The position numbers and the translations under genes are program-made. DNA of 64,000 nt from Acetobacterium woodii DSM 1030 (GTDB lineage Bacteria; Bacillota; Clostridia; Eubacteriales; Eubacteriaceae): NCBI RefSeq assembly GCF_000247605.1, contig NC_016894.1, forward strand, positions 3,027,732 to 3,091,731, in the 5' to 3' direction. Below are positions 1 to 64,000 of this stretch, one piece after another (the stretch's first letter is position 1; every line of letters starts with the position of its first letter). Under the pieces are notes generated by a model that was not told the DNA's origin, did not search any database, and saw only the letters and a list, made by a program, of their open reading frames with translations.

Positions 1-253
1 TATCAAAACTACCCTTGGGTCCAATCACTTTAACCATTTCTTTTGCCGCATATTGACCAGGTTGTTTTAAATCTTTTATATTTGTCAGTTCATGACCTTT
101 TCCAAATAGCGTTTCAATATCTTCTTTTGAAAGATGAATGTGTTTATTAGAAATTCCTAACACAACACGGTTTGGATTATCTTTTTCACTTATTAGTTTT
201 TTTACTGTATTGATTACGATTTGTTCGATAACTTTTTTTTCGTCTTCGTTCAT
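1..253 (-). CDS. pduL: PduL phosphate propanoyltransferase, N-terminal part, cut by window edge
   Basis: Translating the minus strand from the ATG at 251-253 gives an open frame that runs off the left edge (84 codons). The visible part has an amphipathic N-terminal helix (residues 1-20), the kind of tail that targets enzymes into microcompartments, then the PduL signature with the zinc-ligand motif SNKHIHLS (about residues 36-43) and the stretch LFGKGHELTNIKDLKQPGQY. The family moves the acyl group of propionyl-CoA to phosphate inside the shell and recycles CoA. It follows the PduK-like shell gene by 56 bp and belongs to the same leftward operon. The family call is firm; the C-terminal zinc-binding half is outside the window. 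Confidence 0.9.
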   Translation of the reverse strand, partial: MNEDEKKVIEQIVINTVKKLISEKDNPNRVVLGISNKHIHLSKEDIETLFGKGHELTNIKDLKQPGQYAAKEMVKVIGPKGSFD

Positions 254-309
254 ATTTACACCTTTTCTTCAAAAGATCATATCTGTCTGAATCCATCAAA
301 AGATCTTAG

Positions 310-672
310 TTATTCTTCTGTTGTAACTTCATTTGTTTCTTCACTGTCTGTTTCGACTTTTGGTTCTTCCGGTTGTATAAAGCCTACCGTTTGACGATTG
401 TAAATTAATTTTTCAATGCCTTCACTGGGTCGGGCAATCACTTTCGTTCCCCACACCCCACGACCTTTAGCACAAGCCGCCGTAGCTGCATCAACTGCTG
501 CTTTAACAGCACCAATATCGCCCGCTACTTTAATCGTGGACATCCCGTCGCCTTTACACGGTTCATAACCAATCAGTCTTACATTTGCCGACTTAACTGC
601 CGCATCAGCAGCTTCAATAGCTGTGGCCAACCCAATAGCTTCGATTAGGCCAATGGCCTCTCTTCTATTCAA
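310..672 (-). CDS. BMC-domain shell protein, PduK-like, with acidic C-terminal tail
   Basis: A single BMC domain (residues 4-88, with AIGLIEAIGLATAIEAADA and the edge motif [16 protein letters not shown]) forms hexameric tiles of the microcompartment shell. After the domain comes a tail of about 30 residues rich in Glu and Thr. Salmonella PduK also has a C-terminal extension in this operon position, but its iron-sulfur cysteines are absent here, so the tail does something else or nothing. The gene lies 11 bp after pduH and before pduL. The BMC fold is certain; the PduK name rests on position and the extension only. Confidence 0.85.
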   Translation of the reverse strand: MNRREAIGLIEAIGLATAIEAADAAVKSANVRLIGYEPCKGDGMSTIKVAGDIGAVKAAVDAATAACAKGRGVWGTKVIARPSEGIEKLIYNRQTVGFIQPEEPKVETDSEETNEVTTEE

Positions 673-683
673 ATCAACCCTCC

Positions 684-1067
684 TTATGACAGTTCTGTAT
701 TATCAAGATTTTTAAAAGGCATTTTTTTAACTAATCGTGCCGCATTACTACCGATCGCTCGTAGTGTCATTTCATCACTGTATGAAGGAATGGTAAAAAT
801 CGGCTGATCCTCTTTTAATTTGATATAATGGAGAACCACTTCTTTTTCAGTAATCCCAATGCCAACACCTAAGTGTGATAATTCAGCGCCTCTAAAAGCT
901 AACTCGACCGGATTGGCTTCATCCATTTCTTCAATCGAAAACGGAACACCTTCTTCTTCAATCCCATGTAATACTTCGTCAACGACCTTTTGATACGTAA
1001 TATTTTTTCCATGAATAATTTTAATTTCTGGTTTTGGAGCATCAAAATCCATTCGCATGTTATTCAC
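684..1067 (-). CDS. pduH: Diol dehydratase reactivase small subunit PduH
   Basis: A 127-aa protein of the DdrB/PduH family. It pairs with PduG to release damaged cobalamin from inactivated diol dehydratase in an ATP-dependent exchange. The family pattern is seen in IIHGKN near the N terminus, the central EEEGVPFSIEE, and the LSHLGVGIGI stretch shared with the medium dehydratase subunit. The frame overlaps the end of pduG by 8 bp. The GTG at 1067 and ATGs at 1058 and 1052 are all possible starts and no Shine-Dalgarno site clearly decides between them. Confidence 0.88.
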   Translation of the reverse strand: MNNMRMDFDAPKPEIKIIHGKNITYQKVVDEVLHGIEEEGVPFSIEEMDEANPVELAFRGAELSHLGVGIGITEKEVVLHYIKLKEDQPIFTIPSYSDEMTLRAIGSNAARLVKKMPFKNLDNTELS

Positions 1068-2874
1068 ACTTTCCGTAAGCCAAAACCAAACCTGTGGCTA
1101 CCGCGTTACGTGGACCCTCAACTCCTCTAATATTAGCCCGCCCTGAAACAATACTATATTTAGCTAAAGCATCCGTTACTAATTGCGGAATTTCGAAATC
1201 AAGTGCTGATCCGCCAACTAATGTAACAAATTCGATATCACGTACGTTTCCGGTGGGACTAACTCGTTCTAATGAACGCAGGGCATTTACAACAAATACT
1301 TTTGTTTTTGCTTCTCGTCGGATTGCGCGAATACGCTCAAGCGAATAATTACCCGGCATGGGTATCATTCCATTTGGTGTCAAAATGACTACCCGTGCAA
1401 ACGTTCTGGGATCAAGTGGCTTATCAAAAAATTGAACGGTTCCATCTTCATGACGAATATGGAATAAACTTTCAACCTTCGCTAACGGGTATTTTTTGAT
1501 GTCTTCCGCCAGAGCCATGTTGTCATATCCTAGTTCCGATGCGATTAGCAACGTGACCATATTCCCGGCCCCTGCTAAATGGATGGACTTAATTTCACCC
1601 GCCTTGTTAATAATCGCTGCATCTGTCGATCCGGCACCCATATCAATAATAGCTAAAGGTGTGTTGCTGCCTGGTGTTGTCAACGCGCCGCGAATAGCCA
1701 TATCAGCTTCAACGCCGCCAACTTCTACTTTTACACCCAGTTCAGCTTCCAATTCATGCGCAATCATATTCATCTGCAATTTATCGGCTTTAACCATGGC
1801 CGCAATTCCGACAGCATTTTCCATCGAAAATTCTTCGGCAATCCCGCCTTTAACCGTTTGTGGTACAAATGTATCAACAGCTAATAAATCCTGAATTTTA
1901 ATTGCACTTGGTAGTTGATCGGTCAGGTTTGACATCACCTGTCGCACCTTCTCAAGCATTCCGCCAGCATTTGTACCGGCTTCACCTTTGATATCTTCGA
2001 TCGGTGCTACGGTGCGTATTGCTTCCATAATTTTTTCAGCACCATCATCGACATTAACTTGAGCTCTTTTGTTTATCCCTTGAATAATGATTTGACCAGC
2101 TGGAATTTTTCTTTCTTTAACATCTCCTGCCGGAGTTTTGATCACAACGGCTGAACGATTTCCAATGAGTGCCCGTGAAACAGGGACCACTTGTTTTGTC
2201 TCATCAGAGGTTAAATCAAAGACGGTTGCAATTCCGTATGGGTTCGATAATTGTTCTACTACCGTCCCCGGTGCGGCAACCTCAATGGCCGCACGCATGT
2301 TGATCGGCACCTTTTCAATCAGCGATACTTCATCAACAATTGGTATTTTTTTGACAAGTCGATTATTAATTAAAACGCCATCATCACGTTGGACAATGGC
2401 TCCATTAATAAATATACCGTTATTAACAGCATGGTTAATAATCCGAGAAGAATCATCAAAATCTACTTCTCTGGGAATAACAACGATAACTGATTCGCCT
2501 TTATCACAATTATTAACTTCTCTTATGTCTACGGTCACACCCACACCGATCCCCAATCCCCCTGGTGTAGAGGGATTGTGACCGATCATGGTTGATTCCG
2601 TAATAATTGTTTCCGTGATTGTTTCCATCGCTACGTCTCCAATAACCGGAGCCGCTTCATTGATTCGGATTAAATCAACATTTTCTACGGTTAAACCTGC
2701 TTTTTCAAGGGCTTGTTTGAGAGAGGCAAAAACTCCATGAATATTTTGGCGTGTTCCTTTCATTCCCGTTGTATTAACAATACCACTACAAAGAAATTCA
2801 GGCTTTCCATCGACATATCGGGCCAGCGCTGTTTCAGTACTGGCATTCCCAATATCTATTCCTGCAATAATCAT
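1060..2874 (-). CDS. pduG: Diol dehydratase reactivase large subunit PduG
   Basis: A 604-aa DdrA/PduG homologue of usual length. It is the actin/Hsp70-like ATPase subunit that, with PduH, swaps inactive cobalamin out of the diol dehydratase. The N terminus MIIAGIDIGNASTE is the phosphate-binding loop of this ATPase fold, and a second phosphate motif, IIDMGAGSTDAAI, lies near residue 415. The ATG at 2874 follows GGGAGG at a good distance. It sits 36 bp after pduE and overlaps pduH, so the reactivase subunits are translationally coupled. Confidence 0.95.
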   Translation of the reverse strand: MIIAGIDIGNASTETALARYVDGKPEFLCSGIVNTTGMKGTRQNIHGVFASLKQALEKAGLTVENVDLIRINEAAPVIGDVAMETITETIITESTMIGHNPSTPGGLGIGVGVTVDIREVNNCDKGESVIVVIPREVDFDDSSRIINHAVNNGIFINGAIVQRDDGVLINNRLVKKIPIVDEVSLIEKVPINMRAAIEVAAPGTVVEQLSNPYGIATVFDLTSDETKQVVPVSRALIGNRSAVVIKTPAGDVKERKIPAGQIIIQGINKRAQVNVDDGAEKIMEAIRTVAPIEDIKGEAGTNAGGMLEKVRQVMSNLTDQLPSAIKIQDLLAVDTFVPQTVKGGIAEEFSMENAVGIAAMVKADKLQMNMIAHELEAELGVKVEVGGVEADMAIRGALTTPGSNTPLAIIDMGAGSTDAAIINKAGEIKSIHLAGAGNMVTLLIASELGYDNMALAEDIKKYPLAKVESLFHIRHEDGTVQFFDKPLDPRTFARVVILTPNGMIPMPGNYSLERIRAIRREAKTKVFVVNALRSLERVSPTGNVRDIEFVTLVGGSALDFEIPQLVTDALAKYSIVSGRANIRGVEGPRNAVATGLVLAYGKCE

Positions 2875-2910
2875 ACATGAGTCCTCCCAACATTTCCTAA
2901 AATGCTAATT

Positions 2911-3414
2911 TTATAAGAATTCTTTTGATCGCTTTCTGTTATAATACACTTCTGCTGCTTCTGCTACTAAAGAAGCTGAAATTGGAGCATTGTACTGATT
3001 TTTAAGTTCAGCAGCAATTGCCAATAATTCTTCTTTCGTTGATTTGTATGGTCGAAGCGCATTGTAAATTTCTAATAAACGGGCATCCGGAACTGCAATT
3101 AGTTCGGCTGCTCTTCTTAAATTTCTAGCAAATGCATCACGTTTTACAGATTCAGCAACCTGAGCTTGTAACTCAAGTGTTTCTGGTCTGATTCGTAAAT
3201 CTTCAGGTGATAATTCACCAGCTAATAATTTATCTAAGGTTAACTCTTTATATGCTTTTCCGGTAGCGGAGAAGATCAGTTCCGGTCTTTTATCTCCGAT
3301 TGGATAATCAGCTTTCGTAACGGTTCCGCAAGCTGCTGGAGCTGGAGCTGCAGCGGTACTCATAGAACTCATAACTTGTTTAACGATTTGTTCCAACATT
3401 TGTTCTTGTGTCAT
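2911..3414 (-). CDS. pduE: Propanediol dehydratase small subunit PduE
   Basis: A 167-aa small subunit of coenzyme B12-dependent propanediol dehydratase, which turns 1,2-propanediol into propionaldehyde. The N-terminal 20 residues form an amphipathic helix followed by a short Ala/Pro linker, a typical encapsulation tag, and the conserved DYPIGDKRPELIFSATGK segment follows near residue 36. I chose the ATG at 3414 because GGAGGTGACC lies just upstream; an in-frame GTG 15 bases earlier overlaps that site. It directly follows pduD. Confidence 0.93.
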   Translation of the reverse strand: MTQEQMLEQIVKQVMSSMSTAAAPAPAACGTVTKADYPIGDKRPELIFSATGKAYKELTLDKLLAGELSPEDLRIRPETLELQAQVAESVKRDAFARNLRRAAELIAVPDARLLEIYNALRPYKSTKEELLAIAAELKNQYNAPISASLVAEAAEVYYNRKRSKEFL

Positions 3415-3429
3415 TCTGGTCACCTCCAC

Positions 3430-4098
3430 TTATACAAACGAAACTTGTTGTTCGACGGCTTTTTTACCGGCTTCAACATGTTCAGTTTCTTTAATATGTA
3501 ATAGGGCTGCTTTTGCCTGGTAAGCTGGACGAGCCATCTGGTCGTTTCTTACCGGAACTGGTGCCGGGCTTTCGCCTTTAGCATATTTAGCAGCGTTTTT
3601 CCCAATCATTCGGTATGTTTCTAAATCGATCAATGGTGCTTGAGAAAATAATTCTAAGTTACTTAATTGTGGTAAATCTTTTTGATGAATCAGAGAAGTA
3701 CCTTTTGACTGTAAGCCAATGCCGATCCCTGATCCTGAAAGTTTAGCAGCAGTATGACCGCACACAGCGACATCAGAACTTCGGTAAATTTTAATAACAC
3801 GAGCTTTTAAGCCTTCTTCTTCAATACCGGCGATAATTTCTTTAAGTACTTTATCATGTGGAAGACCGATAATCGTTTCATGTTGTGATTCAGCAAAAGC
3901 AGGTGCTAAACCAATCACAACTTCATCACTAGCCATACCTTGTTTTGCTTCCCCGATTGGCGTTAACTTAACAGCCCCGGCAGCAGCGGCAGCTGGTGCT
4001 GCTGATGCTGGTGCAGCTGGTGCTGCTGGCGCAGCGCCAGTCATTTCTTTTAAAACGTCTTCGATAATGCTTTTTAACATTTGTTCGTTTATAGCCAT
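3430..4098 (-). CDS. pduD: Propanediol dehydratase medium subunit PduD
   Basis: A 222-aa medium subunit of the B12-dependent diol dehydratase. The first 18 residues, [18 protein letters not shown], match the known PduD encapsulation peptide that binds the inner face of the shell. An unusually long Ala/Pro linker (about 25 residues) follows, then the catalytic-subunit body with [11 protein letters not shown] and [16 protein letters not shown]. The ATG at 4098 has AAGGGGTG upstream; an in-frame extension to 4176 overlaps pduC and is unlikely. It lies 16 bp after pduC. Confidence 0.95.
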
Positions 4099-4114
4099 TT
4101 CTTTACACCCCTTC

Positions 4115-5782
4115 CTATATGCTTGCTGGGTCAATAGCCCATGGAATATCCTGGATTTGTGCCCATCTTTCATCACTGATTACATAACCAGTTTTTACTC
4201 CATGATAAGTATTTGGATAATTTACTGCTGAAATACATTCCCATGAAGAGCTTAATTTAGAAGCAGTGTGTAAGTAATCCCCAGCACATTTCTGTAACTG
4301 AATATTAAAGATCGATTCTGCAACATCTCTCATGCCACCACGATCTAATGCTTTAATAAAGTCAACTGCAGTTGCGCCACGACCCATTAAATCTTCTACA
4401 GATTTTAAGTCAGCGACAACATCACGGTCAGGCATATCCTGAGATCCGCGAGCATATGTTGCTGCTTCAACTTCAGCGTCAGTGATTTCTGTTAAGCCCA
4501 GTTCTTTAAATAAGATCTGCATTGCACGAGCACCTTTAGCACGAGCAGTTACAACCGTGTCTTCATCGGCAGGTTGTAGACCAGCATCGATTTTCAAGTC
4601 ACGTTGGATAACATTCCAATCATCATAATCATCAGCATCCCAGTTAGAGCCTGCAAACATATTATCGTAATTAGGTGTAGCAGAGTAACCAGAACAGATG
4701 TAGTCAGTTCCTGGTACCATTTGCATTAATGAACGAGCAACTCGTCGTAAGTCAGAGTGAGTGAAGGTCTGGTCATTAGAAGAAGCACACTCTAAATCGA
4801 GGCATGCTGCCAATAAGTTTTCAGCTAATACTTCGCGGATACCACCTGGTACACCAGCTGGAACACCAATACAAGAAACAGAACCATTTTGGCTTCCTTG
4901 TACGCCGGCACCCTTTGTGATGTATAAGCATCGAGCTTCAAGATAAAGCATTGATTTACCTTCAGCATAACCCATTTGTACTTCTGATCCGGAACCAGAT
5001 GTAAAACGCATTTTCAAACCACGGGAAGCGTAGCTTGAAGCTAAGAAAGCTTTTGAGTAAGGTGTATCATCACCATCCATGAAAACTGGTTCGGTACCAT
5101 ATACCGAAATAGTTTCAGCATAAGCGGTGTAACCTTTCATACCAAGGTCAAGTTCGGTCGCTTCTTCAACCGCACATTGGGTTAAGATCCCGGGGCGGCC
5201 AACATTTGCGCCGACCATGATAGCAAGTGCGTTAAATGGTGCATAACGGCCAATACCTACGGTTGTTTCCATTTCATCAAATCCACGGATTGCAGCTTCT
5301 GCAGCATCAGCAGCGATTTGAACCATGTTATCTTTTACGTTAGTAACGTGACATTGGTTAGAAGGCATTAAACGAGCTCGCATTTTACTTTGAGCCATCA
5401 TCATTTCTAATACTGTCATATGACCAAGTACTTCGGTAATTTTAGCCGGAGTGATTGATGTCGTAATATCGACAACAACATCTCTTGGTACATTAATATC
5501 AACAAGCATATTGGCAATTTTTAACGAATCCATTGCCATATATTCTTGGGCTTTATCTAAACGAATTGCGTAGTTAGCGATAAATGTATCAAGCATATCA
5601 AATTCAGCTCGTTTTTTACCATCTAATTCGACTACAACACCATTTTCAACGATCAAACTAGGAACCGGGTCCCCAGGGCTGTTCATTGCAATTAGACCTA
5701 CTTCTGGCCATTCTTTAACGAAACCATCCTTTTTAATTGGACGAGCTGCTAAAGCTTCAAATCTTTTTGACTTCATCGTCAT
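4115..5782 (-). CDS. pduC: Propanediol dehydratase large subunit PduC
   Basis: A 555-aa large subunit of the B12-dependent diol/glycerol dehydratase, holding the substrate-binding TIM barrel. It is full length for the family and starts [19 protein letters not shown] after two alternative initiator Met codons. Family blocks such as [27 protein letters not shown] and [20 protein letters not shown] are intact. GGAGG precedes the start. As in other pdu operons it follows the shell genes pduA and pduB and leads pduD and pduE. Confidence 0.97.
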
Positions 5783-5820
5783 TATTCCTCCTTCTTTCTT
5801 AGAAAACTAACAACCGCTAC

Positions 5821-6606
5821 TTAAATATAAGGAGTTGTAGTAGATGGGCAAGGACCGCCAAGAGCTTCTAAAGCTTGTTTTCCAACTTCTCTAGCAGCAT
5901 AAACGGCTTGACGAACTGCACCAGCGTCTCCAGAAATGAAGATCATTGATTCATTCGAGTATTTAGTACCACCATTATCAGGTGAAGCATAACCAATAAG
6001 TTCTACATTAGCAGCTTTTAAAGCAGCATCAGACATCAATACACCAATACCGGCTGGAGCACCAACAATGATTGCGAAAGCTTTTCCGATTGGAGCACCT
6101 AAAGCCATGTTACAAGCAAAACTTGCACGGGCCGTATATTGGAATTCCAAATGACCAGATGCGTTTCCATATACATCTCCGAAGGTTCTGTTTAAGTCGT
6201 TAAGAGCAACTTCAACAGCTCGTTTTGCATCAGATACATCTTCTGCACCAAAGATAATTAAAGAACCATGACCTGCGCCACCTTCAGTATCTCTTGCCAG
6301 TTCACAAGAAACTACTTCGCAATTAGTCGCTTTTACGGCTTCATCAGCTGCGAAAATCTGAGGACCTGCACCTGTTCGAGCGGAAAGAATACCGATTGAT
6401 CTGTATTTAGGATCAATTTTCATTGCTTCATGTAAAGATCTGTCCACGTTTGCAATAACAAAACCAATACTGTTACCAACAGCTGTTCCTACAAATTCGG
6501 TCAGTCCGCATACACCGGTTGCCGCGGCTACTGAGCCAGTTTCTTCAACTTCACTCATTTTTTTCATAACTTCTTCCATCAACTTGTTCATTAAATCATC
6601 TTTCAT
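5821..6606 (-). CDS. pduB: Trimeric shell protein PduB (tandem BMC domains)
   Basis: A 261-aa protein with two fused BMC domains (about residues 45-145 and 150-250), forming pseudo-hexameric trimers, a major shell building block. The second domain ends with the usual SGDAGAVRQAVYAAREVG motif. The first 40 residues form a charged helical lead (MKDDLMNKLMEEVMKKM) typical of full-length PduB, which anchors the shell to cargo. It starts 29 bp after pduA and has a strong ribosome binding site. Confidence 0.95.
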   Translation of the reverse strand: MKDDLMNKLMEEVMKKMSEVEETGSVAAATGVCGLTEFVGTAVGNSIGFVIANVDRSLHEAMKIDPKYRSIGILSARTGAGPQIFAADEAVKATNCEVVSCELARDTEGGAGHGSLIIFGAEDVSDAKRAVEVALNDLNRTFGDVYGNASGHLEFQYTARASFACNMALGAPIGKAFAIIVGAPAGIGVLMSDAALKAANVELIGYASPDNGGTKYSNESMIFISGDAGAVRQAVYAAREVGKQALEALGGPCPSTTTPYI

Positions 6607-6635
6607 TAATTTACACCTCCGTAATTATTAAAATA

Positions 6636-6911
6636 TTATAGACTAGGTAAAATTTTCTCCACATCACCGTGTGGTCTTGGGATTACGTGTACTGAAACAA
6701 CTTGTCCAACTTTGTCAGCTGCTGCAGCACCTGCATCAACTGCAGCTTTAACTGCTCCAACATCACCACGAACCATTACAGTTACTAATCCAGAACCGAT
6801 TTTTTCGTAGCCCATTAATGATACATTTGCCGATTTTACCATTGCATCTGCTGCTTCAATAGCAGCAACCAGACCTTTAGTTTCAATCATGCCTAAAGCT
6901 TCGTTTGTCAT
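6636..6911 (-). CDS. pduA: Hexameric shell protein PduA
   Basis: A 91-aa single BMC-domain protein, the canonical size of PduA/PduJ. It begins [20 protein letters not shown] and has the shell-edge motif [16 protein letters not shown]; such hexamers tile the facets and their pores pass propanediol. It is the first gene of the operon, with AAGGAGG upstream of the ATG and a promoter-like pair about 43 bases farther up. PduJ is equally possible by sequence; the first-gene position favours PduA. Confidence 0.93.
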
Positions 6912-6953
6912 AAGCTCTATCCTCCTTAATTACAAGATTTTATTACTGAACTA

Positions 6954-6982
6954 ACTATATTTTAATTCAAAGGCTATGGTAA
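6954..6982 (-). promoter_or_regulatory. Probable pdu operon promoter
   Basis: On the minus strand TTACCA (6977-6982) and TATAGT (6954-6959) are 17 bases apart, just upstream of pduA. The match to the sigma-A consensus is partial, fitting a promoter that needs the response regulator encoded upstream. The region from here to 7137 contains no gene and may hold the activator sites. Confidence 0.5.
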
Positions 6983-7136
6983 TTACTTGTGCTATTCTTA
7001 TAAAATTATTGTTTGTTTCTTAAAACCACCTTGAAAACCTTTTACTAACGCTGTTTTTTGTCTCTATCCATAAAAACATAGTGTAATATTTTGTCTAATA
7101 CCTGTACTTTAAAATCACATTTCTAATTCTAACGTA

Positions 7137-7180
7137 TAAAAAGAACAGGTTAACCCTAAGGTTTTCCTGTTCTGCTTTTT
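7137..7180 (-). terminator. Terminator of the pdu regulator operon
   Basis: GAACAGG (7143-7149) pairs with CCTGTTC (7166-7172) and an inner AACC/GGTT step; on the minus strand a run of T follows. It lies between the response-regulator stop and the pdu promoter, so the regulator and structural operons look separately transcribed. Confidence 0.7.
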
Positions 7181-7202
7181 TGACTATTTTTTTAGTTTTA
7201 TG

Positions 7203-8318
7203 CTAAGAAACTTCACGCTGTTTTTCCTGATATTTTTCATCGCTGACGTGGTTGTTTCCGGTCTGTTCTTCTTCCAACGCAATCCCACGACGCTCTTTTC
7301 GATATTCGGTCGGGGTCATCCCGGTACTCTTCTTAAATACCTTGCTGAAATAATTTGGTTCATGATAAGAAAGATCTAAAGCAATGTTAATGATTGGTAC
7401 ATCGGTATTGGCCAACATATCCTTGGCAATTTCAATTTTACGCTCAGTCAAATAAGTTACAAAATTTACACCGGTTTCCTTTTTGAAAATCTTACTCAGG
7501 TAATATGAGCTCATATTTGCATATTCACCAACCTGATCAAGTGAAATATCTTTATAACAGTTGCGGTCAATATAATTAAGAATGTCTTCAATATTATTTT
7601 TTCGCGTTTCTTTATTGTCAAGCATCCGATCAAAAACCTTGTCAATTGTTTTCATAATCTCAATTTTTAAATCATAGCGATTTTTATAACCATTAACAAA
7701 TTGCATATTCGTATGTGAACATAAAGGGCTATTTAACTCGTAACCGCACATATCCTGAGTTACAATATTTAGTTCTTCCATAAAATGTCTGATTTCTGCT
7801 TGGACTGACATGATATCGAATGTATGATAGTCATAAATCATATCTAAATAGCTAATCAAAGCCGCTCTGGCATCACTATATTTTTTCTGAATAATTGCAA
7901 AAATTACCTCATTCATTTTTTCATCAAACCGTTCTTTGGCATTGTTCTTTAATGAAGCAATGCTTTGATTGATTGAATCCATCAGTTGTTGAGGTCTAAT
8001 TGGTTTCAAAAGAAAATCATCGACTCGTGCTTTAATCGCCTGATGAGCAAAATCGAATTCATTAAATGCGGTAATTAAAATAACCTTTTTTTCATGATCT
8101 TCCTTTTTCACCATCTTTAGAACATCAATCCCATTAATCTCTGGAATATTGATATCCAAAAGAATGATATCCGGATTCAGTCGACGAATTTCCTCAATCG
8201 CTACTAAACCAGAAGATGCTTCACCCACAACTTCGATATTTTCGCCATGCTGGCTCAAAATCAGTTTAATCGCTTCAATTTCTAAATGCTCGTCTTCAAC
8301 AATAAACAATTTGTACAT
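7203..8318 (-). CDS. AraC-type response regulator of the pdu locus (YesN-like)
   Basis: A 371-aa response regulator. Residues 1-120 are a receiver domain with the phospho-acceptor Asp55 in IILLDINIPEINGIDVL, followed by a helical linker and a C-terminal AraC-type double helix-turn-helix (about residues 250-350) with the family signature SYHEPNYFSKVFKKSTGMTP. It probably activates the pdu operon starting 290 bp downstream. It follows the sensor kinase gene by 2 bp, so both are one transcript. The target is inferred from position and from the PocR domain of its partner. Confidence 0.9.
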   Translation of the reverse strand: MYKLFIVEDEHLEIEAIKLILSQHGENIEVVGEASSGLVAIEEIRRLNPDIILLDINIPEINGIDVLKMVKKEDHEKKVILITAFNEFDFAHQAIKARVDDFLLKPIRPQQLMDSINQSIASLKNNAKERFDEKMNEVIFAIIQKKYSDARAALISYLDMIYDYHTFDIMSVQAEIRHFMEELNIVTQDMCGYELNSPLCSHTNMQFVNGYKNRYDLKIEIMKTIDKVFDRMLDNKETRKNNIEDILNYIDRNCYKDISLDQVGEYANMSSYYLSKIFKKETGVNFVTYLTERKIEIAKDMLANTDVPIINIALDLSYHEPNYFSKVFKKSTGMTPTEYRKERRGIALEEEQTGNNHVSDEKYQEKQREVS

Positions 8319-8320
8319 GA

Positions 8321-9574
8321 TTATAATCCCCTCCCGGCTAGAGATTTACGAGGTATCTTAATAGTTATTTCCGTACCTTTTTCTAGTTCGCTTTTTATTT
8401 CAACCCCATAATCAACGCCGTAATAATACATAAGCCGCTTATTTGCGTTATTTATTCCAATCCCCGTATTTTTTTCCCTTCCATCCGCTTCATAAGTACC
8501 ATCTAATATTTTATGGATACGATCATTAGGAATTCCTTTACCATCATCGGCAATTTTCAATATCACTATCTCTTTTAAAATCTCCGCGGTTATTCTGACT
8601 TCACCACCTTTTGCATTTGGTTCAATGGCATGAATAATAGCATTTTCGACAAAAGGTTGGACCGTCATAAATGGACATAATATGTCTTCAGCCATTTCGT
8701 CCACTTCCACCAAATAGTTTAGGCGATTGCCCAGCCGCATTTTTTGGATCGATAGATAATTTTGCACATGTTCCATTTCTTCTTTTAACGTAACGACATT
8801 ATTTTTTTCTTTTTTTAATGTATACCGCATCATATCCGAAAACGCATAAATCATTTCCTGGGTTTTATCGGCCCCTTCTAAAAGTGCCAAACGCCCAATC
8901 GTATTTAACACATTAAACAAAAAATGCGGGTTAATCTGTGCTTGAAGAGCCTTTAAGTCAGCTTCTTTAAGTGATGCTTCAACTTCACTTCGCAGTTTAA
9001 CTTCTTCCATCAATTCAAGATTTTTATTATGCAATTCTTCTTGGATAATATGAATCATCTGTTTTTCAACGAGATAATTGGCAATAGTGTATAAAAGATC
9101 CGCTGCGGCTCGTACCTGGGTCAATGTTGTTTTCAGCGTTTTATCATACAACTCTTTGATTTCAGGGTTTTTAGAAAAATCAATCAGCTCGTGGCTTGTT
9201 CCAAAAGGTAAGCGCTTCATTTCTGCTTCATCGATTTTTACCTGGCCCGCCATAATAGCTCCCAGATAATTACCTTTGACCATGATTGGAACCGCCAGGT
9301 CAACCAATCCTCCATGACAAATATAAATCGATGGTTTACCGGATCTTGCCGACTCAATCCCACCATGGGCATCTGATTGATAACAACAATCCCGATTGTT
9401 GCTATCTTTTCTGACACAATTACAGTATTCCGAAAAATTGCTGTATTCAGTAATTGGATTACCTTTGTAATCAACCGTAACCGCAGCAAGACCGGTGGCA
9501 TCTGAAAAAGAATCCTGTATTCTTTGTAGCACCTCGACGTCAATAATGTCAGTAATCTTTAATAAGACTCTCAT
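8321..9574 (-). CDS. PocR-domain sensor histidine kinase (YesM-like)
   Basis: A 417-aa kinase without visible membrane segments. Residues 5-165 match the PocR sensory domain, with the cysteine set C51, C53, C63, C64 and C86; in Salmonella PocR this domain senses propanediol. After a coiled segment (170-205) comes a LytS/YesM-type kinase core with the phosphorylated His217 in QINPHFLFN, then an ATPase domain with DDGKGIP and GIGINNANKRL. The likely role is cytosolic sensing of propanediol or a related diol and phosphorylation of the adjacent regulator. Salmonella PocR instead joins sensor and AraC domain in one protein. Confidence 0.9.
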   Translation of the reverse strand: MRVLLKITDIIDVEVLQRIQDSFSDATGLAAVTVDYKGNPITEYSNFSEYCNCVRKDSNNRDCCYQSDAHGGIESARSGKPSIYICHGGLVDLAVPIMVKGNYLGAIMAGQVKIDEAEMKRLPFGTSHELIDFSKNPEIKELYDKTLKTTLTQVRAAADLLYTIANYLVEKQMIHIIQEELHNKNLELMEEVKLRSEVEASLKEADLKALQAQINPHFLFNVLNTIGRLALLEGADKTQEMIYAFSDMMRYTLKKEKNNVVTLKEEMEHVQNYLSIQKMRLGNRLNYLVEVDEMAEDILCPFMTVQPFVENAIIHAIEPNAKGGEVRITAEILKEIVILKIADDGKGIPNDRIHKILDGTYEADGREKNTGIGINNANKRLMYYYGVDYGVEIKSELEKGTEITIKIPRKSLAGRGL

Positions 9575-9637
9575 AAAACAACCCCTTTAGACAATAATCC
9601 CATAATTCTTATTTCAAAATCGTTTTCCATTGAAAAT

Positions 9638-9646
9638 ATTATAACA
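9638..9646 (-). promoter_or_regulatory. Extended -10 of the pdu regulator operon
   Basis: On the minus strand TGTTATAAT fits an extended -10 element 64 bases before the kinase start. No good -35 is seen. A plus-strand tandem of TTGACATT with an 11-base period lies just upstream (about 9660-9685). The rest of 9690-9910 is very AT-rich and I see no gene in it. Confidence 0.4.
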
Positions 9647-9916
9647 CAAACAGGGATTTTTTGACATTATTTTTGACATTTTAGACTATTTTGCTGTGTA
9701 TCAGTATTATATTGCTTCGTTTTTTTGAATATATGCGTATTTTTGATAAAGCAGATATTTTCTTGACACCTCTTAATTAAACATTTCCGTATTTTATAGG
9801 TTGCAAGCAATATCACCGTTTTTTCTTAAATAACGCCTTTTAAACAGTATTTTTCCATTCAAAACATTGCTATCTATTAAAAATTTATTTTTTTCTGCTT
9901 TTTTTATAAAAAAACC

Positions 9917-9945
9917 TTGCAAAAAAAATGCCATTCTATTATACT
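9917..9945 (+). promoter_or_regulatory. tRNA-Ala promoter
   Basis: TTGCAA (9917-9922), 17 bases, TATACT (9940-9945), ending 28 bases before the tRNA. A good sigma-A type match in the right place. Confidence 0.65.
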
Positions 9946-9973
9946 AATTAAGTATCCAAAAGTTGTGAACTAT

Positions 9974-10049
9974 GGGGGTGTGGCGAAGTTGGGATCGCGT
10001 CTGACTGGCAGTCAGAAGGCCAGGGGTTCGAGTCCCCTCATCTCCACCA
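9974..10049 (+). tRNA. tRNA-Ala, anticodon GGC, CCA encoded
   Basis: A 76-base cloverleaf. The acceptor GGGGGTG pairs with CATCTCC, the D stem is GCGA/TCGC, the anticodon stem TCTGA/TCAGA encloses loop CTGGCAG (anticodon GGC, reading GCC Ala), and the T arm is AGGGG-TTCGAGT-CCCCT, followed by encoded ACCA. It has its own promoter and terminator. It marks the left edge of an accessory region, as tRNA genes often do, but no second copy of its 3' end was found to prove integration. Confidence 0.92.
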
Positions 10050-10064
10050 TTTAAGAAACGTATA

Positions 10065-10092
10065 AGAGAGCCGTTGAGGTTCTCTTTTTTTT
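10065..10092 (+). terminator. tRNA-Ala terminator
   Basis: AGAGA-G-CC, loop GTTGA, GG-T-TCTCT followed by eight T. It begins 15 bases after the CCA end. Confidence 0.75.
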
Positions 10093-10201
10093 ATGTCTGA
10101 TTACTGGAAGAGGTCGAAAAAGCCCGAGTCTGGCGACTATTTGGCGACTGTTTTGAGAAAAACTAAAGCCCAATAGCAAAAGTTACTGAGCTTTAATAAA
10201 A

Positions 10202-10903
10202 TTACTCTGTCATTCTAAATAAATCATTCTTCCAATCATCCGGAAAATGAATTCCTTTATTATAGAAGCATCTCGTTATGCGTTTTTTTAACCTTATGTG
10301 CATTTTTGATTCAGTTATAGAGTTGCGAAAAACTTCCGTTTCAAGAATTCTTTTCAAATCATCCAATACACTCTTTAAATTGTACCACTCTAAAATATCA
10401 CTGAAACAATCTTCAAATAATTTATTAAAGAAATTTTCTTCAGTTTTTATTTCATCTTCCATCTCACTATATATGTCCTCATCTATTTCACCATATATTT
10501 TATCATCAATTATTGTCATATCTCCATTTACTTCGAATCGTTCCATCACTTTTTTTGACTTCTCTTTATCATCAACTTCTTTGTCAATTTCTTCCAAAAA
10601 ATCGATTACTTTTTTATATTCCAAGTCTTGTGAATCTATCATTTTCACAATGTATACTAAATCAAGCAAAATATCACTTGCGACCTCTTTTAAATCAGTT
10701 TCGATGATATCGCCATGTGCAATATTATTTCTAATATTCGGGAAATCGAAAGCATAATAGATATATCCCCACAAATGCTCTTTTTTGTTGAGATATCCTA
10801 ATTTATCAGTAATTGAATTTCCTTTTCTTCCTACCTCAATAATATCCATATAGTCGGAAAACATTCCCTCGATTTGGGGCACAGCAAGACAGATAAATGG
10901 CAA
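10202..10903 (-). CDS. Unknown protein, C-terminal half of a TAG-split gene
   Basis: 233 codons from a TTG, with no good ribosome site. The frame is the same as the upstream gene (10958-11665): reading through that gene's TAG stop gives 18 more sense codons that lead straight into this one without another stop. The two are most simply one ~487-aa protein broken by an amber codon. The N-terminal part has FPNIRNNIAHGD (about residue 57), reminiscent of HEPN-like helical domains with an RNxxxH-type core; the C-terminal part is highly charged. Function unknown. Base use is AT-rich, unlike the neighbouring pdu genes. Confidence 0.6.
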   Translation of the reverse strand: MPFICLAVPQIEGMFSDYMDIIEVGRKGNSITDKLGYLNKKEHLWGYIYYAFDFPNIRNNIAHGDIIETDLKEVASDILLDLVYIVKMIDSQDLEYKKVIDFLEEIDKEVDDKEKSKKVMERFEVNGDMTIIDDKIYGEIDEDIYSEMEDEIKTEENFFNKLFEDCFSDILEWYNLKSVLDDLKRILETEVFRNSITESKMHIRLKKRITRCFYNKGIHFPDDWKNDLFRMTE

Positions 10904-10957
10904 ATAATTTTCATTCTCAAAACACTCAATAGCTACTTCAAATACACTATATCTTTT

Positions 10958-11665
10958 CTACAGAAAAAAATTATCCCTAGTGATATTTATAACTTCCTGA
11001 GTAATTTCATTGGCTTTAATGTATTGTTCTAATTCTTTTAAATACTCAGCTTTATCATTATTCTTAAGCTCAAACATCTTTTTGCTCGTTAAATTTGATG
11101 CATATTGAAAATTAATTTCATGTTTCCAGTCATACAATTCATCTTGTTCTGGTGCCGAAAACTCCATATCATCAAACAATTCAACCATAAACCAGTTTGT
11201 GATCTTCTCAAGCCATGACGATCTACTCCACGCTTCATTTTTCCATTCTTCTTCGTTATTTTTTTCTTCAGCTTTTTTCAGCAACCCTAAATTAAAGTCT
11301 AGAATAAATTCGAGTTTCTTTCCTTCATATGACTTTTTTTCTCCAAGAATACTAATTTTCTTTATTACTCTTATTATTTGATTTTCTATCTTTTTTACTT
11401 TTTCCTCAGATTTAAATCGAATTTTCTTATATTCATTATTTAAGTCTTTACTAAAGCCAAGATGAACTCTATAAATATAATCAACAAAATTTTCTTCATC
11501 ATTATTGTGTTCTTTAAACTCTATTCGATAATAATCTTTATCTTGATTAAAAGTCTTCTTCATAAATTCAAGAAAGTCTTCAACTACACTCTCTTTTTCT
11601 AAGTTTATCAACTCATTCTCAATAAAGTGCTTCCTGTATTCTTTTCTTTTTTTTAAATAATTCAA
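10958..11665 (-). CDS. Unknown protein, N-terminal half of a TAG-split gene
   Basis: 235 codons, very rich in Lys, Glu and Asn, all-helical in appearance, with no membrane segment. I do not recognise the family. The TTG at 11665 is the only sensible start: AAGGG lies 10 bases upstream and an in-frame TGA lies just before that. It ends at a TAG after NITRDNFFL, and the same frame then continues into the next gene. Either a nonsense mutation or a reading error broke one gene, or the amber codon is read through. The AT-rich composition and the neighbouring toxin-antitoxin genes suggest acquired DNA. Confidence 0.6.
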   Translation of the reverse strand: MNYLKKRKEYRKHFIENELINLEKESVVEDFLEFMKKTFNQDKDYYRIEFKEHNNDEENFVDYIYRVHLGFSKDLNNEYKKIRFKSEEKVKKIENQIIRVIKKISILGEKKSYEGKKLEFILDFNLGLLKKAEEKNNEEEWKNEAWSRSSWLEKITNWFMVELFDDMEFSAPEQDELYDWKHEINFQYASNLTSKKMFELKNNDKAEYLKELEQYIKANEITQEVINITRDNFFL

Positions 11666-11741
11666 TGCAAAAATTTCCCTTCAAATTTGAAATATCTAGA
11701 ATATCTAGCTATTGAGCTTTACGGCCTCAATTTTGGGGAGA

Positions 11742-11875
11742 GGTATCCGTAAGTCATGGATACCCTTGACTAAGGTCTTACCAATTTAGGAACACCTTTC
11801 AAACCGGATGTGCGTATCATGCATACCCGAAAACTGCATAGTGTGCACTATAGCCGGTTGTCCTAAAAGGGGACA
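11742..11875. other. Gene-free stretch with several inverted repeats, possible structured RNA
   Basis: The interval between the split gene and the hicAB terminator has no convincing gene but is full of pairable segments: GGTATCC (11742) with GGATACC (11758); the loop of that hairpin (GTAAG, 11749) with CTTAC (11777), a possible pseudoknot; AACCGG near 11801 with CCGGTT (11854); ATAGTG/CACTAT near 11838-11851; and TGTCC (11859) with GGACA (11871). Its strand is not clear. It could also be the decayed end of a mobile element. Confidence 0.35.
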
Positions 11876-11883
11876 CCTGGGCA

Positions 11884-11915
11884 TAAAAAAAGCCCGGGCC
11901 GATGCCTAGGCTTCA
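11884..11915 (-). terminator. Terminator of the hicAB operon
   Basis: On the minus strand AGCCTAGGC, loop ATCG, GCCCGGGCT and seven T; nine pairs with one mismatch and one G-T. It overlaps the stop codon of the last small gene. Confidence 0.75.
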
Positions 11916-12040
11916 ATCAGTTTACCAATAATGGCCACTTCTCTTTCAATTTCTGCTTTTTCTGAATCGCTCAAGAAATCAGGATCATCATAAATGTCGC
12001 TGAATTCTGTAAACTCTTCATTGCCTATTTTAATGCTCAT
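11906..12040 (-). CDS. 44-aa protein, third gene of the hicAB operon; antitoxin-fragment-like
   Basis: The ATG at 12040 overlaps the hicB stop (ATGA), so translation is coupled. The product is acidic, and its C terminus, FLSDSEKAEIEREVAIIGKL followed by IEA, resembles the lead-in helix found before the helix-turn-helix in many HigA-like antitoxins (typically ...EIxLxVxLIGKLIEAR). Here the gene stops at that point, so it is either a truncated antitoxin or a dimerisation micropeptide. A terminator overlaps its stop codon. The reading frame is convincing from the coupling; its function is unknown. Confidence 0.6.
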   Translation of the reverse strand: MSIKIGNEEFTEFSDIYDDPDFLSDSEKAEIEREVAIIGKLIEA

Positions 12041-12447
12041 CTTAAAACTTGCCTTTTTACATCCAAGTAATCAATTAAGGCTGCTTCCAATAGCTTTGAA
12101 TAATTGACATGGTTGGATTCAGCGGCTTCTTTAAGCCATGCTGGAATAGTCACATTAGTTTTAACACGTCGGTTTTCCATTTCATTTTTTACCAGGTCAG
12201 GCAAAACAGTAACGGCGGTCATGATCCCGTCCTCAACCTCTTCTTTTGTTAGGGATTTTGATGGTGCTGGAAGAGGATCACCATCTTTTTCCATCCCATA
12301 GATATGAAGCTCCAGGGCTTTCCTTGCCATTTGTTGAGCCTCTTCAATATCTTTACCAAAGCTGATACAGCCGGGCAGATCTGGAAAATAAACGCCATAA
12401 CCGTCGGCTGATGGCTCCAATACCGCTAAATAAGTTAGTTTACGCAT
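12037..12447 (-). CDS. hicB: HicB-type antitoxin
   Basis: 136 aa. Residues 5-70 have the HicB partial RNase H-like fold with YFPDLPGCISFGKDIEEA, which caps the toxin. The C-terminal part (RVKTNVTIPAWLKEAAESN) is a ribbon-helix-helix-like DNA-binding segment for autoregulation. The ATG at 12447 is preceded by AAAGGAG at a good distance; an upstream in-frame TTG (12456) is too close to that site. It follows hicA, the usual toxin-first order of hicAB. Confidence 0.9.
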   Translation of the reverse strand: MRKLTYLAVLEPSADGYGVYFPDLPGCISFGKDIEEAQQMARKALELHIYGMEKDGDPLPAPSKSLTKEEVEDGIMTAVTVLPDLVKNEMENRRVKTNVTIPAWLKEAAESNHVNYSKLLEAALIDYLDVKRQVLR

Positions 12448-12478
12448 TATTATCAACTCCTTTTATTTATAGGGTGAC

Positions 12479-12495
12479 AGGGCTATTTAAGCCCT
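12479..12495 (-). promoter_or_regulatory. Small hairpin across the hicA stop codon
   Basis: AGGGCT-TAAAT-AGCCCT on the minus strand, with the hicA TAG inside the structure. The decayed second hicAB copy has CGGGCT-GAAAT-AGCCCG at the same place (16396-16412), with a paired change in the closing base pair. It may tune translation of hicB after hicA. Confidence 0.45.
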
Positions 12496-12665
12496 GCCTG
12501 TTTGAGGATGCTATTAAATGTTTTTATTGGAATGTCCCCAGAGTGTTTAGGTACTGTGACTTTTCCGGTTTTAGTTGGGTGTTTCAGTTGAACATGTGAA
12601 CCATTGGTTTCAATTTCAAACCAACCGTCCTTTTTCAAGATCTTCAATATTTCCCGTACTGTCAT
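12483..12665 (-). CDS. hicA: HicA mRNA interferase toxin
   Basis: 60 aa, the normal HicA length. It has the double-stranded-RNA-binding-like fold with KDGWFEIETNGSHVQLKHP; His24 in the GSH motif is the catalytic residue of the family. Free HicA cleaves mRNA and stops translation; HicB blocks it. The ATG at 12665 has GGGAGG 7 bases upstream and is driven by a near-perfect promoter. All key residues are present, so this module is probably active. Confidence 0.9.
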   Translation of the reverse strand: MTVREILKILKKDGWFEIETNGSHVQLKHPTKTGKVTVPKHSGDIPIKTFNSILKQAGLK

Positions 12666-12687
12666 ATGCTATCCTCCCTACACTTAT

Positions 12688-12716
12688 ATTATACGTATGT
12701 TTTATGCGTATGTCAA
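12688..12716 (-). promoter_or_regulatory. hicAB promoter and likely HicB operator
   Basis: Consensus TTGACA (12711-12716), 17 bases, TATAAT (12688-12693). The spacer contains ACATACG twice, 13 bases apart, and the palindrome TACGTA against the -10, the expected place for repression by the HicB C-terminal domain. Confidence 0.8.
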
Positions 12717-12745
12717 GAATATTAAGGAGATTGTGGCTTAATTTT

Positions 12746-12842
12746 TTCCATTAATTCCATTATTCCACAAAATAGAAGAGGCTCTGAAAACCCCATAAAA
12801 TGACGGGTATGTGAATTAATTCCATTATTTCCATTTATTCCA
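12746..12842. repeat. Two clusters of three TTCCA motifs
   Basis: TTCCA occurs at 12746, 12755 and 12763 and again at 12820, 12829 and 12838, with 8-9 base spacing within each cluster. Nearby ACATTTAC-RACA also occurs twice (about 12852 and 12914). The stretch 12717-13025 has no gene. It looks iteron-like, perhaps a remnant replication or partition site of a mobile element. Confidence 0.35.
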
Positions 12843-13025
12843 TGGGTTTCTAACATTTACAACATATATAACAGGGGTTGAGAAATTCTTACTTACGAGT
12901 TACCCCAATTTTTATGACATTTACGACACAATCCAGAAAATAAAAAAGAAGAGGTCTTTGATTGATCCTCTTCTTACAGGTTATTTTTGCGTTAATTTCG
13001 TTTTAGTATTCAAGGAAACGAAATT

Positions 13026-13517
13026 TCAAATTTCATCAAGTTCACTGTTGATTCTTTCGAAAGTATCAAACAAAGCTACCATTTTATTGTTCAAATTGAT
13101 TATTTTTAATCTTATCGGATGCTCATTTGATTCTTTAAGCTTCTTTGTAACTGGGTATCTCATTCTCATAGATTTCTCATCAAATTCTTGAATTTGCAAG
13201 ACATAAGAACGAACAGCTTTCAAATCAATTTGCTTCTCAATTAATTTCATTGGCTGGCTTACTTCAAAATCAATTAAAAAAACTTCTAGTTTTTCCCATG
13301 CCTTTTCTAAATTATGGTTTTTATTAAAAAAATCTTTGATCTCGCTTTCTGATAAAGAAACATGTTTGCAAAACAAGTATTTTATAAAAAGTTCGGTTGT
13401 GTGCCTGTAAAGAAAACATAGCGGATAAATTAACGTATCCTGTTTTTCAAGACTACCAAGTTTAAACTGTTTTATAAACTCTTCATATAAAGCTGAACAG
13501 GAATCCTTATAACCCAT
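13026..13517 (-). CDS. HEPN-like helical protein, probably missing its true start
   Basis: 163 aa from the ATG at 13517. FLYRHTTELFIKYLF (about residue 32) and the following helices resemble HEPN-type proteins common in toxin and defence loci. The open frame continues 26 residues upstream of the ATG (to a CTG near 13595) and encodes plausible protein (GPYSYFGWEFGLDHSFWNYI). A short in-frame start, MQIDARDVVFEVIPEGKG (13579-13635), begins one base after the regulator stop but is in another frame. A one-base indel near 13580-13590 would join them. I read it as a frameshifted gene or one with an unusual start; the catalytic state is unknown. Confidence 0.6.
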   Translation of the reverse strand: MGYKDSCSALYEEFIKQFKLGSLEKQDTLIYPLCFLYRHTTELFIKYLFCKHVSLSESEIKDFFNKNHNLEKAWEKLEVFLIDFEVSQPMKLIEKQIDLKAVRSYVLQIQEFDEKSMRMRYPVTKKLKESNEHPIRLKIINLNNKMVALFDTFERINSELDEI

Positions 13518-13636
13518 AATATAATTCCAGAAGCTGTGATCTAAGCCAAATTCCCAACCAAAATAGGAATATGGGCCATTAACCTTTACCTTCAGGAATT
13601 ACTTCAAAAACCACATCTCTTGCATCTATTTGCATA

Positions 13637-13843
13637 CTAATTCTCCTCTTCCAGGTATTCCATGATATCGCCGGGCTGGCATTGCAGGGCCTTGCAAAGT
13701 TTATCAATCGTATCAGTTTGAACAATCTTATCATTTCTGAGTTTAGTCATTGTAGGGGCTGATATGTTGGCCTTTTTTCTAAGGTCAACGTCTTTCATTT
13801 CCCTATCCACCAACAAGTGAAACATTTTCTTGTAAGTTATCAT
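13637..13843 (-). CDS. Cro/CI-type (XRE) transcriptional regulator
   Basis: 68 aa, a single helix-turn-helix domain: RKKANISAPTMTKLRNDKIV, then the typical tail VQTDTIDKLCKALQCQPGDI. Such small regulators control mobile elements and toxin loci. The ATG at 13843 is preceded by AAGGAGG. It diverges from the 82-aa gene at 14001 across a region with four repeats of a CTTAATA motif, probably its operators. The HEPN-like gene lies immediately downstream on the same strand, so it may be the antitoxin or repressor for that gene. Confidence 0.85.
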   Translation of the reverse strand: MITYKKMFHLLVDREMKDVDLRKKANISAPTMTKLRNDKIVQTDTIDKLCKALQCQPGDIMEYLEEEN

Positions 13844-13898
13844 TATGGCACCTCCTTGTTTTTCACATTATATTATAGTAAGCTAAAAAAGTAAAGCG

Positions 13899-13980
13899 AA
13901 CGCTTAATATTTTAGTTTACAAGCAATAAATTAAGCATTATAATAAACGTAAGCTTAATATTTGAAACGAACACTTAATA
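13899..13980. promoter_or_regulatory. Operator-like repeats between divergent genes
   Basis: CGCTTAATATTTT (13901), ATTAAGCATTATA (inverted, 13930), AAGCTTAATATTT (13951) and CACTTAATAAAT (13972) share the core CTTAATA. They surround the plus-strand promoter and the upstream region of the XRE gene, as in a Cro/CI-type switch. Confidence 0.55.
13916..13944 (+). promoter_or_regulatory. Promoter of the 82-aa gene
   Basis: TTTACA (13916-13921), 17 bases, TATAAT (13939-13944), with one of the CTTAATA-type repeats overlapping the -10. Confidence 0.7.
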
Positions 13981-14000
13981 AATCGAAGGGAGAAGCCACC

Positions 14001-14249
14001 ATGTATAACCTATCAGAAATCGCAAGAACCGCCAACAAATTGGCCACCACCGGATTAACCAAAAGCCAGGCATTTAAAAGAGCCTGGGGAAAAGCCCTTG
14101 TAGTTAAAGGCGTCACCCAGGGGAAACGACAGACAGCCATTGACCACATGAAACAGTATGACCCCTCAGAAATCATGATCAGTCTTGAAAGAAACACCAC
14201 CGGCTATTTTGAAGAGGATGGCAGGCATGACGACTGCAAGTTAAATTAA
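14001..14249 (+). CDS. Mobile-element-type small protein of unknown function
   Basis: 82 aa. The start is the ATG at 14001, with GAAGGGAG 8 bases before it; the frame extends further up to a TTG at 13962, but that lies inside the operator region. The N-terminal part, LSEIARTANKLATTGLTKSQAFKRAW, is a helical motif I have seen in small proteins of phages and integrative elements, followed by VTQGKRQTAIDHMKQYDPSEI. No function is known to me. Its promoter is shared with the XRE operator region, and a transcript would run on into the structured stretch at 14275-14503. Confidence 0.65.
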   Translation: MYNLSEIARTANKLATTGLTKSQAFKRAWGKALVVKGVTQGKRQTAIDHMKQYDPSEIMISLERNTTGYFEEDGRHDDCKLN

Positions 14250-14274
14250 TCCTTCATATCTCGTTTCTGAATTT

Positions 14275-14503
14275 TAAGGCGCGAAACCAGGTGTCAAACC
14301 ATAGACAGTTGAATTCAGACATTTCTGTCTAAGTTAGCAAAATCGGATGTCAGTAAAACCGATCTCTGAATTGTCGGGATCACCGACTTTTAAACCGGCT
14401 ACCCTCTTGCAACGGATTATTTGAAAAGATCGAGCCCAAAGCTCAGGCATATGCTAGGGCTTAATAATCCGGAAAGAGGCTATCTTACTGGGAAGCCTTT
14501 TTT
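14275..14503 (+). ncRNA. Candidate structured RNA downstream of the 82-aa gene
   Basis: I see no gene here but successive clean helices: AGACA/TGTCT near 14317-14330; ATCGG/CCGAT near 14342-14363; GTCGG/CCGAC near 14373-14387; then a long element with CCTCTT/AAGAGG (14403, 14474), CGGATTATT/AATAATCCG (14413, 14463) and inner AGCCC/GGGCT (14433, 14456). It ends in a T-tailed hairpin. It would be transcribed from the promoter at 13916-13944. Not a class I can name. Confidence 0.4.
14477..14503 (+). terminator. Terminator after the structured stretch
   Basis: AGGCT (14477) and AGCCT (14494) with an intervening 12 bases, followed by six T. It ends the transcript of the 82-aa gene and the structured stretch. 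Confidence 0.6.
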
Positions 14504-14617
14504 ATATAATAAAGTAATAAAACAATAAAGGTGAAACATAAAAAAATAAAGGTAAAAAAATGATTAATATGCTAAAATAAGTGTATAAAAGAAAAGTAAA
14601 GTGAAAAGAGATGGGTT

Positions 14618-15691
14618 ATGTCATTCAAGAAAGAAAAAAAAGAAAGAATAGAGAATTACATTCTGGAGTTAATTAAAAATGGGAATCATGAAGATGTTAA
14701 ACAAAAAACCATATATGCTTGCGACATTTCACCGACTACATATTACCGATATTTGAAAAACTTAAAAGATAAAAATCTTATTAAAGAAGATAAAAACAAT
14801 CGATATGTCCTTGCTGATGTGCGAAAGGAATTATTTTGCTATAAGAATAAAGGACTTTACGAGCATGAAATTTACGAAAATGATATCGACCAATTTATTA
14901 AAACCCTACCGAAAAACATCCAAAATATTTGGTATTATGCATTTACAGAAATAATGAATAACGCGATTGAACACTCTTCTGCAAATGAAATTCATGTTTT
15001 GGTAGCGGAAACCCCGCTGGATATAATAATTGTAATATCCGATGAGGGTATTGGCATATTTAACAACATTAAGAGTTTTATAGAAGAAACAACTGGAGAG
15101 GAAATCTCACTTGAAGATGCAATGCGGCAATTGTTTAAAGGTAAATTTACCACAAAATCAGAAAATCATGCTGGTGAGGGCATTTTCTTTACTTCGCGGA
15201 TTATGGATCTATTCATGATCGCATCAAGTGGTTTATTTTTCTCGCATGATAATTATAAAGATCTTGAGGCAAAAATTTCTGACATTGTTCCAAATTCAAC
15301 ACTTCTAAAAAAGGGGACAAGCGTTATGATGCAGTTATCAAAAAATTCTAATAAAGAAACAAGAACAATTTTTAATCAATTTACTACGCCAGATGAAGGC
15401 TTTTTCAGGACAGAAATAAAATTGAAAAACTTTTGTGAGCATGGATATCCTGTATCGCGTTCTCAAGCGCGTCGTATTTTTGATGGCATGAATTTATTTA
15501 AAGAAGTTACTATTGATTTTGAAGGTGTTAGTGATTTAGGGCAAGCGTTTTGTCATGAAATATTTGTTGTTTTTCAAAATAAATTCCCGGATATACAAAT
15601 TAAAGCAATTAATGCAAATGAAAATGTACAAGGAATGATTTCGAGAATAATAAATACTGAAAAATTATTAAAGAAAAAAGTAAAAAATTGA
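14618..15691 (+). CDS. Winged helix / HATPase / STAS-like (DUF4325) protein
   Basis: 357 aa in three parts. Residues 10-70 form a winged helix-turn-helix (CDISPTTYYRYLKNLKDKNL). Residues 90-245 are a histidine-kinase-type ATPase domain: EIMNNAIEHSSA is the N box and DEGIGI the G1 box, with GEGIFFTSRIMDLF after it; no phospho-accepting His domain is seen. Residues 265-345 match the STAS-like DUF4325 domain (SRSQARRIFDGMNLF, FEGVSDLGQAFCHEIF). Proteins of this layout occur in mobile and defence-rich regions. It is probably a stand-alone ATP-responsive regulator rather than a normal kinase. It is a single-gene unit with a strong hairpin after it. Confidence 0.8.
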   Translation: MSFKKEKKERIENYILELIKNGNHEDVKQKTIYACDISPTTYYRYLKNLKDKNLIKEDKNNRYVLADVRKELFCYKNKGLYEHEIYENDIDQFIKTLPKNIQNIWYYAFTEIMNNAIEHSSANEIHVLVAETPLDIIIVISDEGIGIFNNIKSFIEETTGEEISLEDAMRQLFKGKFTTKSENHAGEGIFFTSRIMDLFMIASSGLFFSHDNYKDLEAKISDIVPNSTLLKKGTSVMMQLSKNSNKETRTIFNQFTTPDEGFFRTEIKLKNFCEHGYPVSRSQARRIFDGMNLFKEVTIDFEGVSDLGQAFCHEIFVVFQNKFPDIQIKAINANENVQGMISRIINTEKLLKKKVKN

Positions 15692-15703
15692 TATGACATT
15701 CAA

Positions 15704-15747
15704 TTTTACGTCTTTGAGCACTAGACGTAAAACAGGCTTATTTTTTT
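15704..15747 (+). terminator. Terminator after the HATPase/STAS gene
   Basis: TTTTACGTC (15704-15712) and GACGTAAAA (15724-15732) pair perfectly over nine bases, followed after a short gap by eight T. The remainder up to 15945 shows no convincing gene. Confidence 0.65.
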
Positions 15748-15945
15748 ATGCCAAACGTACGTCTGTGAATTTCTTCAAATAACCGCCAATCGTGTCCAAG
15801 CTCATGGGTTCACCCTTCCACGCGGTTTATCGGCAAAGTCGTTTTTGATTATTCTTTGATTTAATATTTAAATTCTTGCATTTAGAAATTATTTTTTGGG
15901 AAATTGGTTGATTGTTTATTAAAACCCTGCATGCATTCTCTGAAT

Positions 15946-16360
15946 TCATAATTTTAAACTGTACAGACGAATTTGTGTACTTTCAAGTATGCTAATTAAA
16001 GCATCCTGCAGCACCTGGGAAAAGTTGACATTCTTTTCAAGTGCAGCATCGTTTAACCAGGAAGGAATCGTAAGTGTTTTCTTAACCGCTCTGGACTCAA
16101 TTCTTTTTTTATAGGCCGCCATATCAAATTCGATCACTACTAAAAATTGCCCCTCTTCCAGCTTAATGTTTTGAGGGTTAGAAGCCTGGGGAATTGGCTC
16201 TTTCTTATCCTCCATATAGGACAAAACAAGGCCCAACGCCTCAAAAGCCATGATCTATGGTATCTCCACCGGTGTTGCAGCCGGGAAAGTCTGGAAAGAA
16301 TACGGAAAAACCGCCATCCTTTTCAGGAATAAAAATCGCTGGATAAAATAATTTTTTCAT
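15946..16360 (-). pseudogene. Frameshifted HicB-type antitoxin
   Basis: From the ATG at 16360 (AAAGGAG upstream) the frame reads MKKLFYPAIFIPEKDGGFSV, then FFPDFPGCNTGGDTIDH, a HicB N terminus, and hits TGA within a few codons. The other frame, open from 16251 to 15946, carries the rest: AFEALGLVLSYMEDKKEPIP and a ribbon-helix-helix-like tail (VKKTLTIPSWLNDAALEKNV). A small indel near 16245-16255 separates the two. It is a relative of the intact hicB at 12037 but not a close copy. Confidence 0.75.
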
Positions 16361-16399
16361 GTGACTGCTCCTTTTCTAAGAATTTATATTAGTCTCGGG

Positions 16400-16420
16400 C
16401 TATTTCAGCCCGGTTCTCAA
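16400..16420 (-). pseudogene. Remnant of a hicA 3' end
   Basis: Six codons LRTGLK followed by TAG, upstream of the broken hicB, match the end of the intact HicA (LKQAGLK, TAG). The stop codon sits in the same small hairpin in both copies. The rest of hicA is gone. This is short and inferred from position and hairpin. Confidence 0.4.
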
Positions 16421-16648
16421 ATATTATGACAAAATCATTTGTGATTGATATGTTTATAAATGACTTTACCGCGTTAATTATAAATCAATACTTTGGCGGC
16501 TATCGGGCAACTGTTTTATCCCAGTTAAAACTTCCCGCTCAAAACCGTTTCATAAAAAAAGTTTATCTCTATATCTTTTATACAAACTAACCTTGTTTTC
16601 TGATACAATTAATAATTATCAGGAATACTATTCATATAAAGGTGCTCT

Positions 16649-17809
16649 ATGAAAAAATTACGTGTATTGATTTGCGCCCTCAATCCTTATGCTGCTTATC
16701 ACGAAGAAGATGCCTCAACATTTAGAAAAACACTGCTGTGTGAAAATATTAGACGTTTGAAAATAATTGGCATCATTGGCATTACAATCAATTTTCTATT
16801 ATTAGCTCTCTATTTTTTAGAAGATGGTATTCCCGGCTTGACGACTTATGAAGCTTATATACGAATTATCTGGAACATCTCCGGTCTTATTTATATTTTC
16901 GGAGTTGGCAAACCGCAATCGCCGAATGAAGTAACCAAGAGGCAATTCTTCTTTTTTTATCTTGCCGTCGCTTTATGCCCGCTTTATTCAAGTCTGATTA
17001 TTACTGTTTTATCAGTTGACCAAAGTTCAACTTTTATCTATATCATTAACGTTTTACTGATTGGAAGTTTTTTATATTTATCCTTTGGTGCCATGCTCGC
17101 AATTATTACGCCAAGCTTTTTAATCCTTTTTCATGCCATCCTGTTTTTGCCGAATTCGGTATTCTCGGCACAGGGAAACCTCGCCAATGCGATCGCAAGT
17201 ACAATCTTTGCGGTTATTATCGCTCAAACACTTCTTGTATCCAAACTCAATCAGCTCGCCAACATGAAAACAATCGTTGCTCAAAAAAGAGAATTGGAAT
17301 ATCTCATCGATCTGGATGGTTTAACCCGTATTCCCAATCGTCGAAAACTCGAAAGTTACTTTTTATATCATTTAGAACCGCCATTTACTTTGCTCATGAT
17401 CGACATTGACAATTTTAAAAACTATAACGACACCTACGGACATTTAGCCGGTGATCACTGCCTTTTTCAGGTTGCCCAAAGTCTTTTTCATTATCCAATT
17501 GATGGTTTAACCGCCCGGTACGGTGGTGAAGAATTTGTCATGATTATTAAACACCACGACCCCGATACCATTAAAACTGTAATTGAAAACATTCGGCATT
17601 CCATCGAATTATTACAGATTCCTCATGAAGCTTCATCTTTTGGAATTGTTACCATCAGTATTGGTTATGTCGTTTACAACGCCGATGGTATTCATCCGCT
17701 CAACGAAAACGACCCCTTTTTAGATCTTGATTCATTTATTTCAAAAGCAGATCAAGCTTTGTATGCAGCTAAAAATAACGGTCGAAATCAGATAATTGAG
17801 TTTAAATAG
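16649..17809 (+). CDS. Membrane diguanylate cyclase (GGDEF domain)
   Basis: 386 aa. Residues 35-200 hold about six hydrophobic spans, a membrane sensor region. Residues 215-385 are a GGDEF domain with the start motif DLDGLTRIPNRR and active-site RYGGEEF near residue 290. It should make cyclic di-GMP from two GTP. An RxxD inhibitory site is not obvious. AAGGTG lies ahead of the ATG. It is a single gene between the island and the AAA operon, converging on the latter with a shared hairpin terminator. Input signal unknown. Confidence 0.92.
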   Translation: MKKLRVLICALNPYAAYHEEDASTFRKTLLCENIRRLKIIGIIGITINFLLLALYFLEDGIPGLTTYEAYIRIIWNISGLIYIFGVGKPQSPNEVTKRQFFFFYLAVALCPLYSSLIITVLSVDQSSTFIYIINVLLIGSFLYLSFGAMLAIITPSFLILFHAILFLPNSVFSAQGNLANAIASTIFAVIIAQTLLVSKLNQLANMKTIVAQKRELEYLIDLDGLTRIPNRRKLESYFLYHLEPPFTLLMIDIDNFKNYNDTYGHLAGDHCLFQVAQSLFHYPIDGLTARYGGEEFVMIIKHHDPDTIKTVIENIRHSIELLQIPHEASSFGIVTISIGYVVYNADGIHPLNENDPFLDLDSFISKADQALYAAKNNGRNQIIEFK

Positions 17810-17930
17810 CCACATCATACTGCTATAACAACTATTTATCAAATAAAGTCAATAAAAAAAGATGACCCCCATTAGGGGCGTTCACACAGAAATTTATGAA
17901 TAACTTGTTTGACAGCTTCAAGCAGGGTAA

Positions 17931-17982
17931 AAAGAGACCAGCCGTGTTCAAGCGTAATTGCTTGGCACGACTGGTCTTTTCT
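17931..17982. terminator. Bidirectional terminator between convergent genes
   Basis: AAAGAGACCAG-CGTG-TTCAAGC pairs with GCTTGG-CACG-CTGGTCTTTTC, a long hairpin with A-run before and T-run after, between the GGDEF gene and the AAA operon. The rest of 17810-18090 shows no gene. Confidence 0.7.
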
Positions 17983-18090
17983 TTCTATCTCAAATACAGT
18001 TGTCGTTTTAGAATTCTATAACGATATTTGAATAATGTTTACTGGTAAAACATCTTCAAACCTGCTAGATTCGCTTTGGTCTGGTCTACA

Positions 18091-18741
18091 CTACTCTTTT
18101 ATCAACGTATAAGTATTAAACTCTCCTTCCGGAGCAGAATTATAATAGTTCGTGCCATTTAAATCGTATCTGACTGCGTAAGTGATTCCGCCGCCACCGT
18201 CTCTGATCCCTTTTATTTGAACTTCTCCAACTGCAGGCACGGTAATCTCCACAGGTTTATGCTTAATCATAAATACCTCGGATACAGGGGCCCCGTTGAT
18301 CAAAACCTGAACGTAATCTCCATCTTCTGCAGCGTAGTCCCAAACCCAAATTTTTGTATCATTGTTTTCATATTTATGGGTTATGGTATAATCCTGTTGA
18401 CCGATATTCTCATCTTTGGAGAGTAAAACTGTTCCTGCAGGTAATGATGTTGATATCTTTTTTTCAAGCGCGTTTTTAGCCGCTTCGGTTGCATTTACAG
18501 AGGTTGATGGCGTGAAAAAAATAAGTGTTACTAATCCCAGTGCTAAACATATCCCGCCAAATACTTTTAGTGGCTTATCTTTTTTCTTAACCCTTTGCTT
18601 TTGAATAACCGGTCCCTCCGAGTCAAAGTTTGATTGATTTTGTGGTTCCTGCTCATTATTTACCTTTGTTGTGTCAAAAGTAGGCGTATTGCTACTTTTG
18701 TTCATCGCATTCTGAATGATTTTTTTGAGATTATTCACCAT
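18091..18741 (-). CDS. Single-pass membrane protein of the AAA operon
   Basis: 216 aa. Residues 1-60 are cytosolic, polar and Asn/Gln-rich; one membrane span (about 62-82, VFGGICLALGLVTLIFF) follows a basic KKKDKPLK stretch; the outside domain of about 130 residues is beta-rich (VEITVPAVGEVQIKGIRDGG). I do not recognise the family. The ATG at 18741 has GGAGGGG just upstream, and the gene overlaps the end of the preceding one by 11 bp. It may be an external or regulatory partner of the AAA+ protein. Confidence 0.7.
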   Translation of the reverse strand: MVNNLKKIIQNAMNKSSNTPTFDTTKVNNEQEPQNQSNFDSEGPVIQKQRVKKKDKPLKVFGGICLALGLVTLIFFTPSTSVNATEAAKNALEKKISTSLPAGTVLLSKDENIGQQDYTITHKYENNDTKIWVWDYAAEDGDYVQVLINGAPVSEVFMIKHKPVEITVPAVGEVQIKGIRDGGGGITYAVRYDLNGTNYYNSAPEGEFNTYTLIKE

Positions 18742-19192
18742 CAGTATCCCCTCCAATATATTGGACTTTCTTTTTACTGAAATAGATACACATTAGAGTT
18801 CTGCACACAATTATTTGACAGATCATTATGATAAAGAACAGGTTATGCCGTAATGGGCTTTGAACTTCATAACCATAATTCAGCAGCATAGTAGCTATAC
18901 TCATTATAACGACATTCAGGTACAATATTTTCACAAAAGGAAAAGTCCAGGGTAATTTGTAATACATTTTCCTGAACGCCGGGATTAGTAGGGATAATCC
19001 TATGAATAATCCAAATACCCCGATAAAAGCAGGCCCGATATTTGACGTTGAAAATCCGGATTTAAGAATTGTATTTATATCAGAAAATAGACCTATTGGT
19101 GCAAAAATAAGCATTATTAACATCCACCACATTACCGCTAAAAAATAGATAGCAGCAGCTGTGTTACCCAGTAAATTCTTTAACTTACTCAT
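18731..19192 (-). CDS. Four-span membrane protein of the AAA operon
   Basis: 153 aa with four hydrophobic segments (about residues 10-35, 45-65, 80-105 and 110-135) and short charged loops. No family recognised. It starts 2 bp after the AAA gene and its end overlaps the next gene, so the three are translationally linked and probably act together at the membrane. Confidence 0.7.
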   Translation of the reverse strand: MSKLKNLLGNTAAAIYFLAVMWWMLIMLIFAPIGLFSDINTILKSGFSTSNIGPAFIGVFGLFIGLSLLIPAFRKMYYKLPWTFPFVKILYLNVVIMSIATMLLNYGYEVQSPLRHNLFFIIMICQIIVCRTLMCIYFSKKKVQYIGGDTDGE

Positions 19193-19194
19193 GA

Positions 19195-22100
19195 CTACAC
19201 CTCCTCAATATCGTCAGCTTCAATTGTTGAAAGCTCATCTCGAGTTAAATCCATATCACTACTGAGGCGTAGAGCTTGTTTGTTTACGGAACGCTCAAAA
19301 ACATTCCGTACATAACGCCCATTGCCAAATGCCTTCTCTTGTAGAACTTTCTCAAATAAAGCAAATAGTTTCGCTTTAGCGCCACCACATAAAATGTATC
19401 CTTTGGATGAATAGAGGTTGCCCGCAATGATCATCAATTCTTCAGCTGAATAGTCTGGGAATTCAATTATGTTTGCAAATCTGGACTTAAGGCCTGGATT
19501 TGTTAAGAGAAAGTCATCCATGTTTTTGCTGTATCCCGCGAGGATAACCACGAGACGCTCTCTGTTATCATCCATAAGTTTTACGAGAGTATCTATTGCC
19601 TCTCTGCCAAAATCGTTCGCTCCACCTTGAGCGAGTGAGTATGCCTCGTCAATAAACAAGACCCCGTCCATTGCTTCTGAAACCTTCTCAGTGGTTTTTA
19701 ATGCCGTCTGTCCAACATATCCAGCTACAAGCCCCGCCCGGTCTGTTTCGACCAGCTTATTTGTCTTAATAACCCCAATATTATAGAGAACCTCCACAAC
19801 CGTCCGGGCGATCATGGTTTTTCCTGTTCCTGGATTACCTTTGAAAATCATATGTAAAGTTTGCGTATTATCAACTGGAAGCCCTATTTTCTTTCGTTCG
19901 CTCTGCATTCTGAGGCGCGCATATAGGCTCCGTACATAATTTTTTACATTAGTTAAACCAACCACCGATGAAAGTGATTTTTCAAGGTCAAATGTATTTG
20001 CGCTCGTATTACTGACCCCAATATCCTCAGGGAGTATTTCGGTAAGTCCTTCTTTCGATATATCTTCAACAGAAGCTATCCTTGCCGATTGATTCCTCAT
20101 GATTTTCTCAATCAAATTCCTTACCATCCGCCCATTCCCTGAATTCGCTGTTGCAGTTTTATAAGCAAGAGCAACTTGATCTCTGAGAACAGTTTTTGCT
20201 TCTTCGTTAATTGTGAAGCCTTTCACCGAAATCATATTCAAAGCGATGGCTTGTAAATCATCGGGTTTATAATCAGGAAAATCAATAACTAAAGGGAACC
20301 GTGATTCAAGACCGGAATTTGATTTAATAAAATCCGCCATTTCCTTCTTGTAACCTGCCAATATGACCACAATTTCACCACGGTAGTCTTCTATCAGCTT
20401 TACCAGCGTATCAATTGCTTCTTTACCGAAGCTTCCGTTATCGCTGTTAAGTGCGTAGGCTTCATCAACAAACAGGACGCCACCTAAAGCATTTCGGAAA
20501 ACCTCTTCTGTTTTTTGGGCCGTTTGCCCAACGTATTCTGCCACAAGACCTCCCCGTTCAGTCTCTATCAAATGGCCTTTCTTTAATAAACCCATTTCCT
20601 TAAACATGGATGCAACAACACGCGCAACCGTTGTCTTGCCGGTGCCGGGATTGCCTGTAAAAATCATATTGAGAGATTGCGTCGAGTCAACTACAATACC
20701 AGCGTTTCTTCTTTTTTCATTTGCGATAAGAAGCCGATACTGCGTTCTTACAAAGTCTTTTACATTCTCAAGGCCAATTATTGTGCCTAGCGATTTTTCT
20801 AAATCGAACTTTTCAAAGCTGTCAAACTTAAAGTCTTCATGTCGCAGCATATCAAATTCAGATTTGGGAGCGTTTATAATTCGTTTTGATTGCTCGATTA
20901 TTGCCCCTTCGATTACATTGCGAACCAGTCGGCCGTTGCCGCTGTCGTTTCTGCCTTTGATTTGACTCTTTTCAAAAAGGCGCAATAAGCCATCTTCACA
21001 GTCGTCAGCTATCTTATATCCCTTAGATTTCGCTGTTATATCAGCAATTTGCACCATCTCCAAGGCGGTGTAATCTTCAAAGTCAATAATATTGGGAAAT
21101 CTTGATTTCAAACCGGAATTCGTTTTCAAAAAGCCTTCCATTTCGTCCTTATAACCAGCTAGGATAACGACCAAATCATCACGGTAATCTTCGATGGCTT
21201 TGACTAAAGCGTCAATTGCCTCAAGACCGAAAATATCATTTTTATCACGACAAAGCGCGTATGCCTCGTCAATAAACAGCACCCCGCCAAGTGCAGATTG
21301 AATAACCTCATTTGTTTGCTTTGCTGTATGCCCCAGATATTGTCCAACAAGATCTGCACGGCTCACTTCTCGTAGATGTCCTGTTGACAAGACACCAATA
21401 ATTTTTAAATATTTTGCGATAATTCTCGCGATCATCGTTTTACCTGTACCGGGATTGCCAGTAAAAATCATATGCATTGAAAGAGATGCTGTTTTATGTC
21501 CCGCATCTTCTCGCATCTGCTGAACTTTCAGATTGTTCTCTAAATCAAGGACATATTCTTTCACTTTCGTAAGCCCGACTACTTCTAAAAGCTCTTTTTT
21601 TATTTCGTCAAAGTTCGAAGTGTTTTTCTTAGGCAAGAACGGAGTTAAATCAATTGTTTTTGATTCACCATTCTCCGTCATCGCTGCACAGATAGCGCCA
21701 TTAATGCAGTTTAAAAAAATATTGGTGTTTACATTCATGGTATTTCGGAGCTTATATTCAGATAACGCCTTGTAGATATCTTTTGTAATAAAATCCTCGA
21801 CCGGCTTAAAGCCAGCAACCTTCTTATATTTTGAGGCGCACAACTGAATAAACTCTTCAGAATAACTCAATACAACTGATAGGTAGTTTTTACAGCGGAT
21901 ATTCAAAGCAAAAAGTATTATTCTTGCAATCTCAGTTATTTCCGTCTCCGAATATGGTTCAAATTTAATAATATCTGCGACATTCTCCATAAATTTTGAG
22001 CCGAACAGATCGGATATTTTGTTCTCGGACAACGGTGTTACAAAAATGAAGTATTTATTGTTAGCTGAAATCTCACTTATAGAGTTTTGCATAAGTACGC

Positions 22101-22821
22101 CTGTGGCCTCAACGAGGTTATTATTCTGCATGGTATATCTGGCTCCGAGTTGATACTTCCCCATAATTACAAGACCAGCTATAACGCTCAACATACCAGC
22201 GTGGCATTTCTCAGCATCCTTAAAAACAATTACGTCAGAACTTGCGTAAAGCGCTTTATATAAGTCGGACAGAAAAAGCGATTCTTCTGATTGTGTAGGA
22301 TATAATGACAGCTCGACTTTGGAGATAGTACTATAGTTCAGGAGTTTTTCCTGATTCAAAGCGCTGATGGCCGTATCTATGAGACTGTTTTTCCCCATAC
22401 TCTCAGGCCCTATCATAATAAACGTATTCTTAGGCTTATCATTTTGCACACCCACAACAAGCGGTCGTTTAAAGGCGATGAAAAGCTCATCAATAGCCGC
22501 CCGTTGGCCGACAAATTGATTTAGAACAACCCGTTTAGCATTTTCGATTCTATTATCTATCTGATTGCCGGCAACCTTTACATTTGTTTTGCCGGAATAA
22601 ACTACTGCATCTCCAGATGTTTTCGCATTCGCTTGTTGCTTCTGTAATGGCTTACCCTGTGGCTGAGTCTGTACCTGACTTTGCATACCTCTTTGATTAA
22701 CAGAAACGCTCTGGGAAACAGCTGAAGTAGTTTTGCTTTTAGCAATAAACCCATACCTTTTGACAGATTCAATAATTTGATATTCCGGAAAAAGGAATTT
22801 AAGTATTTTAAGTAAATCCAC
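19195..22821 (-). CDS. Giant AAA+ protein with three CbbX/SpoVK-like modules
   Basis: 1208 aa. After a Gln/Ser-rich linker comes an N-terminal AAA-like domain with a defective Walker A (GPESMGKNS, about residue 138). Three intact CbbX/SpoVK-type modules follow, each with GNPGTGKT (about 455, 723 and 995), a Walker B FIDEAY or FVDEAY, and the AGYK/S-x-x-M and SRF blocks. Single-module relatives include the Rubisco activase CbbX, SpoVK and the EccA ATPases of type VII secretion. Three modules in one chain suggest a pre-linked half-ring. The GTG at 22821 has GGGGGGTG in front; the frame extends 9 codons further. It forms an operon with two membrane proteins. Substrate unknown. Confidence 0.85.
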   Translation of the reverse strand: MDLLKILKFLFPEYQIIESVKRYGFIAKSKTTSAVSQSVSVNQRGMQSQVQTQPQGKPLQKQQANAKTSGDAVVYSGKTNVKVAGNQIDNRIENAKRVVLNQFVGQRAAIDELFIAFKRPLVVGVQNDKPKNTFIMIGPESMGKNSLIDTAISALNQEKLLNYSTISKVELSLYPTQSEESLFLSDLYKALYASSDVIVFKDAEKCHAGMLSVIAGLVIMGKYQLGARYTMQNNNLVEATGVLMQNSISEISANNKYFIFVTPLSENKISDLFGSKFMENVADIIKFEPYSETEITEIARIILFALNIRCKNYLSVVLSYSEEFIQLCASKYKKVAGFKPVEDFITKDIYKALSEYKLRNTMNVNTNIFLNCINGAICAAMTENGESKTIDLTPFLPKKNTSNFDEIKKELLEVVGLTKVKEYVLDLENNLKVQQMREDAGHKTASLSMHMIFTGNPGTGKTMIARIIAKYLKIIGVLSTGHLREVSRADLVGQYLGHTAKQTNEVIQSALGGVLFIDEAYALCRDKNDIFGLEAIDALVKAIEDYRDDLVVILAGYKDEMEGFLKTNSGLKSRFPNIIDFEDYTALEMVQIADITAKSKGYKIADDCEDGLLRLFEKSQIKGRNDSGNGRLVRNVIEGAIIEQSKRIINAPKSEFDMLRHEDFKFDSFEKFDLEKSLGTIIGLENVKDFVRTQYRLLIANEKRRNAGIVVDSTQSLNMIFTGNPGTGKTTVARVVASMFKEMGLLKKGHLIETERGGLVAEYVGQTAQKTEEVFRNALGGVLFVDEAYALNSDNGSFGKEAIDTLVKLIEDYRGEIVVILAGYKKEMADFIKSNSGLESRFPLVIDFPDYKPDDLQAIALNMISVKGFTINEEAKTVLRDQVALAYKTATANSGNGRMVRNLIEKIMRNQSARIASVEDISKEGLTEILPEDIGVSNTSANTFDLEKSLSSVVGLTNVKNYVRSLYARLRMQSERKKIGLPVDNTQTLHMIFKGNPGTGKTMIARTVVEVLYNIGVIKTNKLVETDRAGLVAGYVGQTALKTTEKVSEAMDGVLFIDEAYSLAQGGANDFGREAIDTLVKLMDDNRERLVVILAGYSKNMDDFLLTNPGLKSRFANIIEFPDYSAEELMIIAGNLYSSKGYILCGGAKAKLFALFEKVLQEKAFGNGRYVRNVFERSVNKQALRLSSDMDLTRDELSTIEADDIEEV

Positions 22822-22834
22822 CGTTTCACCCCCC

Positions 22835-23082
22835 TTAGTAATTAACACTTCTTTCGACCGGCTTGAACCCCGAAGTTTTGAGAAATTTCATATTGTATCT
22901 GAAATTATTCATAGCATCGGAAGGGTCGATATTTGCAAAGTTGAGTTTGTTTAATGCATCTCGTTCCAAAGCTCAGACTCGTGCCGGTCTTTCCAAAATT
23001 CACGCGTACACCTTTGCAGATCTTTCTTTTTCATATCTTTATCTATGAATAGCTTCCATAATTTTTTGTAGCTTATTGCCAT
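22835..23082 (-). pseudogene. Gene debris upstream of the AAA operon
   Basis: The ATG at 23082 opens a 43-codon frame whose first 22 residues (MAISYKKLWKLFIDKDMKKK) are the start of a Cro/CI-type regulator; the helix-turn-helix itself is lost. A second frame ending at 22835 (ALNKLNFANIDPSDAMNNFR and onwards) looks like the C-terminal end of an unrelated protein. The two pieces abut near 22965, like a deletion scar. From 23083 to 23319 I see nothing coding. Confidence 0.45.
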
Positions 23083-23319
23083 TGTCTGCACCTACCATGA
23101 ATACAAATAATTATATCACAGAAAAACACACAATATAATGTAATTCTTTAAGAACACATGAATTATAATCTAAACCTGCGATAATATAGAGCATTTTAAT
23201 TACTTCGACATTCGCAAAAACAGCGGGTGCTAAATTTTTTGTCTTTTTTCAGATTGTGGGGCTACAGTAGGCGCGAATTTTCCCCTTATCTATAGGAGAA
23301 CGGCGCGCGCAGTTAAAAC

Positions 23320-23811
23320 TCAGGCCCGTATCATTGCCTGGCTCCAGCATTCGATCAGTTTCTCCAGCGAATACCTGGCATTAGCCGGACTTGTTGATGG
23401 TAGTTTAATGATTTTTTTATTCGTTTGTTGATAACAGTATCGGTTATACAACTCCGCGGCTTTGCCGCCATTGGCATAAACGGTTTTAATGCTGGTTTTA
23501 TTCAGCAACTTTGCAATATCATTAGGAACAACATTTTTAATTGATGCATCACTCGATCCCACAATATCACAGGAATAAATAACATCCCAAACGGCAATCC
23601 GCTGTTCTAACAACAATGCTTTTTTGGCGGCAATGGTTTTTGGTTCCGGTGCGTCCGTAAGGGCACTAATAACCTTCCAAAAGCGGTTTTGCGGATGATG
23701 ATAATAAAATTCTGCTGCGCGTGATTTTACCGACGGAAACGACCCTAAGATCAAAATTTGCGACACGTTATTATAGATTGGTTCAAACGGATGCTCCATC
23801 TCGATATTCAC
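23320..23811 (-). CDS. DNA-deoxyinosine glycosylase (uracil-DNA glycosylase superfamily)
   Basis: 163 aa, the usual size of this family. It begins HPFEPIYNNVSQILILGSFP with the active-site GSFPSVKSR and the following HHPQNRFWKV block, and has NGGKA near the middle and the C-terminal LPSTSPANA motif. It removes deaminated adenine (hypoxanthine) from DNA, starting base-excision repair. It lies 27 bp after the phosphoesterase gene on the same strand, probably only as a passenger at the end of the transcript. Confidence 0.85.
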   Translation of the reverse strand: MNIEMEHPFEPIYNNVSQILILGSFPSVKSRAAEFYYHHPQNRFWKVISALTDAPEPKTIAAKKALLLEQRIAVWDVIYSCDIVGSSDASIKNVVPNDIAKLLNKTSIKTVYANGGKAAELYNRYCYQQTNKKIIKLPSTSPANARYSLEKLIECWSQAMIRA

Positions 23812-23838
23812 TCCTTTATACTCCCTTTTTTGCTCCCG

Positions 23839-25506
23839 CTAGATGTGGAGAGCCTGACCTTCGGTCCATTGAACAATGGTCTGATCCGGCAAATATTGAT
23901 AAAGATTGACCGTTTCAATGGCCGAATCCGCTTTCGCCGGCGTAATCACAACAAAGGTTCGGGTTGGATACCCTTGACCATTATCAATCCAGGTGCCGCT
24001 GTTGGCATAAATTGTTTTTTTATTTTCACAATTGGTCATCGGGATCACATCAGCAACATGCGTATGGCCAAAAACAACAATTCGTTTCGAAGGGTCTAAA
24101 TCAAAATATTGGGTTTGCGCTTGAATATCGGTAAACTCATCAACCGCTGCCTTGGTAATCGCTTCGCTGGTCGGGATTTTGACCGCGATCCCATTAATGG
24201 CTTGTCTTTCTTCCCAGGTATCCTGAATATGTTGATACAAGGTCATATCAATGATTCCCGTTTCTTTTTCTTGTTGGGGAATACAATCGTTAATGGCATA
24301 GTTTTCAGTAAATCCATCAATATTGGTTTTCAAAACTTTATCATCAAAGCCTTCTTTAACCGGCAATGTTGATAGAATCGCTTTCCAGGTTTGATAATAC
24401 AAATAAGCATTAAATTGACTTTCATCATCTTTGTTCGGGATCATTTCTGCAAAAACATTGTTCGATTGCGGATGCCCTTCAACCACACAGGTCGTGGCGA
24501 TCCGGGTAAAGAAATAACCGGGCGGCAAAATGGAGGTGTTGTTATTCGTAATATTCCTATTTGATAAAGGATCTGGCGTACAAAAGAAATTATATTTATG
24601 TCCATGTTCAATAACAATTTCAGAATTTGGTCCCGTCACGTAAGATCCCAGGCCCTGCAAATCATCGCGAGCCTGATTAATTCCCGGAAAAATCCGCTTT
24701 ACATCGTCTGCTGTCAGTAATAAATCGTGGTTTCCCGGTACATAGGTTACCTTTATTTCGCCGGCGTTAATAATCGCATTAAAGGCTTCCACGATGGCTT
24801 GGTTGTTTGCCGCCACTTGATCAAAAAACGCCGCTTCGGAATCAGGCATTTGATAATCCATCGGTAAAAACCATTCATCGAGCAAATCGCCGCCAATAAC
24901 CAATTCTTTCACATCAGGCGAGTTTTTTACCTGATTTAAAAAGGCCACCAAAGCTTTTTTATTTTTTTGAAGCTCCGCAAAAGAATCATCAACTCCCAAA
25001 TGAAAATCGCTGGCAATGATGATTTGCGTTCGTTCATTGTTTAATTCGGAATTACCAGCGAAGTTAAAATCAACGTTGGTCGCAAAATAGCCAACATAAT
25101 CACAGCCCAGTGCTCCTTTTGTTTTTGAACCCAAGGTGTCTTTTATGACCAACTGATACGCTTCACCTTGAGCAAACCGGGTAATCTCCTGATTATTAAT
25201 TTGTATCACCGTCGCATCCATACGATCAATTTTAACGCAACAGGCCTCTTTAACAGCATTCCCGTGTTGGTCAATTCGGTAGAGTTCAATCGCATCGGCA
25301 AGCGTTGCCGGATCAAGCGCTTGATTAAATTTTAAGGTGATCGTCTGTACGATATCATTAACCGGCGGATTCTCCAAACTATCGGACATTAAAATGTTGG
25401 ACTCGACCGTCATTTCTTGCGCATCATCACATCTTGATGTATAGACCCCCAGTAATTTGTTTGCAATTTTTAAACAGGTTAAGCTAAAATATTTTGAACT
25501 TTTCAT
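23839..25506 (-). CDS. Calcineurin-like metallophosphoesterase with N-terminal Ig-like domain
   Basis: 555 aa. Residues 45-150 look like an Ig-like fold (LKFNQALDPATLADAIELYR). From about 160 the phosphoesterase motifs appear in order: SDFHLG, GGDLLDE, PGNHD, EHGHKYNFF and FGHTHVADV, so the two-metal site is complete. There is no clear signal peptide although the Ig-like domain suggests extracellular use. It lies 17 bp after the second ATP-grasp gene, in the GH3 run. It may process a phosphorylated intermediate or product, but the substrate is unknown. Confidence 0.8.
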   Translation of the reverse strand: MKSSKYFSLTCLKIANKLLGVYTSRCDDAQEMTVESNILMSDSLENPPVNDIVQTITLKFNQALDPATLADAIELYRIDQHGNAVKEACCVKIDRMDATVIQINNQEITRFAQGEAYQLVIKDTLGSKTKGALGCDYVGYFATNVDFNFAGNSELNNERTQIIIASDFHLGVDDSFAELQKNKKALVAFLNQVKNSPDVKELVIGGDLLDEWFLPMDYQMPDSEAAFFDQVAANNQAIVEAFNAIINAGEIKVTYVPGNHDLLLTADDVKRIFPGINQARDDLQGLGSYVTGPNSEIVIEHGHKYNFFCTPDPLSNRNITNNNTSILPPGYFFTRIATTCVVEGHPQSNNVFAEMIPNKDDESQFNAYLYYQTWKAILSTLPVKEGFDDKVLKTNIDGFTENYAINDCIPQQEKETGIIDMTLYQHIQDTWEERQAINGIAVKIPTSEAITKAAVDEFTDIQAQTQYFDLDPSKRIVVFGHTHVADVIPMTNCENKKTIYANSGTWIDNGQGYPTRTFVVITPAKADSAIETVNLYQYLPDQTIVQWTEGQALHI

Positions 25507-25523
25507 TTATAGCAACTTCCTTT

Positions 25524-26447
25524 TTAAATTTTATTTTTTTTTCTTTTTTGGGCTTCTGTCATAATATCCTTAAGTGTCAGCAATAATGGATTGCTGGCTG
25601 AATGACTCTGGGCATCTTTTGAATAAGTTAATCCGGTCATTGAATTAGCTTCACAAATATAATAACTGTCGTTTTCGCCAAAAAGAAAATCAATGCTGCC
25701 AAAATAAATATCCAATACCGCGGCCGCTTTTTCAGCAATTTCAACCACTGCTTCCGGAGGGGTAATAAACTGCAGATCCCCGCCTTGTGAAAGATTGGAT
25801 TTAAAGTTGTCGCCATTATCGCGGATATATGCGGTCGAAAATTTTCCCCCGCTCAACATGATCCGCATATCGCGGCCTTTTGAAGCTACAATACATTCCT
25901 GAATCAAAATATGATCGTCAAAACTCATGGCCGCATAAACATCCAGCAAGTTTTCCAATTCTTTTTCAGTTTTAACCAGCACCACGCCTTTACCCTTGCT
26001 ACCATGCATTACTTTAATTACACAGGGTAAACCCACTTCTCTGGCAATAAAAGAAGGCTTGGTTTTCGCTGTCATCAACACTGTTTTGGGAAAAAGGAAC
26101 CCTTGTTTGGCCGCCCCCAGCTTTTGAAAGGTCAATAATTTATCGGCGGTATTATTTAAACTTTCGGAACTATTGACACAAAGGACATTCAGCGATTCCA
26201 ACATTTTCACAACCGCTTTGCTGTTGTAATTGTTCCCTCCAAAAAATGCCGATAGCGCGAAATCAGGGATATCCACCGGTTCCCCATCGATATAACAATA
26301 GTTGCTTTCGCCTGGTTCACACAACACTTCAACTTCGCTGACATCAACGGTTTTGATGTTGATTTCCATCTTTTCAATTAATTTGATAATGGTTTGAATC
26401 GACGGTTCTTCAAGTGTTTTTTGATTAACTAATAACCATCCTAACAT
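25524..26447 (-). CDS. RimK-like ATP-grasp ligase, copy 2
   Basis: 307 aa. A pre-ATP-grasp part (1-95) is followed by the ATP-binding lobe with VIKVMHGSKGKGVVLV, the GRDMRIML and FKSNLSQGG motifs, and the metal site in ICEANSMTGL (relatives usually have a Pro where it has Thr). RimK-like enzymes join an amino acid to a carboxylate through an acyl-phosphate. It overlaps the stop of copy 1 by 7 bp and is clearly its paralogue, so the operon probably makes two successive ligations. Confidence 0.85.
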   Translation of the reverse strand: MLGWLLVNQKTLEEPSIQTIIKLIEKMEINIKTVDVSEVEVLCEPGESNYCYIDGEPVDIPDFALSAFFGGNNYNSKAVVKMLESLNVLCVNSSESLNNTADKLLTFQKLGAAKQGFLFPKTVLMTAKTKPSFIAREVGLPCVIKVMHGSKGKGVVLVKTEKELENLLDVYAAMSFDDHILIQECIVASKGRDMRIMLSGGKFSTAYIRDNGDNFKSNLSQGGDLQFITPPEAVVEIAEKAAAVLDIYFGSIDFLFGENDSYYICEANSMTGLTYSKDAQSHSASNPLLLTLKDIMTEAQKRKKNKI

Positions 26448-27364
26448 GTTTTACCCTCTTCTCTTAATCGTTTCTTCCATAACGGTTCCGGTCTGTTTTT
26501 GACCTGCTTCATTAAATCCGCAAACATGACTTTAATGTCAAAAGCAACCCCCGGCATTGCATTGGCTTCACATAAATAGAAGGTATCATTTTCGCCAAAC
26601 AGGAAGTCGACACTGCCCATATTAATTTTTAACAACTGCGCCACCTGTTCAGCAGCGGCAATAACCGGTGCCGGCGGTAGATATTCGACGATATGGCCGC
26701 CTTTAGCAAGATTCGAACGAAAACTCGTCTCATTTTGACGGACAAATGATTTGACAAATTTGCCGTTGGCCAGAATCATGCGCAAATCACGACCGGCTGA
26801 TGCCGCAATACACTCCTGAATAATAATCTGATCGCCGATTTCACTGGCTGTACTCATACTAATTAGATTATCGAGTTCTTTTTCGCTATTGACCAACACA
26901 ACCCCTTTACCCTTGCTGCCATGCATCACTTTCATCACCACCGGATAATCAAATAACTTGCTAACAAAAGATGCTTCGGTGTATTCCGTTACCAGCAGGG
27001 TTTTAGGAAAACAAACATTTTCAATCGACTCAGCCACCAATTGAAAAGTCAGCAGTTTATCGTCAACATTTTTGATGGCATCATAAGAATTAATACAAAG
27101 TACCCCCAGCGATTCCAGCATTCTTAGGGCTGCTGATGTATGATAATTTTTTTCGGTGAAAAATGCCGCCACGACATAATCCGGAACCGCCATGATTTCA
27201 TCACCGACATAAAGTTTTCCGTCAAAGTCATGATCGCAAACCACATGTATTTGCAATGGATCGACCACCGTCAGATCCACATTTAATTCTTCCACCACCT
27301 TCATAATCTTAACGATTGAAGGATCTTCCATTTTACCGGGATTTCTTAATAACCAACCTTTCAT
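26441..27364 (-). CDS. RimK-like ATP-grasp ligase, copy 1
   Basis: 307 aa, the same layout as the next gene: N-terminal domain (MKGWLLRNPGKMEDPSIVKI), ATP lobe VMKVMHGSKGKGVVLV, then GRDLRMILANGKF, FRSNLAKGG and the metal ligands in LCEANAMPGV. All catalytic blocks are present. It probably forms an amide bond between a carboxyl group and an amino acid. It follows the ABC transporter genes by 62 bp with AGGAGG before the ATG. The tandem copy suggests duplication and new substrate use; the substrate cannot be told from sequence. Confidence 0.85.
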   Translation of the reverse strand: MKGWLLRNPGKMEDPSIVKIMKVVEELNVDLTVVDPLQIHVVCDHDFDGKLYVGDEIMAVPDYVVAAFFTEKNYHTSAALRMLESLGVLCINSYDAIKNVDDKLLTFQLVAESIENVCFPKTLLVTEYTEASFVSKLFDYPVVMKVMHGSKGKGVVLVNSEKELDNLISMSTASEIGDQIIIQECIAASAGRDLRMILANGKFVKSFVRQNETSFRSNLAKGGHIVEYLPPAPVIAAAEQVAQLLKINMGSVDFLFGENDTFYLCEANAMPGVAFDIKVMFADLMKQVKNRPEPLWKKRLREEGKTC

Positions 27365-27426
27365 AGTAACCTCCTAAATATTAATTATCGTACTACCATT
27401 AAAAATCCACACCCGTAACGTTTCAG

Positions 27427-29202
27427 TTAATTATCGGATGCACTTAAATACAAATTCGCGTATAAACCACCGAGCTTCATCAGCTCCGCATGACTCCCCA
27501 CTTCTTTAATATCGCCTGCCATCATAAAGATAATTTTATCGGCATTTTTAATCGTAAACAGGCGATGGGCAATAATAAAAGTCGTTCGCCCTTTCATCAT
27601 GGTTTCCATTGCCTGAGTGATCAGGATTTCTGTTCGTGTATCGACCGAAGAGGTTGCTTCATCAAGAATCAGCACCTTCGGATCAGCAATAATCGTCCTG
27701 GCAATGGCCAGAAGCTGACATTCACCTTCGGAAAGGGTCGTAAAATCGCCGCCGATATGGGTTTCATAACCTAAGGGTAATTTTCTAATAAATTCATCAC
27801 ATTGGGCTTTTTTAGCCGCACTAATCACGTCTTCCCGGGTTGCCCCGCTTTTCCCATAAGCAATGTTTTCGGCGATCGTGCCATCAAATAACCAGGTATC
27901 CTGAAGCACCATCCCAAATGCGCTACGCAAATTATTACGGGTCATGTTTTTTACATTTAACCCTTCTAATAAAATATCGCCTTGATTAATTTCGTAAAAA
28001 CGCATCAGCAAATTGACCAGCGTCGTTTTTCCCGCCCCGCTGGGACCAACGACCGCCAGCACCTCTCCGGGTTCCGCTTTTAAAGAAACATCATGGAAAA
28101 GTGTACGGTCGGGCAGATACCCAAATTCGACATGATTAAATTCAATCCGTCCTTCGGTATTCGCGACATCCAACACCGCTGTTCCGCTATCTTCCGGTTC
28201 TTCCTCACGGTCCAGAAATTCAAAAATTCGTTCTGCTGCCGCCGCTCCGGATTGAATAAAGTTTAAATTGTTTGAAATCAGTGCGGTCGGACTGGCAATA
28301 TTATTGGCATAAATCAAAAACGCCTGAATCCCACCAATCGTCAACGATCCGGAAATAACAAAGATTCCCCCGGCAACACAAATTCCAATATAAGCAAGGT
28401 TATTGATAAGTTTCATTAATGGTGAAGTCAATCCCGAGTAAAATCGGGAACTTAAATAGGATTTGAAAAAACGCTGATTAATCGCATCAAATTTTTCGGC
28501 CGCTTTTGCTTCATGATTAAACGATTTGATAATCAGATGACCATCATAAACCTCTTCAATCAAACCATTAAGGGCACCCAATTCTTTTTGTTGTCGTCTA
28601 AACAGCACCTGCGTTTTTTTGGTAATTATCTTCATTACCCCATATGATAATGGCAGTGCTACAAAAAAGATCAGGCTGAGTTGTACATTTAATACCAACA
28701 TCATCACAATAATCCCTACGATCGTGGTTCCCTGCACCAGAATTTGGGTCAGATTGCTCTCCAAAGCACCTGATAAAGTCGTTGCATCATTAGTCACCCG
28801 AGATAATAAATCGCCCCGTTCACTTTGATCCAAGACATTTAATGTTAGTTTATTCAATTTTTTCTGAATATCTTCCCTTAACCGTTTAATCGCCAGTTGT
28901 GACAAATAAGTCGTCCGCATGGTCGCATAATAAGCAAACCCGGCACTAAGCAGATACAATACCGCCAGTAATATCAGTTGTTTTCCGATATAGCCAAAAT
29001 CAATATCAATATTCTGGGCAACACTGCCAGCAATGCTATCGGTTATATCTTTCGTAACGACCGGTGCAAAAATGGCAAAAATCGTACTTGATACTAAAGC
29101 AATAAAGATGAATATGGCAACATATGTTTTATCATTCAGATAATATTTCAATCGTTTCCCGATTGCTAAAAAGCTAGTTGTTCTTTTCTTTTTTGCTTTC
29201 AC
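27427..29202 (-). CDS. ABC exporter half-transporter B (MdlB-like)
   Basis: 591 aa: six membrane spans (about 25-320), then a nucleotide-binding domain with GPSGAGKTTL (about 390), signature LSEGECQLLAIAR and the catalytic LILDEATSSVD. The Glu after Walker B is present, so this half carries the working ATP site of a heterodimer. GTG at 29202 overlaps the end of the partner gene (GTGA) with GGAGG ahead. Together the pair probably exports the product of the GH3 and ATP-grasp enzymes. Family members also move lipids and drugs. Confidence 0.9.
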   Translation of the reverse strand: MKAKKKRTTSFLAIGKRLKYYLNDKTYVAIFIFIALVSSTIFAIFAPVVTKDITDSIAGSVAQNIDIDFGYIGKQLILLAVLYLLSAGFAYYATMRTTYLSQLAIKRLREDIQKKLNKLTLNVLDQSERGDLLSRVTNDATTLSGALESNLTQILVQGTTIVGIIVMMLVLNVQLSLIFFVALPLSYGVMKIITKKTQVLFRRQQKELGALNGLIEEVYDGHLIIKSFNHEAKAAEKFDAINQRFFKSYLSSRFYSGLTSPLMKLINNLAYIGICVAGGIFVISGSLTIGGIQAFLIYANNIASPTALISNNLNFIQSGAAAAERIFEFLDREEEPEDSGTAVLDVANTEGRIEFNHVEFGYLPDRTLFHDVSLKAEPGEVLAVVGPSGAGKTTLVNLLMRFYEINQGDILLEGLNVKNMTRNNLRSAFGMVLQDTWLFDGTIAENIAYGKSGATREDVISAAKKAQCDEFIRKLPLGYETHIGGDFTTLSEGECQLLAIARTIIADPKVLILDEATSSVDTRTEILITQAMETMMKGRTTFIIAHRLFTIKNADKIIFMMAGDIKEVGSHAELMKLGGLYANLYLSASDN

Positions 29203-30938
29203 AGTGATTCCTCCTTCCCATCGCTATAGGATTGGGATTTTAGAATTTCCTGATACACCGCACACTCACGGATTAATTCATCATGTCGACCTTGACCAAC
29301 AATCGCACCATTATCCAGAACCAGAATCAGGTCGGCATTTTTGATGGTACTAATTCGCTGCGCCACGATTAAAACCGTTTGATTACTGAACTCTTCCCCA
29401 ATGGCTTTGCGTACCAGAGAATCGGTTTTAAAATCCAACGCCGAAAAACAATCGTCAAAGATCGTAATCGGAGCTTTTTTAACAACCGCTCTGGCAATAC
29501 TCAAACGTTGTCGCTGTCCGCCGGAAAGATCCTTTCCGCCCTGGGAAATCGTGCTCAGCAATTGTCCTTCCCGTTCATTGATAAAATCGAGCGCTTGCGC
29601 AGTCGCTAAAGCTTTTTGGACTTCCTCTTCGGAAGCGTTCTGATTCCCAATTCGAATATTATCGAGTACTGTTCCACTAAACAAAACCGATTCCTGCGGC
29701 GCATAAGCAATCATATTTCTTAAATCCTGTTGGGCGCAATCGCGGATATCAATACCATCGATTTTTATCGCCCCCTGACTAACCTCATAAAGTCGCATAA
29801 TCAGGTTGACCAGCGTCGTTTTACCGGACCCGGTGGCTCCGACAATGGCTGTTATTTTGCCCGGTTCCGCCTGGAAGTTTAATTGCTCCAGAACATTTAT
29901 TTCTGCGCCGGAATAACCAAAAGACACCTTATCAAAAGTGATTTTACCCGTGATGTCGGTTAATGCCACGGTCTCTTTTGGGTCCTGAATGGAAAAATCC
30001 ATATCCAATACTTCTTTAACCCGAGCTGCGGAGACAGCGGCCTGAGGATAGGCCATTAGCAAAGCTGAAACCAGACCAAGTGCTGACATAAACATCAATA
30101 CGTACTGAATAAACACCATCAGACCGCCGAGACTTACGATTTGTTGTTGAACCTGCTGCGAGCCTAGCCAAAGAATAACAACCATCGTCAAATTCATCAT
30201 TAATTGCATCAATGGCGCAAAAAACGCAACGGCATAATTAGCTTTTAAAGCCGTTGCAAATCCCTCTTGATTCGCTTCTTCGAATTTTTCGGTTTCATAA
30301 TCCTGACGATTAAATGCCCGAATTGCCCGAACTCCGGTCAGCTTTTCTTTCATCAGCAAATTTAGGCGATCCACTTTTTGTTGCATATTTTTAAATAACG
30401 GCATACTTCTGGCGGTTGTAAAACCGATAATTAAAGTCGTGATCAAAAATGAGACCAGCAACAATAAGGTTAACATCACATTTTCCCGAAACGCCATAAT
30501 CAAAGCTCCAACCCCGGTAATTGGCACCAGTAACAACGACCTTAAACCATTGATTACAACAATTTGCATTTGCGTGGCATCGGTTGTCGATCGCGTCAAC
30601 AGCGTCGCTGCACCAAACTGATTGAAATCCGTTTGGCTAAAATCTTTTACTTTATCAAACACATCGGCTCGAATGCGACTGGTGAAAGATGCCGTCACAT
30701 AAGCCGAATAATAGCTTGATGCGACCATACAAATCGCCGCAAACAAGGAAACCCCCAACATCCAGGCTCCGCTTGTTAAAATATAAGGTGTATTTCCCTG
30801 TGCCACCCCGTTCTCAATAATATCGCCCATCATACTGGGCAGGTATAATTGTGCCGCCGCCTGACTTAAAACAAACACAAAAACTAAAATCATCGGCAAA
30901 CGATAATCTTTTAAATAACGTACGAGTAAACTGATCAT
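29199..30938 (-). CDS. ABC exporter half-transporter A (MdlA-like)
   Basis: 579 aa: six membrane spans, then a nucleotide-binding domain with GATGSGKTTL, the canonical signature LSGGQRQRLSIARA and a degenerate Walker B, ITIFDDCFSALD, with Asp in place of the catalytic Glu. One degenerate half plus one active half is the rule for heterodimeric exporters. The ATG at 30938 has AAGGAG upstream and starts 3 bp after the second GH3 gene. Confidence 0.9.
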   Translation of the reverse strand: MISLLVRYLKDYRLPMILVFVFVLSQAAAQLYLPSMMGDIIENGVAQGNTPYILTSGAWMLGVSLFAAICMVASSYYSAYVTASFTSRIRADVFDKVKDFSQTDFNQFGAATLLTRSTTDATQMQIVVINGLRSLLLVPITGVGALIMAFRENVMLTLLLLVSFLITTLIIGFTTARSMPLFKNMQQKVDRLNLLMKEKLTGVRAIRAFNRQDYETEKFEEANQEGFATALKANYAVAFFAPLMQLMMNLTMVVILWLGSQQVQQQIVSLGGLMVFIQYVLMFMSALGLVSALLMAYPQAAVSAARVKEVLDMDFSIQDPKETVALTDITGKITFDKVSFGYSGAEINVLEQLNFQAEPGKITAIVGATGSGKTTLVNLIMRLYEVSQGAIKIDGIDIRDCAQQDLRNMIAYAPQESVLFSGTVLDNIRIGNQNASEEEVQKALATAQALDFINEREGQLLSTISQGGKDLSGGQRQRLSIARAVVKKAPITIFDDCFSALDFKTDSLVRKAIGEEFSNQTVLIVAQRISTIKNADLILVLDNGAIVGQGRHDELIRECAVYQEILKSQSYSDGKEESL

Positions 30939-30941
30939 CAC

Positions 30942-32618
30942 TTACTCCTTATTCACTAATGCAAAAAAGAAATTTTCTTTAACCAGCGTATCGATGACGC
31001 GAACCGGTTTTAACTGATTTCCGGAAATCCCCCGCATAATCATCAAATCTCGGTACAATGCGTAAGTTTCTTCCTGAACAAACGCAATTTCCGAGGGACT
31101 AAGCACACCACTTTTTACTTTAGACCGAATCGAAGGATTGGCGATTCCTAATTTTTCTTCAATCACATTACGAAGCTCATCATAACGATTTGGAGCCAAC
31201 GGTTTTTCCGTTTCGATGAAAATGACATAACGCCCTGGCGACACCGCAACATCGGCATAAACACTATAATCAACTAATTCACAGCCAACTTCTTTGGCAA
31301 ATTCCTTAACGGCCCATGAAACCGATTCTTCAGTCGTTTTTTCGCCGGCAATACTGACCATTTGGTTAAGCCGATAAACAAATTGGATCTTTGGACAGTT
31401 TTTATACCAGCCTACAACTCGCACCACATCTTTAATGCGATAGCGGTAAAAACCGGACGTATTGGTTAAGACAATTTCATAATCTTTTCCGGTTTCGAGT
31501 TGTTCCATCGTCAGGGTTTCTTGCGAATCTTCCTGTCCCACCGGGATAAACTCATAAAAAGCACTATCCGGAATCAGCACAAACTCTTGAGATTCCATCT
31601 CATTACAAATCGCCATAATCGACTCAGATGCGGCATAAACACTAAAATAAATGGGAATATCTCCCAAATAATGGCGCATTTTATCGGTATATACGGAAAA
31701 TCCACCACTACCGATCGCATGGACAAAAGCAAACTCGGGCCAGATTCTTTTTATAATTGGCGTATCGAAACCTTTTTCGAATTCTCGTCTTAATTCTGCC
31801 GCCCGTTTGGGATTGGGTTTAATTTGTCTTAATAGCTGTTGTTTTACTTCATCCGGCATTTTGATATCGGGATCAATCGTCCCCTTTTTGATATCTTCAA
31901 CAATCAGTTCCCAGTTATTTTCCAGATATTTCATCAGATCGGAAACCCCAGTCATAAAAGCGGAAACAATGTAAGATAAATTTCGATCCATCAGAGCAAA
32001 ACGGAGATGGGCGTATTTGGTATCCATAATTTCGGTCGGAAAAACGATCTCTTTTGGTGATGAAAACATCAAAAACAATAAGTTTTTAATGCTATACACC
32101 CCCCGGCCAGAAATTGAGCCGGCAAAAAGTCCATTAGGCAAGGTTTCAAATTTAACTTCCATAAGATTCAGGCCCCGGCCTTTTTTCCATTTTTCACCTA
32201 ATGCCCGAGCAATAATTGCAAAACTAAACTGCGTCGCATATTCGCGATAAAGTTTAACCGTTTGTTCCGAAACCGGTATTTTTTTGGGGTTATCGACGCT
32301 TCCAGAAGTAAGGGCATAATGAACAATCGGGTCATTGGTAAGCAATTTTTCTTCGCCGGCAATCATCCGTTCGATATAAGGTGCATAGTCGTCATAAATT
32401 GAAAAAGGCACCTTTTTCTGATAATCTTCAATGGTTGTGATCTCATTAAAGCAATAACGTTTTCCATACTCGGTATCGGCATTTTTTTTAAGCATAGAAA
32501 ATAATAATTGTTTATTGACTGATGGCGCATTTTCGGTTAAATAATCAAAGTTTTTAATTTTTTCATTACCTTTTTTGATATTTAGCGAATAAACGGCTTT
32601 TGGTATTATTTTTATCAT
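30942..32618 (-). CDS. GH3-family acyl-acid amido synthetase, copy 2
   Basis: 558 aa. GH3 enzymes (best known from plant auxin and jasmonate conjugation) activate a carboxylic acid with ATP and join it to an amino acid or amine. The three ATP motifs are present: TSGSVDNPKKIP (about 110), YAASE (about 330) and NTSGFYRYRIKDVVRVV (about 395). The start is the ATG at 32618, which overlaps the stop of copy 1 (ATGA) behind AAAGGAAGG. A second, divergent copy next door implies two different acids or acceptors. Confidence 0.87.
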   Translation of the reverse strand: MIKIIPKAVYSLNIKKGNEKIKNFDYLTENAPSVNKQLLFSMLKKNADTEYGKRYCFNEITTIEDYQKKVPFSIYDDYAPYIERMIAGEEKLLTNDPIVHYALTSGSVDNPKKIPVSEQTVKLYREYATQFSFAIIARALGEKWKKGRGLNLMEVKFETLPNGLFAGSISGRGVYSIKNLLFLMFSSPKEIVFPTEIMDTKYAHLRFALMDRNLSYIVSAFMTGVSDLMKYLENNWELIVEDIKKGTIDPDIKMPDEVKQQLLRQIKPNPKRAAELRREFEKGFDTPIIKRIWPEFAFVHAIGSGGFSVYTDKMRHYLGDIPIYFSVYAASESIMAICNEMESQEFVLIPDSAFYEFIPVGQEDSQETLTMEQLETGKDYEIVLTNTSGFYRYRIKDVVRVVGWYKNCPKIQFVYRLNQMVSIAGEKTTEESVSWAVKEFAKEVGCELVDYSVYADVAVSPGRYVIFIETEKPLAPNRYDELRNVIEEKLGIANPSIRSKVKSGVLSPSEIAFVQEETYALYRDLMIMRGISGNQLKPVRVIDTLVKENFFFALVNKE

Positions 32619-34336
32619 TTTTCGCCTTCCTTTGCCCAATAAATAATGCTGTTATGATCTGGATATTCTCGTACAATGGTTTTTAATTTTGTCTGGTTGA
32701 CATTTTTACCTGGCATGATTGAGCGGGTAAACAAAGAATCCCGATAACCATCAATCACCGCAATAACTTCAGCAGGTAACAACTGCCGCGACTGCCGCAA
32801 TTTTTGGTAGACCTGATTTTCCGTCGTTAAACTTGTTTCCAATGTTTCTCTAAACGACTTATAGTTAAATGTTTCTGAGCAAGGTTCCAGAATAAAAATC
32901 AGTTTTTTTTCATTTTCATCCAATAAAACCTGGAAAAAGCGAATCTCCTCAGCCAAATCATCTGAAATCTTTTTTATGTGTCGATCAATTTCATAAACCA
33001 TTAATTTTAACTCGTCAACAACAAGGCTTTCTGAGGACTTGCTGACAAAAACAATCCTGGGAATCTGATTATTCATGTCGGTAACATAAACGATATCTTT
33101 CATATTATAGCGGTATAAACCGGAATATGAAGTAACAATCAGTTCATAATAGGCCCCCGGTTCCAGTTCATGTGCCAATAACGTTTCCTGATTATTGGCA
33201 TCCACTGGCAGGAACTCAAAAAAATACCCAAAAAGAGCTGGTAATCCGGCCGGATTGCCAGCTCTATCGGGGATATTGAATTTCCCTTCACTGGCCCCAT
33301 AACCCCACTCTAAAAACTTAACATGATTGGGCAGATTTTTTTTGATATCGGTAACAATATTCGCTGCACTGGCGGACATCCAACAGGAAATAACGCTAAA
33401 TTCCGGCCAGATCGATGCCACATCAAGTTGTTTATGGGTATCATAAATCACCCTTAGTTCGTTTGCCCGCTGGGGATTCGGTCGCAGTTTAGCGGTAAGT
33501 TGTTCTCTTAGCGTCTCACTGATTGCGATTTTGGAACTAATCTGACCATTTTCGATATCATCCAATAAATCACCGGCAAACGTCTTCATTTTTTTTAGTA
33601 GGATATTAAAATGCGCGATGTTACTGCAAACAACTCCGACTAATTGCTTTTCTTCCAGCGCATAACGAATTGTTAAATAATCTGTTGCTTCATTCCCAAG
33701 ATCTTTTGCCAACATCATCTCCACTGGTAAAACCATCTTTTTTTTCAATTCCGCCGGAAGATCCTTGGCGGCTTGTCCGGAAGCTGAACCAATGGGAATC
33801 CCGCCAACTGTTTTGCCATATTCAGATGGATTAGCAATTGCCAGAATTTTTTTTTGCGGTTCCATCACTTCCGGAGCCAGCATTAAGAGCAAGATAGCCC
33901 GAATTTGAGATACTAAACCTTTGATGATTTCGCCATTTTTACTTTCTGGAATCAGTTTCGGAACGCCCGTCGAACCACTGGTCGCAATAAAACTCGCTGT
34001 CGCACCGTTAAACAAAACATCCTTTTTACCGGCTTTTAGTTTTTCAATCTCCGCTTCAAGATCAGAATAATTTGAGATTGGCAGCTTCTCTTTAAACCGT
34101 TCAATGGTACTAATCTCAGAAAAGCCCATTTTTTGACCAAACTCGCTATTTTCAGCAGATTTTAAAATATCCTGAAGTACACTTTTCTGGGTGTACTCAG
34201 GATTGTTTTCCATGAAATAGAAACTTTTGATTAATTTTTCATTGGACATCTGCTTTAATTTTTCAGGAATACTGTGGCCAGTCATTCCCTCAAAGATGTC
34301 ATGCAAAGTTTCTTTCGGGATGCTCTCTTTTGTCAT
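32615..34336 (-). CDS. GH3-family acyl-acid amido synthetase, copy 1
   Basis: 573 aa. Adenylation motifs are intact: TSGSTGVPKLIP (about 125), the GASEGKF block (about 310) and TSYSGLYRYNMKDIVYV (about 400). The C-terminal lid domain (LMVYEIDRHIKKISDDLAEE) differs from copy 2, so the acceptor probably differs. I chose ATG 34336, with GAGGTGG upstream; the frame extends 5 codons into the STAS stop. It is the first enzyme of the run and is coupled to the STAS gene. Confidence 0.85.
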   Translation of the reverse strand: MTKESIPKETLHDIFEGMTGHSIPEKLKQMSNEKLIKSFYFMENNPEYTQKSVLQDILKSAENSEFGQKMGFSEISTIERFKEKLPISNYSDLEAEIEKLKAGKKDVLFNGATASFIATSGSTGVPKLIPESKNGEIIKGLVSQIRAILLLMLAPEVMEPQKKILAIANPSEYGKTVGGIPIGSASGQAAKDLPAELKKKMVLPVEMMLAKDLGNEATDYLTIRYALEEKQLVGVVCSNIAHFNILLKKMKTFAGDLLDDIENGQISSKIAISETLREQLTAKLRPNPQRANELRVIYDTHKQLDVASIWPEFSVISCWMSASAANIVTDIKKNLPNHVKFLEWGYGASEGKFNIPDRAGNPAGLPALFGYFFEFLPVDANNQETLLAHELEPGAYYELIVTSYSGLYRYNMKDIVYVTDMNNQIPRIVFVSKSSESLVVDELKLMVYEIDRHIKKISDDLAEEIRFFQVLLDENEKKLIFILEPCSETFNYKSFRETLETSLTTENQVYQKLRQSRQLLPAEVIAVIDGYRDSLFTRSIMPGKNVNQTKLKTIVREYPDHNSIIYWAKEGEK

Positions 34337-34347
34337 TCCGGCCCACC

Positions 34348-34650
34348 TCACTCAATCGTTAAGATGTCCGAAAAACCAGTCATGTCGAACACTTCCTGGA
34401 TCTCGGGTTTGACATTTTTAATCACTAAGCTACCATTAAGCGCTTTAGATTTTTTCTGAATTAACAGTAACACTCTTAACCCCGCGCTACTAACGAAATC
34501 CAACTTATCAAAATCCAATACCATTTTAAAACCTTCCTGAGAATAGTAGGTTTCCATCTCTTTCTGAAACTCCGGTGACGTGTTCGTATCCATCCGACCT
34601 TCTAAGTCAACGACAAATATTCCATTTTCTTGTTTAACATCAATTTTCAT
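34348..34650 (-). CDS. STAS-domain anti-sigma-factor-antagonist-like protein
   Basis: 100 aa, a complete single STAS domain: EGRMDTNTSPEFQKEM, then the phospho-acceptor region LDFDKLDFVSSAGLRVLLLI with the conserved SSAG serines. Such proteins bind anti-sigma factors until phosphorylated. No anti-sigma kinase is nearby, so its partner is elsewhere or it controls the enzymes directly. It is the first gene of the GH3 run; its ATG follows AGAAAGGG, and a small transposable element separates it from the likely promoter. Confidence 0.88.
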   Translation of the reverse strand: MKIDVKQENGIFVVDLEGRMDTNTSPEFQKEMETYYSQEGFKMVLDFDKLDFVSSAGLRVLLLIQKKSKALNGSLVIKNVKPEIQEVFDMTGFSDILTIE

Positions 34651-34678
34651 TTTTTTCCCTTTCTTTCATACGTTTTTT

Positions 34679-34849
34679 TAGGTAATTGCGAAATGAAAAA
34701 ACATCGAATAACGGTTGCTTTAGGTGCAGTTTCCACAAACAATTTTGTAACGTGTCGGCGAACCGTTCATCGAACTGTCCGCCGTACCGTGTAGAAATTG
34801 TTTCGTGCGAAACTGGGCCCAAAGCTCACGGCATTTTCGCAATTACCTA
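34679..34849 (+). mobile_element. MITE-like element, copy 1 (171 bp)
   Basis: Ends are inverted repeats TAGGTAATTGCGAAA and TTTCGCAATTACCTA, and the interior can fold on itself. It is flanked by the direct repeat ATACGTTTTTT (target duplication, 9-11 bp depending on where the ends are set). It shares about nine in ten bases with copy 2 in the other orientation and encodes no transposase. It sits in the leader of the STAS/GH3 operon. Confidence 0.85.
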
Positions 34850-34933
34850 ATACGTTTTTTAAATTGTAACATCCTCCGATGATGCAACGACTCATAAATT
34901 TTTTTACAAATTGCCTTTTTTTAATTTCAATTG

Positions 34934-34962
34934 ATCATACCACAATAATTTACCCGGTGCAA
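34934..34962 (-). promoter_or_regulatory. Likely promoter of the STAS/GH3 operon
   Basis: TTGCAC (34957-34962), 17 bases, TATGAT (34934-34939) with the extended TGG before it. About 285 bases upstream of the STAS gene, with the 171-bp element in between. I see no other gene in 34850-35188. Confidence 0.55.
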
Positions 34963-35188
34963 TAATATTTCGTTACATTTGAAAGGTGAAATCATCAGTA
35001 TCAAATGTTTGCTTTTAAATATTAAAGATTCCCCTTTATCATGCCATCCTTTATTAATTAAATGATGGCTCAATCAACTGTTTTTCTTGATTAATGCAAA
35101 TTTCAATGATAAAACAATAATATTTATGATGTTTATTTTGCTTTTCATTTACAATTAACTTTTTATTTTACAACTTTGTTACAATCTA

Positions 35189-35217
35189 TTTACACGACTG
35201 AAAAATTATGTTAGAAT
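35189..35217 (+). promoter_or_regulatory. Promoter of the surface-protein gene
   Basis: TTTACA (35189-35194), 17 bases, TAGAAT (35212-35217), 75 bases before the start codon; AGGGAAGGA lies ahead of the ATG. Confidence 0.6.
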
Positions 35218-35291
35218 TAATACACTTAGAACATCTCTGAGCACTTATTGTCTTTTTTAAAATCTAAATAAACAAAAAGGGAAGGAATGTC

Positions 35292-37625
35292 ATGAAAAAG
35301 AACTCTGTTATCTCCATTATTATCATCCTACTAATTCTCCTGACCGCCATTTTGTTTGTTCGCGGCTGTAGCCAAGAAGGAAGCGAAATGAAAAATTATA
35401 CCGTAGCGGGTACCTACACCGAAACGGCGACGTATCAGGACGCCGAAATTACTGTTTCTGGTGTAAATATTGAAAATGCCACTTATACCGGTAGCGTTAC
35501 CATTACAGATGCTGTTACCGACGGTGATATCCGTCTGACAAAGTCTGCCGTACAAGGTGAATTGCTGGTAAAAGGAGGCGGCACCATTTATTTGGACGGA
35601 GGCTCCTACCAAAGTATTACGCTCGAAAGGCAAGATGTAAAACTTATTTTGCTCGGCGATGCCACTGTCGAAACCCTTAATGCCCGATCGGCTGCCAATA
35701 TCGTTGTTGACAATCAAAGCAAGGTCAAAAGTTTGACTGTCGATAAAGCTGCCAATCGTACAGCTATTACCACCCAGGAAAACGGCACCATTGATAATCT
35801 GCAATCACGAGGAATCAGCGATATTGTTCTGAACACTCCCGCAAAATTAGTCGGTTTCAGCGCCAATGCCGGTGGGTCAACGCTTGTCAGCAATGCCGTT
35901 ATCGATAAAATTGTCGCTGAGTCAAAAGTGGTCTTAACCTTAAATGCCAACGTTGGTTCGTTATTATTAACCAGTGGCGGTGAGGGTACCCAAGTGACGC
36001 TTAATAATAATGCCGTCATCAATTCCCTGGCGACTGAATCACACGTCGAAGTTTCGGGTGAAGGCAGTATTACCAGTGCTACCACCAGTGACGTTTTATT
36101 CATTACCGGCACAATTACCCCGGATGTTGTCTATATTACCACCAAACCGGTGGTCAGTGATGCCAACGGCGAACTTACCGCTTCGTCAAATACCAGCCAT
36201 CCAGCTACTGGCAATTTTGGTGGGAATAATACCTGGTATTCTGAAAGCCATACGATCAGCAGTATCATCGATACCCATTATAATGTCCCTGCCGTTAATC
36301 CCGTTGACACACCTTCTGAACCGAACCCCCCCGGCCCGGTGGCGGTGACAGGAATTCAAGTAACACCTGTCGAAGCCGATGTCATTATGGGCAACACCTT
36401 AAAACTCAATACCGTCATTTTCCCTGAAAATGCCAGCAATTGCACCGTTTTATGGGAATCTTCCAATCCTGATATTGCGACGGTTAGCAATGGAATTGTA
36501 ACCCCAGTCACTAATGGTGAGGTGACCATTACCGCAAGAACACAAGATGGTGATAAAACTGATAGCTGTAAGGTCACCGTAAAAACAAACATCACTGCAG
36601 TCACCATGATTAATACCATCAATGCAGTGAATAATAGCATCGCCGAAACGATTCCCTATGATGGCAGTTACACTCTACCGGTGGTTGTTATCGCTCAGGG
36701 TTATCAAAATGAAAACTTCCCCTGTTCCGTTAACTGGTCGCCCAATACTGTTAACCCAACCGCTGTTGGTGAAACAACCTACACGGGAACTTTGGTGATG
36801 CCCAATAACTACGTCAACCTGAATAACATCGAAGCGACCATTGTTTTAACCGTCCAGGCACAACCGATTATCACCGCTAGTTCGGAATTATATTCGCAAC
36901 GAATTTATCTAAATGAAGATCCCGCCCCAATAGCTGTTAACGCCAGTGTTACGCAAGATAAGGTATTAAGTTATCAATGGTCTCAACGTATTGCTGATGT
37001 CGAAACACCGTTGCCAGATGTCAGCGGACCAATTTATGACCCTCCGGTTTCAACGACCCCCGGTACTGTCTATTACAACTGTCTGATCACGACCGAAAAG
37101 GCCGAACCGATTACCGTATTAGCTGGCATTGTCGTCACCAGTGTTGATCCTGCTGTTTTAACTGATCCGATTAACGCTGACGAAAATAACGCGACAGCAG
37201 TGCCAAACGAAAATAATCCGGTCGAGCCAATCATTGCAACCGGAGCATCCGAACTGCCAACCATTGTAAAACAGCCAACCAGCATTTCACAACTTAGCAG
37301 TGTTGCTTTGGCCGCCAGTTTAGCTCAGGCAACCAGTACTGCCCAAGCGGCTCTTGGCTCACCAAAGCCAGAATTACCAACCGCTTCCTTCTTCGTCGAT
37401 GCGGTAGTTAATGATGGCGGTACCTTGAGCTACCAATGGTTTAAAACATCCGCAGCAGTTAATGCCGATGGTACCCCGATTGCCGGTGCCACCGATAAAA
37501 CCCTCGAAGTCGATGCAACGGGTTTATCAGGAACAACCTATTATTATGTCGAGATCACCAATACTAAAGACGGCTGTTTACCGGAAGTAACCGTTAGTCT
37601 GCCAGTCTCCTTTACTGTTTCTTAA
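35292..37625 (+). CDS. Secreted cell-surface protein with beta-repeat and Ig-like (Big_2) domains
   Basis: 777 aa. A signal segment (residues 5-25) ends in FVRGC, a non-standard lipobox, so the protein may be a lipoprotein or a simple secreted or anchored protein. Residues 40-330 are Thr/Val/Asn-rich repeats of a beta-solenoid type. A Pro-rich linker (about 345) leads to a Big_2 Ig-like domain (about 352-435, LWESSNPDIATVSNGIVTPV) and further Ig-like modules to the end, the last with SYQWFKTSAAV. No sortase motif or enzyme motif is seen. It is a monocistronic gene, probably an adhesin or cell-wall protein. Confidence 0.8.
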   Translation: MKKNSVISIIIILLILLTAILFVRGCSQEGSEMKNYTVAGTYTETATYQDAEITVSGVNIENATYTGSVTITDAVTDGDIRLTKSAVQGELLVKGGGTIYLDGGSYQSITLERQDVKLILLGDATVETLNARSAANIVVDNQSKVKSLTVDKAANRTAITTQENGTIDNLQSRGISDIVLNTPAKLVGFSANAGGSTLVSNAVIDKIVAESKVVLTLNANVGSLLLTSGGEGTQVTLNNNAVINSLATESHVEVSGEGSITSATTSDVLFITGTITPDVVYITTKPVVSDANGELTASSNTSHPATGNFGGNNTWYSESHTISSIIDTHYNVPAVNPVDTPSEPNPPGPVAVTGIQVTPVEADVIMGNTLKLNTVIFPENASNCTVLWESSNPDIATVSNGIVTPVTNGEVTITARTQDGDKTDSCKVTVKTNITAVTMINTINAVNNSIAETIPYDGSYTLPVVVIAQGYQNENFPCSVNWSPNTVNPTAVGETTYTGTLVMPNNYVNLNNIEATIVLTVQAQPIITASSELYSQRIYLNEDPAPIAVNASVTQDKVLSYQWSQRIADVETPLPDVSGPIYDPPVSTTPGTVYYNCLITTEKAEPITVLAGIVVTSVDPAVLTDPINADENNATAVPNENNPVEPIIATGASELPTIVKQPTSISQLSSVALAASLAQATSTAQAALGSPKPELPTASFFVDAVVNDGGTLSYQWFKTSAAVNADGTPIAGATDKTLEVDATGLSGTTYYYVEITNTKDGCLPEVTVSLPVSFTVS

Positions 37626-37650
37626 TTGGCTTAATCCTTCCCTTTAAATA

Positions 37651-37690
37651 AAAAGAAGCGATCATTTTTTCACGATGATCGCTTCTTTAT
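37651..37690. terminator. Bidirectional terminator (surface protein / pyruvate carboxylase)
   Basis: GAAGCGATCAT (37655-37665) pairs perfectly with ATGATCGCTTC (37675-37685), with A-rich and T-rich sides, between convergent genes. Confidence 0.85.
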
Positions 37691-37717
37691 TATTTAAATT
37701 TTATTTTAGCTTGCAAC

Positions 37718-40700
37718 TTATTCCATCTCAACAATCAGTTCGCCAGATTCGACACTTTGTCCTTCCGAAACATAAAGTTTTTTGACAATACCATCTTCGG
37801 CAGCAACCATTTCCGTTTCCATTTTCATGGCCTCAACAATAACCAATGCCTGGTTTTGTTTAACACTGTCGCCTTCATTGACCAGTACTTTTAGCACCGT
37901 GCCCGGAATCCCCGATCCGATTTGTTTTTTGTTTTTGGGATCAGCTTTCAGCATTGTCACTTTTTGTTTTGCTGACAGACTTCGTTTATCTTCAACATAA
38001 ATTTCCCGGCGGAAGCCATCGACCTCAAACATGATCGAACACATTCCTTCCTCATTGGGTGCCCCAATTCGAACCAGCTTGACAATATAGCGTTTTCCTT
38101 TGGATACTTCAACATCGATGACTTCTCCGACCTTCAGACCATAAAAGAAAGCATGACTTTCCATCCGCATGAAATCACCATATTCCTGAATAAACTCAAT
38201 ATAATCTTTCATAACCTTGGGATATAAGGCAACACTTAACACTTCCCGATCATCCAGTTCACAGCCAAATTCTTCATTAAAATCAGCTTTGATTTTTTCA
38301 AAATCTTCGTCGGGCAACAACATCCCGGGACGAACTGTGATAGGTTCGATTCCTTTTAAGACAATTTTTTGCAGTTCCGGATCAAATCCGCCTTCCGGCT
38401 GACCAATCATGCCTTTATAAAAATCGACCAACGAATCCGGATATGATAATTCTTTACCCTTGGTTTTGATATTATCCACTGTTAAGTCATTTTGAACCAT
38501 GAAAATAGCTAAATCACCAACTGTTTTGGAAGACGGCGTTACTTTAACAATATCGCCCAACATCAAATTGGCTTCCATGTATTTTTCTTTAACTTCTCTA
38601 AACTTATGTCCCAAACCGAAACTTTCTACCTGAGCACGAAGGTTTGAATATTGTCCTCCCGGGATTTCCAGTTTGTAAATTTCCGTCGAACCGGATTTTA
38701 ATTCCGATTCAAATTTACTATAAACCTGACGGGTAGTTCCCCAATAATCGGATAAAATTTGAATTTCGTCTTCATTCAGGCCCGTATCTCGGGGCGTATT
38801 TTTTAATGCCGCAACAATCGAATTAAGCGCCGGCTGAGAGGTCAGACCGCTAATCCCGTTTAACGCCGCATCGGCAATGTCGACACCGGCCATCTGGGCA
38901 AATAATACCGTTGCAACCCCATTGCCTGTTGTGTCATGGGTATGCAGATGAATCGGCAGGCTCACTTCCTGTTTTAAGGCTTCAACTAATTTATAAGCGG
39001 CCCCTGGTTTTAATAAACCCGACATATCTTTAATCGCTAAAATATGGGCTCCGGTTTTTTCAATTTCATGGGCCATTTTTATGTAGTAATCAAGATTATA
39101 TTTGGTTCGTGATTGATCCAGAATATCGCCGGTATAACACATGCTGACTTCGGCAATTTTATCGGTTTTTAATACCTCTTCAATTGATATCTTCATGCCA
39201 TCCATCCAGTTGAGGGAGTCAAAAATTCGAAAGACATCAATCCCACTTTTGGCTGCTTCCTGAACAAAGGCCCGAATCACGTTATCGGGATAATTCTTAT
39301 AACCAACTGCATTGGCCCCGCGCAACAGCATCTGGAATAAAATATTCGGCACCCGTTTTCTTAATTCATCCAGCCGCCGCCAAGGTGATTCTTTGAGAAA
39401 TCGGTAAGAAACATCAAAAGTTGCACCACCCCACATTTCCAGAGAAAAAAGATCGGATGCCATCGCAGCCGTTTCTCTGGCAATCTTAATCATATCCCGA
39501 CTCCGCACTCGGGTCGCACAAATTGACTGATGGGCATCCCGAAACGTAGTATCACAAATCAACAGTTTTTCCTGCTCTTTAACCCATTTCACCAGACCAT
39601 CAGGACCTCGTTCATCGAGAATCTGTTTTGTTCCCACGAAATTGGTGTCTACTGGAATCGTCGGAATATAGGGCTCATCAAAATCTGGTTTTTTGCCAAA
39701 TGTTTCGTTAACAATAATATTCCCAAAATACTTTAATACACTCGAAGCTTCACTTTTCTGATCTTCGATCTCAAATAGTTCGGGATGATCATCGATGAAC
39801 TTCGTATCGCATTTCCCCGCTACAAAGGTTGGATGTTGTAATACATTAATCAGAAAATCCTTATTGGTTTTGACCCCTTCAATATTCATTTCCTTAAGTC
39901 CACGCACCGCTTTACGTCTGGCATCTTCAAAGGTTCGGGAAAATGAGGTGCTTTTGACCAATAAACTGTCATAATAAGGCGTTATTTCAGCCCCGGTAAA
40001 ACCGTTACCGCCATCCAGACGAATACCAAAACCACTTCCGGTACGATAAACATCCAAACGACCGGTATCAGGCATAAAATGATTGTTCGGGTCTTCCGTT
40101 GTAATTCGACATTGAATTGAAGCTCCATGGGTTTTGATTGATTCCTGACTGGGTATGCCGATTTCCTGTGAGTCGAGCGGCAAACCTTGAGCAATTAAAA
40201 TCTGTGACTGGACAAGATCAATTCCGGTGATTAATTCTGTCACGGTGTGTTCCACTTGAATCCGGGGATTCATTTCAATAAAGAAATGGTCACCATTTTT
40301 ATCTACCAGAAACTCAATCGTTCCGGCATTTCGGTAATTAACTTCTTTGGCCAGTTTAAGGGCATCTTTACAGATCGCCTGACGTTGGCTGTCATTAATG
40401 CTTAACGACGGTGTAAATTCGACAATTTTCTGATGTCGTCTTTGAATCGAGCAGTCACGTTCAAACAGATGTACCACATTTCCGTAGTTATCACCCAAAA
40501 TTTGAACTTCAATGTGTTTCGGTTCTTCCAAATATTTTTCAACAAAAATGGTTCCGTCTCCAAATGCCTTGGTCGCCTCGCTGGTCGCTGAATGAAATTC
40601 TTTTAACAGATCTTTTTGATCACGAACAATTCGCATCCCACGGCCGCCGCCGCCAGCAGCAGCCTTTAAAATAATTGGATACCCGGCGATATCAGCAAAT

Positions 40701-41146
40701 TCAATTGCTTCCGAATCAGACGTAATCGGTTTTTCGACTCCCGGAATGGTCGGTACTTTAACTCGTTTGGCGACGATTTTAGATTGAATCTTATCGCCCA
40801 TTTTTTCCATCATTTCGTGAGTTGGTCCAATAAATACAATCCCTTCTTCCTCACAACGTTTGGCAAAAAGCGGGTTTTCCGAAAGGAAACCATAACCGGG
40901 ATGGATTGCATCAACCTCTTTTTTCTTGGCTAAGGTGATAATCTTGTCCATATCCAGATAAGCTTCCACCGGACCGTTTATCCCGGTAATCAGATAAGAT
41001 TCATCCGCCTTTGTTCTAAACAAAGACAATTTGTCTTCTTGGGCATAAATTGCGACGGTATGAATTCCCAGTTCCTGACAAGCTCGAATAATCCGAATCG
41101 CAATTTCCCCACGATTTGCAATCAATACTTTATTAAACTTTTTCAT
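37718..41146 (-). CDS. pyc: Pyruvate carboxylase
   Basis: 1142 aa, the normal length of the single-chain enzyme, which makes oxaloacetate from pyruvate and bicarbonate. Domains in order: biotin carboxylase (1-450, KVLIANRGEIAIRI and AAGGGGRGMR), carboxyltransferase (about 530-800, DTTFRDAHQS, DMSGL), the PYC/OADA domain, and a biotinyl domain ending in VIVEAMKMETEM, whose Lys carries biotin. I chose the ATG at 41146 behind AGAAGG, since MKKFNKVLIANRG is the typical family start; the frame extends 12 codons further. In acetogens it feeds biosynthesis. Confidence 0.96.
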   Translation of the reverse strand: MKKFNKVLIANRGEIAIRIIRACQELGIHTVAIYAQEDKLSLFRTKADESYLITGINGPVEAYLDMDKIITLAKKKEVDAIHPGYGFLSENPLFAKRCEEEGIVFIGPTHEMMEKMGDKIQSKIVAKRVKVPTIPGVEKPITSDSEAIEFADIAGYPIILKAAAGGGGRGMRIVRDQKDLLKEFHSATSEATKAFGDGTIFVEKYLEEPKHIEVQILGDNYGNVVHLFERDCSIQRRHQKIVEFTPSLSINDSQRQAICKDALKLAKEVNYRNAGTIEFLVDKNGDHFFIEMNPRIQVEHTVTELITGIDLVQSQILIAQGLPLDSQEIGIPSQESIKTHGASIQCRITTEDPNNHFMPDTGRLDVYRTGSGFGIRLDGGNGFTGAEITPYYDSLLVKSTSFSRTFEDARRKAVRGLKEMNIEGVKTNKDFLINVLQHPTFVAGKCDTKFIDDHPELFEIEDQKSEASSVLKYFGNIIVNETFGKKPDFDEPYIPTIPVDTNFVGTKQILDERGPDGLVKWVKEQEKLLICDTTFRDAHQSICATRVRSRDMIKIARETAAMASDLFSLEMWGGATFDVSYRFLKESPWRRLDELRKRVPNILFQMLLRGANAVGYKNYPDNVIRAFVQEAAKSGIDVFRIFDSLNWMDGMKISIEEVLKTDKIAEVSMCYTGDILDQSRTKYNLDYYIKMAHEIEKTGAHILAIKDMSGLLKPGAAYKLVEALKQEVSLPIHLHTHDTTGNGVATVLFAQMAGVDIADAALNGISGLTSQPALNSIVAALKNTPRDTGLNEDEIQILSDYWGTTRQVYSKFESELKSGSTEIYKLEIPGGQYSNLRAQVESFGLGHKFREVKEKYMEANLMLGDIVKVTPSSKTVGDLAIFMVQNDLTVDNIKTKGKELSYPDSLVDFYKGMIGQPEGGFDPELQKIVLKGIEPITVRPGMLLPDEDFEKIKADFNEEFGCELDDREVLSVALYPKVMKDYIEFIQEYGDFMRMESHAFFYGLKVGEVIDVEVSKGKRYIVKLVRIGAPNEEGMCSIMFEVDGFRREIYVEDKRSLSAKQKVTMLKADPKNKKQIGSGIPGTVLKVLVNEGDSVKQNQALVIVEAMKMETEMVAAEDGIVKKLYVSEGQSVESGELIVEME

Positions 41147-41217
41147 TTTACCTTCTACTTTCTTATACGCATTTTTATGCATAAATAATTCTCATCTAAA
41201 AAAAATTAATTGTAGCT

Positions 41218-41246
41218 ATTATATAAAATTGCACTGAAATATTAAA
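41218..41246 (-). promoter_or_regulatory. Possible pyc promoter
   Basis: TTTAAT (41241-41246), 17 bases, TATAAT (41218-41223). Perfect -10, weak -35. Confidence 0.4.
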
Positions 41247-41282
41247 GCTATTTTTTCAGAAATTCAAAATTATTTTTTTTAG

Positions 41283-41654
41283 TTACCTATTTTGATCATT
41301 TTCGTTTGAAATCGTTATTTTTTTATCAATTTTCCCATCTTCTACATTGCTCAACGGCTCGGTTTGTGACTGCTCACAATTTTTTAAGGTCCCTTCCATA
41401 GCAATTTCTTTAACGACTTTCGTTTTTTTCTTTTTTACTTTTTGCTCATCTCGATTTTTTAATTCTGATCCTTTTTTTTCTTCTGCTGCCGCCTTTTTCT
41501 GTAATTCTTTTTCTAATCGCCCGAAACCATAACGTCTTTCTGTTTCGTCTTCTAATTTTTTATTATCCACATACATCGTTTTTGACAATCGATTTACTAT
41601 AAAATAGCCCGGAATAACAATCACCGCAACAATGATCAACATGCCCATATCCAT
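41283..41654 (-). CDS. Small single-span membrane protein, lysine-rich
   Basis: 123 aa. One membrane span at residues 4-24, then a long, charged cytosolic tail (KKKKTKVVKE and Glu/Lys runs) with no known domain. It starts 2 bp after the chorismate mutase gene and is the last gene of the shikimate run. I do not recognise it and cannot link it to aromatic synthesis beyond position. Confidence 0.6.
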   Translation of the reverse strand: MDMGMLIIVAVIVIPGYFIVNRLSKTMYVDNKKLEDETERRYGFGRLEKELQKKAAAEEKKGSELKNRDEQKVKKKKTKVVKEIAMEGTLKNCEQSQTEPLSNVEDGKIDKKITISNENDQNR

Positions 41655-41656
41655 GC

Positions 41657-41953
41657 TTAATTGCCTCTCTCATCACTTTCTTTACTAAGTATCCAGTCCT
41701 TTTGATATGCTTTACTGACAAGCAGAATTTCTTGCAGAAATTGCTCATACGCTTTTGCGTATTCACTTGCTTCCAGCTTTGACAAATTCTTTTTTAACAT
41801 TTTTTCCTCGCGATTTTGATCGAATATATCTCCATGATTGTTGAATTTATATTCAGCAACCGCTTTAACGCAAGCCATTCTCTGTTCGAAAAGGATACGC
41901 ATCTGATCATCGATCTGATCAATCTCATCTCTTATTTCATCTAAAGACTTCAA
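41657..41953 (-). CDS. Chorismate mutase (AroQ type)
   Basis: 98 aa, all helical, as in stand-alone AroQ mutases. LDEIRDEIDQIDDQMRILFE holds the first-helix Arg, followed by the RM...VAEYK block and the C-terminal helix with QFLQEILLVSKAYQ. It converts chorismate to prephenate, towards Phe and Tyr. The start is TTG at 41953 behind GGAGG. The 171-bp transposable element was inserted just upstream, between it and aroC; before that the two genes were probably about 13 bases apart. Confidence 0.85.
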   Translation of the reverse strand: MKSLDEIRDEIDQIDDQMRILFEQRMACVKAVAEYKFNNHGDIFDQNREEKMLKKNLSKLEASEYAKAYEQFLQEILLVSKAYQKDWILSKESDERGN

Positions 41954-41981
41954 TTACAACCTCCATTAAAGTAAAAAGTCT

Positions 41982-42152
41982 TAGCTAATTGCGAAAATGC
42001 CGTGAGCTTTAGTCCCCGTTTCTCACGAAACAATTTCTACACGATGCAGCGGACAGTTCGATGAACTGTTCGCCGACACGTTACAAAATTGTTTGTGGAA
42101 ACTACACCCAAAGCAACCGTTGTTCGCTGTTTTTTAATTTCGCAATTACCTA
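41982..42152 (-). mobile_element. MITE-like element, copy 2 (171 bp)
   Basis: Same length as copy 1 and inverted relative to it. Ends TAGCTAATTGCG and CGCAATTACCTA; one end has a G-to-C change. Flanked by the direct repeat AGTAAAAAGTCT (target duplication of about 10-12 bp). The right end lies inside the 3' end of aroC: the element supplies the last sense codon (AGG) and the stop (TAA). Confidence 0.88.
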
Positions 42153-43228
42153 AGTAAAAAGTCTGCCATACAAATAGCGGTAACCGCTTCAACTACCGGA
42201 AAAGCTCTCACCACAATACAAGGATCATGACGACCTTCTATTTTTAACGTCGCATCTTTCAAGGCTGCGATATTAATGGTTTGTTGCTCTTTGCCAATTG
42301 ATGGTGTCGGTTTAAAGGCAACTTGAAATACAATCGGCATACCATTAGAAATCCCACCATTAATACCACCATTGTTATTTGTCACTGTTTCAATTTTACC
42401 ATCCCGCATTCTTAAGGCATCGTTGACCTCCGAACCGCGTTTGCTGGCCGTTTCAAACCCTGCTCCAAAAGTAACGCCTTTAACTGCCGGGATCGAAAAC
42501 AATAATGCAGCTAAGCGGCTTTCAATGGACTCAAAAAAAGGATTTCCAATTCCCGGTAAGCTGCCCGTGATAAACCCTTCGACGATCCCTCCGACCGAAT
42601 CCTCATCTTCCATGGCCGAGATAATTGCCGCTTTCATCGCTACTTCAAGCTTAGCGTCATAAAGCGGAAAAGCCGGATTAATAAAATCATTTTTTAAATG
42701 ACAGTAAACGCGCCAATCATTAATGGCTTTATCTTTGACATCAGCAATCGCGACAATCCGACTGCCGATTTCCATTTGTGGGCTGATCGCCCTTAAAATT
42801 TCTTTGGCAATCGCTCCGGCAAAAACCAGCGGAGCGGTAAGCCGACCGGAAAAATGTCCGCCCCCGCGATAATCCTGAAAACCGCCATATCGAATATTAC
42901 TGGTATAATCGGCATGACCCGGGCGCATCAGATCTTTGGTTTTAGCATAATCCCCGGAGCGGGTGTTTTCATTACGAATCAATCCGGCTAATGGTGCTCC
43001 GGTCGTTTTGCCATTAAAAACACCGCTGAGAATTTCAATCTGATCCCCTTCTTTTCGTGGCGTAGCCAATGGATTGCCGCGAGCTGCGCGTCTGTTCAGT
43101 TCATGCTGAATATGTTCAGGATTTATTGCGATCCCAGCCGGCAGACCATCAATAACCGCGCCAATCCCATTACCATGAGATTCACCAAAAATCGAAATCT
43201 TAAATTTATTTCCCCACGTTGAGCCCAA
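42146..43228 (-). CDS. aroC: Chorismate synthase
   Basis: 360 aa. It makes chorismate from 5-enolpyruvylshikimate 3-phosphate with reduced flavin. The N terminus GSTWGNKFKISIFGESHGNG and the RPGHADYTS and GGGHFSGRLTAP blocks are the family signatures. Start: TTG at 43228 with GGAGGTGAG upstream, matching the usual GSTWG start; the longer ATG frame (43258) runs deeper into aroA. The last two codons come from the inserted element; removing it and one target copy restores a natural end one residue shorter, so the enzyme should work. Confidence 0.94.
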   Translation of the reverse strand: MGSTWGNKFKISIFGESHGNGIGAVIDGLPAGIAINPEHIQHELNRRAARGNPLATPRKEGDQIEILSGVFNGKTTGAPLAGLIRNENTRSGDYAKTKDLMRPGHADYTSNIRYGGFQDYRGGGHFSGRLTAPLVFAGAIAKEILRAISPQMEIGSRIVAIADVKDKAINDWRVYCHLKNDFINPAFPLYDAKLEVAMKAAIISAMEDEDSVGGIVEGFITGSLPGIGNPFFESIESRLAALLFSIPAVKGVTFGAGFETASKRGSEVNDALRMRDGKIETVTNNNGGINGGISNGMPIVFQVAFKPTPSIGKEQQTINIAALKDATLKIEGRHDPCIVVRAFPVVEAVTAICMADFLLR

Positions 43229-44507
43229 TCCACTCACCTCCACTTTTTTTGAAGTCATCCCAAAAATGAGGATAGGATTTGTTTACAGCATCGGCTCCAT
43301 CTAAAATAATTTTTCCATTAGCGCAAATCGAAGCAATCCCCACGGCCATCGCGATGCGGTGATCATTATAACTTTGCACGTGCCCCCCGGTGAAACCTTG
43401 AACCCCATGAATCACCAATCCGTCGGTCGTTTCTTCAATATTACCGCCAAGTTTATTGAGTACATCGGCCGTGGACATCAATCGATCCGATTCTTTTAAG
43501 CGTAACCGCTCCCCGTTAACAATCGTTGTTGTGCCGCTGCTCATACTGCCAAGAACAGCCAAAATCGGAGCCAAGTCCGGACATTGGGAAACATCAATTT
43601 CAATGCCATGGGTTTTTGCTTTGTTGACCACCAGCTTATCGGCCATAATTGCAATATCTCCGCCCATTTTTTTTAAAATATCAACAATCACCTTATCGCC
43701 TTGATGCGATGCCAGATTTAAATCATAACAGTTCATCGTTTCACCAATGGCACCGGCAACCAACCAAAAAGCGCCTTGCGAAAAATCACCTTCAACCCGA
43801 TAATCGCAAGGGGTATATGTTTGATTCCCATTAATCAAAAAACGCTGTTCATCAACCTGATTGATCTCAATTCCAAAAGCTTTTAAGACATTTAACGTAA
43901 TATCCAGATACGGTTTGGATTCCAATTTTGATGTCAATTCGATAACTGAATCGCCATCCAGAAGCGGCAGCATAAAAAGCAAGCCGGTAATGAATTGAGA
44001 ACTTACTCCACCATCAATTTGATACGTTCCCGGCGTCAACGTTCCTTCCAACCGCAATGGTAATTCCTGATCTTTATTTAAATGTTCATACTGAATTCCT
44101 TTTTCGTCAAATATTTGATAATACGGTTTTAATGGGCGCGTGACCAAACGCCCTTTGCCGGTAATTATTACCGGTTTTGGCTGCAACAACAGGATCGGAA
44201 TGATAAAACGAAGCGTCGATCCTGACTCATTACATTCAATGGTTTCACTTTTAAGCGCTAATGGATCGCAACCCTTAATCTTTAAAGTATAACGCTTATT
44301 TAATTCTTCGTGATATTCAATGCTCGCCCCTAAGGCTTTCATCGCATCACAGGTGGCAATCATATCAAGTGACATCAGGACATTTGATATAATACTTTCT
44401 CCTTTAGCTAACCCGGCCGCGATAATCGCCCGGTGGCTGACACTTTTTGACGGCGGTATCTCTAAACTGCCCGTTAATAATTGGGGGGTAATTTCGATTG
44501 TCTTCAT
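43206..44507 (-). CDS. aroA: 5-enolpyruvylshikimate-3-phosphate synthase
   Basis: 433 aa, usual length. It joins shikimate 3-phosphate and PEP; the family blocks LEIPPSKSVSHRA, LGASIEYHEE, NESGSTLRFIIP and RLKESDRL are present. The segment NESGSTLR (instead of NAGTA-type) suggests a class other than the E. coli-like, glyphosate-sensitive form, but that is a weak inference. ATG 44507 is behind GAGGAA; an in-frame ATG 12 bases upstream is possible. It overlaps aroC. Confidence 0.93.
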   Translation of the reverse strand: MKTIEITPQLLTGSLEIPPSKSVSHRAIIAAGLAKGESIISNVLMSLDMIATCDAMKALGASIEYHEELNKRYTLKIKGCDPLALKSETIECNESGSTLRFIIPILLLQPKPVIITGKGRLVTRPLKPYYQIFDEKGIQYEHLNKDQELPLRLEGTLTPGTYQIDGGVSSQFITGLLFMLPLLDGDSVIELTSKLESKPYLDITLNVLKAFGIEINQVDEQRFLINGNQTYTPCDYRVEGDFSQGAFWLVAGAIGETMNCYDLNLASHQGDKVIVDILKKMGGDIAIMADKLVVNKAKTHGIEIDVSQCPDLAPILAVLGSMSSGTTTIVNGERLRLKESDRLMSTADVLNKLGGNIEETTDGLVIHGVQGFTGGHVQSYNDHRIAMAVGIASICANGKIILDGADAVNKSYPHFWDDFKKSGGEWIGLNVGK

Positions 44508-44631
44508 TTTCTTCCTCATTTAATTTCTCTTAATTCGTGCATGAACCTTAAATAAACAGATAATTTCGTCCCGACAACTCAACAATTGCTCGGAATGGTA
44601 TTTTTCTCGGTAATTAAACGCTCACCATGAC

Positions 44632-45699
44632 TTATCTGAATAATTCGATCGCTTGTTGTTTCTGAATTTTGACAATCTGAGCTTTGCCTATTTTTTCCAG
44701 GGCACAGATATGAAGCTCATCATTTTCAAATTTTTTATCGGTAAATAAAATTTCCTGAACCTTTTCGAGTGGCATTGACGGCAATTCAGTTGGTAAGCCA
44801 TAATTTTCCAATATTTCAATAATATTATGATAGGTATCTTTTTGAGTGATCCCTTCAGCAACTGTTTTTTTGGTAATTTGAGCCATGCCAATTGCCACTG
44901 CTTCGCCATGAGAATATTTTTTAAATTTATAAAAAGTTTCAACCACATGACCAACCGTATGTCCAAAATTTAAAATCCGCCGCAATCCCTGTTCATGTTC
45001 ATCGGTTTGCACAACATCCCGTTTAATCTGACAACACTTCGAAATGATCTCTTCCATATCTTCGACCAGATCTTCATGATAGGTGTATCCCATCAATTTT
45101 ATAAAAAGCGGGGCACTGCTGATACATCCATATTTAATGACCTCCGCCATGCCATCAATCAAATAATGATCTTCCAATGTTTCTAAAAATAAAGGATCAA
45201 TAATAACGGCTTTCGGTTGATGAAACGCACCAACCAGGTTTTTCCCATAATCCAGATCAATCCCGACTTTTCCGCCGACACTGCTGTCAACCTGGGCTAA
45301 TAATGATGTCGGCACCTGGATTAAATCGATTCCGCGAAGATAGGTCGCCGCACAAAATCCCCCGAGATCACCGACAACACCCCCCCCCAGTGTGAGGATT
45401 GCATCGCTACGGGAGATGTTACATCTAATCAACTCCTGATAAATCTCTGCTGTTTGTTCCAGACATTTACTTTGTTCGCCCGGTGGGATAACAATACTGT
45501 AAACCTTGGGACCGGAAAGACGAACCTGACGTTCGATTTCTTTTAAATATTCTTTGGCAACATTTTTATCGGTAATAATAACAACCTTGTGATATTGGGA
45601 AAAGAGGGCTTTCATTTGAGCTAACCGCCCTTTAATACCTTTTTCAATGATAATCGGGTACTCATGACTATTTTCTGTTTTACAGATTAATTCCTTCAT
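44632..45699 (-). CDS. aroB: 3-dehydroquinate synthase
   Basis: 355 aa. Catalyses the second shikimate step, cyclising DAHP. The NAD loop GGGVVGDLGGFCAATYLRG, the metal ligands of the Glu/His set (DGMAEVIKYG, NFGHTVGHVVE, KKYSHGEAVAIGM) are all present. The ATG at 45699 follows AAAGGAG. First gene of the shikimate run, which continues over a 124-bp gap into aroA, aroC and chorismate mutase. A run of C at about 45380 (GTTGTCGGTGATC region) is in frame. Confidence 0.95.
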   Translation of the reverse strand: MKELICKTENSHEYPIIIEKGIKGRLAQMKALFSQYHKVVIITDKNVAKEYLKEIERQVRLSGPKVYSIVIPPGEQSKCLEQTAEIYQELIRCNISRSDAILTLGGGVVGDLGGFCAATYLRGIDLIQVPTSLLAQVDSSVGGKVGIDLDYGKNLVGAFHQPKAVIIDPLFLETLEDHYLIDGMAEVIKYGCISSAPLFIKLMGYTYHEDLVEDMEEIISKCCQIKRDVVQTDEHEQGLRRILNFGHTVGHVVETFYKFKKYSHGEAVAIGMAQITKKTVAEGITQKDTYHNIIEILENYGLPTELPSMPLEKVQEILFTDKKFENDELHICALEKIGKAQIVKIQKQQAIELFR

Positions 45700-45729
45700 T
45701 TTCTCGGCTCCTTTAAAATCTTAACGTCT

Positions 45730-45738
45730 ATTATATCA
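45730..45738 (-). promoter_or_regulatory. Extended -10 of the aro operon
   Basis: TGATATAAT on the minus strand, about 31 bases before the aroB start; no strong -35. I found no T-box or Trp-type leader between it and the upstream terminator. Confidence 0.45.
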
Positions 45739-45841
45739 TAGTTTTTTCAATTTAAAACCATAAAGCACTTTCATACTGATAAAATCGTATGAGTATTGTT
45801 TACATCTGTCCCTAAAATGAAGACATTTTTGCTGATAAAAG

Positions 45842-45995
45842 AACCGCCTTAACTAAGACGGTAATATCCAGAATAACAACAGCAAGCAGCACCGACTAAT
45901 TGTTCCCTCACGTTGTGTGTCTACAACCGTTTCACAATTCGTCGGTACGGTGCTTTTTATTTAACCTGACAGTCGTAGTTAAAACTGTCAGGATG
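45842..45995 (-). terminator. Three successive hairpins after the nucleoside transporter operon
   Basis: On the minus strand: CCTGACAG/CTGTCAGG (about 45966-45993), a longer one, AGCACCG-CGAC-AATTGT with ACAATT-GTCGGTGCT (about 45880-45956), and ACCGTCTTA/TAAGGCGGT followed by TTCTTTT (about 45842-45868). The last looks like a standard terminator. No gene is seen in 45740-46007. Confidence 0.6.
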
Positions 45996-46007
45996 AAATT
46001 TTTCTGC

Positions 46008-46940
46008 TTATCGATCTTCTTTAAAATAATTTTTTCCCAGCCAGGCCGGTTCTTTTTTATTTCTGGTTTTTCGCATTGATGTAAAGATCAAGACAAAAAC
46101 GGTGGCCAGATAAGGTAATGCTGTGAAAAAATAGATCGACACCGGCAGCGTATATTGTTGCAACCAGAAACTGGCAATATCCAGAGCCCCAAAGAAGTAT
46201 GCCCCCAACAGCGCTTTCCCCGGATTCCACATCGCAAAAATTACTAGTGCAACCGCAATCCAACCTCTGCCACTGACAACGTTAACCGGATAAATACTGA
46301 TGTATACCAAGGATAAAAAGGCTCCCCCCAAACCGCAAAGAGCACCGGAAAGAGCAATATTAACATATTTATAACGATCGACCGGAATCCCGCTGGCATC
46401 TGCTGCCACCGGATTCTCACCGACCATCCGGGTATTTAAACCCCACTTGGTTTTATAGAGATAAATATATATTGCAATGACCAGAAAATACGAAAAATAA
46501 ACATAAATACTTTGGTTAAAAAAGATCTGTCCAACAGCCGGAATATCGCCTAAAACAGGCACTTGAACCGGTGCAAAAAAAGCGGTAATTGCTTCCGGTA
46601 CTTTTTTACCAACAAAATTTTTACCAAAGAAAGCGGCAAAACCAACGCCAAAGATACTTAACGTAAGTCCGGTAACCACTTGATTAGCCTTTAAGCTAAT
46701 CGTTAAAAGGCCATAAATCAGTGCCCCAACGGCACCCGCAAGAGCGGCAAAAAAAACCGCCAGCAATGGATTGCCAAAGGTGAAGCCGGCAATAAAACCG
46801 ATCACCGCCCCCATTTGCATCATCCCTTCCACCCCCAGATTGAGGTGTCCGACTTTTTCAGAAATAATTTCTCCTAAAGTTGCATAAAGTAAACAGGTTC
46901 CGGCTTTAACCGCCGCTGTTAAGAAAAAGATAAATTCCAT
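46008..46940 (-). CDS. Nucleoside ABC transporter permease (NupQ/YufQ-like)
   Basis: 310 aa with eight or more membrane spans and the family opening (TAAVKAGTCLLYATLGEIISEKVGHLNLGVEG in part). Its EKVGHLNLGVEGMMQMGAV stretch is the marker of the short permease of BMP-type nucleoside importers. It forms the channel with the adjacent NupP-like protein. The start follows 0 bp after nupP. C-terminal charged tail. Substrate (guanosine and other nucleosides) is by analogy with B. subtilis NupNOPQ. Confidence 0.85.
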   Translation of the reverse strand: MEFIFFLTAAVKAGTCLLYATLGEIISEKVGHLNLGVEGMMQMGAVIGFIAGFTFGNPLLAVFFAALAGAVGALIYGLLTISLKANQVVTGLTLSIFGVGFAAFFGKNFVGKKVPEAITAFFAPVQVPVLGDIPAVGQIFFNQSIYVYFSYFLVIAIYIYLYKTKWGLNTRMVGENPVAADASGIPVDRYKYVNIALSGALCGLGGAFLSLVYISIYPVNVVSGRGWIAVALVIFAMWNPGKALLGAYFFGALDIASFWLQQYTLPVSIYFFTALPYLATVFVLIFTSMRKTRNKKEPAWLGKNYFKEDR

Positions 46941-48005
46941 TTAAGCAACCTCACTTTTCGATTTATCGGAAACAAATCGGTATTGTAATACAAATTCACT
47001 CCCTAAAATAAAGAACAAAATAATCGCCTGAATCATTTCGGCCACTGAACCAGGTATTTGAAAAGCCGTCTGAATATACGAAGCCCCCTGTAAAAGCACC
47101 GCAAAAGCAAACGAGTTAAATACGATAAACGGTACTCTAAGACCTGAAAGCCAAGCGACTATGATCGCCGTAAAACCCAAACCGCCAGTAATTTCAACGG
47201 AAAGAGCCCCACTGACTCCGGCGGTCTGCATCATCCCCACCATGCCGCATAAACCGCCACTGATGAGAGCCGCAATCAAAACTGTTTTGGTGATATTAAT
47301 CCCAATGTAGCGGGCAGTATTTTCACTTTCTCCCAACACCTCAATTTCGAATCCGATTTTTGATCGATTCATGAAGTAATACATTGCTATGACAATAATA
47401 ACCGCCATCAGAATACTCAAATTAAAACCGCTGGCACTGGGCAACAAGGCATTATCGGGAAGATTAGCAATTTTAGGCATTCCGTTAGCTGCCGGGTCTT
47501 TCCAAAAATCATATTGCAACGCGGTTACCAGGGTCAACGCAATATAATTTAACATCAATGTAAACAACGTTTCATTGGTGCCAAATCGAGCTTTGAAAAA
47601 AGCTGGTATCATTAACCAAATGGCCCCAAATATAAATGAAACCACAATCATACAGATCAGCATAAGCGGTAATGGTAAATCCGGCAGGGTCCGAACGACT
47701 AGCGTCGTTCCTACGGCCCCCATCAAAAACTGACCTTCGGCGCCAATATTCCAGAAACGCATTTTAAAAGCCACCATTACCCCCAGCGACAACACCAGCA
47801 AGGGAACCATTTTCTCAATCGTGGCGGCAAATCGATGGAGACCGCCAAAACATCCTTGAAAAATGCCAATATATAATTCAATCGGATTAGCTCCAGCAAA
47901 AACAACAATAATCGATGCCACCATTAATGCGGCGACCACCGCTAAAACACGGACGATTATTTTCTCTTGCGTTTTGGGAGCGTCTTTTTTTACAACGTGG
48001 AGCAT
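46941..48005 (-). CDS. Nucleoside ABC transporter permease (NupP/YufP-like)
   Basis: 354 aa, about ten membrane spans. KMRFWNIGAEGQFLMGAVG is the permease marker of this family, and IGINITKTVLIAALISGGLCG follows later in the chain. ATG at 48005 behind GAAGGAG, overlapping the end of the ATPase gene by 16 bp, so translation is coupled. Pairs with the NupQ-like permease. Confidence 0.85.
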   Translation of the reverse strand: MLHVVKKDAPKTQEKIIVRVLAVVAALMVASIIVVFAGANPIELYIGIFQGCFGGLHRFAATIEKMVPLLVLSLGVMVAFKMRFWNIGAEGQFLMGAVGTTLVVRTLPDLPLPLMLICMIVVSFIFGAIWLMIPAFFKARFGTNETLFTLMLNYIALTLVTALQYDFWKDPAANGMPKIANLPDNALLPSASGFNLSILMAVIIVIAMYYFMNRSKIGFEIEVLGESENTARYIGINITKTVLIAALISGGLCGMVGMMQTAGVSGALSVEITGGLGFTAIIVAWLSGLRVPFIVFNSFAFAVLLQGASYIQTAFQIPGSVAEMIQAIILFFILGSEFVLQYRFVSDKSKSEVA

Positions 48006-49528
48006 TCTTCTTCTCCTTCACTCATTATTCCGGACATCATCAATCCGATTGCTTCTTTTGTCGTTTTTCGGGGATTAACAATTCCGGTCACCTTGCCTTC
48101 GCATAAAACCAGAATGCGATCACAGAGACTCATTAAGACATCTAAATCTTCGCCAACATACATGATCGGTTTCATTTTGGCTTTTTGTTCATTCAGTAAG
48201 TCGTAAATAATCTGTGATGATCCCACATCGAGTCCTCGTGTTGCATAGGCCGTTATCATCAGTTTTGGTTCTAATTCAATTTCCCGCCCCAGCAATACTT
48301 TTTGAATATTTCCCCCGGACAATAAACTGACTGCGTGGTTTTCGATCGCCGGTGTTGAGACATTCAAACGTTCAACCAGCGCTTCGGCTTTACTCCGCGA
48401 AATATCACGTGAAATACCCAAACCCTTCTTATTACGATAATCTTTTAATAAAACATTATCAATAATATCCATCGTCGAAACCAGACCCATCCCCAGACGA
48501 TCCTCCGGTACAAAACTTAAGCTGATACCCATTTGGCTGATTTTCTCTGGATTTTTGCCAACAATATTTTCGCCTTCAAAAAATATTTCTCCTGATTTGA
48601 TATGATACAAACCAGCAATCCCTTCACATAATTCTTTTTGACCGCTGCCAGCAATGCCGGCAATTCCCAAAATTTCCCCGGCATAAAGGTCAAAGCTGAC
48701 ATGATCTAAAACGGGCACCTTATTCTGATCAATAGCGGTAATCGACTTAACTTCCAAACATTTTTTCCCGCGTTCGACTTCAACAAAGGGGACATTAAGT
48801 TCCATGACATCACCAACCATTAATCCCGCCAATTCCTGAGCGGTTGTTTCTTTTTTATTAACCGTCTGAATCGTGGTTCCTTTACGCATGATGGTAATCC
48901 GATCACTAATTTCCATAACCTCTTCCAGCTTATGAGTAATGATAATCACCGAACAACCCGTTTCAACCATTTTTCTGATAATTTTAAAGAGATTTTTAAT
49001 TTCCTGTGGCGTCAGCACCGCGGTTGGTTCATCAAGAATTAAAATATCAGCACCACGGTATAACACCTTAAAGATTTCAAGACTCTGCTTTTCAGCAACC
49101 GCCATCTCATAAACCTTTTTTAGCGGATCAATATCCATTCCCAACTGATCGATCAATTTCCCCATCTCATCTAAAATCTTTTTCTTATTTAAAAAAGGGG
49201 TCGTCTTACGACTCCCGGCAGCAACATTTTCCAGTGCCGAAAAAACATCTACCAATTTATAATGTTGCGGCAACATACCAATTCCTAAATCCAAAGCGAT
49301 TTTAGGTGAGCTGATATTGACGTTTTGTCCTTTCACTTCAATGGATCCTTCATCAGGCATATAAATGCCGTTTAAAACATTCATCAGTGAACTTTTACCA
49401 GCCCCATTCTCTCCCAGAATGGCATGCACTTCTCCCTTTTTTAATGAAAATTCCACATGATCCAGGGCTTTGACTTTACCAAAAACCTTTGTGATGTTTT
49501 CCATTTTAACGATATAATCATTATTCAT
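47990..49528 (-). CDS. Nucleoside ABC transporter ATPase (NupO/YufO-like)
   Basis: 512 aa with two nucleotide-binding domains. The first is complete: GENGAGKSSLM, then MAVAEKQSLEIFKVL and LILDEPTAVLTP. In the second, GIAGSGQKELCEG replaces Walker A and LLSGGNIQKVLLGRE the signature, with ITAYATRGLDVGS in place of Walker B; a degenerate second half is usual in this sugar/nucleoside-type family. It energises uptake through NupPQ. A hairpin separates it from the binding-protein gene. Confidence 0.9.
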   Translation of the reverse strand: MNNDYIVKMENITKVFGKVKALDHVEFSLKKGEVHAILGENGAGKSSLMNVLNGIYMPDEGSIEVKGQNVNISSPKIALDLGIGMLPQHYKLVDVFSALENVAAGSRKTTPFLNKKKILDEMGKLIDQLGMDIDPLKKVYEMAVAEKQSLEIFKVLYRGADILILDEPTAVLTPQEIKNLFKIIRKMVETGCSVIIITHKLEEVMEISDRITIMRKGTTIQTVNKKETTAQELAGLMVGDVMELNVPFVEVERGKKCLEVKSITAIDQNKVPVLDHVSFDLYAGEILGIAGIAGSGQKELCEGIAGLYHIKSGEIFFEGENIVGKNPEKISQMGISLSFVPEDRLGMGLVSTMDIIDNVLLKDYRNKKGLGISRDISRSKAEALVERLNVSTPAIENHAVSLLSGGNIQKVLLGREIELEPKLMITAYATRGLDVGSSQIIYDLLNEQKAKMKPIMYVGEDLDVLMSLCDRILVLCEGKVTGIVNPRKTTKEAIGLMMSGIMSEGEEECSTL

Positions 49529-49548
49529 GCTCTCACCTTTACTAAAAA

Positions 49549-49580
49549 TAGCGGACAGAGCCAGTTGACTCTGTCCGTTA
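49549..49580 (-). terminator. Partial terminator between the binding protein and ATPase genes
   Basis: TAACGGACAGAG pairs with CTCTGTCCGCTA (12 pairs), followed by five T on the minus strand. It lies inside the operon and should make more binding protein than membrane components. Confidence 0.65.
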
Positions 49581-49593
49581 TATCATTTTTGTT

Positions 49594-50688
49594 CTATTTT
49601 AAACTACCAACGACATTATCAACAAACCAATCCATGCTTAACAGTGCTTCATCTGTCATGGATGTTCCCGCTGGTACTTTTACAGCACCGGTTTGATCTT
49701 TTAGTTCGCCAGCAAAAATAGTTAACTCACCTGATTTAATTGCTTTGGTCGCGGTGTCAACTTGAGCTTGCGCAGATCCCGGAGCTAAAGCAGTCAGATC
49801 GTCCAGATAGACAATCCCGTCATTCATGCCGCCCCAGTATTGAGTCGATTTCCAAGTGCCGTCAATCACTGATTTAACGGTATCTGTGTAATATCCGCTA
49901 AAATCCCAAAGTGGCGCCGTCATATAGACTTCCGGCATTGACTCAGCTGCACTTAAATCATAACCAATGGATAATGCGCCTGCTTCTTTGGCGGCTTCCA
50001 TGGTTGCTGTTGAATCCTGATGTTGAGCAGTTACATCACAACCTTGCTGAATCAATGCTTCCGCAGCAGCTTTTTCAACTGTTGGATCATACCAGGTATT
50101 GGTCCAGGATACATTAACAGTAGCGGCTGGATTAACCGATTTTACCCCCAATGCAAAAGCATTAATGCCTCGAACAACTTCGGGAATCGGCATTGCTGCC
50201 ACATAAGCTATTTTATTAGTTTTTGTTGTTAAACCCGCAACAATACCAGATAAATATCGTGGTTCTTCAATTTTTCCAAAATAAGTACCTAAGTTATCAG
50301 CTGTCATATAACCTGAACAATGTTCAAATTTAACATCTGGGTATTCTGCCGCAGCTTCAACCATTCCATCCATAAAACCATAGCTGGTTCCAAAAATAAT
50401 CGTACAGCCCTGATCAACCATATCTCTGATTGATGATACCACTGCACTTTTTTCCTCAGCGACATTTTCTTTAACGATTGTTTCGACTTTGCCACCCATA
50501 TTTTCAACCATTTTGGCTCGACCAGCGTCATGAGCTTGCGACCAACCGCCGTCGTCTGCAGGCCCGACATACAAAAATCCAACTTTCACTACATCGGTTT
50601 TACCAGATGTTGAACCTGAACTGCATCCCGCCACAGTGACAACCACTAAAATTAGCGCCAGCATCAATACTCCCAATTTCTTTTTCAT
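49594..50688 (-). CDS. BMP-family nucleoside-binding lipoprotein
   Basis: 364 aa. Signal peptide with lipobox VAGC (Cys about residue 21), so lipid-anchored outside the membrane. The BMP/Med-type fold is seen in KVGFLYVGPADDGGWSQAHD, then IIFGTSYGFMDGMVEAA and VTAQHQDSTATMEAAKEAG. It captures nucleosides for the NupOPQ-like transporter. I chose ATG 50688, behind AGGAGGAAG; the frame extends upstream 43 codons with no signal-like content. No purine riboswitch was recognised upstream. Confidence 0.9.
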   Translation of the reverse strand: MKKKLGVLMLALILVVVTVAGCSSGSTSGKTDVVKVGFLYVGPADDGGWSQAHDAGRAKMVENMGGKVETIVKENVAEEKSAVVSSIRDMVDQGCTIIFGTSYGFMDGMVEAAAEYPDVKFEHCSGYMTADNLGTYFGKIEEPRYLSGIVAGLTTKTNKIAYVAAMPIPEVVRGINAFALGVKSVNPAATVNVSWTNTWYDPTVEKAAAEALIQQGCDVTAQHQDSTATMEAAKEAGALSIGYDLSAAESMPEVYMTAPLWDFSGYYTDTVKSVIDGTWKSTQYWGGMNDGIVYLDDLTALAPGSAQAQVDTATKAIKSGELTIFAGELKDQTGAVKVPAGTSMTDEALLSMDWFVDNVVGSLK

Positions 50689-50908
50689 TCTCTTCCTCCT
50701 ATTTTTAATTCGGTAAGGAACAATTATTTTAAACAGTCCTGCCCATGCTGATATTTTAACTAAAAACCATCTAAAATGCAATCTAAAAAAGATGAATAAA
50801 ATTACCGTCCACGCCATCTTTTTATTGCATTACGACAATAAATTCGTTATGATTACTATGTAAACAAGGTGAACTTAAATTTCCCCCTGTTAATTGAATG
50901 TTTCATTG

Positions 50909-51026
50909 CGGGTAATTGCGAAACTGCCATGAACTTTGTAGCCAGTTTCACACATTACAGAATCGTTTGCAGAAACTGCACCTAAAGCAACGATTGTTCG
51001 ATGTTTTTTAATTTCGTAATTACCTA
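50909..51026 (-). mobile_element. MITE-like element, copy 3 (118 bp, internally deleted)
   Basis: Left end CGGGTAATTGCGAAA, right end TTTCGTAATTACCTA. It matches copy 2 over both ends but lacks about 53 bp of the central palindrome. No clear target duplication remains, so it is older. It ends 27 bases before the MarR-type gene. Confidence 0.75.
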
Positions 51027-51053
51027 TGTTAGTATTTTGAAAGGAGTGTCATT

Positions 51054-51680
51054 TTGAAAAAAGAAAAAAAAAGCAAGAAACCGGATGTCAAAGAAATTAA
51101 AAGTTCCAAAAAAGAGGTCAAAAAGAAAATTACGACTGAAGAAAAAAAAGTAGGTACTAATGTCAAAAAAGAAAAATCCGTTGATCAAACCACCAGTGAT
51201 CATCAAGCTGATTTAAATCTTGACGATTCTGCAATCAAAGCGCTCATGATCGACTCTTCACTCATTTATCAGAGCATCCTCAATTTACCACAAAGCTTTG
51301 ACGTGGACGCCACCACCTATTCCCTCTATCCTTCTGAACTAAAAGCACTGGACATGATTGGCCAATTTGCGGATATCAACCTTACCCAATTGGCTAACAA
51401 ACTGGGAATTTCTAAAAGTGCTATTTCAAAATGTACCGCTAAACTGCTCGAAAAAGAATTGATCACTAAAGAAAAATCTTTAATCAATGTTCGTGAAGTT
51501 GTTTTTTCGCTTACCGCTAATGGTCAAACAATTTTTAAGCAGTTACAAAATGTTCAAGATAACCTATTTGAACCATTTAATCAGGCCATGGCAAAATTCA
51601 CATCCGCTGAAATGAACGAGCTCCACCGCATGTTCTTATCGATTCATGCTAGCCTCACTGAAATACTTAACCGCGCATAA
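51054..51680 (+). CDS. MarR-family regulator with a lysine-rich N-terminal tail
   Basis: 208 aa. Residues 1-55 are a low-complexity Lys/Glu/Ser tail (KKEKKSKKPDVKEIKSSKK) not usual for the family. Residues 75-200 are a winged helix-turn-helix: LYPSELKALDMIGQFADI, then LTQLANKLGISKSAISKCTA and the wing EKSLINVREVVFSLT. The TTG at 51054 has AAGGAGTG before it. Monocistronic, followed by a strong hairpin. The target is unknown; the tail may add non-specific DNA binding. Confidence 0.83.
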   Translation: MKKEKKSKKPDVKEIKSSKKEVKKKITTEEKKVGTNVKKEKSVDQTTSDHQADLNLDDSAIKALMIDSSLIYQSILNLPQSFDVDATTYSLYPSELKALDMIGQFADINLTQLANKLGISKSAISKCTAKLLEKELITKEKSLINVREVVFSLTANGQTIFKQLQNVQDNLFEPFNQAMAKFTSAEMNELHRMFLSIHASLTEILNRA

Positions 51681-51688
51681 TTTCATAA

Positions 51689-51745
51689 GAGCCACTTGCT
51701 TGAAATGTCGCCTCCACAAACTGCGACATTTCAAGCAAGTGGCTC
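51689..51745. terminator. Perfect 22-bp hairpin terminator
   Basis: The arms at 51689-51710 and 51724-51745 are perfectly complementary (start GAGCCACTTG, end CAAGTGGCTC), between the MarR-type gene and the convergent membrane protein gene. Confidence 0.8.
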
Positions 51746-51771
51746 AATTAAACTTTTCATCCGTCAATATC

Positions 51772-53133
51772 TTAATCAATGGTTTTTTCGAGTAGCAATT
51801 TTTCATGATTTTCAAAGGTTTCCCGAGAATATATTTTTTTCTCATAAATCTTTGTCCCCGGTCTTTCCAGAGCGCCCATCAAAAATTGATAATAAGCCCC
51901 CGGTGTGACAATATTTCCGGTTGCCGGTTTCTCAAAACCGGTCTTTTCGAAAAGTGAATCTGCAACTTTGACGCAATTAGTATCGAGTGCAAAATATGTT
52001 TTTAAAGGCCCTTTGAGAAATTTATAGAACCGTGCTCCGGTGCCCTTGTAAATGGTATCTTCCACCCCGGTATAATTTCCCGGCTCTAATAAGCCCCGTT
52101 CAGCTAACTGAGTATCACAAAACCATTCTTCCATATTCTCCTGAAATCGTTCATAATTTTTTTTTATTATTTCCAATTCTTCATCGGAAAAAGCCACTTT
52201 AAAAGAAATCAGCACTTTTTTGTCATTTAGAATCGACTCTCTTAAATAGCGATCTTTATTGCAGATAAAAAGCACCCCATCACTCATAATACCACCTAAA
52301 CGATACGAATGTTTATCGAAATTTCCATAAGAAATGACTTCGTCACCAAATATCAAATCGACATGTCCAAACGCCTCCATCAATTTTTTTGATAGATGAA
52401 CCAGAATTTCAACATTCATCGGATTAATTCCAGCTTTTTCCGGAATGATCATTTCCTGCGATAAAATATAAGCATTGGCATCTTCAGAGGCTATTTTATC
52501 ATCATATTTTTTCAATAAAGTCATTGGTACAAAAGCCCCAAGTAAAGAAGGTAAGGCAATCCGCATCCGGCGTTGCATTTTTTTTACGGATTGACTCATT
52601 TTCGCTTGCGTTTCAGCTTCATTAAAAGCGTCAAAAATTAACGTCACGCCGTACCAAATCAAATAAATGCCGGCCACCATTGCAAAGCTCACCGTTTTAA
52701 AATAACTATTGAAAAATAAATAAATACCAAAACCAAAACTTAAAAATCCATTGACAAATGAAATGCCATAATTTGGTACTCCATCCCGCCAATAAGTCAC
52801 GGCCGAGATAAACTTAACAATACTGTTTATTAATACGTAGCTGGCAAAAACATACGGAATTAACTCAGCTAGAGCAAACCGAAAATAAAAAAGCACGGCT
52901 GAAAAACCTAAATTCATCAATGCCCCGATAAGTTTCATTTTTTTATTTTCGCCTTGGAATTTCAAAATAACCGCGATTGTATTCACAAAGGTAAAAATTA
53001 CCAACGCGATTATCAATAAAACCACTAAATCTTCAACTGAAGTTCTGGGATGACTGATCATATAAATACCAATCCCGGCAACACCAACGCCTGAACTTGT
53101 TTCCATTATTTTTTTTGACTTTTTCTGATTCAT
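51772..53133 (-). CDS. Membrane protein, DUF308/HdeD-like with unknown C-terminal domain
   Basis: 453 aa. Residues 10-180 hold about six short membrane spans typical of HdeD/DUF308 proteins (SVEDLVVLLIIALVIFTFV, VFASYVLINSIVKFISAV). After a linker, the cytosolic half (about 240-450) has no motif that I know. It follows the pilus genes by 45 bp on the same strand and may share their transcript, but a role in pili is only positional. Confidence 0.65.
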   Translation of the reverse strand: MNQKKSKKIMETSSGVGVAGIGIYMISHPRTSVEDLVVLLIIALVIFTFVNTIAVILKFQGENKKMKLIGALMNLGFSAVLFYFRFALAELIPYVFASYVLINSIVKFISAVTYWRDGVPNYGISFVNGFLSFGFGIYLFFNSYFKTVSFAMVAGIYLIWYGVTLIFDAFNEAETQAKMSQSVKKMQRRMRIALPSLLGAFVPMTLLKKYDDKIASEDANAYILSQEMIIPEKAGINPMNVEILVHLSKKLMEAFGHVDLIFGDEVISYGNFDKHSYRLGGIMSDGVLFICNKDRYLRESILNDKKVLISFKVAFSDEELEIIKKNYERFQENMEEWFCDTQLAERGLLEPGNYTGVEDTIYKGTGARFYKFLKGPLKTYFALDTNCVKVADSLFEKTGFEKPATGNIVTPGAYYQFLMGALERPGTKIYEKKIYSRETFENHEKLLLEKTID

Positions 53134-53178
53134 TTTTGTCCTTTTTAGGCGGACGCATTAGTCGCCTGTTTATTTTTT

Positions 53179-53862
53179 TCATTGTTTATCATGCGTTTCT
53201 TTTTCTTTTATGATTGACGTTTTTTCATCCTGAAAACCATAACTTTCCAACTTTAAGCTCATTCGTTTTTCACTGGCGCCCTCAATTTCATAATTCAAAA
53301 TACGGATTGCGGGTTGAAAATTATTTAATTCGTTTAAAAAGGCCATCAAATGATCATCATTTCCAGAACAGATCACGATCAATTGACATCTGACAAAGCT
53401 TTTTTTATCCGGCCCAATAATGGATTTATCTTCTTTATCAATAAATTCATTATCGATTTTTGTTCCTATAATATCATCAATTTGCGGATCAATTGGATAA
53501 AATTTTACTGAAACCAGATCAACCTTAGAAATTTCGGCGATATTTGCAATGCCTTCGTATAATTGAATCGTATCGATCTCACTCGGCAGATTTTTTTGAA
53601 GTTCATCCAGTTGCTCACCAATATTTTTTAACTTTGCCAAATAACTTTCTTCTGACATTGCATCTGGTAAAGCCAAACTATAAGTTTTTCTTTCTGCCAG
53701 CAATGCCTGATGTTCAATCACTGTCTGATATTTTGGAATGATTAGCAACGCGATCACCATCACCAAAACAGAAACAAATACAATCGCTTTTTCAATTTGT
53801 CTTTTTTGGTCTTTTTTAGGCCTTTCGTTTGTTTTATTTTCCCCAAACTCGTTTCGTTTCAC
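53179..53862 (-). CDS. PilO-like type IV pilus inner-membrane protein
   Basis: 227 aa. One membrane span (residues 25-45), then a coiled segment (LAKLKNIGEQLDELQKNLP) and a C-terminal ferredoxin-like domain (SFVRCQLIVICSGNDDHLMAFL), the layout of PilO. Starts GTG at 53862 behind GAGG, 3 bp after PilN. Works with PilM and PilN in the pilus alignment complex. Confidence 0.75.
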   Translation of the reverse strand: MKRNEFGENKTNERPKKDQKRQIEKAIVFVSVLVMVIALLIIPKYQTVIEHQALLAERKTYSLALPDAMSEESYLAKLKNIGEQLDELQKNLPSEIDTIQLYEGIANIAEISKVDLVSVKFYPIDPQIDDIIGTKIDNEFIDKEDKSIIGPDKKSFVRCQLIVICSGNDDHLMAFLNELNNFQPAIRILNYEIEGASEKRMSLKLESYGFQDEKTSIIKEKETHDKQ

Positions 53863-53865
53863 CCT

Positions 53866-54429
53866 TTATACCTCAACCATTTGAATATCAAAGGTGAAAT
53901 CCCAGATATCTTCTTTAACCTGGTTTTTATCCATAACAGCTTCCTTTTTTTTATTGGTATTAACCATGTTAATGACTTTAAAACATTCTACTTGCGACAA
54001 TTTTTCTTTAAATTCTAAAATTTCGGCATTGTTTTGTGTTTCTCCTGAGATACACAATAAGCCATCGTCAAAACGAAAACTTGACAACTTAATCCCTTCA
54101 GGACGAGCCTGATTTATTTCAGCAAGGGCGTTAACCGGCATGTCCTTTCCAGCGTTTACCGCCGCTAAAAGAGACAACCGATGTTCCAGTAACGCTTTTT
54201 GACTATTAAGATTGGTATAAATAATCTGGTAATCTGACTTACTTTTAATCAGTTCTTCTATTTGAGTAAGATCATTTTGACAAGATCCATCTAAAAACAA
54301 CAGGACCCCATAAAGCAAAAATACTCCTAAAAAAGATCCCACCACCATCAGCCAGCCTTTTCTTTTGGGTCCATTTTTATCTTTCTTCTGAGTCACATGT
54401 ACCGGCAATAAATTCATTTCATGTTTCAT
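53866..54429 (-). CDS. PilN-like type IV pilus assembly protein
   Basis: 187 aa. The N terminus EMNLLPVHVT is the cytoplasmic motif by which PilN binds PilM; a span follows (residues 26-46), then a coil and a ferredoxin-like fold. The ATG at 54429 is behind GGAGG; the longer frame overlaps PilM and is unlikely. It overlaps pilM by 4 bp. Confidence 0.78.
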   Translation of the reverse strand: MKHEMNLLPVHVTQKKDKNGPKRKGWLMVVGSFLGVFLLYGVLLFLDGSCQNDLTQIEELIKSKSDYQIIYTNLNSQKALLEHRLSLLAAVNAGKDMPVNALAEINQARPEGIKLSSFRFDDGLLCISGETQNNAEILEFKEKLSQVECFKVINMVNTNKKKEAVMDKNQVKEDIWDFTFDIQMVEV

Positions 54430-55394
54430 GGCGATCCTCCCGCCACTTTTGTTTGCGACCATTTGATTAACGCGCATAAACAAGGTGTTATTAAACAAAG
54501 TTCCGACTTCGTCAGCAATTGTGGCAAGATGATATCTGCTCTTTCGGCCCAGATTAAATCGATCGGCCAAATATTTTTACCAATCCCGTTATTCAGATAA
54601 TCTAAAACCCCGGCATGCAAACTTTCGCCGCCCATTAGATAAATAGCGATATTTTTATTTCCTTCGGCTCGCCGCAATGGCGACTGGACTATTTCATCAA
54701 CCGCACGGATAATTTGCTGTAAGTACATCTCGCCATCCCATTCGGGTTCTAACGCCAGACAGCTATTTTCGATTAACGAACCATCATTATAATATAAAAA
54801 GCGGGTACACGTCTTGGCCATATCAATTATTAAAATCGAATTGTTAATCTCCTGATCGATCAGGCTGGTCAACGTATAAAGTTGCGGAACAATCGATTTT
54901 AAAGTGATCCCGATTTTTTTAAAAACTTTGACGTACCAACTCAGTCGAAATTTTTCAATTCCAACTCCACATACCGCTACTTTGGGGGCATCAATGCCCA
55001 GATATTCGTAACGTTGGATGCCTTCTTTAGCAACAAAATCAATGCGCCAGGCTTCGACATTGCCAGTAATAAGTAACTTGATCTTCCAGAAAATAGCCGC
55101 TTCTATTTCTTGCAGAGTCATTTTGGGAAAGGTAACCGTGACAACAATCATTTCGTTATGATTGATGATCACCATCATTTCATCTTGACGCTGGTATTCT
55201 TTCAAAAGCGGTCTTAAAAATGCTTCCAGTCCCGGTTTCTTTTGCGGTTGATCTTCCGGCCATAATCCTTTCGGCGTTTTTTCAATAACCAGCCCCGCCA
55301 CCTGCAACGTGCCATTGGTGGTCGGAAACCCCCAAGCTATTTTTGTCACTGCTTTTCCTAAATCGACGACCCACAATTTTTTTTGCTTTTTCAC
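54426..55394 (-). CDS. PilM-like actin-fold pilus protein
   Basis: 322 aa. An FtsA/PilM-type ATPase: KLWVVDLGKAVTKIAWG (phosphate 1), NNSILIIDMAKTCTRFLYY (phosphate 2) and IAIYLMGGESLHAGV. It binds the N-terminal motif of PilN on the cytosolic face. The start is probably GTG 55394, overlapping the preceding stop (GTGA); the frame extends 7 codons to a TTG. Confidence 0.75.
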   Translation of the reverse strand: MKKQKKLWVVDLGKAVTKIAWGFPTTNGTLQVAGLVIEKTPKGLWPEDQPQKKPGLEAFLRPLLKEYQRQDEMMVIINHNEMIVVTVTFPKMTLQEIEAAIFWKIKLLITGNVEAWRIDFVAKEGIQRYEYLGIDAPKVAVCGVGIEKFRLSWYVKVFKKIGITLKSIVPQLYTLTSLIDQEINNSILIIDMAKTCTRFLYYNDGSLIENSCLALEPEWDGEMYLQQIIRAVDEIVQSPLRRAEGNKNIAIYLMGGESLHAGVLDYLNNGIGKNIWPIDLIWAERADIILPQLLTKSELCLITPCLCALIKWSQTKVAGGSP

Positions 55395-55819
55395 TCTATC
55401 CCCAACATCTTCCAATTAAATCGCACGATCCTCGCCGCTGTGGGTGTTTCCCCGTCAATCATTAACTCGATCTCACCACCAAAGCTTTTTTGATAACCTT
55501 TAAATGTACTCGAAACTTCGATATCGCGTAAATTATCCGCTATTTTATTGACGGTGATCTGATAATGCCCGCCATTTGCATCCGCAACATCCCCGCTTGT
55601 ACCGGTATAATCAACGTTATCCGCCAATTCGGCCTGGGCCACCGCCAAGGCATTTTTGCCAGTTAAAATGCATAACTCGTAGTCCTGATTCAGCGTATTT
55701 GCCTGAAGTTCTGTTAGTCCCTGGCTTAAAATATAAGCAACCCCTCCGGCAAGCAAAGCAATGATCACCAATACTAACGGTAAAATAAATCCATCTTCAT
55801 TTCCAATGTTTTTGCTCAT
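55391..55819 (-). CDS. PilX-like minor pilin component
   Basis: 142 aa. The N-terminal segment EDGFILPLVLVIIALLAGGVAYILS resembles PilX-type proteins with the prepilin-like hydrophobic helix. It has no strong canonical cleavage motif other than the G-F junction. It overlaps PilW (ATGA) and PilM (GTGA). Probably part of the pilus tip complex. Confidence 0.65.
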   Translation of the reverse strand: MSKNIGNEDGFILPLVLVIIALLAGGVAYILSQGLTELQANTLNQDYELCILTGKNALAVAQAELADNVDYTGTSGDVADANGGHYQITVNKIADNLRDIEVSSTFKGYQKSFGGEIELMIDGETPTAARIVRFNWKMLGIE

Positions 55820-56319
55820 ACAATTTCTACCACATTTCCGTACATGATCGTTGTTTCGCGCGAATAAATGACGCCATCGATCATCAAACTGTATTTTAAA
55901 ACAATTTCGTTATGCGTTCCCAATGTCAGCGAAAAAGACGCGATATTATCGGCAAATTGACTGTTTCCGCCCGTTCCAATCGGATTCAGGCCATTTTTAT
56001 AAACCTTGTAACGTCGTAAAAACCCATTGCTGTATTGATAATAATTGTAATAACGATCCGGACTTTCCAGGTCTTGCAGATAAATGCGATTGTTTTTAAA
56101 ATATATTTTTTCGGAACTTAAAACTTGCTTCTGAAAATACAAATTAAGATAACGTTCACTGTAAAACAATTTCTGATTAATCCGCGCTTTTTTATTAACG
56201 GTATTGACAAATACCAGACCTGATAATAATAAACCCAGCACCAGTGAAATAACCATTAACGATGTTAGGATTTCAATAAGCGAGAAACCGTCGTTTTTTT
56301 TGATTAACCACTCATTCAT
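55816..56319 (-). CDS. PilW-like minor prepilin
   Basis: 167 aa. Class III prepilin signal: KKNDG/FSLIEILTSLMVISLV, with Glu at +5 after the G/F cleavage. Then a globular domain with Tyr-rich stretches. ATG 56319 is behind TTTGGAG; the longer frame is in the previous gene. Minor pilin of the priming complex by position and type. Confidence 0.75.
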   Translation of the reverse strand: MNEWLIKKNDGFSLIEILTSLMVISLVLGLLLSGLVFVNTVNKKARINQKLFYSERYLNLYFQKQVLSSEKIYFKNNRIYLQDLESPDRYYNYYQYSNGFLRRYKVYKNGLNPIGTGGNSQFADNIASFSLTLGTHNEIVLKYSLMIDGVIYSRETTIMYGNVVEIV

Positions 56320-56722
56320 TTTGGCTCCAAAAAACTTTAATATAAAACTTCCGCTCATTACAGTTGATCCCTTTATGAATAATCTCAATCTCATACAAGT
56401 TATTGGGATGCGCCGCTTTGATCTCACTTAAATAATAATCCGGATATTTATTTGCCAGAATTGCAGCAACTCGCTGGACAAGATTCACTGGTGATTCGGT
56501 CATGACACTCAAATTAATCTCATCGGCAATGCTATTAATGACAACCGACTGTTCAAAAATTGTTTTGGACACCATCGCCGTTTTAATGGACATGCCGTAA
56601 AGCCCTAAAATCATCGCCAATCCAAATCCGCAAACCGCAATTGCGATGATGGCTTCCACTAAGGTATATCCCTGTTGCGATTGTAAAACGGGTTTATCCG
56701 TTTTATTCAGACAAAGCCTCAT
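56312..56722 (-). CDS. PilV-like minor prepilin
   Basis: 136 aa. Prepilin signal QQG/YTLVEAIIAIAVCGFG, cleaved by a prepilin peptidase that is not encoded here. ATG at 56722 inside the end of the previous gene, with AAGGA upstream. Confidence 0.75.
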   Translation of the reverse strand: MRLCLNKTDKPVLQSQQGYTLVEAIIAIAVCGFGLAMILGLYGMSIKTAMVSKTIFEQSVVINSIADEINLSVMTESPVNLVQRVAAILANKYPDYYLSEIKAAHPNNLYEIEIIHKGINCNERKFYIKVFWSQNE

Positions 56723-57242
56723 CTAAGTAAATCCTTCCATTCCCTACCTGCACAATAATGCGGTTGATCTTGCCCTTAAAACTAATCAGATTTATAGTCC
56801 CACCTTGGGATACCGTTCCGTGTTGATATAAATTCAGCGCCGTCGCTCCTGTATAAGACCCGGTAAAAGTCAGGGTTTCAACTGGAACATACGCTTTATA
56901 ATTAACGCCCGCTTTGGTCCATGAAACTTGCATCCGCCCCTCCAGAAAACGCACCTGGCGCCGATAGCCATCCATAATGGCTTCATTTTGATATTGCAGC
57001 AACGCATATAGAATTTTTTCACATTCTGCTTGATATGCTACGTCACTAATCCTTTCTCTATTGCTAAATCCTGTCGAAACCATCGCAACCGTAAGCAATG
57101 ACAAAATTGCCAATGAAATCAACAACTCCATTAAGGTATAACCCTTTTTATCATCAGACCTGTTTTTGTCGATCATTGTTCGATCGAAATACCGCTTTGT
57201 TTGTATTCGATTACAGAAAAGCGTTTTATTATTTTTCATCAT
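56703..57242 (-). CDS. FimT/GspH-like minor prepilin
   Basis: 179 aa. A long lead (about 33 residues) before the cleavage motif KKG/YTLMELLISLAILSLL, then a GspH-type domain (CEKILYALLQYQNEAIMDGY). The start at 57242 overlaps the stop of the major pilin gene; the true start may be later (for example 57176). Confidence 0.72.
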   Translation of the reverse strand: MMKNNKTLFCNRIQTKRYFDRTMIDKNRSDDKKGYTLMELLISLAILSLLTVAMVSTGFSNRERISDVAYQAECEKILYALLQYQNEAIMDGYRRQVRFLEGRMQVSWTKAGVNYKAYVPVETLTFTGSYTGATALNLYQHGTVSQGGTINLISFKGKINRIIVQVGNGRIYLDEALSE

Positions 57243-57600
57243 CCGTTAAACTAACCGTTTTGGTCGCAGCATCATAACTAAAACGTTTTCCGTTACTGAC
57301 GGGCAACAATTCCGAATTTTTGATATAACCGACGTGGTTCAATTCCGTGATTAGCTCATTATAAGAATCCACCGTCGCTGGCAGGTCGCCAATTTCAGCT
57401 TGATAAAGTTCGATCGCACTTTCTACAATCCGGATATTGGCTAAATCTGTTTGCTCCTGAGAATTTTCGAGAACCCCCGTAAAACGCGGAATCGCTAAAG
57501 CTGCCAGGGCTCCTAAAATCGCAATAACCACAATCACTTCCATTAATGTAAAGCCTTTCACATTGCCTGGTTTATCAAAACATTTGCTTTTAGTTGCCAC
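57229..57600 (-). CDS. Type IV major pilin-like (PilA/GspG) prepilin
   Basis: 123 aa. Leader of 15 residues, cleavage KG/FTLMEVIVVIAILGALAA with Glu5, then a short domain (LANIRIVESAIELYQAEIGD) similar to pseudopilin GspG. GTG at 57600 behind GGGAGG. First gene of the pilus run. Lack of Cys and short length fit GspG-type or Gram-positive pilins. Confidence 0.8.
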   Translation of the reverse strand: MATKSKCFDKPGNVKGFTLMEVIVVIAILGALAALAIPRFTGVLENSQEQTDLANIRIVESAIELYQAEIGDLPATVDSYNELITELNHVGYIKNSELLPVSNGKRFSYDAATKTVSLTDDEK

Positions 57601-57710
57601 TTTCAGCCTCCCACCTCTTTTAATTTGATATTACCACGCTTTCAAAATAAAAAAAAGAGTAAAAATTAAAATCTTACGCTTAATTCCTCACGATTCAACT
57701 TTTACCTGAT

Positions 57711-59108
57711 TTACAAGCTCCAAACTTTTTTTAAAATCCCAATCCCATCAAAAATTTCCTGGTCAGTCAAGGAAGCATATCCCAGCAATACCATACTTTT
57801 ATATCTTTCGGGAACCCCGTTGATAAAATATGGAGAGACCGGATAAACCCGAACCCCCTGTGCCATCGCCCGTCGATACATGGCTTCTTCGGTCAGACCA
57901 TTGTCCAATTGAACCAATAGATGATGACCGGCATTTTCGCCGGTAATTTTAACCCCACCGCCCCATTGCTTTAATGCATTCATTAACACAATTCTTTTCT
58001 CTTTGTAAACTTTTCTCATTTTATTGACATGTTTTTCAAACATGCCTTCCGAAATAAATGCGGCGATCATTTTTTGTTCCAGACTCGAAACCGGTGAACT
58101 GATTTCGTCGGCAGTTGCCAAATAGGTTTTTAATAAAATCTCCGGCAAAACCATATAGCTGATCCGAATCGATGGTGCAATCGACTTTGAGAAAGTGCCA
58201 ATATAAATCACCTTGCCATTTTTATCAATACTTTGCAGCGACGGCAACGGTTTTTCGTTGTAACGAAATTCGCTGTCATAATCATCTTCAATTATATAAA
58301 TTGCTTCTTCCCGATTGGCATAATTAAGCAATTTGATCCGTCGATCGATCGGCATGCTAATGCCCAATGGAAATTGATGTGACGGCGTTACATAAACCGC
58401 CCCATCCGAATAATTTTTTAGTGGTTCAATTTGAATGCCTTTTTCATCGATATCCACCGAAATCACTGGATTTCCCATTTTTTCAAAAATATGAAAGGCT
58501 TTCAAATAAACCGGGTTTTCTAAAATAATTGCTTTGTTTCGGCCCCAGATCAGATCCAATATTTGGAGCAGGTGATCAGTCCCTGAACCGATAATGATCT
58601 GATTCTCGTGGCAACGCACGCCCCGAGAACGATAAAGCAGTTCCACCAAGGCTTTTCGCAACCCCAAGTCCCCCTGAATATCCGGTTTATTCAATAAACT
58701 CACATCATATTCGTTAAACGTCGACTTAAATATCTTCCGAAACGGTTCATAGGGAAAAATTCGCTGATCGATCGCATTGGGCGAAAAATCAATGTTAATT
58801 AATTCTGAATTGATCGGGAAGTTTTTGTTATTGGCAGCAACTTTTTTTTCTGCTAAAAAATAGCTGTCAATTTCACAAATATAAAAGCCTTTTTTGGCAA
58901 TTGCTTCAATATAACCTTCCGCGACTAACTGACTGTAAGCGGTATCGACGGTATTAACACTCACCGCCAGATGGTTTGCGAGACTCCGTTTTGATGGTAA
59001 TTTTTCGCCATATTTTATATTTCCAGCCGTTATTTCCTGCTTGATGAATTCATATATTTCTACATAAAGAAAGGTGCCCTTATTTTTAAACGGTACGGTA
59101 ATCATCAT
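57711..59108 (-). CDS. pdxR: PdxR-like MocR regulator (GntR HTH + aminotransferase fold)
   Basis: 465 aa. An N-terminal GntR winged helix (residues 12-75, YGEKLPSKRSLANHLAVSVN) and a fold-type I aminotransferase domain (about 110-460), which binds PLP as sensor through Lys in GTFSKSIAPSIRIS. PdxR proteins control PLP genes. It diverges from a pyridoxal/pyridoxamine kinase gene with paired CTGATCCT repeats between them, supporting that role. Full length, with catalytic Lys, Asp and Arg positions apparently present. Confidence 0.85.
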   Translation of the reverse strand: MMITVPFKNKGTFLYVEIYEFIKQEITAGNIKYGEKLPSKRSLANHLAVSVNTVDTAYSQLVAEGYIEAIAKKGFYICEIDSYFLAEKKVAANNKNFPINSELINIDFSPNAIDQRIFPYEPFRKIFKSTFNEYDVSLLNKPDIQGDLGLRKALVELLYRSRGVRCHENQIIIGSGTDHLLQILDLIWGRNKAIILENPVYLKAFHIFEKMGNPVISVDIDEKGIQIEPLKNYSDGAVYVTPSHQFPLGISMPIDRRIKLLNYANREEAIYIIEDDYDSEFRYNEKPLPSLQSIDKNGKVIYIGTFSKSIAPSIRISYMVLPEILLKTYLATADEISSPVSSLEQKMIAAFISEGMFEKHVNKMRKVYKEKRIVLMNALKQWGGGVKITGENAGHHLLVQLDNGLTEEAMYRRAMAQGVRVYPVSPYFINGVPERYKSMVLLGYASLTDQEIFDGIGILKKVWSL

Positions 59109-59117
59109 TTCTCCAAT

Positions 59118-59149
59118 CTGATCCTATTATCTCCTTATAAACTGATCCT
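59118..59149. promoter_or_regulatory. Paired repeats, likely PdxR operator
   Basis: CTGATCCT at 59118 and 59142, direct repeats 24 bases apart, between pdxR and pdxK. MocR-type regulators typically bind two direct repeats. A TATAAT at 59172-59177 would be the pdxK -10. Confidence 0.6.
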
Positions 59150-59230
59150 TTTTACGGGTTCAATTGTATCATATAATATCATCATTATGAAAAGAAAGAA
59201 TTAACTTTATCAAACAGCAAGGAGATCACT

Positions 59231-60088
59231 ATGTTAACGAAACAAAAACGCATTGCCGCGATTCACGATATTTCCTGCGTCGGCCGCTGCTCATTAACCG
59301 TTGCCTTACCGATTTTATCAGCCGCCGGATTCGATACCAGTGTCTTACCCACCGCCATTTTGTCAACCCATACCGGTGGTTTTGAAAACTTTACCTATCG
59401 CGATTTAACCGCCGATATCCGTCCCATTTCCGATCACTGGCAATCCCTCGATTTGCATTTTGATGCTTTATATAGTGGATTTTTAGGATCATTTGAACAA
59501 ATCGACCTCGTCGCCACCCTTTTTGACACTTTTCAATCAGAAGATACCTTAACTTTAGTCGATCCGGTGATGGCTGACAATGGCGAACTTTATTCAATTT
59601 ACACGCCCGAGATGGCCAAAGGTATGTCTAAACTCTGCGCCAAAGCCGACATCATTGTGCCGAATCTTACCGAAGCCGCTTTTTTGCTCGACGAACCTTA
59701 TATCGGTGACCATTATGATCAAAACTATGTTGAAGCACTGTTGGTTAAGTTGTCTCAGCTGGGATCAAAAAAAATAGTCGTTACCGGCATTTCTTTTGAT
59801 CCCTCAAAATTAGGGGCGGTCACTTACGACGTTGCTACCAATACCTTTGATTATGCCTTTAATGAACGTATCACCGATTATTTTCATGGCACCGGCGATA
59901 TTTTTGGCAGTACGCTGCTTGCCGGTCTACTCAATGATTTTAATCTAAAAGAATCCACGCAAATTGCCGTGGATTATACGAGAGAATGTATTCTAAAAAC
60001 GGTCGAACTCAATCAGGAAAAACGTTATGGCGTCTGTTTTGAACGAGCCTTGCCCTATCTGATTAAACGGCTGAACTTATTATCATAA
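59231..60088 (+). CDS. Pyridoxamine/pyridoxal kinase
   Basis: 285 aa, ribokinase-like fold of the PdxY/PdxK family. It phosphorylates vitamin B6 vitamers in the salvage of PLP. AIHDISCVGRCSLTVALPIL opens the protein; VDPVMADNGELY, NLTEAAFLLDEPY and FHGTGDIFGSTLLAGLL hold the substrate, magnesium and ATP anion-hole residues, with the catalytic Asp in GTGD. AAGGAG lies ahead of the ATG. Paired with the PdxR-like regulator, which likely represses or activates it by PLP level. Confidence 0.92.
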   Translation: MLTKQKRIAAIHDISCVGRCSLTVALPILSAAGFDTSVLPTAILSTHTGGFENFTYRDLTADIRPISDHWQSLDLHFDALYSGFLGSFEQIDLVATLFDTFQSEDTLTLVDPVMADNGELYSIYTPEMAKGMSKLCAKADIIVPNLTEAAFLLDEPYIGDHYDQNYVEALLVKLSQLGSKKIVVTGISFDPSKLGAVTYDVATNTFDYAFNERITDYFHGTGDIFGSTLLAGLLNDFNLKESTQIAVDYTRECILKTVELNQEKRYGVCFERALPYLIKRLNLLS

Positions 60089-60129
60089 CAATAACAGCTT
60101 TAACTGCTTAAACACGCTTTAAATCGATG

Positions 60130-60180
60130 TTCTATTTTTATGGGCGTTTATCGACGCTCTTAAAATAGGACCTTTTTTTA
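60130..60180. terminator. Terminator between pdxK and recX
   Basis: GTTCTATTTT-GGGCG, loop, CGCTC-AAAATAGGAC followed by seven T; it can serve both convergent genes. Confidence 0.65.
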
Positions 60181-60201
60181 TGATTACTTATTGGTTGGCG
60201 G

Positions 60202-60891
60202 TTATTCGTCCGGGTTTCTCAGTTCCGCTAATTTTTCGTTAATCATTTCATAAGGGTATCCCCGCCCCATCAAACTTTTTTTGACTCGAAACAGCAATTC
60301 TTTACCGCTAATCCCTTTATTTCCCAAAGTTTTCATATACTTGTGATAGTCGCGATTAAGTTTTTCCCGAAGTTTGTTTTCGTTTGCCGCAATTTGCTCC
60401 GCCGATAATTCCAACGGTTCTTCTTCCTCTGTTATCTCGGTGCGAATAAGATCCCGAACCATTTCGCTTGGATAACCCATTCGGCCAAGTTTATCGTATA
60501 GTTTTTGGCGTTTCTGAAACGTCGTTTTTCCAGCAAGACTTCTTAAGCTTTTTTGGGCAACCAGCTGTCCACAGCGGTATTCCTCTGCTAGCGGAAATAA
60601 ATCTTCCAGTGTCAGCAATAGCTCTTCGCTGATGCCACGCTTTTTTAAATCCTGTATCATCCGTTTTGATCCATAATAAGTTAAATTACGATTATTCTCC
60701 ACGTAATTTTTAAGATAAACTTTATCATCAATATAACGATATTCTTTAAGCCTTTTTAACACCTCAACGATTATTTCATGATCAATCTCTTTTTTCTTGA
60801 GATATCCATTCATCTCACTGACGGTTCTAGCCTTGAAGGCCAAATATTTCACGGCCAAATCCATGGCTTTTTCGCTTGTTATTTTCGCCAT
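60202..60891 (-). CDS. recX: RecX-family recombination regulator
   Basis: 229 aa. Three helical RecX repeats: AVKYLAFKARTVSEMNGYLK, then YRYIDDKVYLKNYVEN and, near the C terminus, LLFRVKKSLMGRGYPYEMI. RecX binds RecA filaments and restrains them. I chose ATG 60891, behind GGGAGG; the frame extends 12 codons. recA is not in the window. Confidence 0.9.
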   Translation of the reverse strand: MAKITSEKAMDLAVKYLAFKARTVSEMNGYLKKKEIDHEIIVEVLKRLKEYRYIDDKVYLKNYVENNRNLTYYGSKRMIQDLKKRGISEELLLTLEDLFPLAEEYRCGQLVAQKSLRSLAGKTTFQKRQKLYDKLGRMGYPSEMVRDLIRTEITEEEEPLELSAEQIAANENKLREKLNRDYHKYMKTLGNKGISGKELLFRVKKSLMGRGYPYEMINEKLAELRNPDE

Positions 60892-61001
60892 TTTTTCCTC
60901 CCTGACCTTACCAAAAGTGTGTTGCAAAAGTTCCTTGCGATGAACTATCTTCGTTATTCTGAGGCCGTTTTTTTTGAAACGACGTTAAACCGCTAAAACG
61001 A

Positions 61002-61577
61002 TTATTTCGTTATGCCAACTGAATGGGCTTTTAAGATCGCCAACATCGCTGAGAAGTCCTTTGTTTCCGCTAAGGGGACCATTACATCCACATATTTAAA
61101 ATTATGGTTATTACTATCAACATTGATGTCCTGGTACGCTTTGATAAGACGCTGAGCTTCATCCATTGATGTTAGGGTTCCAATATTCTCACCATCCATC
61201 ATAATCGATGCCCCATCGACATAAAGCTCAATGCCTTTACTGTTTAAAACTTGAATACACATATCTGAATCCATCGTCTCTTCAACTCTTGCCGGAATAA
61301 GTTGAAAACCATCACCTAAATGAATATTATCGCGATTATAACAAACCGCCAAATTTTTTTCAATTCGCTCAACTGCCGATTTAAACACTCCGGTATTTTG
61401 CACAAATCCCAAGCTTTCACCGTGATAAAATACTTCGTAACCTTGAGTTTGGGCACCAACTACGCCCACCGAAGCCAAAATAAATAACAACATAATCGTT
61501 ATGATGGTACTTCTTTGTTTTTTTCGTTTACGTCTCATTCTGCGTTTTTCGCGTTCAAGTCTAATGTCTTCGTTCAT
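61002..61577 (-). CDS. Single-pass envelope protein, YabE/M23-like N-terminal module
   Basis: 191 aa. A very basic N terminus (EKRRMRRKRKKQRS), one span (residues 24-42), then an extracellular part with GAQTQGYEVFYHGESLGFV, a motif seen at the N terminus of clostridial peptidoglycan-hydrolase and G5-type proteins. Here no enzymatic domain follows. It shares this motif with the protein at 61781-62497. The remainder (residues 120-190) has no known domain. Confidence 0.65.
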   Translation of the reverse strand: MNEDIRLEREKRRMRRKRKKQRSTIITIMLLFILASVGVVGAQTQGYEVFYHGESLGFVQNTGVFKSAVERIEKNLAVCYNRDNIHLGDGFQLIPARVEETMDSDMCIQVLNSKGIELYVDGASIMMDGENIGTLTSMDEAQRLIKAYQDINVDSNNHNFKYVDVMVPLAETKDFSAMLAILKAHSVGITK

Positions 61578-61654
61578 ATTTACCTCTTGTTATTATTCGT
61601 TACGTTTTCGTTACATTATGATAACATATTTATATATCTTATGCAATAATTTTT

Positions 61655-61690
61655 ACAAAAAAAAAGACACCTTAATCAAGTGTCTTAAAT
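61655..61690 (-). terminator. Terminator after the 61781 gene
   Basis: On the minus strand AAGACAC, loop, GTGTCTT and nine T. Confidence 0.75.
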
Positions 61691-61780
61691 TTTATGCTGC
61701 CGCCGATCAGATATTAGACTTATTACTCAATTAAAACTATCTACTCTGTGTTCTGCCACAATCGATTATTATTAAATTAC

Positions 61781-62497
61781 TTATTCACTCTCTGCGTCTT
61801 CTTTGGTGGGTGCTTCTGCCACTGGCATTTTAAGCGCCGGTTCTTCATCTCCCGATGTATTGCCACCAGGTGTATCCGATGCCAAAATCACAGCCGTTGG
61901 ATTTTCTCCACGATTGGCTATATTTTTTTGCGGTTCTTCGGTTGCTGATGCATCTGCCACCGTCGTTTCAGTTGGCATAACTTCAGTCCCCGTTACTTCG
62001 TCAACTGTCTGCTCTCCTAGTTGTTGGAGCCGATCCATCCTGGCAACAGAAACTTTTTCCTGCGATCTTATTTCGACAATTTCTTTGGCCACTTCTTCAG
62101 TCGTAAGAAATTCGGTGGTACGGGCCGGACGAATTTCATAATCCATTCCGCGCCGATTTCGACGACCACTTTTCCCGCTATTCGTATCGCCAACCGCTAA
62201 TTTTACTACTTTCAGATTATCAACGTAACCAATACTGGTTCCCTTATAAATAATCTCATATGCTCGTGTTTGCGCATCTACGACGCCCGCGCCCGTCAAT
62301 ACTAAAAAAGTACAAGCTACGACCGCAGAACCGCGCATTTTAAAAAGTTTTCTTTTGTCATCACTCATTGTGTCGATCCGATTAACATGTTCACTCTCAA
62401 TGAATTCATCGTCTTCAACTTTTTGAGTTGTCCAGTTGAACCAATACTTTTTCAAACGCATTTTTATTTTTTTTAAAAACATTTGAGTTTCATCCAT
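61781..62497 (-). CDS. Single-pass envelope protein, low-complexity C terminus
   Basis: 238 aa. One membrane span near residues 54-75 (VVACTFLVLTGAGVVDAQ), then GVVDAQTRAYEIIYKGTSIGYV, clearly related to the protein at 61002-61577. The C-terminal 100 residues are acidic and Thr/Ala/Pro-rich (TGTEVMPTETTVADASATEE), likely an unfolded wall-spanning or processed tail. Monocistronic, with its own terminator. Function unknown. Confidence 0.65.
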   Translation of the reverse strand: MDETQMFLKKIKMRLKKYWFNWTTQKVEDDEFIESEHVNRIDTMSDDKRKLFKMRGSAVVACTFLVLTGAGVVDAQTRAYEIIYKGTSIGYVDNLKVVKLAVGDTNSGKSGRRNRRGMDYEIRPARTTEFLTTEEVAKEIVEIRSQEKVSVARMDRLQQLGEQTVDEVTGTEVMPTETTVADASATEEPQKNIANRGENPTAVILASDTPGGNTSGDEEPALKMPVAEAPTKEDAESE

Positions 62498-62630
62498 GCC
62501 TTTCCTCCAGGATACATTTTATTTACAAATATATTACCATATAGACTTATATTTTACAAGTTATTTATATTCAAAAATCGCTATTTGATGGCATTAATCA
62601 TAACTAAAAAACCTTTTTTTTGATACTCAA

Positions 62631-63137
62631 TTATTCACTATTATTCCAACCTAAAATTTTAATCAATCGCAACTCTGAGTAACCATACGCACTGGCTGGA
62701 TAGTTAATTCGATCGGTTGTGTTGGAGTTAATTAAATAATCCAGTATATCCCCATCACTGTCTTTTACGACATCGGTGATAATAACCGAGTGCAGCCATT
62801 CATCGTCATGCCCATATTGCAGAACATCACCAATCGATCCACTATAGACGTTCTCATCAACAAGAGCCTCTAATCCATAACCTTCATTTTCGTTGGCATA
62901 ATGATAAAATTCATTAACACCAGTCCAAGAAGGACTTCGACCGGTAGCGGATTGATCCTCATCGACTTCTTCGCCATACCATTTCCATTGTTCATTGTCA
63001 TATCCGTCTGAATCCATCGGAATTCCACCGGCATTAAGACACTGGGAAATATAGTTATTGCAATTCCCGCCGTAACTATCATAGACTCCAAATTCATCTT
63101 CATTACGAATAACTTCAATCGGATCGACCCAGGTCAT
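62631..63137 (-). CDS. Amidase_6-type domain, C-terminal half of a frameshifted gene
   Basis: 168 codons from ATG 63137. Holds the papain-like amidase domain: GGNCNNYISQCLNAGG with the catalytic Cys, and WLHSVIITDV with the catalytic His, the hallmark of the Amidase_6 domain of clostridial secreted proteins. The frame continues upstream of the ATG in QTDNEYDAEAAVKYAMTWVD, the usual lead-in of the domain, but then runs into the other frame (63134-63946). On its own it lacks a signal peptide. Confidence 0.75.
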   Translation of the reverse strand: MTWVDPIEVIRNEDEFGVYDSYGGNCNNYISQCLNAGGIPMDSDGYDNEQWKWYGEEVDEDQSATGRSPSWTGVNEFYHYANENEGYGLEALVDENVYSGSIGDVLQYGHDDEWLHSVIITDVVKDSDGDILDYLINSNTTDRINYPASAYGYSELRLIKILGWNNSE

Positions 63138-63946
63138 GGCATACTTAACCGCTGCCTCAGCATCGTATTCATTATCCGTCTGATTCTGCCAGGTTTCCCG
63201 CCATCCGTATTAAACGCTTCCTTTTCCGCTGCTAATTCTTCGATAACGGATAACGATTCATTCAGCAGATTATCGGCCACCTCCTGAGGTTCATCATAAC
63301 TCTCTTCAATCGCTTCTTCGAGCATCAAAAAACTATCTTCTTCTTTATAGTGTTCTGTTATGACATAACCATCTTCAGTCTTCTCCAAATAGAAGGTATG
63401 GGTTATCCCACTGCTTGATGAATCAACCTCCGGTATAAACGCAAAATTAACCGTATGATCTTCTAATAAAACGACTTCTATTAAATCCCCGCTATCTTTG
63501 ACTTTGGTAATTGTTAAACCGCACTCGTAATTTATCATCGTCAGATCATTACTCTGGTTGAGTCTCAAATCAATGAGATAATCCATCGCACTTTGATTAA
63601 TCCAGGCATTTTCACTGGATGGAACTTTGAATAGTTGCGTTATATCCGTCTTATCTAGATTAGCCATTGACTCAAAATAGGTTTCAAAATATTTCATAAT
63701 CGGCTCAAACATATCATCATCGAGATCCTCTTCACCGTCACGGATTTTTATAACTCGGTTGTCACCATCAGCCGGTTTGATATTGTCGCTGCTGATAGAA
63801 TTATTATTTTCAGCGCCTGGAAATGCATATGAATTTGCCAATACGCTGATGCAAACAACACCCATTGCCATTAGCGTTATTAGGACAAGACCAACTACCA
63901 CACGCTTCCGTTTTCGTTTTAAATATCGCTTTCTTCTTTTTATCAT
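63134..63946 (-). CDS. N-terminal half of the frameshifted amidase gene
   Basis: 270 codons. A basic start with a signal/anchor span (residues 18-38), then an extracellular part of about 180 residues that precedes the amidase domain in full-length homologues (FYLEKTEDGYVITEHYKEED). It ends in out-of-frame residues after AAEKEAFNTDGGK. Adding one T to the CCTGG at about 63189-63193 would join it to the next gene, giving about 430 aa with GGKPWQNQTDNEYDAEAAVK. Sequencing error or a real mutation cannot be told apart. Confidence 0.7.
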   Translation of the reverse strand: MIKRRKRYLKRKRKRVVVGLVLITLMAMGVVCISVLANSYAFPGAENNNSISSDNIKPADGDNRVIKIRDGEEDLDDDMFEPIMKYFETYFESMANLDKTDITQLFKVPSSENAWINQSAMDYLIDLRLNQSNDLTMINYECGLTITKVKDSGDLIEVVLLEDHTVNFAFIPEVDSSSSGITHTFYLEKTEDGYVITEHYKEEDSFLMLEEAIEESYDEPQEVADNLLNESLSVIEELAAEKEAFNTDGGKPGRIRRIMNTMLRQRLSMP

Positions 63947-64000
63947 TCACACCACCCATCATTTGTAACAATTGTATATCCTTAATGTGTGTTTTTTGTG

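Follow-up and report, generated by a model that had tools for sequence, protein, structure and literature searches.

Results

An operon combining GH3 enzymes, ATP-grasp ligases and an exporter

We describe an operon of Acetobacterium woodii DSM 1030 that, judged from gene content and conservation, somewhat favours one reading: a dedicated unit that would make and export a small amide-linked metabolite, with no peptide synthetase in the Acetobacterium operon. The operon core consists of the genes STAS, GH3a, GH3b, ABCA, ABCB, AG1 and AG2 (Table 1). It lies within the stretch of 64,000 nucleotides that was analysed as a whole, referred to here as the window.

Table 1. Positions in the window of the operon genes and of adjacent features
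Feature	Position	Strand	Basis or remark
STAS-domain protein, 100 aa	34348..34650	-	PF01740 69.1 bits; first gene of the operon
GH3a, GH3-family adenylating amide synthetase, divergent subtype	32615..34351	-	PF03321/PF23571/PF23572
GH3b, GH3-family adenylating amide synthetase, plant-like subtype	30942..32618	-	PF03321/PF23571/PF23572
ABCA, ABC exporter half	29199..30941	-	PF00664+PF00005
ABCB, ABC exporter half	27427..29202	-	PF00664+PF00005
AG1, RimK-like ATP-grasp ligase	26441..27364	-	PF08443 87.3 bits, cut-off 21
AG2, RimK-like ATP-grasp ligase	25524..26447	-	PF08443 88.7 bits, cut-off 21
Calcineurin-like metallophosphoesterase, adjacent, not core	23839..25506	-	PF00149 36.9 bits
DNA-deoxyinosine glycosylase, UDG fold, adjacent, not core	23320..23811	-	TIGR04274 139.2 bits, cut-off 80
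MITE-like palindromic repeat in the 5' leader, outside the system	34680..34870	.	fold z -7.1; multi-copy

Profile searches with Pfam and NCBIfam confirmed the genes named in the initial annotation, all on the minus strand at the positions given there, and their family assignments. The span given there, 23839-34650, excludes the glycosylase that its text names. STAS and GH3a overlap by 4 nt if GH3a starts at the GTG at 34351 (an ATG at 34336 is the alternative). If GH3b is read from the ATG at 32618, its overlap with GH3a is likewise 4 nt; the TTG at 32639 marks only the longest frame. The spacing between GH3b and ABCA is 0 nt, ABCA overlaps ABCB by 4 nt, and AG1 overlaps AG2 by 7 nt. AG1 alone among the core genes of the window is preceded by a gap, which is 62 nt after ABCB and about 210 nt in locus L008. 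Further gaps of 17 nt and 27 nt separate AG2 from the metallophosphoesterase, whose N-terminus is Big_5-like below the Pfam cut-off, and the metallophosphoesterase from the glycosylase. Membership of these last two genes in the unit found no support and was rejected; the metallophosphoesterase is present in 7 of the 15 Acetobacterium loci compared. A Pfam scan of the locus proteins revealed no dedicated precursor-acid gene in the operon, and promoter and terminator scans gave numbers near chance level (34 versus 35.3 and 17 versus 12.9).

The 5' leader of the operon folds far better than its shuffled versions (z -7.1). A riboswitch or other structured RNA leader was nevertheless rejected, because the element is an interspersed multi-copy repeat that occurs at full length at least 40 times in this genome (of 194 candidates, 40 were scored), lacks an Rfam match in the leader (mir-5 at E 4.1, the single row, being a chance match), and was not found when the 640 nt preceding STAS were searched in 12 further Acetobacterium loci. 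A phage or plasmid origin of the operon was likewise rejected, since short-pattern scans of viral contigs revealed nothing related to AG1 or GH3b, and the plasmid matches (10 records for GH3b and 10 for GH3a) were all below 60% identity.

Two GH3 enzymes and a heterodimeric exporter

Both GH3 copies exceeded the cut-offs for all three GH3 profiles; for PF03321, GH3a scored 216.9 bits and GH3b 294.1 bits against a cut-off of 23.6. An alignment of 50 GH3s demonstrated that the GH3 ATP motifs, as initially claimed, and the C-terminal Lys are retained in both. Motif I reads TSGSTGVPK in GH3a and a divergent TSGSVDNPK in GH3b; motif III of GH3a is YRYN and its C-terminal stretch VNQTKL. The best PDB matches of GH3a, by sequence and by fold, were plant GH3 structures, although its model is only fair (pLDDT 70.0). 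GH3b matched a grape auxin-conjugating GH3 with 219.4 bits over residues 19-542, and its AlphaFold model (pLDDT 86.1) superposed on A. thaliana GH3.6 with a TM of 0.86, the fold alignments to plant GH3s having 21-28% identity. GH3b thus shares its fold, ATP motifs and C-terminal Lys with the plant GH3 amido synthetases (GH3.6, GH3.5 and JAR1). The plant enzymes, however, have no operon, ligase or exporter partners, and motif I of GH3b in the window diverges.

Heterodimeric ABC exporters with one degenerate site follow a rule: the two halves are adjacent, one has a non-canonical Walker B and its partner a degenerate signature. ABCA has the non-canonical Walker B FDDCFSALD with a canonical LSGGQ, and ABCB the canonical Walker B LDEATSSVD with the degenerate signature LSEGE. 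By these motifs, ABCA and ABCB are a predicted heterodimeric exporter pair with one canonical and one degenerate ATP site.

The NCBIfam matches of these proteins bear on an alternative, in which a fatty acid is attached by the GH3s to the amino group of an amino acid, the ATP-grasps extend the head group with further amino acids, and the MsbA-like ABC pair flips the resulting aminolipid to the outer leaflet or moves it out of the cell. The sole NCBIfam match of both GH3s was OlsH_GH3_orni (NF052613), and MsbA was the best one for both ABC halves. OlsH is a characterised bacterial GH3, which carries out ATP-dependent N-acyl ornithine formation according to the available part of PMC12493201. The scores, however, fall far under the cut-offs: 105.1 for GH3b and 72.3 for GH3a against 620, which rules out membership of the OlsH lyso-ornithine lipid synthetases, and 421.2 for ABCB and 388.5 for ABCA against 602. 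GH3b is closer to plant GH3 (the 219.4 bits above), and no OlsI-like alpha/beta-hydrolase or methyltransferase was found among the ten locus proteins scanned. As far as the available part of PMC12493201 goes, the OlsH/OlsI ornithine-lipid pathway of Singulisphaera resembles our system in that a bacterial GH3 makes an N-acyl amino acid with ATP, but it is a three-gene operon of one GH3, an alpha/beta-hydrolase and a methyltransferase. We therefore consider an aminolipid product unlikely.

A STAS protein as possible control element

The STAS protein is SpoIIAA/RsbV-like and retains the SSAGL phospho-serine motif. It scored 82.3 bits for ant_ant_sig (cut-off 53.45) and 58.4 for the spore_II_AA equivalog, under the cut-off of 114.75. 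Its gene is present in 14 of the 15 Acetobacterium loci, missing from L107. Among the GH3 loci of other genera, a STAS gene also adjoins GH3 in L121 and L122, and SpoIIE does so in L121, L122 and L123. The ten locus proteins scanned include no anti-sigma kinase or SpoIIE-type phosphatase. The STAS protein would probably switch partners with a kinase and a SpoIIE-type phosphatase from other parts of the genome, and thereby gate either expression or activity.

The operon is conserved throughout Acetobacterium

The six-gene order from GH3a to AG2 is kept in all 15 Acetobacterium loci with enough flanking sequence, the window included; this count omits L010 (4,144 bases) and takes L138, the same contig as L013, once. 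The GH3, ATP-grasp and ABC genes, whose staying together in related genomes had been named as the test of the initial annotation, thus do stay together within the genus. Compared with seven other Acetobacterium loci, the seven core genes gave dN values of 0.026 to 0.51. The dN/dS ratio was 0.022 to 0.166 where computable, dS in these comparisons being above 1, or saturated and hence not computable. Genus-wide order together with low dN against dS argues that the gene set is kept beyond chance. GH3b was found in 17 of 19 Acetobacterium genomes, and a credible GH3b in none of the 21 genomes from other genera of the family.

Related gene sets in other Clostridia

The search among Clostridia drew on two samples, of 391 and 398 genomes. 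In the class sample of 391, GH3 was matched in 26 genomes at E 0.001 (24 above the cut-off) and the ATP-grasp profile in 40 at E 1e-15. Seven genomes had both, and in all seven the genes are physically linked; these genomes belong to two genera and so represent two lineages, not seven events.

Whole-core orthology outside Acetobacterium comprises one full locus and one partial one. The full locus, L108 of genome G055, belongs to g32, a genus in another order of the same class, and is a tight run of GH3b, GH3a, an NRPS (A-PCP-C, 988 aa), ABCA and ABCB, with no AG1 or AG2. The partial one, L142 of G810, shows the portion with GH3b, GH3a and the NRPS at contig ends. In the ABC trees, ABCA and ABCB of the window each grouped with their L108 counterparts at 100/99, apart from the ABC paralogues that the host genome encodes (five pairs and a single half). 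GH3a of the window clustered with g32 GH3a sequences (7 rows at 94/87, within a 9-row clade at 100/100), and this GH3a subtype is common to Acetobacterium and g32. From these comparisons, the predicted NRPS module of L108 replaces the ATP-grasps beside an orthologous core of GH3 pair and ABC exporter. The combination of GH3 pair, NRPS and orthologous exporter in g32 speaks for a non-ribosomal amide product. In an alignment with linear gramicidin synthetase, a position of the L108 adenylation domain that we take to be the usual Asp of amino-acid-activating domains seems replaced.

A second g32 cluster has the order ABCA, ABCB, ATP-grasp (446 aa), RimK-like (290 aa) and GH3 in L112, L116, L117 and L145. 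Its second GH3 was found in L112 and L116; L140 (G811) and L141 (G809) show one GH3, and L118 is a decayed copy without the ATP-grasps. Its exporter was rejected as an orthologue because the ABC halves group apart from those of the window in the trees. For ABCB of L116, two further ABC genes of its host are the better matches.

Across 27 GH3 loci of other genera, no AG1/AG2-like gene was found within the stretches read. Most of these loci were judged by ORF lengths and BLAST matches to the proteins of the window, with Pfam scans of chosen genes of L121, L122, L123, L125 and L132; the neighbourhoods leave out GH3 matches below about 100 bits and G647 (146.6 bits, contig edge). ABC-exporter-like genes lie in the stretch at 2 of the 27 (L109 and L111). 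Exporters or ligases beside GH3 at other loci come from unrelated families: MatE and SpoIIE in L121; MatE, ATPgrasp_ST and SpoIIE in L123; MFS and MarR in L125. The initial idea of a single pathway is partly supported: it is strengthened by the genus-wide order and by the linkage in all seven genomes having both enzymes, and weakened by the 27 loci.

The ATP-grasp pair

AG1 and AG2 are 44% identical and group together at 100/100, in a clade of their own whose long branch (1.36) separates it from other clostridial RimK-like pairs. AG2 is an in-lineage paralogue of AG1. Against TIGR00768 rimK_fam (cut-off 143.4), AG2 scored above the cut-off with 148.9 and AG1 just below it with 135.5. They share with these alpha-L-glutamate ligases the ATP-grasp family and the F[RK]SNL stretch, the FRSNL..GG stretch of AG1 being common to RimK structures, but they are tandem paralogues of about 300 aa that fall below every cut-off of the RimK, LysX, MptN and CofF equivalogs. 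In alignment A1 the Asp, Glu and Asn that we take to be the ATP-grasp metal-binding residues are invariant, in keeping with the initial claim of intact ATP motifs in both ligases.

The ATP-grasps may act on something else, since tandem RimK-like pairs without a nearby GH3 occur in other Clostridia, often in housekeeping contexts (L149-L152, L155, L156, L159 and L160). The operon would then join two functions on one transcript: an export pathway of GH3a, GH3b and the ABC pair, and a relocated general RimK-like pair for protein or cofactor glutamylation. The gap before AG1 and the lack of AG1 and AG2 in L108 fit such an arrangement, as does the finding that the two are the sole matches to their profile in the host genome (E 1e-15). 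However, their separate clade sets them apart from those pairs, they are never split from the GH3 and ABC genes in the 15 loci, and in g32 it was another ATP-grasp pair that came to lie with GH3 and an exporter. These points make a split function distinctly unlikely.

Acetogens meet aromatic acids such as benzoates and phenylacrylates, and plant GH3.12 conjugates 4-substituted benzoates. Detoxification, in which the GH3s couple aromatic acids that are foreign or in excess to amino acids and the exporter removes the conjugates, would suit the plant GH3s as nearest solved structures by sequence and fold and the efflux-like arrangement of GH3 with MFS and MarR in L125, but we give it similarly little credence, as it leaves two GH3s, two ATP-grasps and the NRPS of the orthologous operon unexplained and the operon is headed by a STAS protein, not a ligand-sensing regulator.

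Discussion

According to the pathway that we favour, the synthesis and export of an amide-linked metabolite, each of the two GH3 enzymes would convert a carboxylic acid to an acyl-AMP and join the acyl group to an amine or amino acid. The two ATP-grasps, AG1 and AG2, would activate a carboxylate as acyl-phosphate, each attaching one more amino acid, putatively glutamate-like as in the RimK family. The product would leave through ABCA/ABCB, in the presumed direction of export. We infer both the order of the reactions and a single product shared by all four ligases.

A broader reading is tentative. GH3 and the heterodimeric exporter may be a portable core with interchangeable amide-forming modules (the RimK-like pair in Acetobacterium, the A-PCP-C NRPS or the other ATP-grasp pair in the distant genus g32), and STAS/SpoIIE partner switching may recurrently control GH3 pathways in bacteria; together these would make a new biosynthetic operon class.

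No description of this gene combination was found among the matches listed in the open-access literature. A GH3 on a Streptomyces plasmid (L179) has a type I PKS neighbourhood that includes thrS and looks, we assume, like borrelidin borL; no paper showing it as such was among the open-access matches listed. It is likewise a bacterial GH3 within a natural-product gene cluster, but in a PKS context, with neither an ATP-grasp nor an ABC pair among the 15 features listed. The GH3 genes in the available part of PMC8305402 belong to bean, and bacterial GH3 homologues are, according to that of PMC12493201, widespread with mostly open functions.

The closest described logic is that of the fungal E-64 pathway, with the ATP-grasp Cp1B and the amide bond synthetase Cp1D (available part of PMC12568646). 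That pathway is NRPS-independent, and its successive amide bonds are formed by an ATP-grasp enzyme working through an acyl phosphate and an ANL enzyme working through an acyl adenylate. Our operon, as the E-64 type, has an adenylating amide synthetase and an ATP-grasp in one cluster, the adenylating enzyme here being a GH3. The E-64 amide synthetase, in contrast, belongs to the ANL family, and the term GH3 is absent from PMC12568646. The fungal pathway has single copies and a precursor oxygenase, without a two-GH3 core or STAS.

The genus-wide operon of GH3, ATP-grasp and exporter genes offers a concrete system for a product search in cultivable acetogens. If the proposed pathway is true, GH3s would join the toolkit of NRPS-independent amide assembly, and a handle for genome mining would be gained.

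Organization of the operon

In the window (G000:C1:3027732-3091731, from a genome of a single contig of 4,044,777 bases), the genes for a STAS protein, two GH3-family amide synthetases (GH3a and GH3b), two ABC exporter halves (ABCA and ABCB), two ATP-grasp ligases (AG1 and AG2), and the downstream neighbours abut or share 4 to 7 nt, except for gaps of 62, 17, and 27 nt located 5' of AG1, the phosphoesterase gene, and the glycosylase gene, respectively. Since no precursor gene was found within the operon, its inputs are likely to be primary metabolites or acids from the medium.

Features of the operon and its surroundings in the window
Feature	Position	Strand	Basis or remark
STAS	34348-34650	-	ORF reading and profile scans
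GH3a	32615-34351	-	ORF reading and profile scans
GH3b	30942-32618	-	ORF reading and profile scans
ABCA	29199-30941	-	ORF reading and profile scans
ABCB	27427-29202	-	ORF reading and profile scans
AG1	26441-27364	-	ORF reading and profile scans
AG2	25524-26447	-	ORF reading and profile scans
Metallophosphoesterase	23839-25506	-	downstream of AG2
DNA-deoxyinosine glycosylase	23320-23811	-	downstream of metallophosphoesterase
Big_2-domain protein	35292-37625	+	divergent neighbour, fast-evolving, signal-like N-terminus
1217-aa protein	19195-22848	-	three repeated AAA+ domains, CbbX/SpoVK type (by eye)
MITE-like repeat copies	34680-34870, 41973-42151, 50911-51025		strongly palindromic, roughly 170 bp

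The Big_2-domain gene (42-76% identity) stands beside the operon in each of the 14 further loci read from Acetobacterium. The MITE-like repeat has at least 40 full-length copies in the genome, at 93-100% identity (40 of 194 candidates scored); the copy that ends some 30 nt before the start of STAS was not found at that place in 12 other Acetobacterium loci.

Both GH3a and GH3b match all three Pfam GH3 domains, and an alignment of 50 GH3s revealed that each retains ATP motifs I-III and the C-terminal lysine. Motif I of GH3b (TSGSVDNPK) is common to seven of eight aligned GH3b rows from g32, a genus of another order in the same class, the copy in g32 locus L108 reading TSGSVGNPK. Motif III (YRYN) and the C-terminus (VNQTKL) of GH3a recur in the two g32 GH3a copies, and L120 and the L135 pair share YRYN as well. 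The GH3b model was good (pLDDT 86.1) and superposed on plant GH3.6 at a TM of 0.86; that of GH3a was only fair (pLDDT 70.0), with plant GH3s again the best matches.

AG1 and AG2 are RimK-like. Only AG2 exceeded the TIGR00768 cut-off, and among the matches listed neither reached an equivalog cut-off; the closest solved structures are L-glutamate ligases. The two are mutual closest relatives in the tree (100/100), distant from the tandem pairs of RimK-like genes in other Clostridia, near which BLAST found no GH3 and whose contexts differ. Those pairs (L149-L152, L155, L156, L159, L160) lie in varied, often housekeeping surroundings. The Walker B of ABCA (FDD) and the signature of ABCB (LSEGE) are the asymmetric motifs of heterodimeric exporters. 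As in SpoIIAA-like proteins, the STAS protein carries an SSAGL serine motif; no phosphatase or kinase gene adjoins the operon in the window.

Conservation within Acetobacterium

GH3b is present in 17 of 19 Acetobacterium genomes. No credible GH3b was found in 21 genomes of eight other genera of the family, where the single match (E 2e-5) lies in a frame with seven stops. With the window GH3b as query, 12 loci were found, ten from Acetobacterium and two from MAGs classed in the genus (G006, G008), and the order STAS-GH3a-GH3b-ABCA-ABCB-AG1-AG2 is kept in all 11 with enough flank. When these 11 were joined by L107, L137, L139, and the window, the GH3a-to-AG2 run was seen in 15 of 15 loci, STAS in 14 (L107 lacks it), and the phosphoesterase in seven.

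The ABCB match begins only at residue 96 in L007, from a MAG, and the GH3b match only at residue 63 in L013; in one species (L013/L138) the GH3b gene is thus far from whole, being disrupted close to its start. Either decay or sequencing error may account for these cases. The L013 genome has an extra GH3 elsewhere (L136, 9281-10969), 40% identical to GH3b and beside a cation-efflux-type gene.

In comparisons of the window with seven loci, dN was 0.026-0.31 for AG1, 0.075-0.23 for GH3b, 0.185-0.51 for GH3a, and 0.05-0.37 for STAS. The dN/dS ratio was 0.022-0.166 where computable, dS being saturated in many pairs.

Related clusters outside the genus

The evidence outside Acetobacterium amounts to two lineages, from class and phylum samples. 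PF03321 matched 26 of 391 class-sample genomes (24 over cut-off) and 35 of 398 phylum-sample genomes (26 over cut-off), many weakly, and the AG profile matched 40 of the 391 at E 1e-15. GH3 and the AG profile occur together in seven genomes, three of Acetobacterium and four of g32, and are linked in all seven. In the 27 GH3 loci retrieved for other genera, the stretches read held no AG1/AG2-like gene; ABC-exporter-like genes were found in two (L109, L111).

GH3b-type genes are present in 8 of 12 g32 genomes. One arrangement, in L108 (G055), reads GH3b-GH3a-NRPS-ABCA-ABCB, with an NRPS of 988 aa (AMP-binding, PCP, condensation); L142 (G810) holds the GH3b-GH3a-NRPS part between contig ends. The second, ABCA-ABCB-ATP-grasp (446 aa)-RimK-like (290 aa)-GH3, was found in L112, L116, L117, and L145; L112 and L116 have a second GH3, and the contig stops at GH3 in the other two. 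L140 and L141 show its GH3 end with one GH3 each, and L118 (G234) carries a decayed form that lacks the ATP-grasps. Convergent to the cluster in L112 (98-4597) is an NRPS of the kind making peptide aldehydes, in which condensation, AMP-binding, and PCP domains are combined with a reductase-type domain at the terminus.

In the ABC tree, ABCA and ABCB of the window and two other Acetobacterium loci join their L108 counterparts, each at 100/99, and the host's own ABC paralogues from six places all fall outside both groups. The halves of the second g32 cluster do not join those of the window, and L116 ABCB matches two other ABC genes of the host better than it does ABCB. GH3a of Acetobacterium and g32 forms one seven-row group (94/87), nested in a nine-row clade (100/100) that also takes in a third family, L135. 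The 20-row group to which GH3b belongs is broader and less well supported (83/86). Outside Acetobacterium, a full orthologous core was found just once.

Possible partner-switch genes and a probable small-amide pathway

STAS adjoins GH3 in two further lineages, as STAS-GH3-MatE-SpoIIE (L121, 9112-14445) and STAS-GH3-SpoIIE/HATPase (L122, 6630-10677), and L123 (285-7571) reads MatE-ATPgrasp_ST-GH3-SpoIIE, with an exporter and a sugar-transfer-associated ATP-grasp. In the tree, these GH3s lie far from both GH3a and GH3b. Because STAS and/or SpoIIE adjoin GH3 in all three, the loci suggest that partner-switch control recurs among GH3 pathways. Another recurrent cluster (L120, L124, L131-L134, and Citrobacter plasmid L178) joins GH3 to a protein of about 240 aa and similar-looking neighbours; Pfam identifies two GH3 neighbours in L132 as B12-binding radical SAM enzymes, and in L178 GH3 stands consecutively with four radical SAM genes and one for an N-acetyltransferase.

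Among the open-access papers listed, the nearest described logic to the operon is the fungal E-64 pathway, in which an ATP-grasp enzyme and an adenylating amide synthetase form successive amide bonds (PMC12568646). N-acyl amino acid formation was shown for the bacterial GH3 OlsH (PMC12493201); the scores of GH3a and GH3b, however, are not those of OlsH. Intact clusters of both genera combine GH3s and an ABC exporter pair with another set of amide-forming enzymes, which differs between clusters. Such an association is expected of a pathway to a small amide, and random linkage does not predict it.
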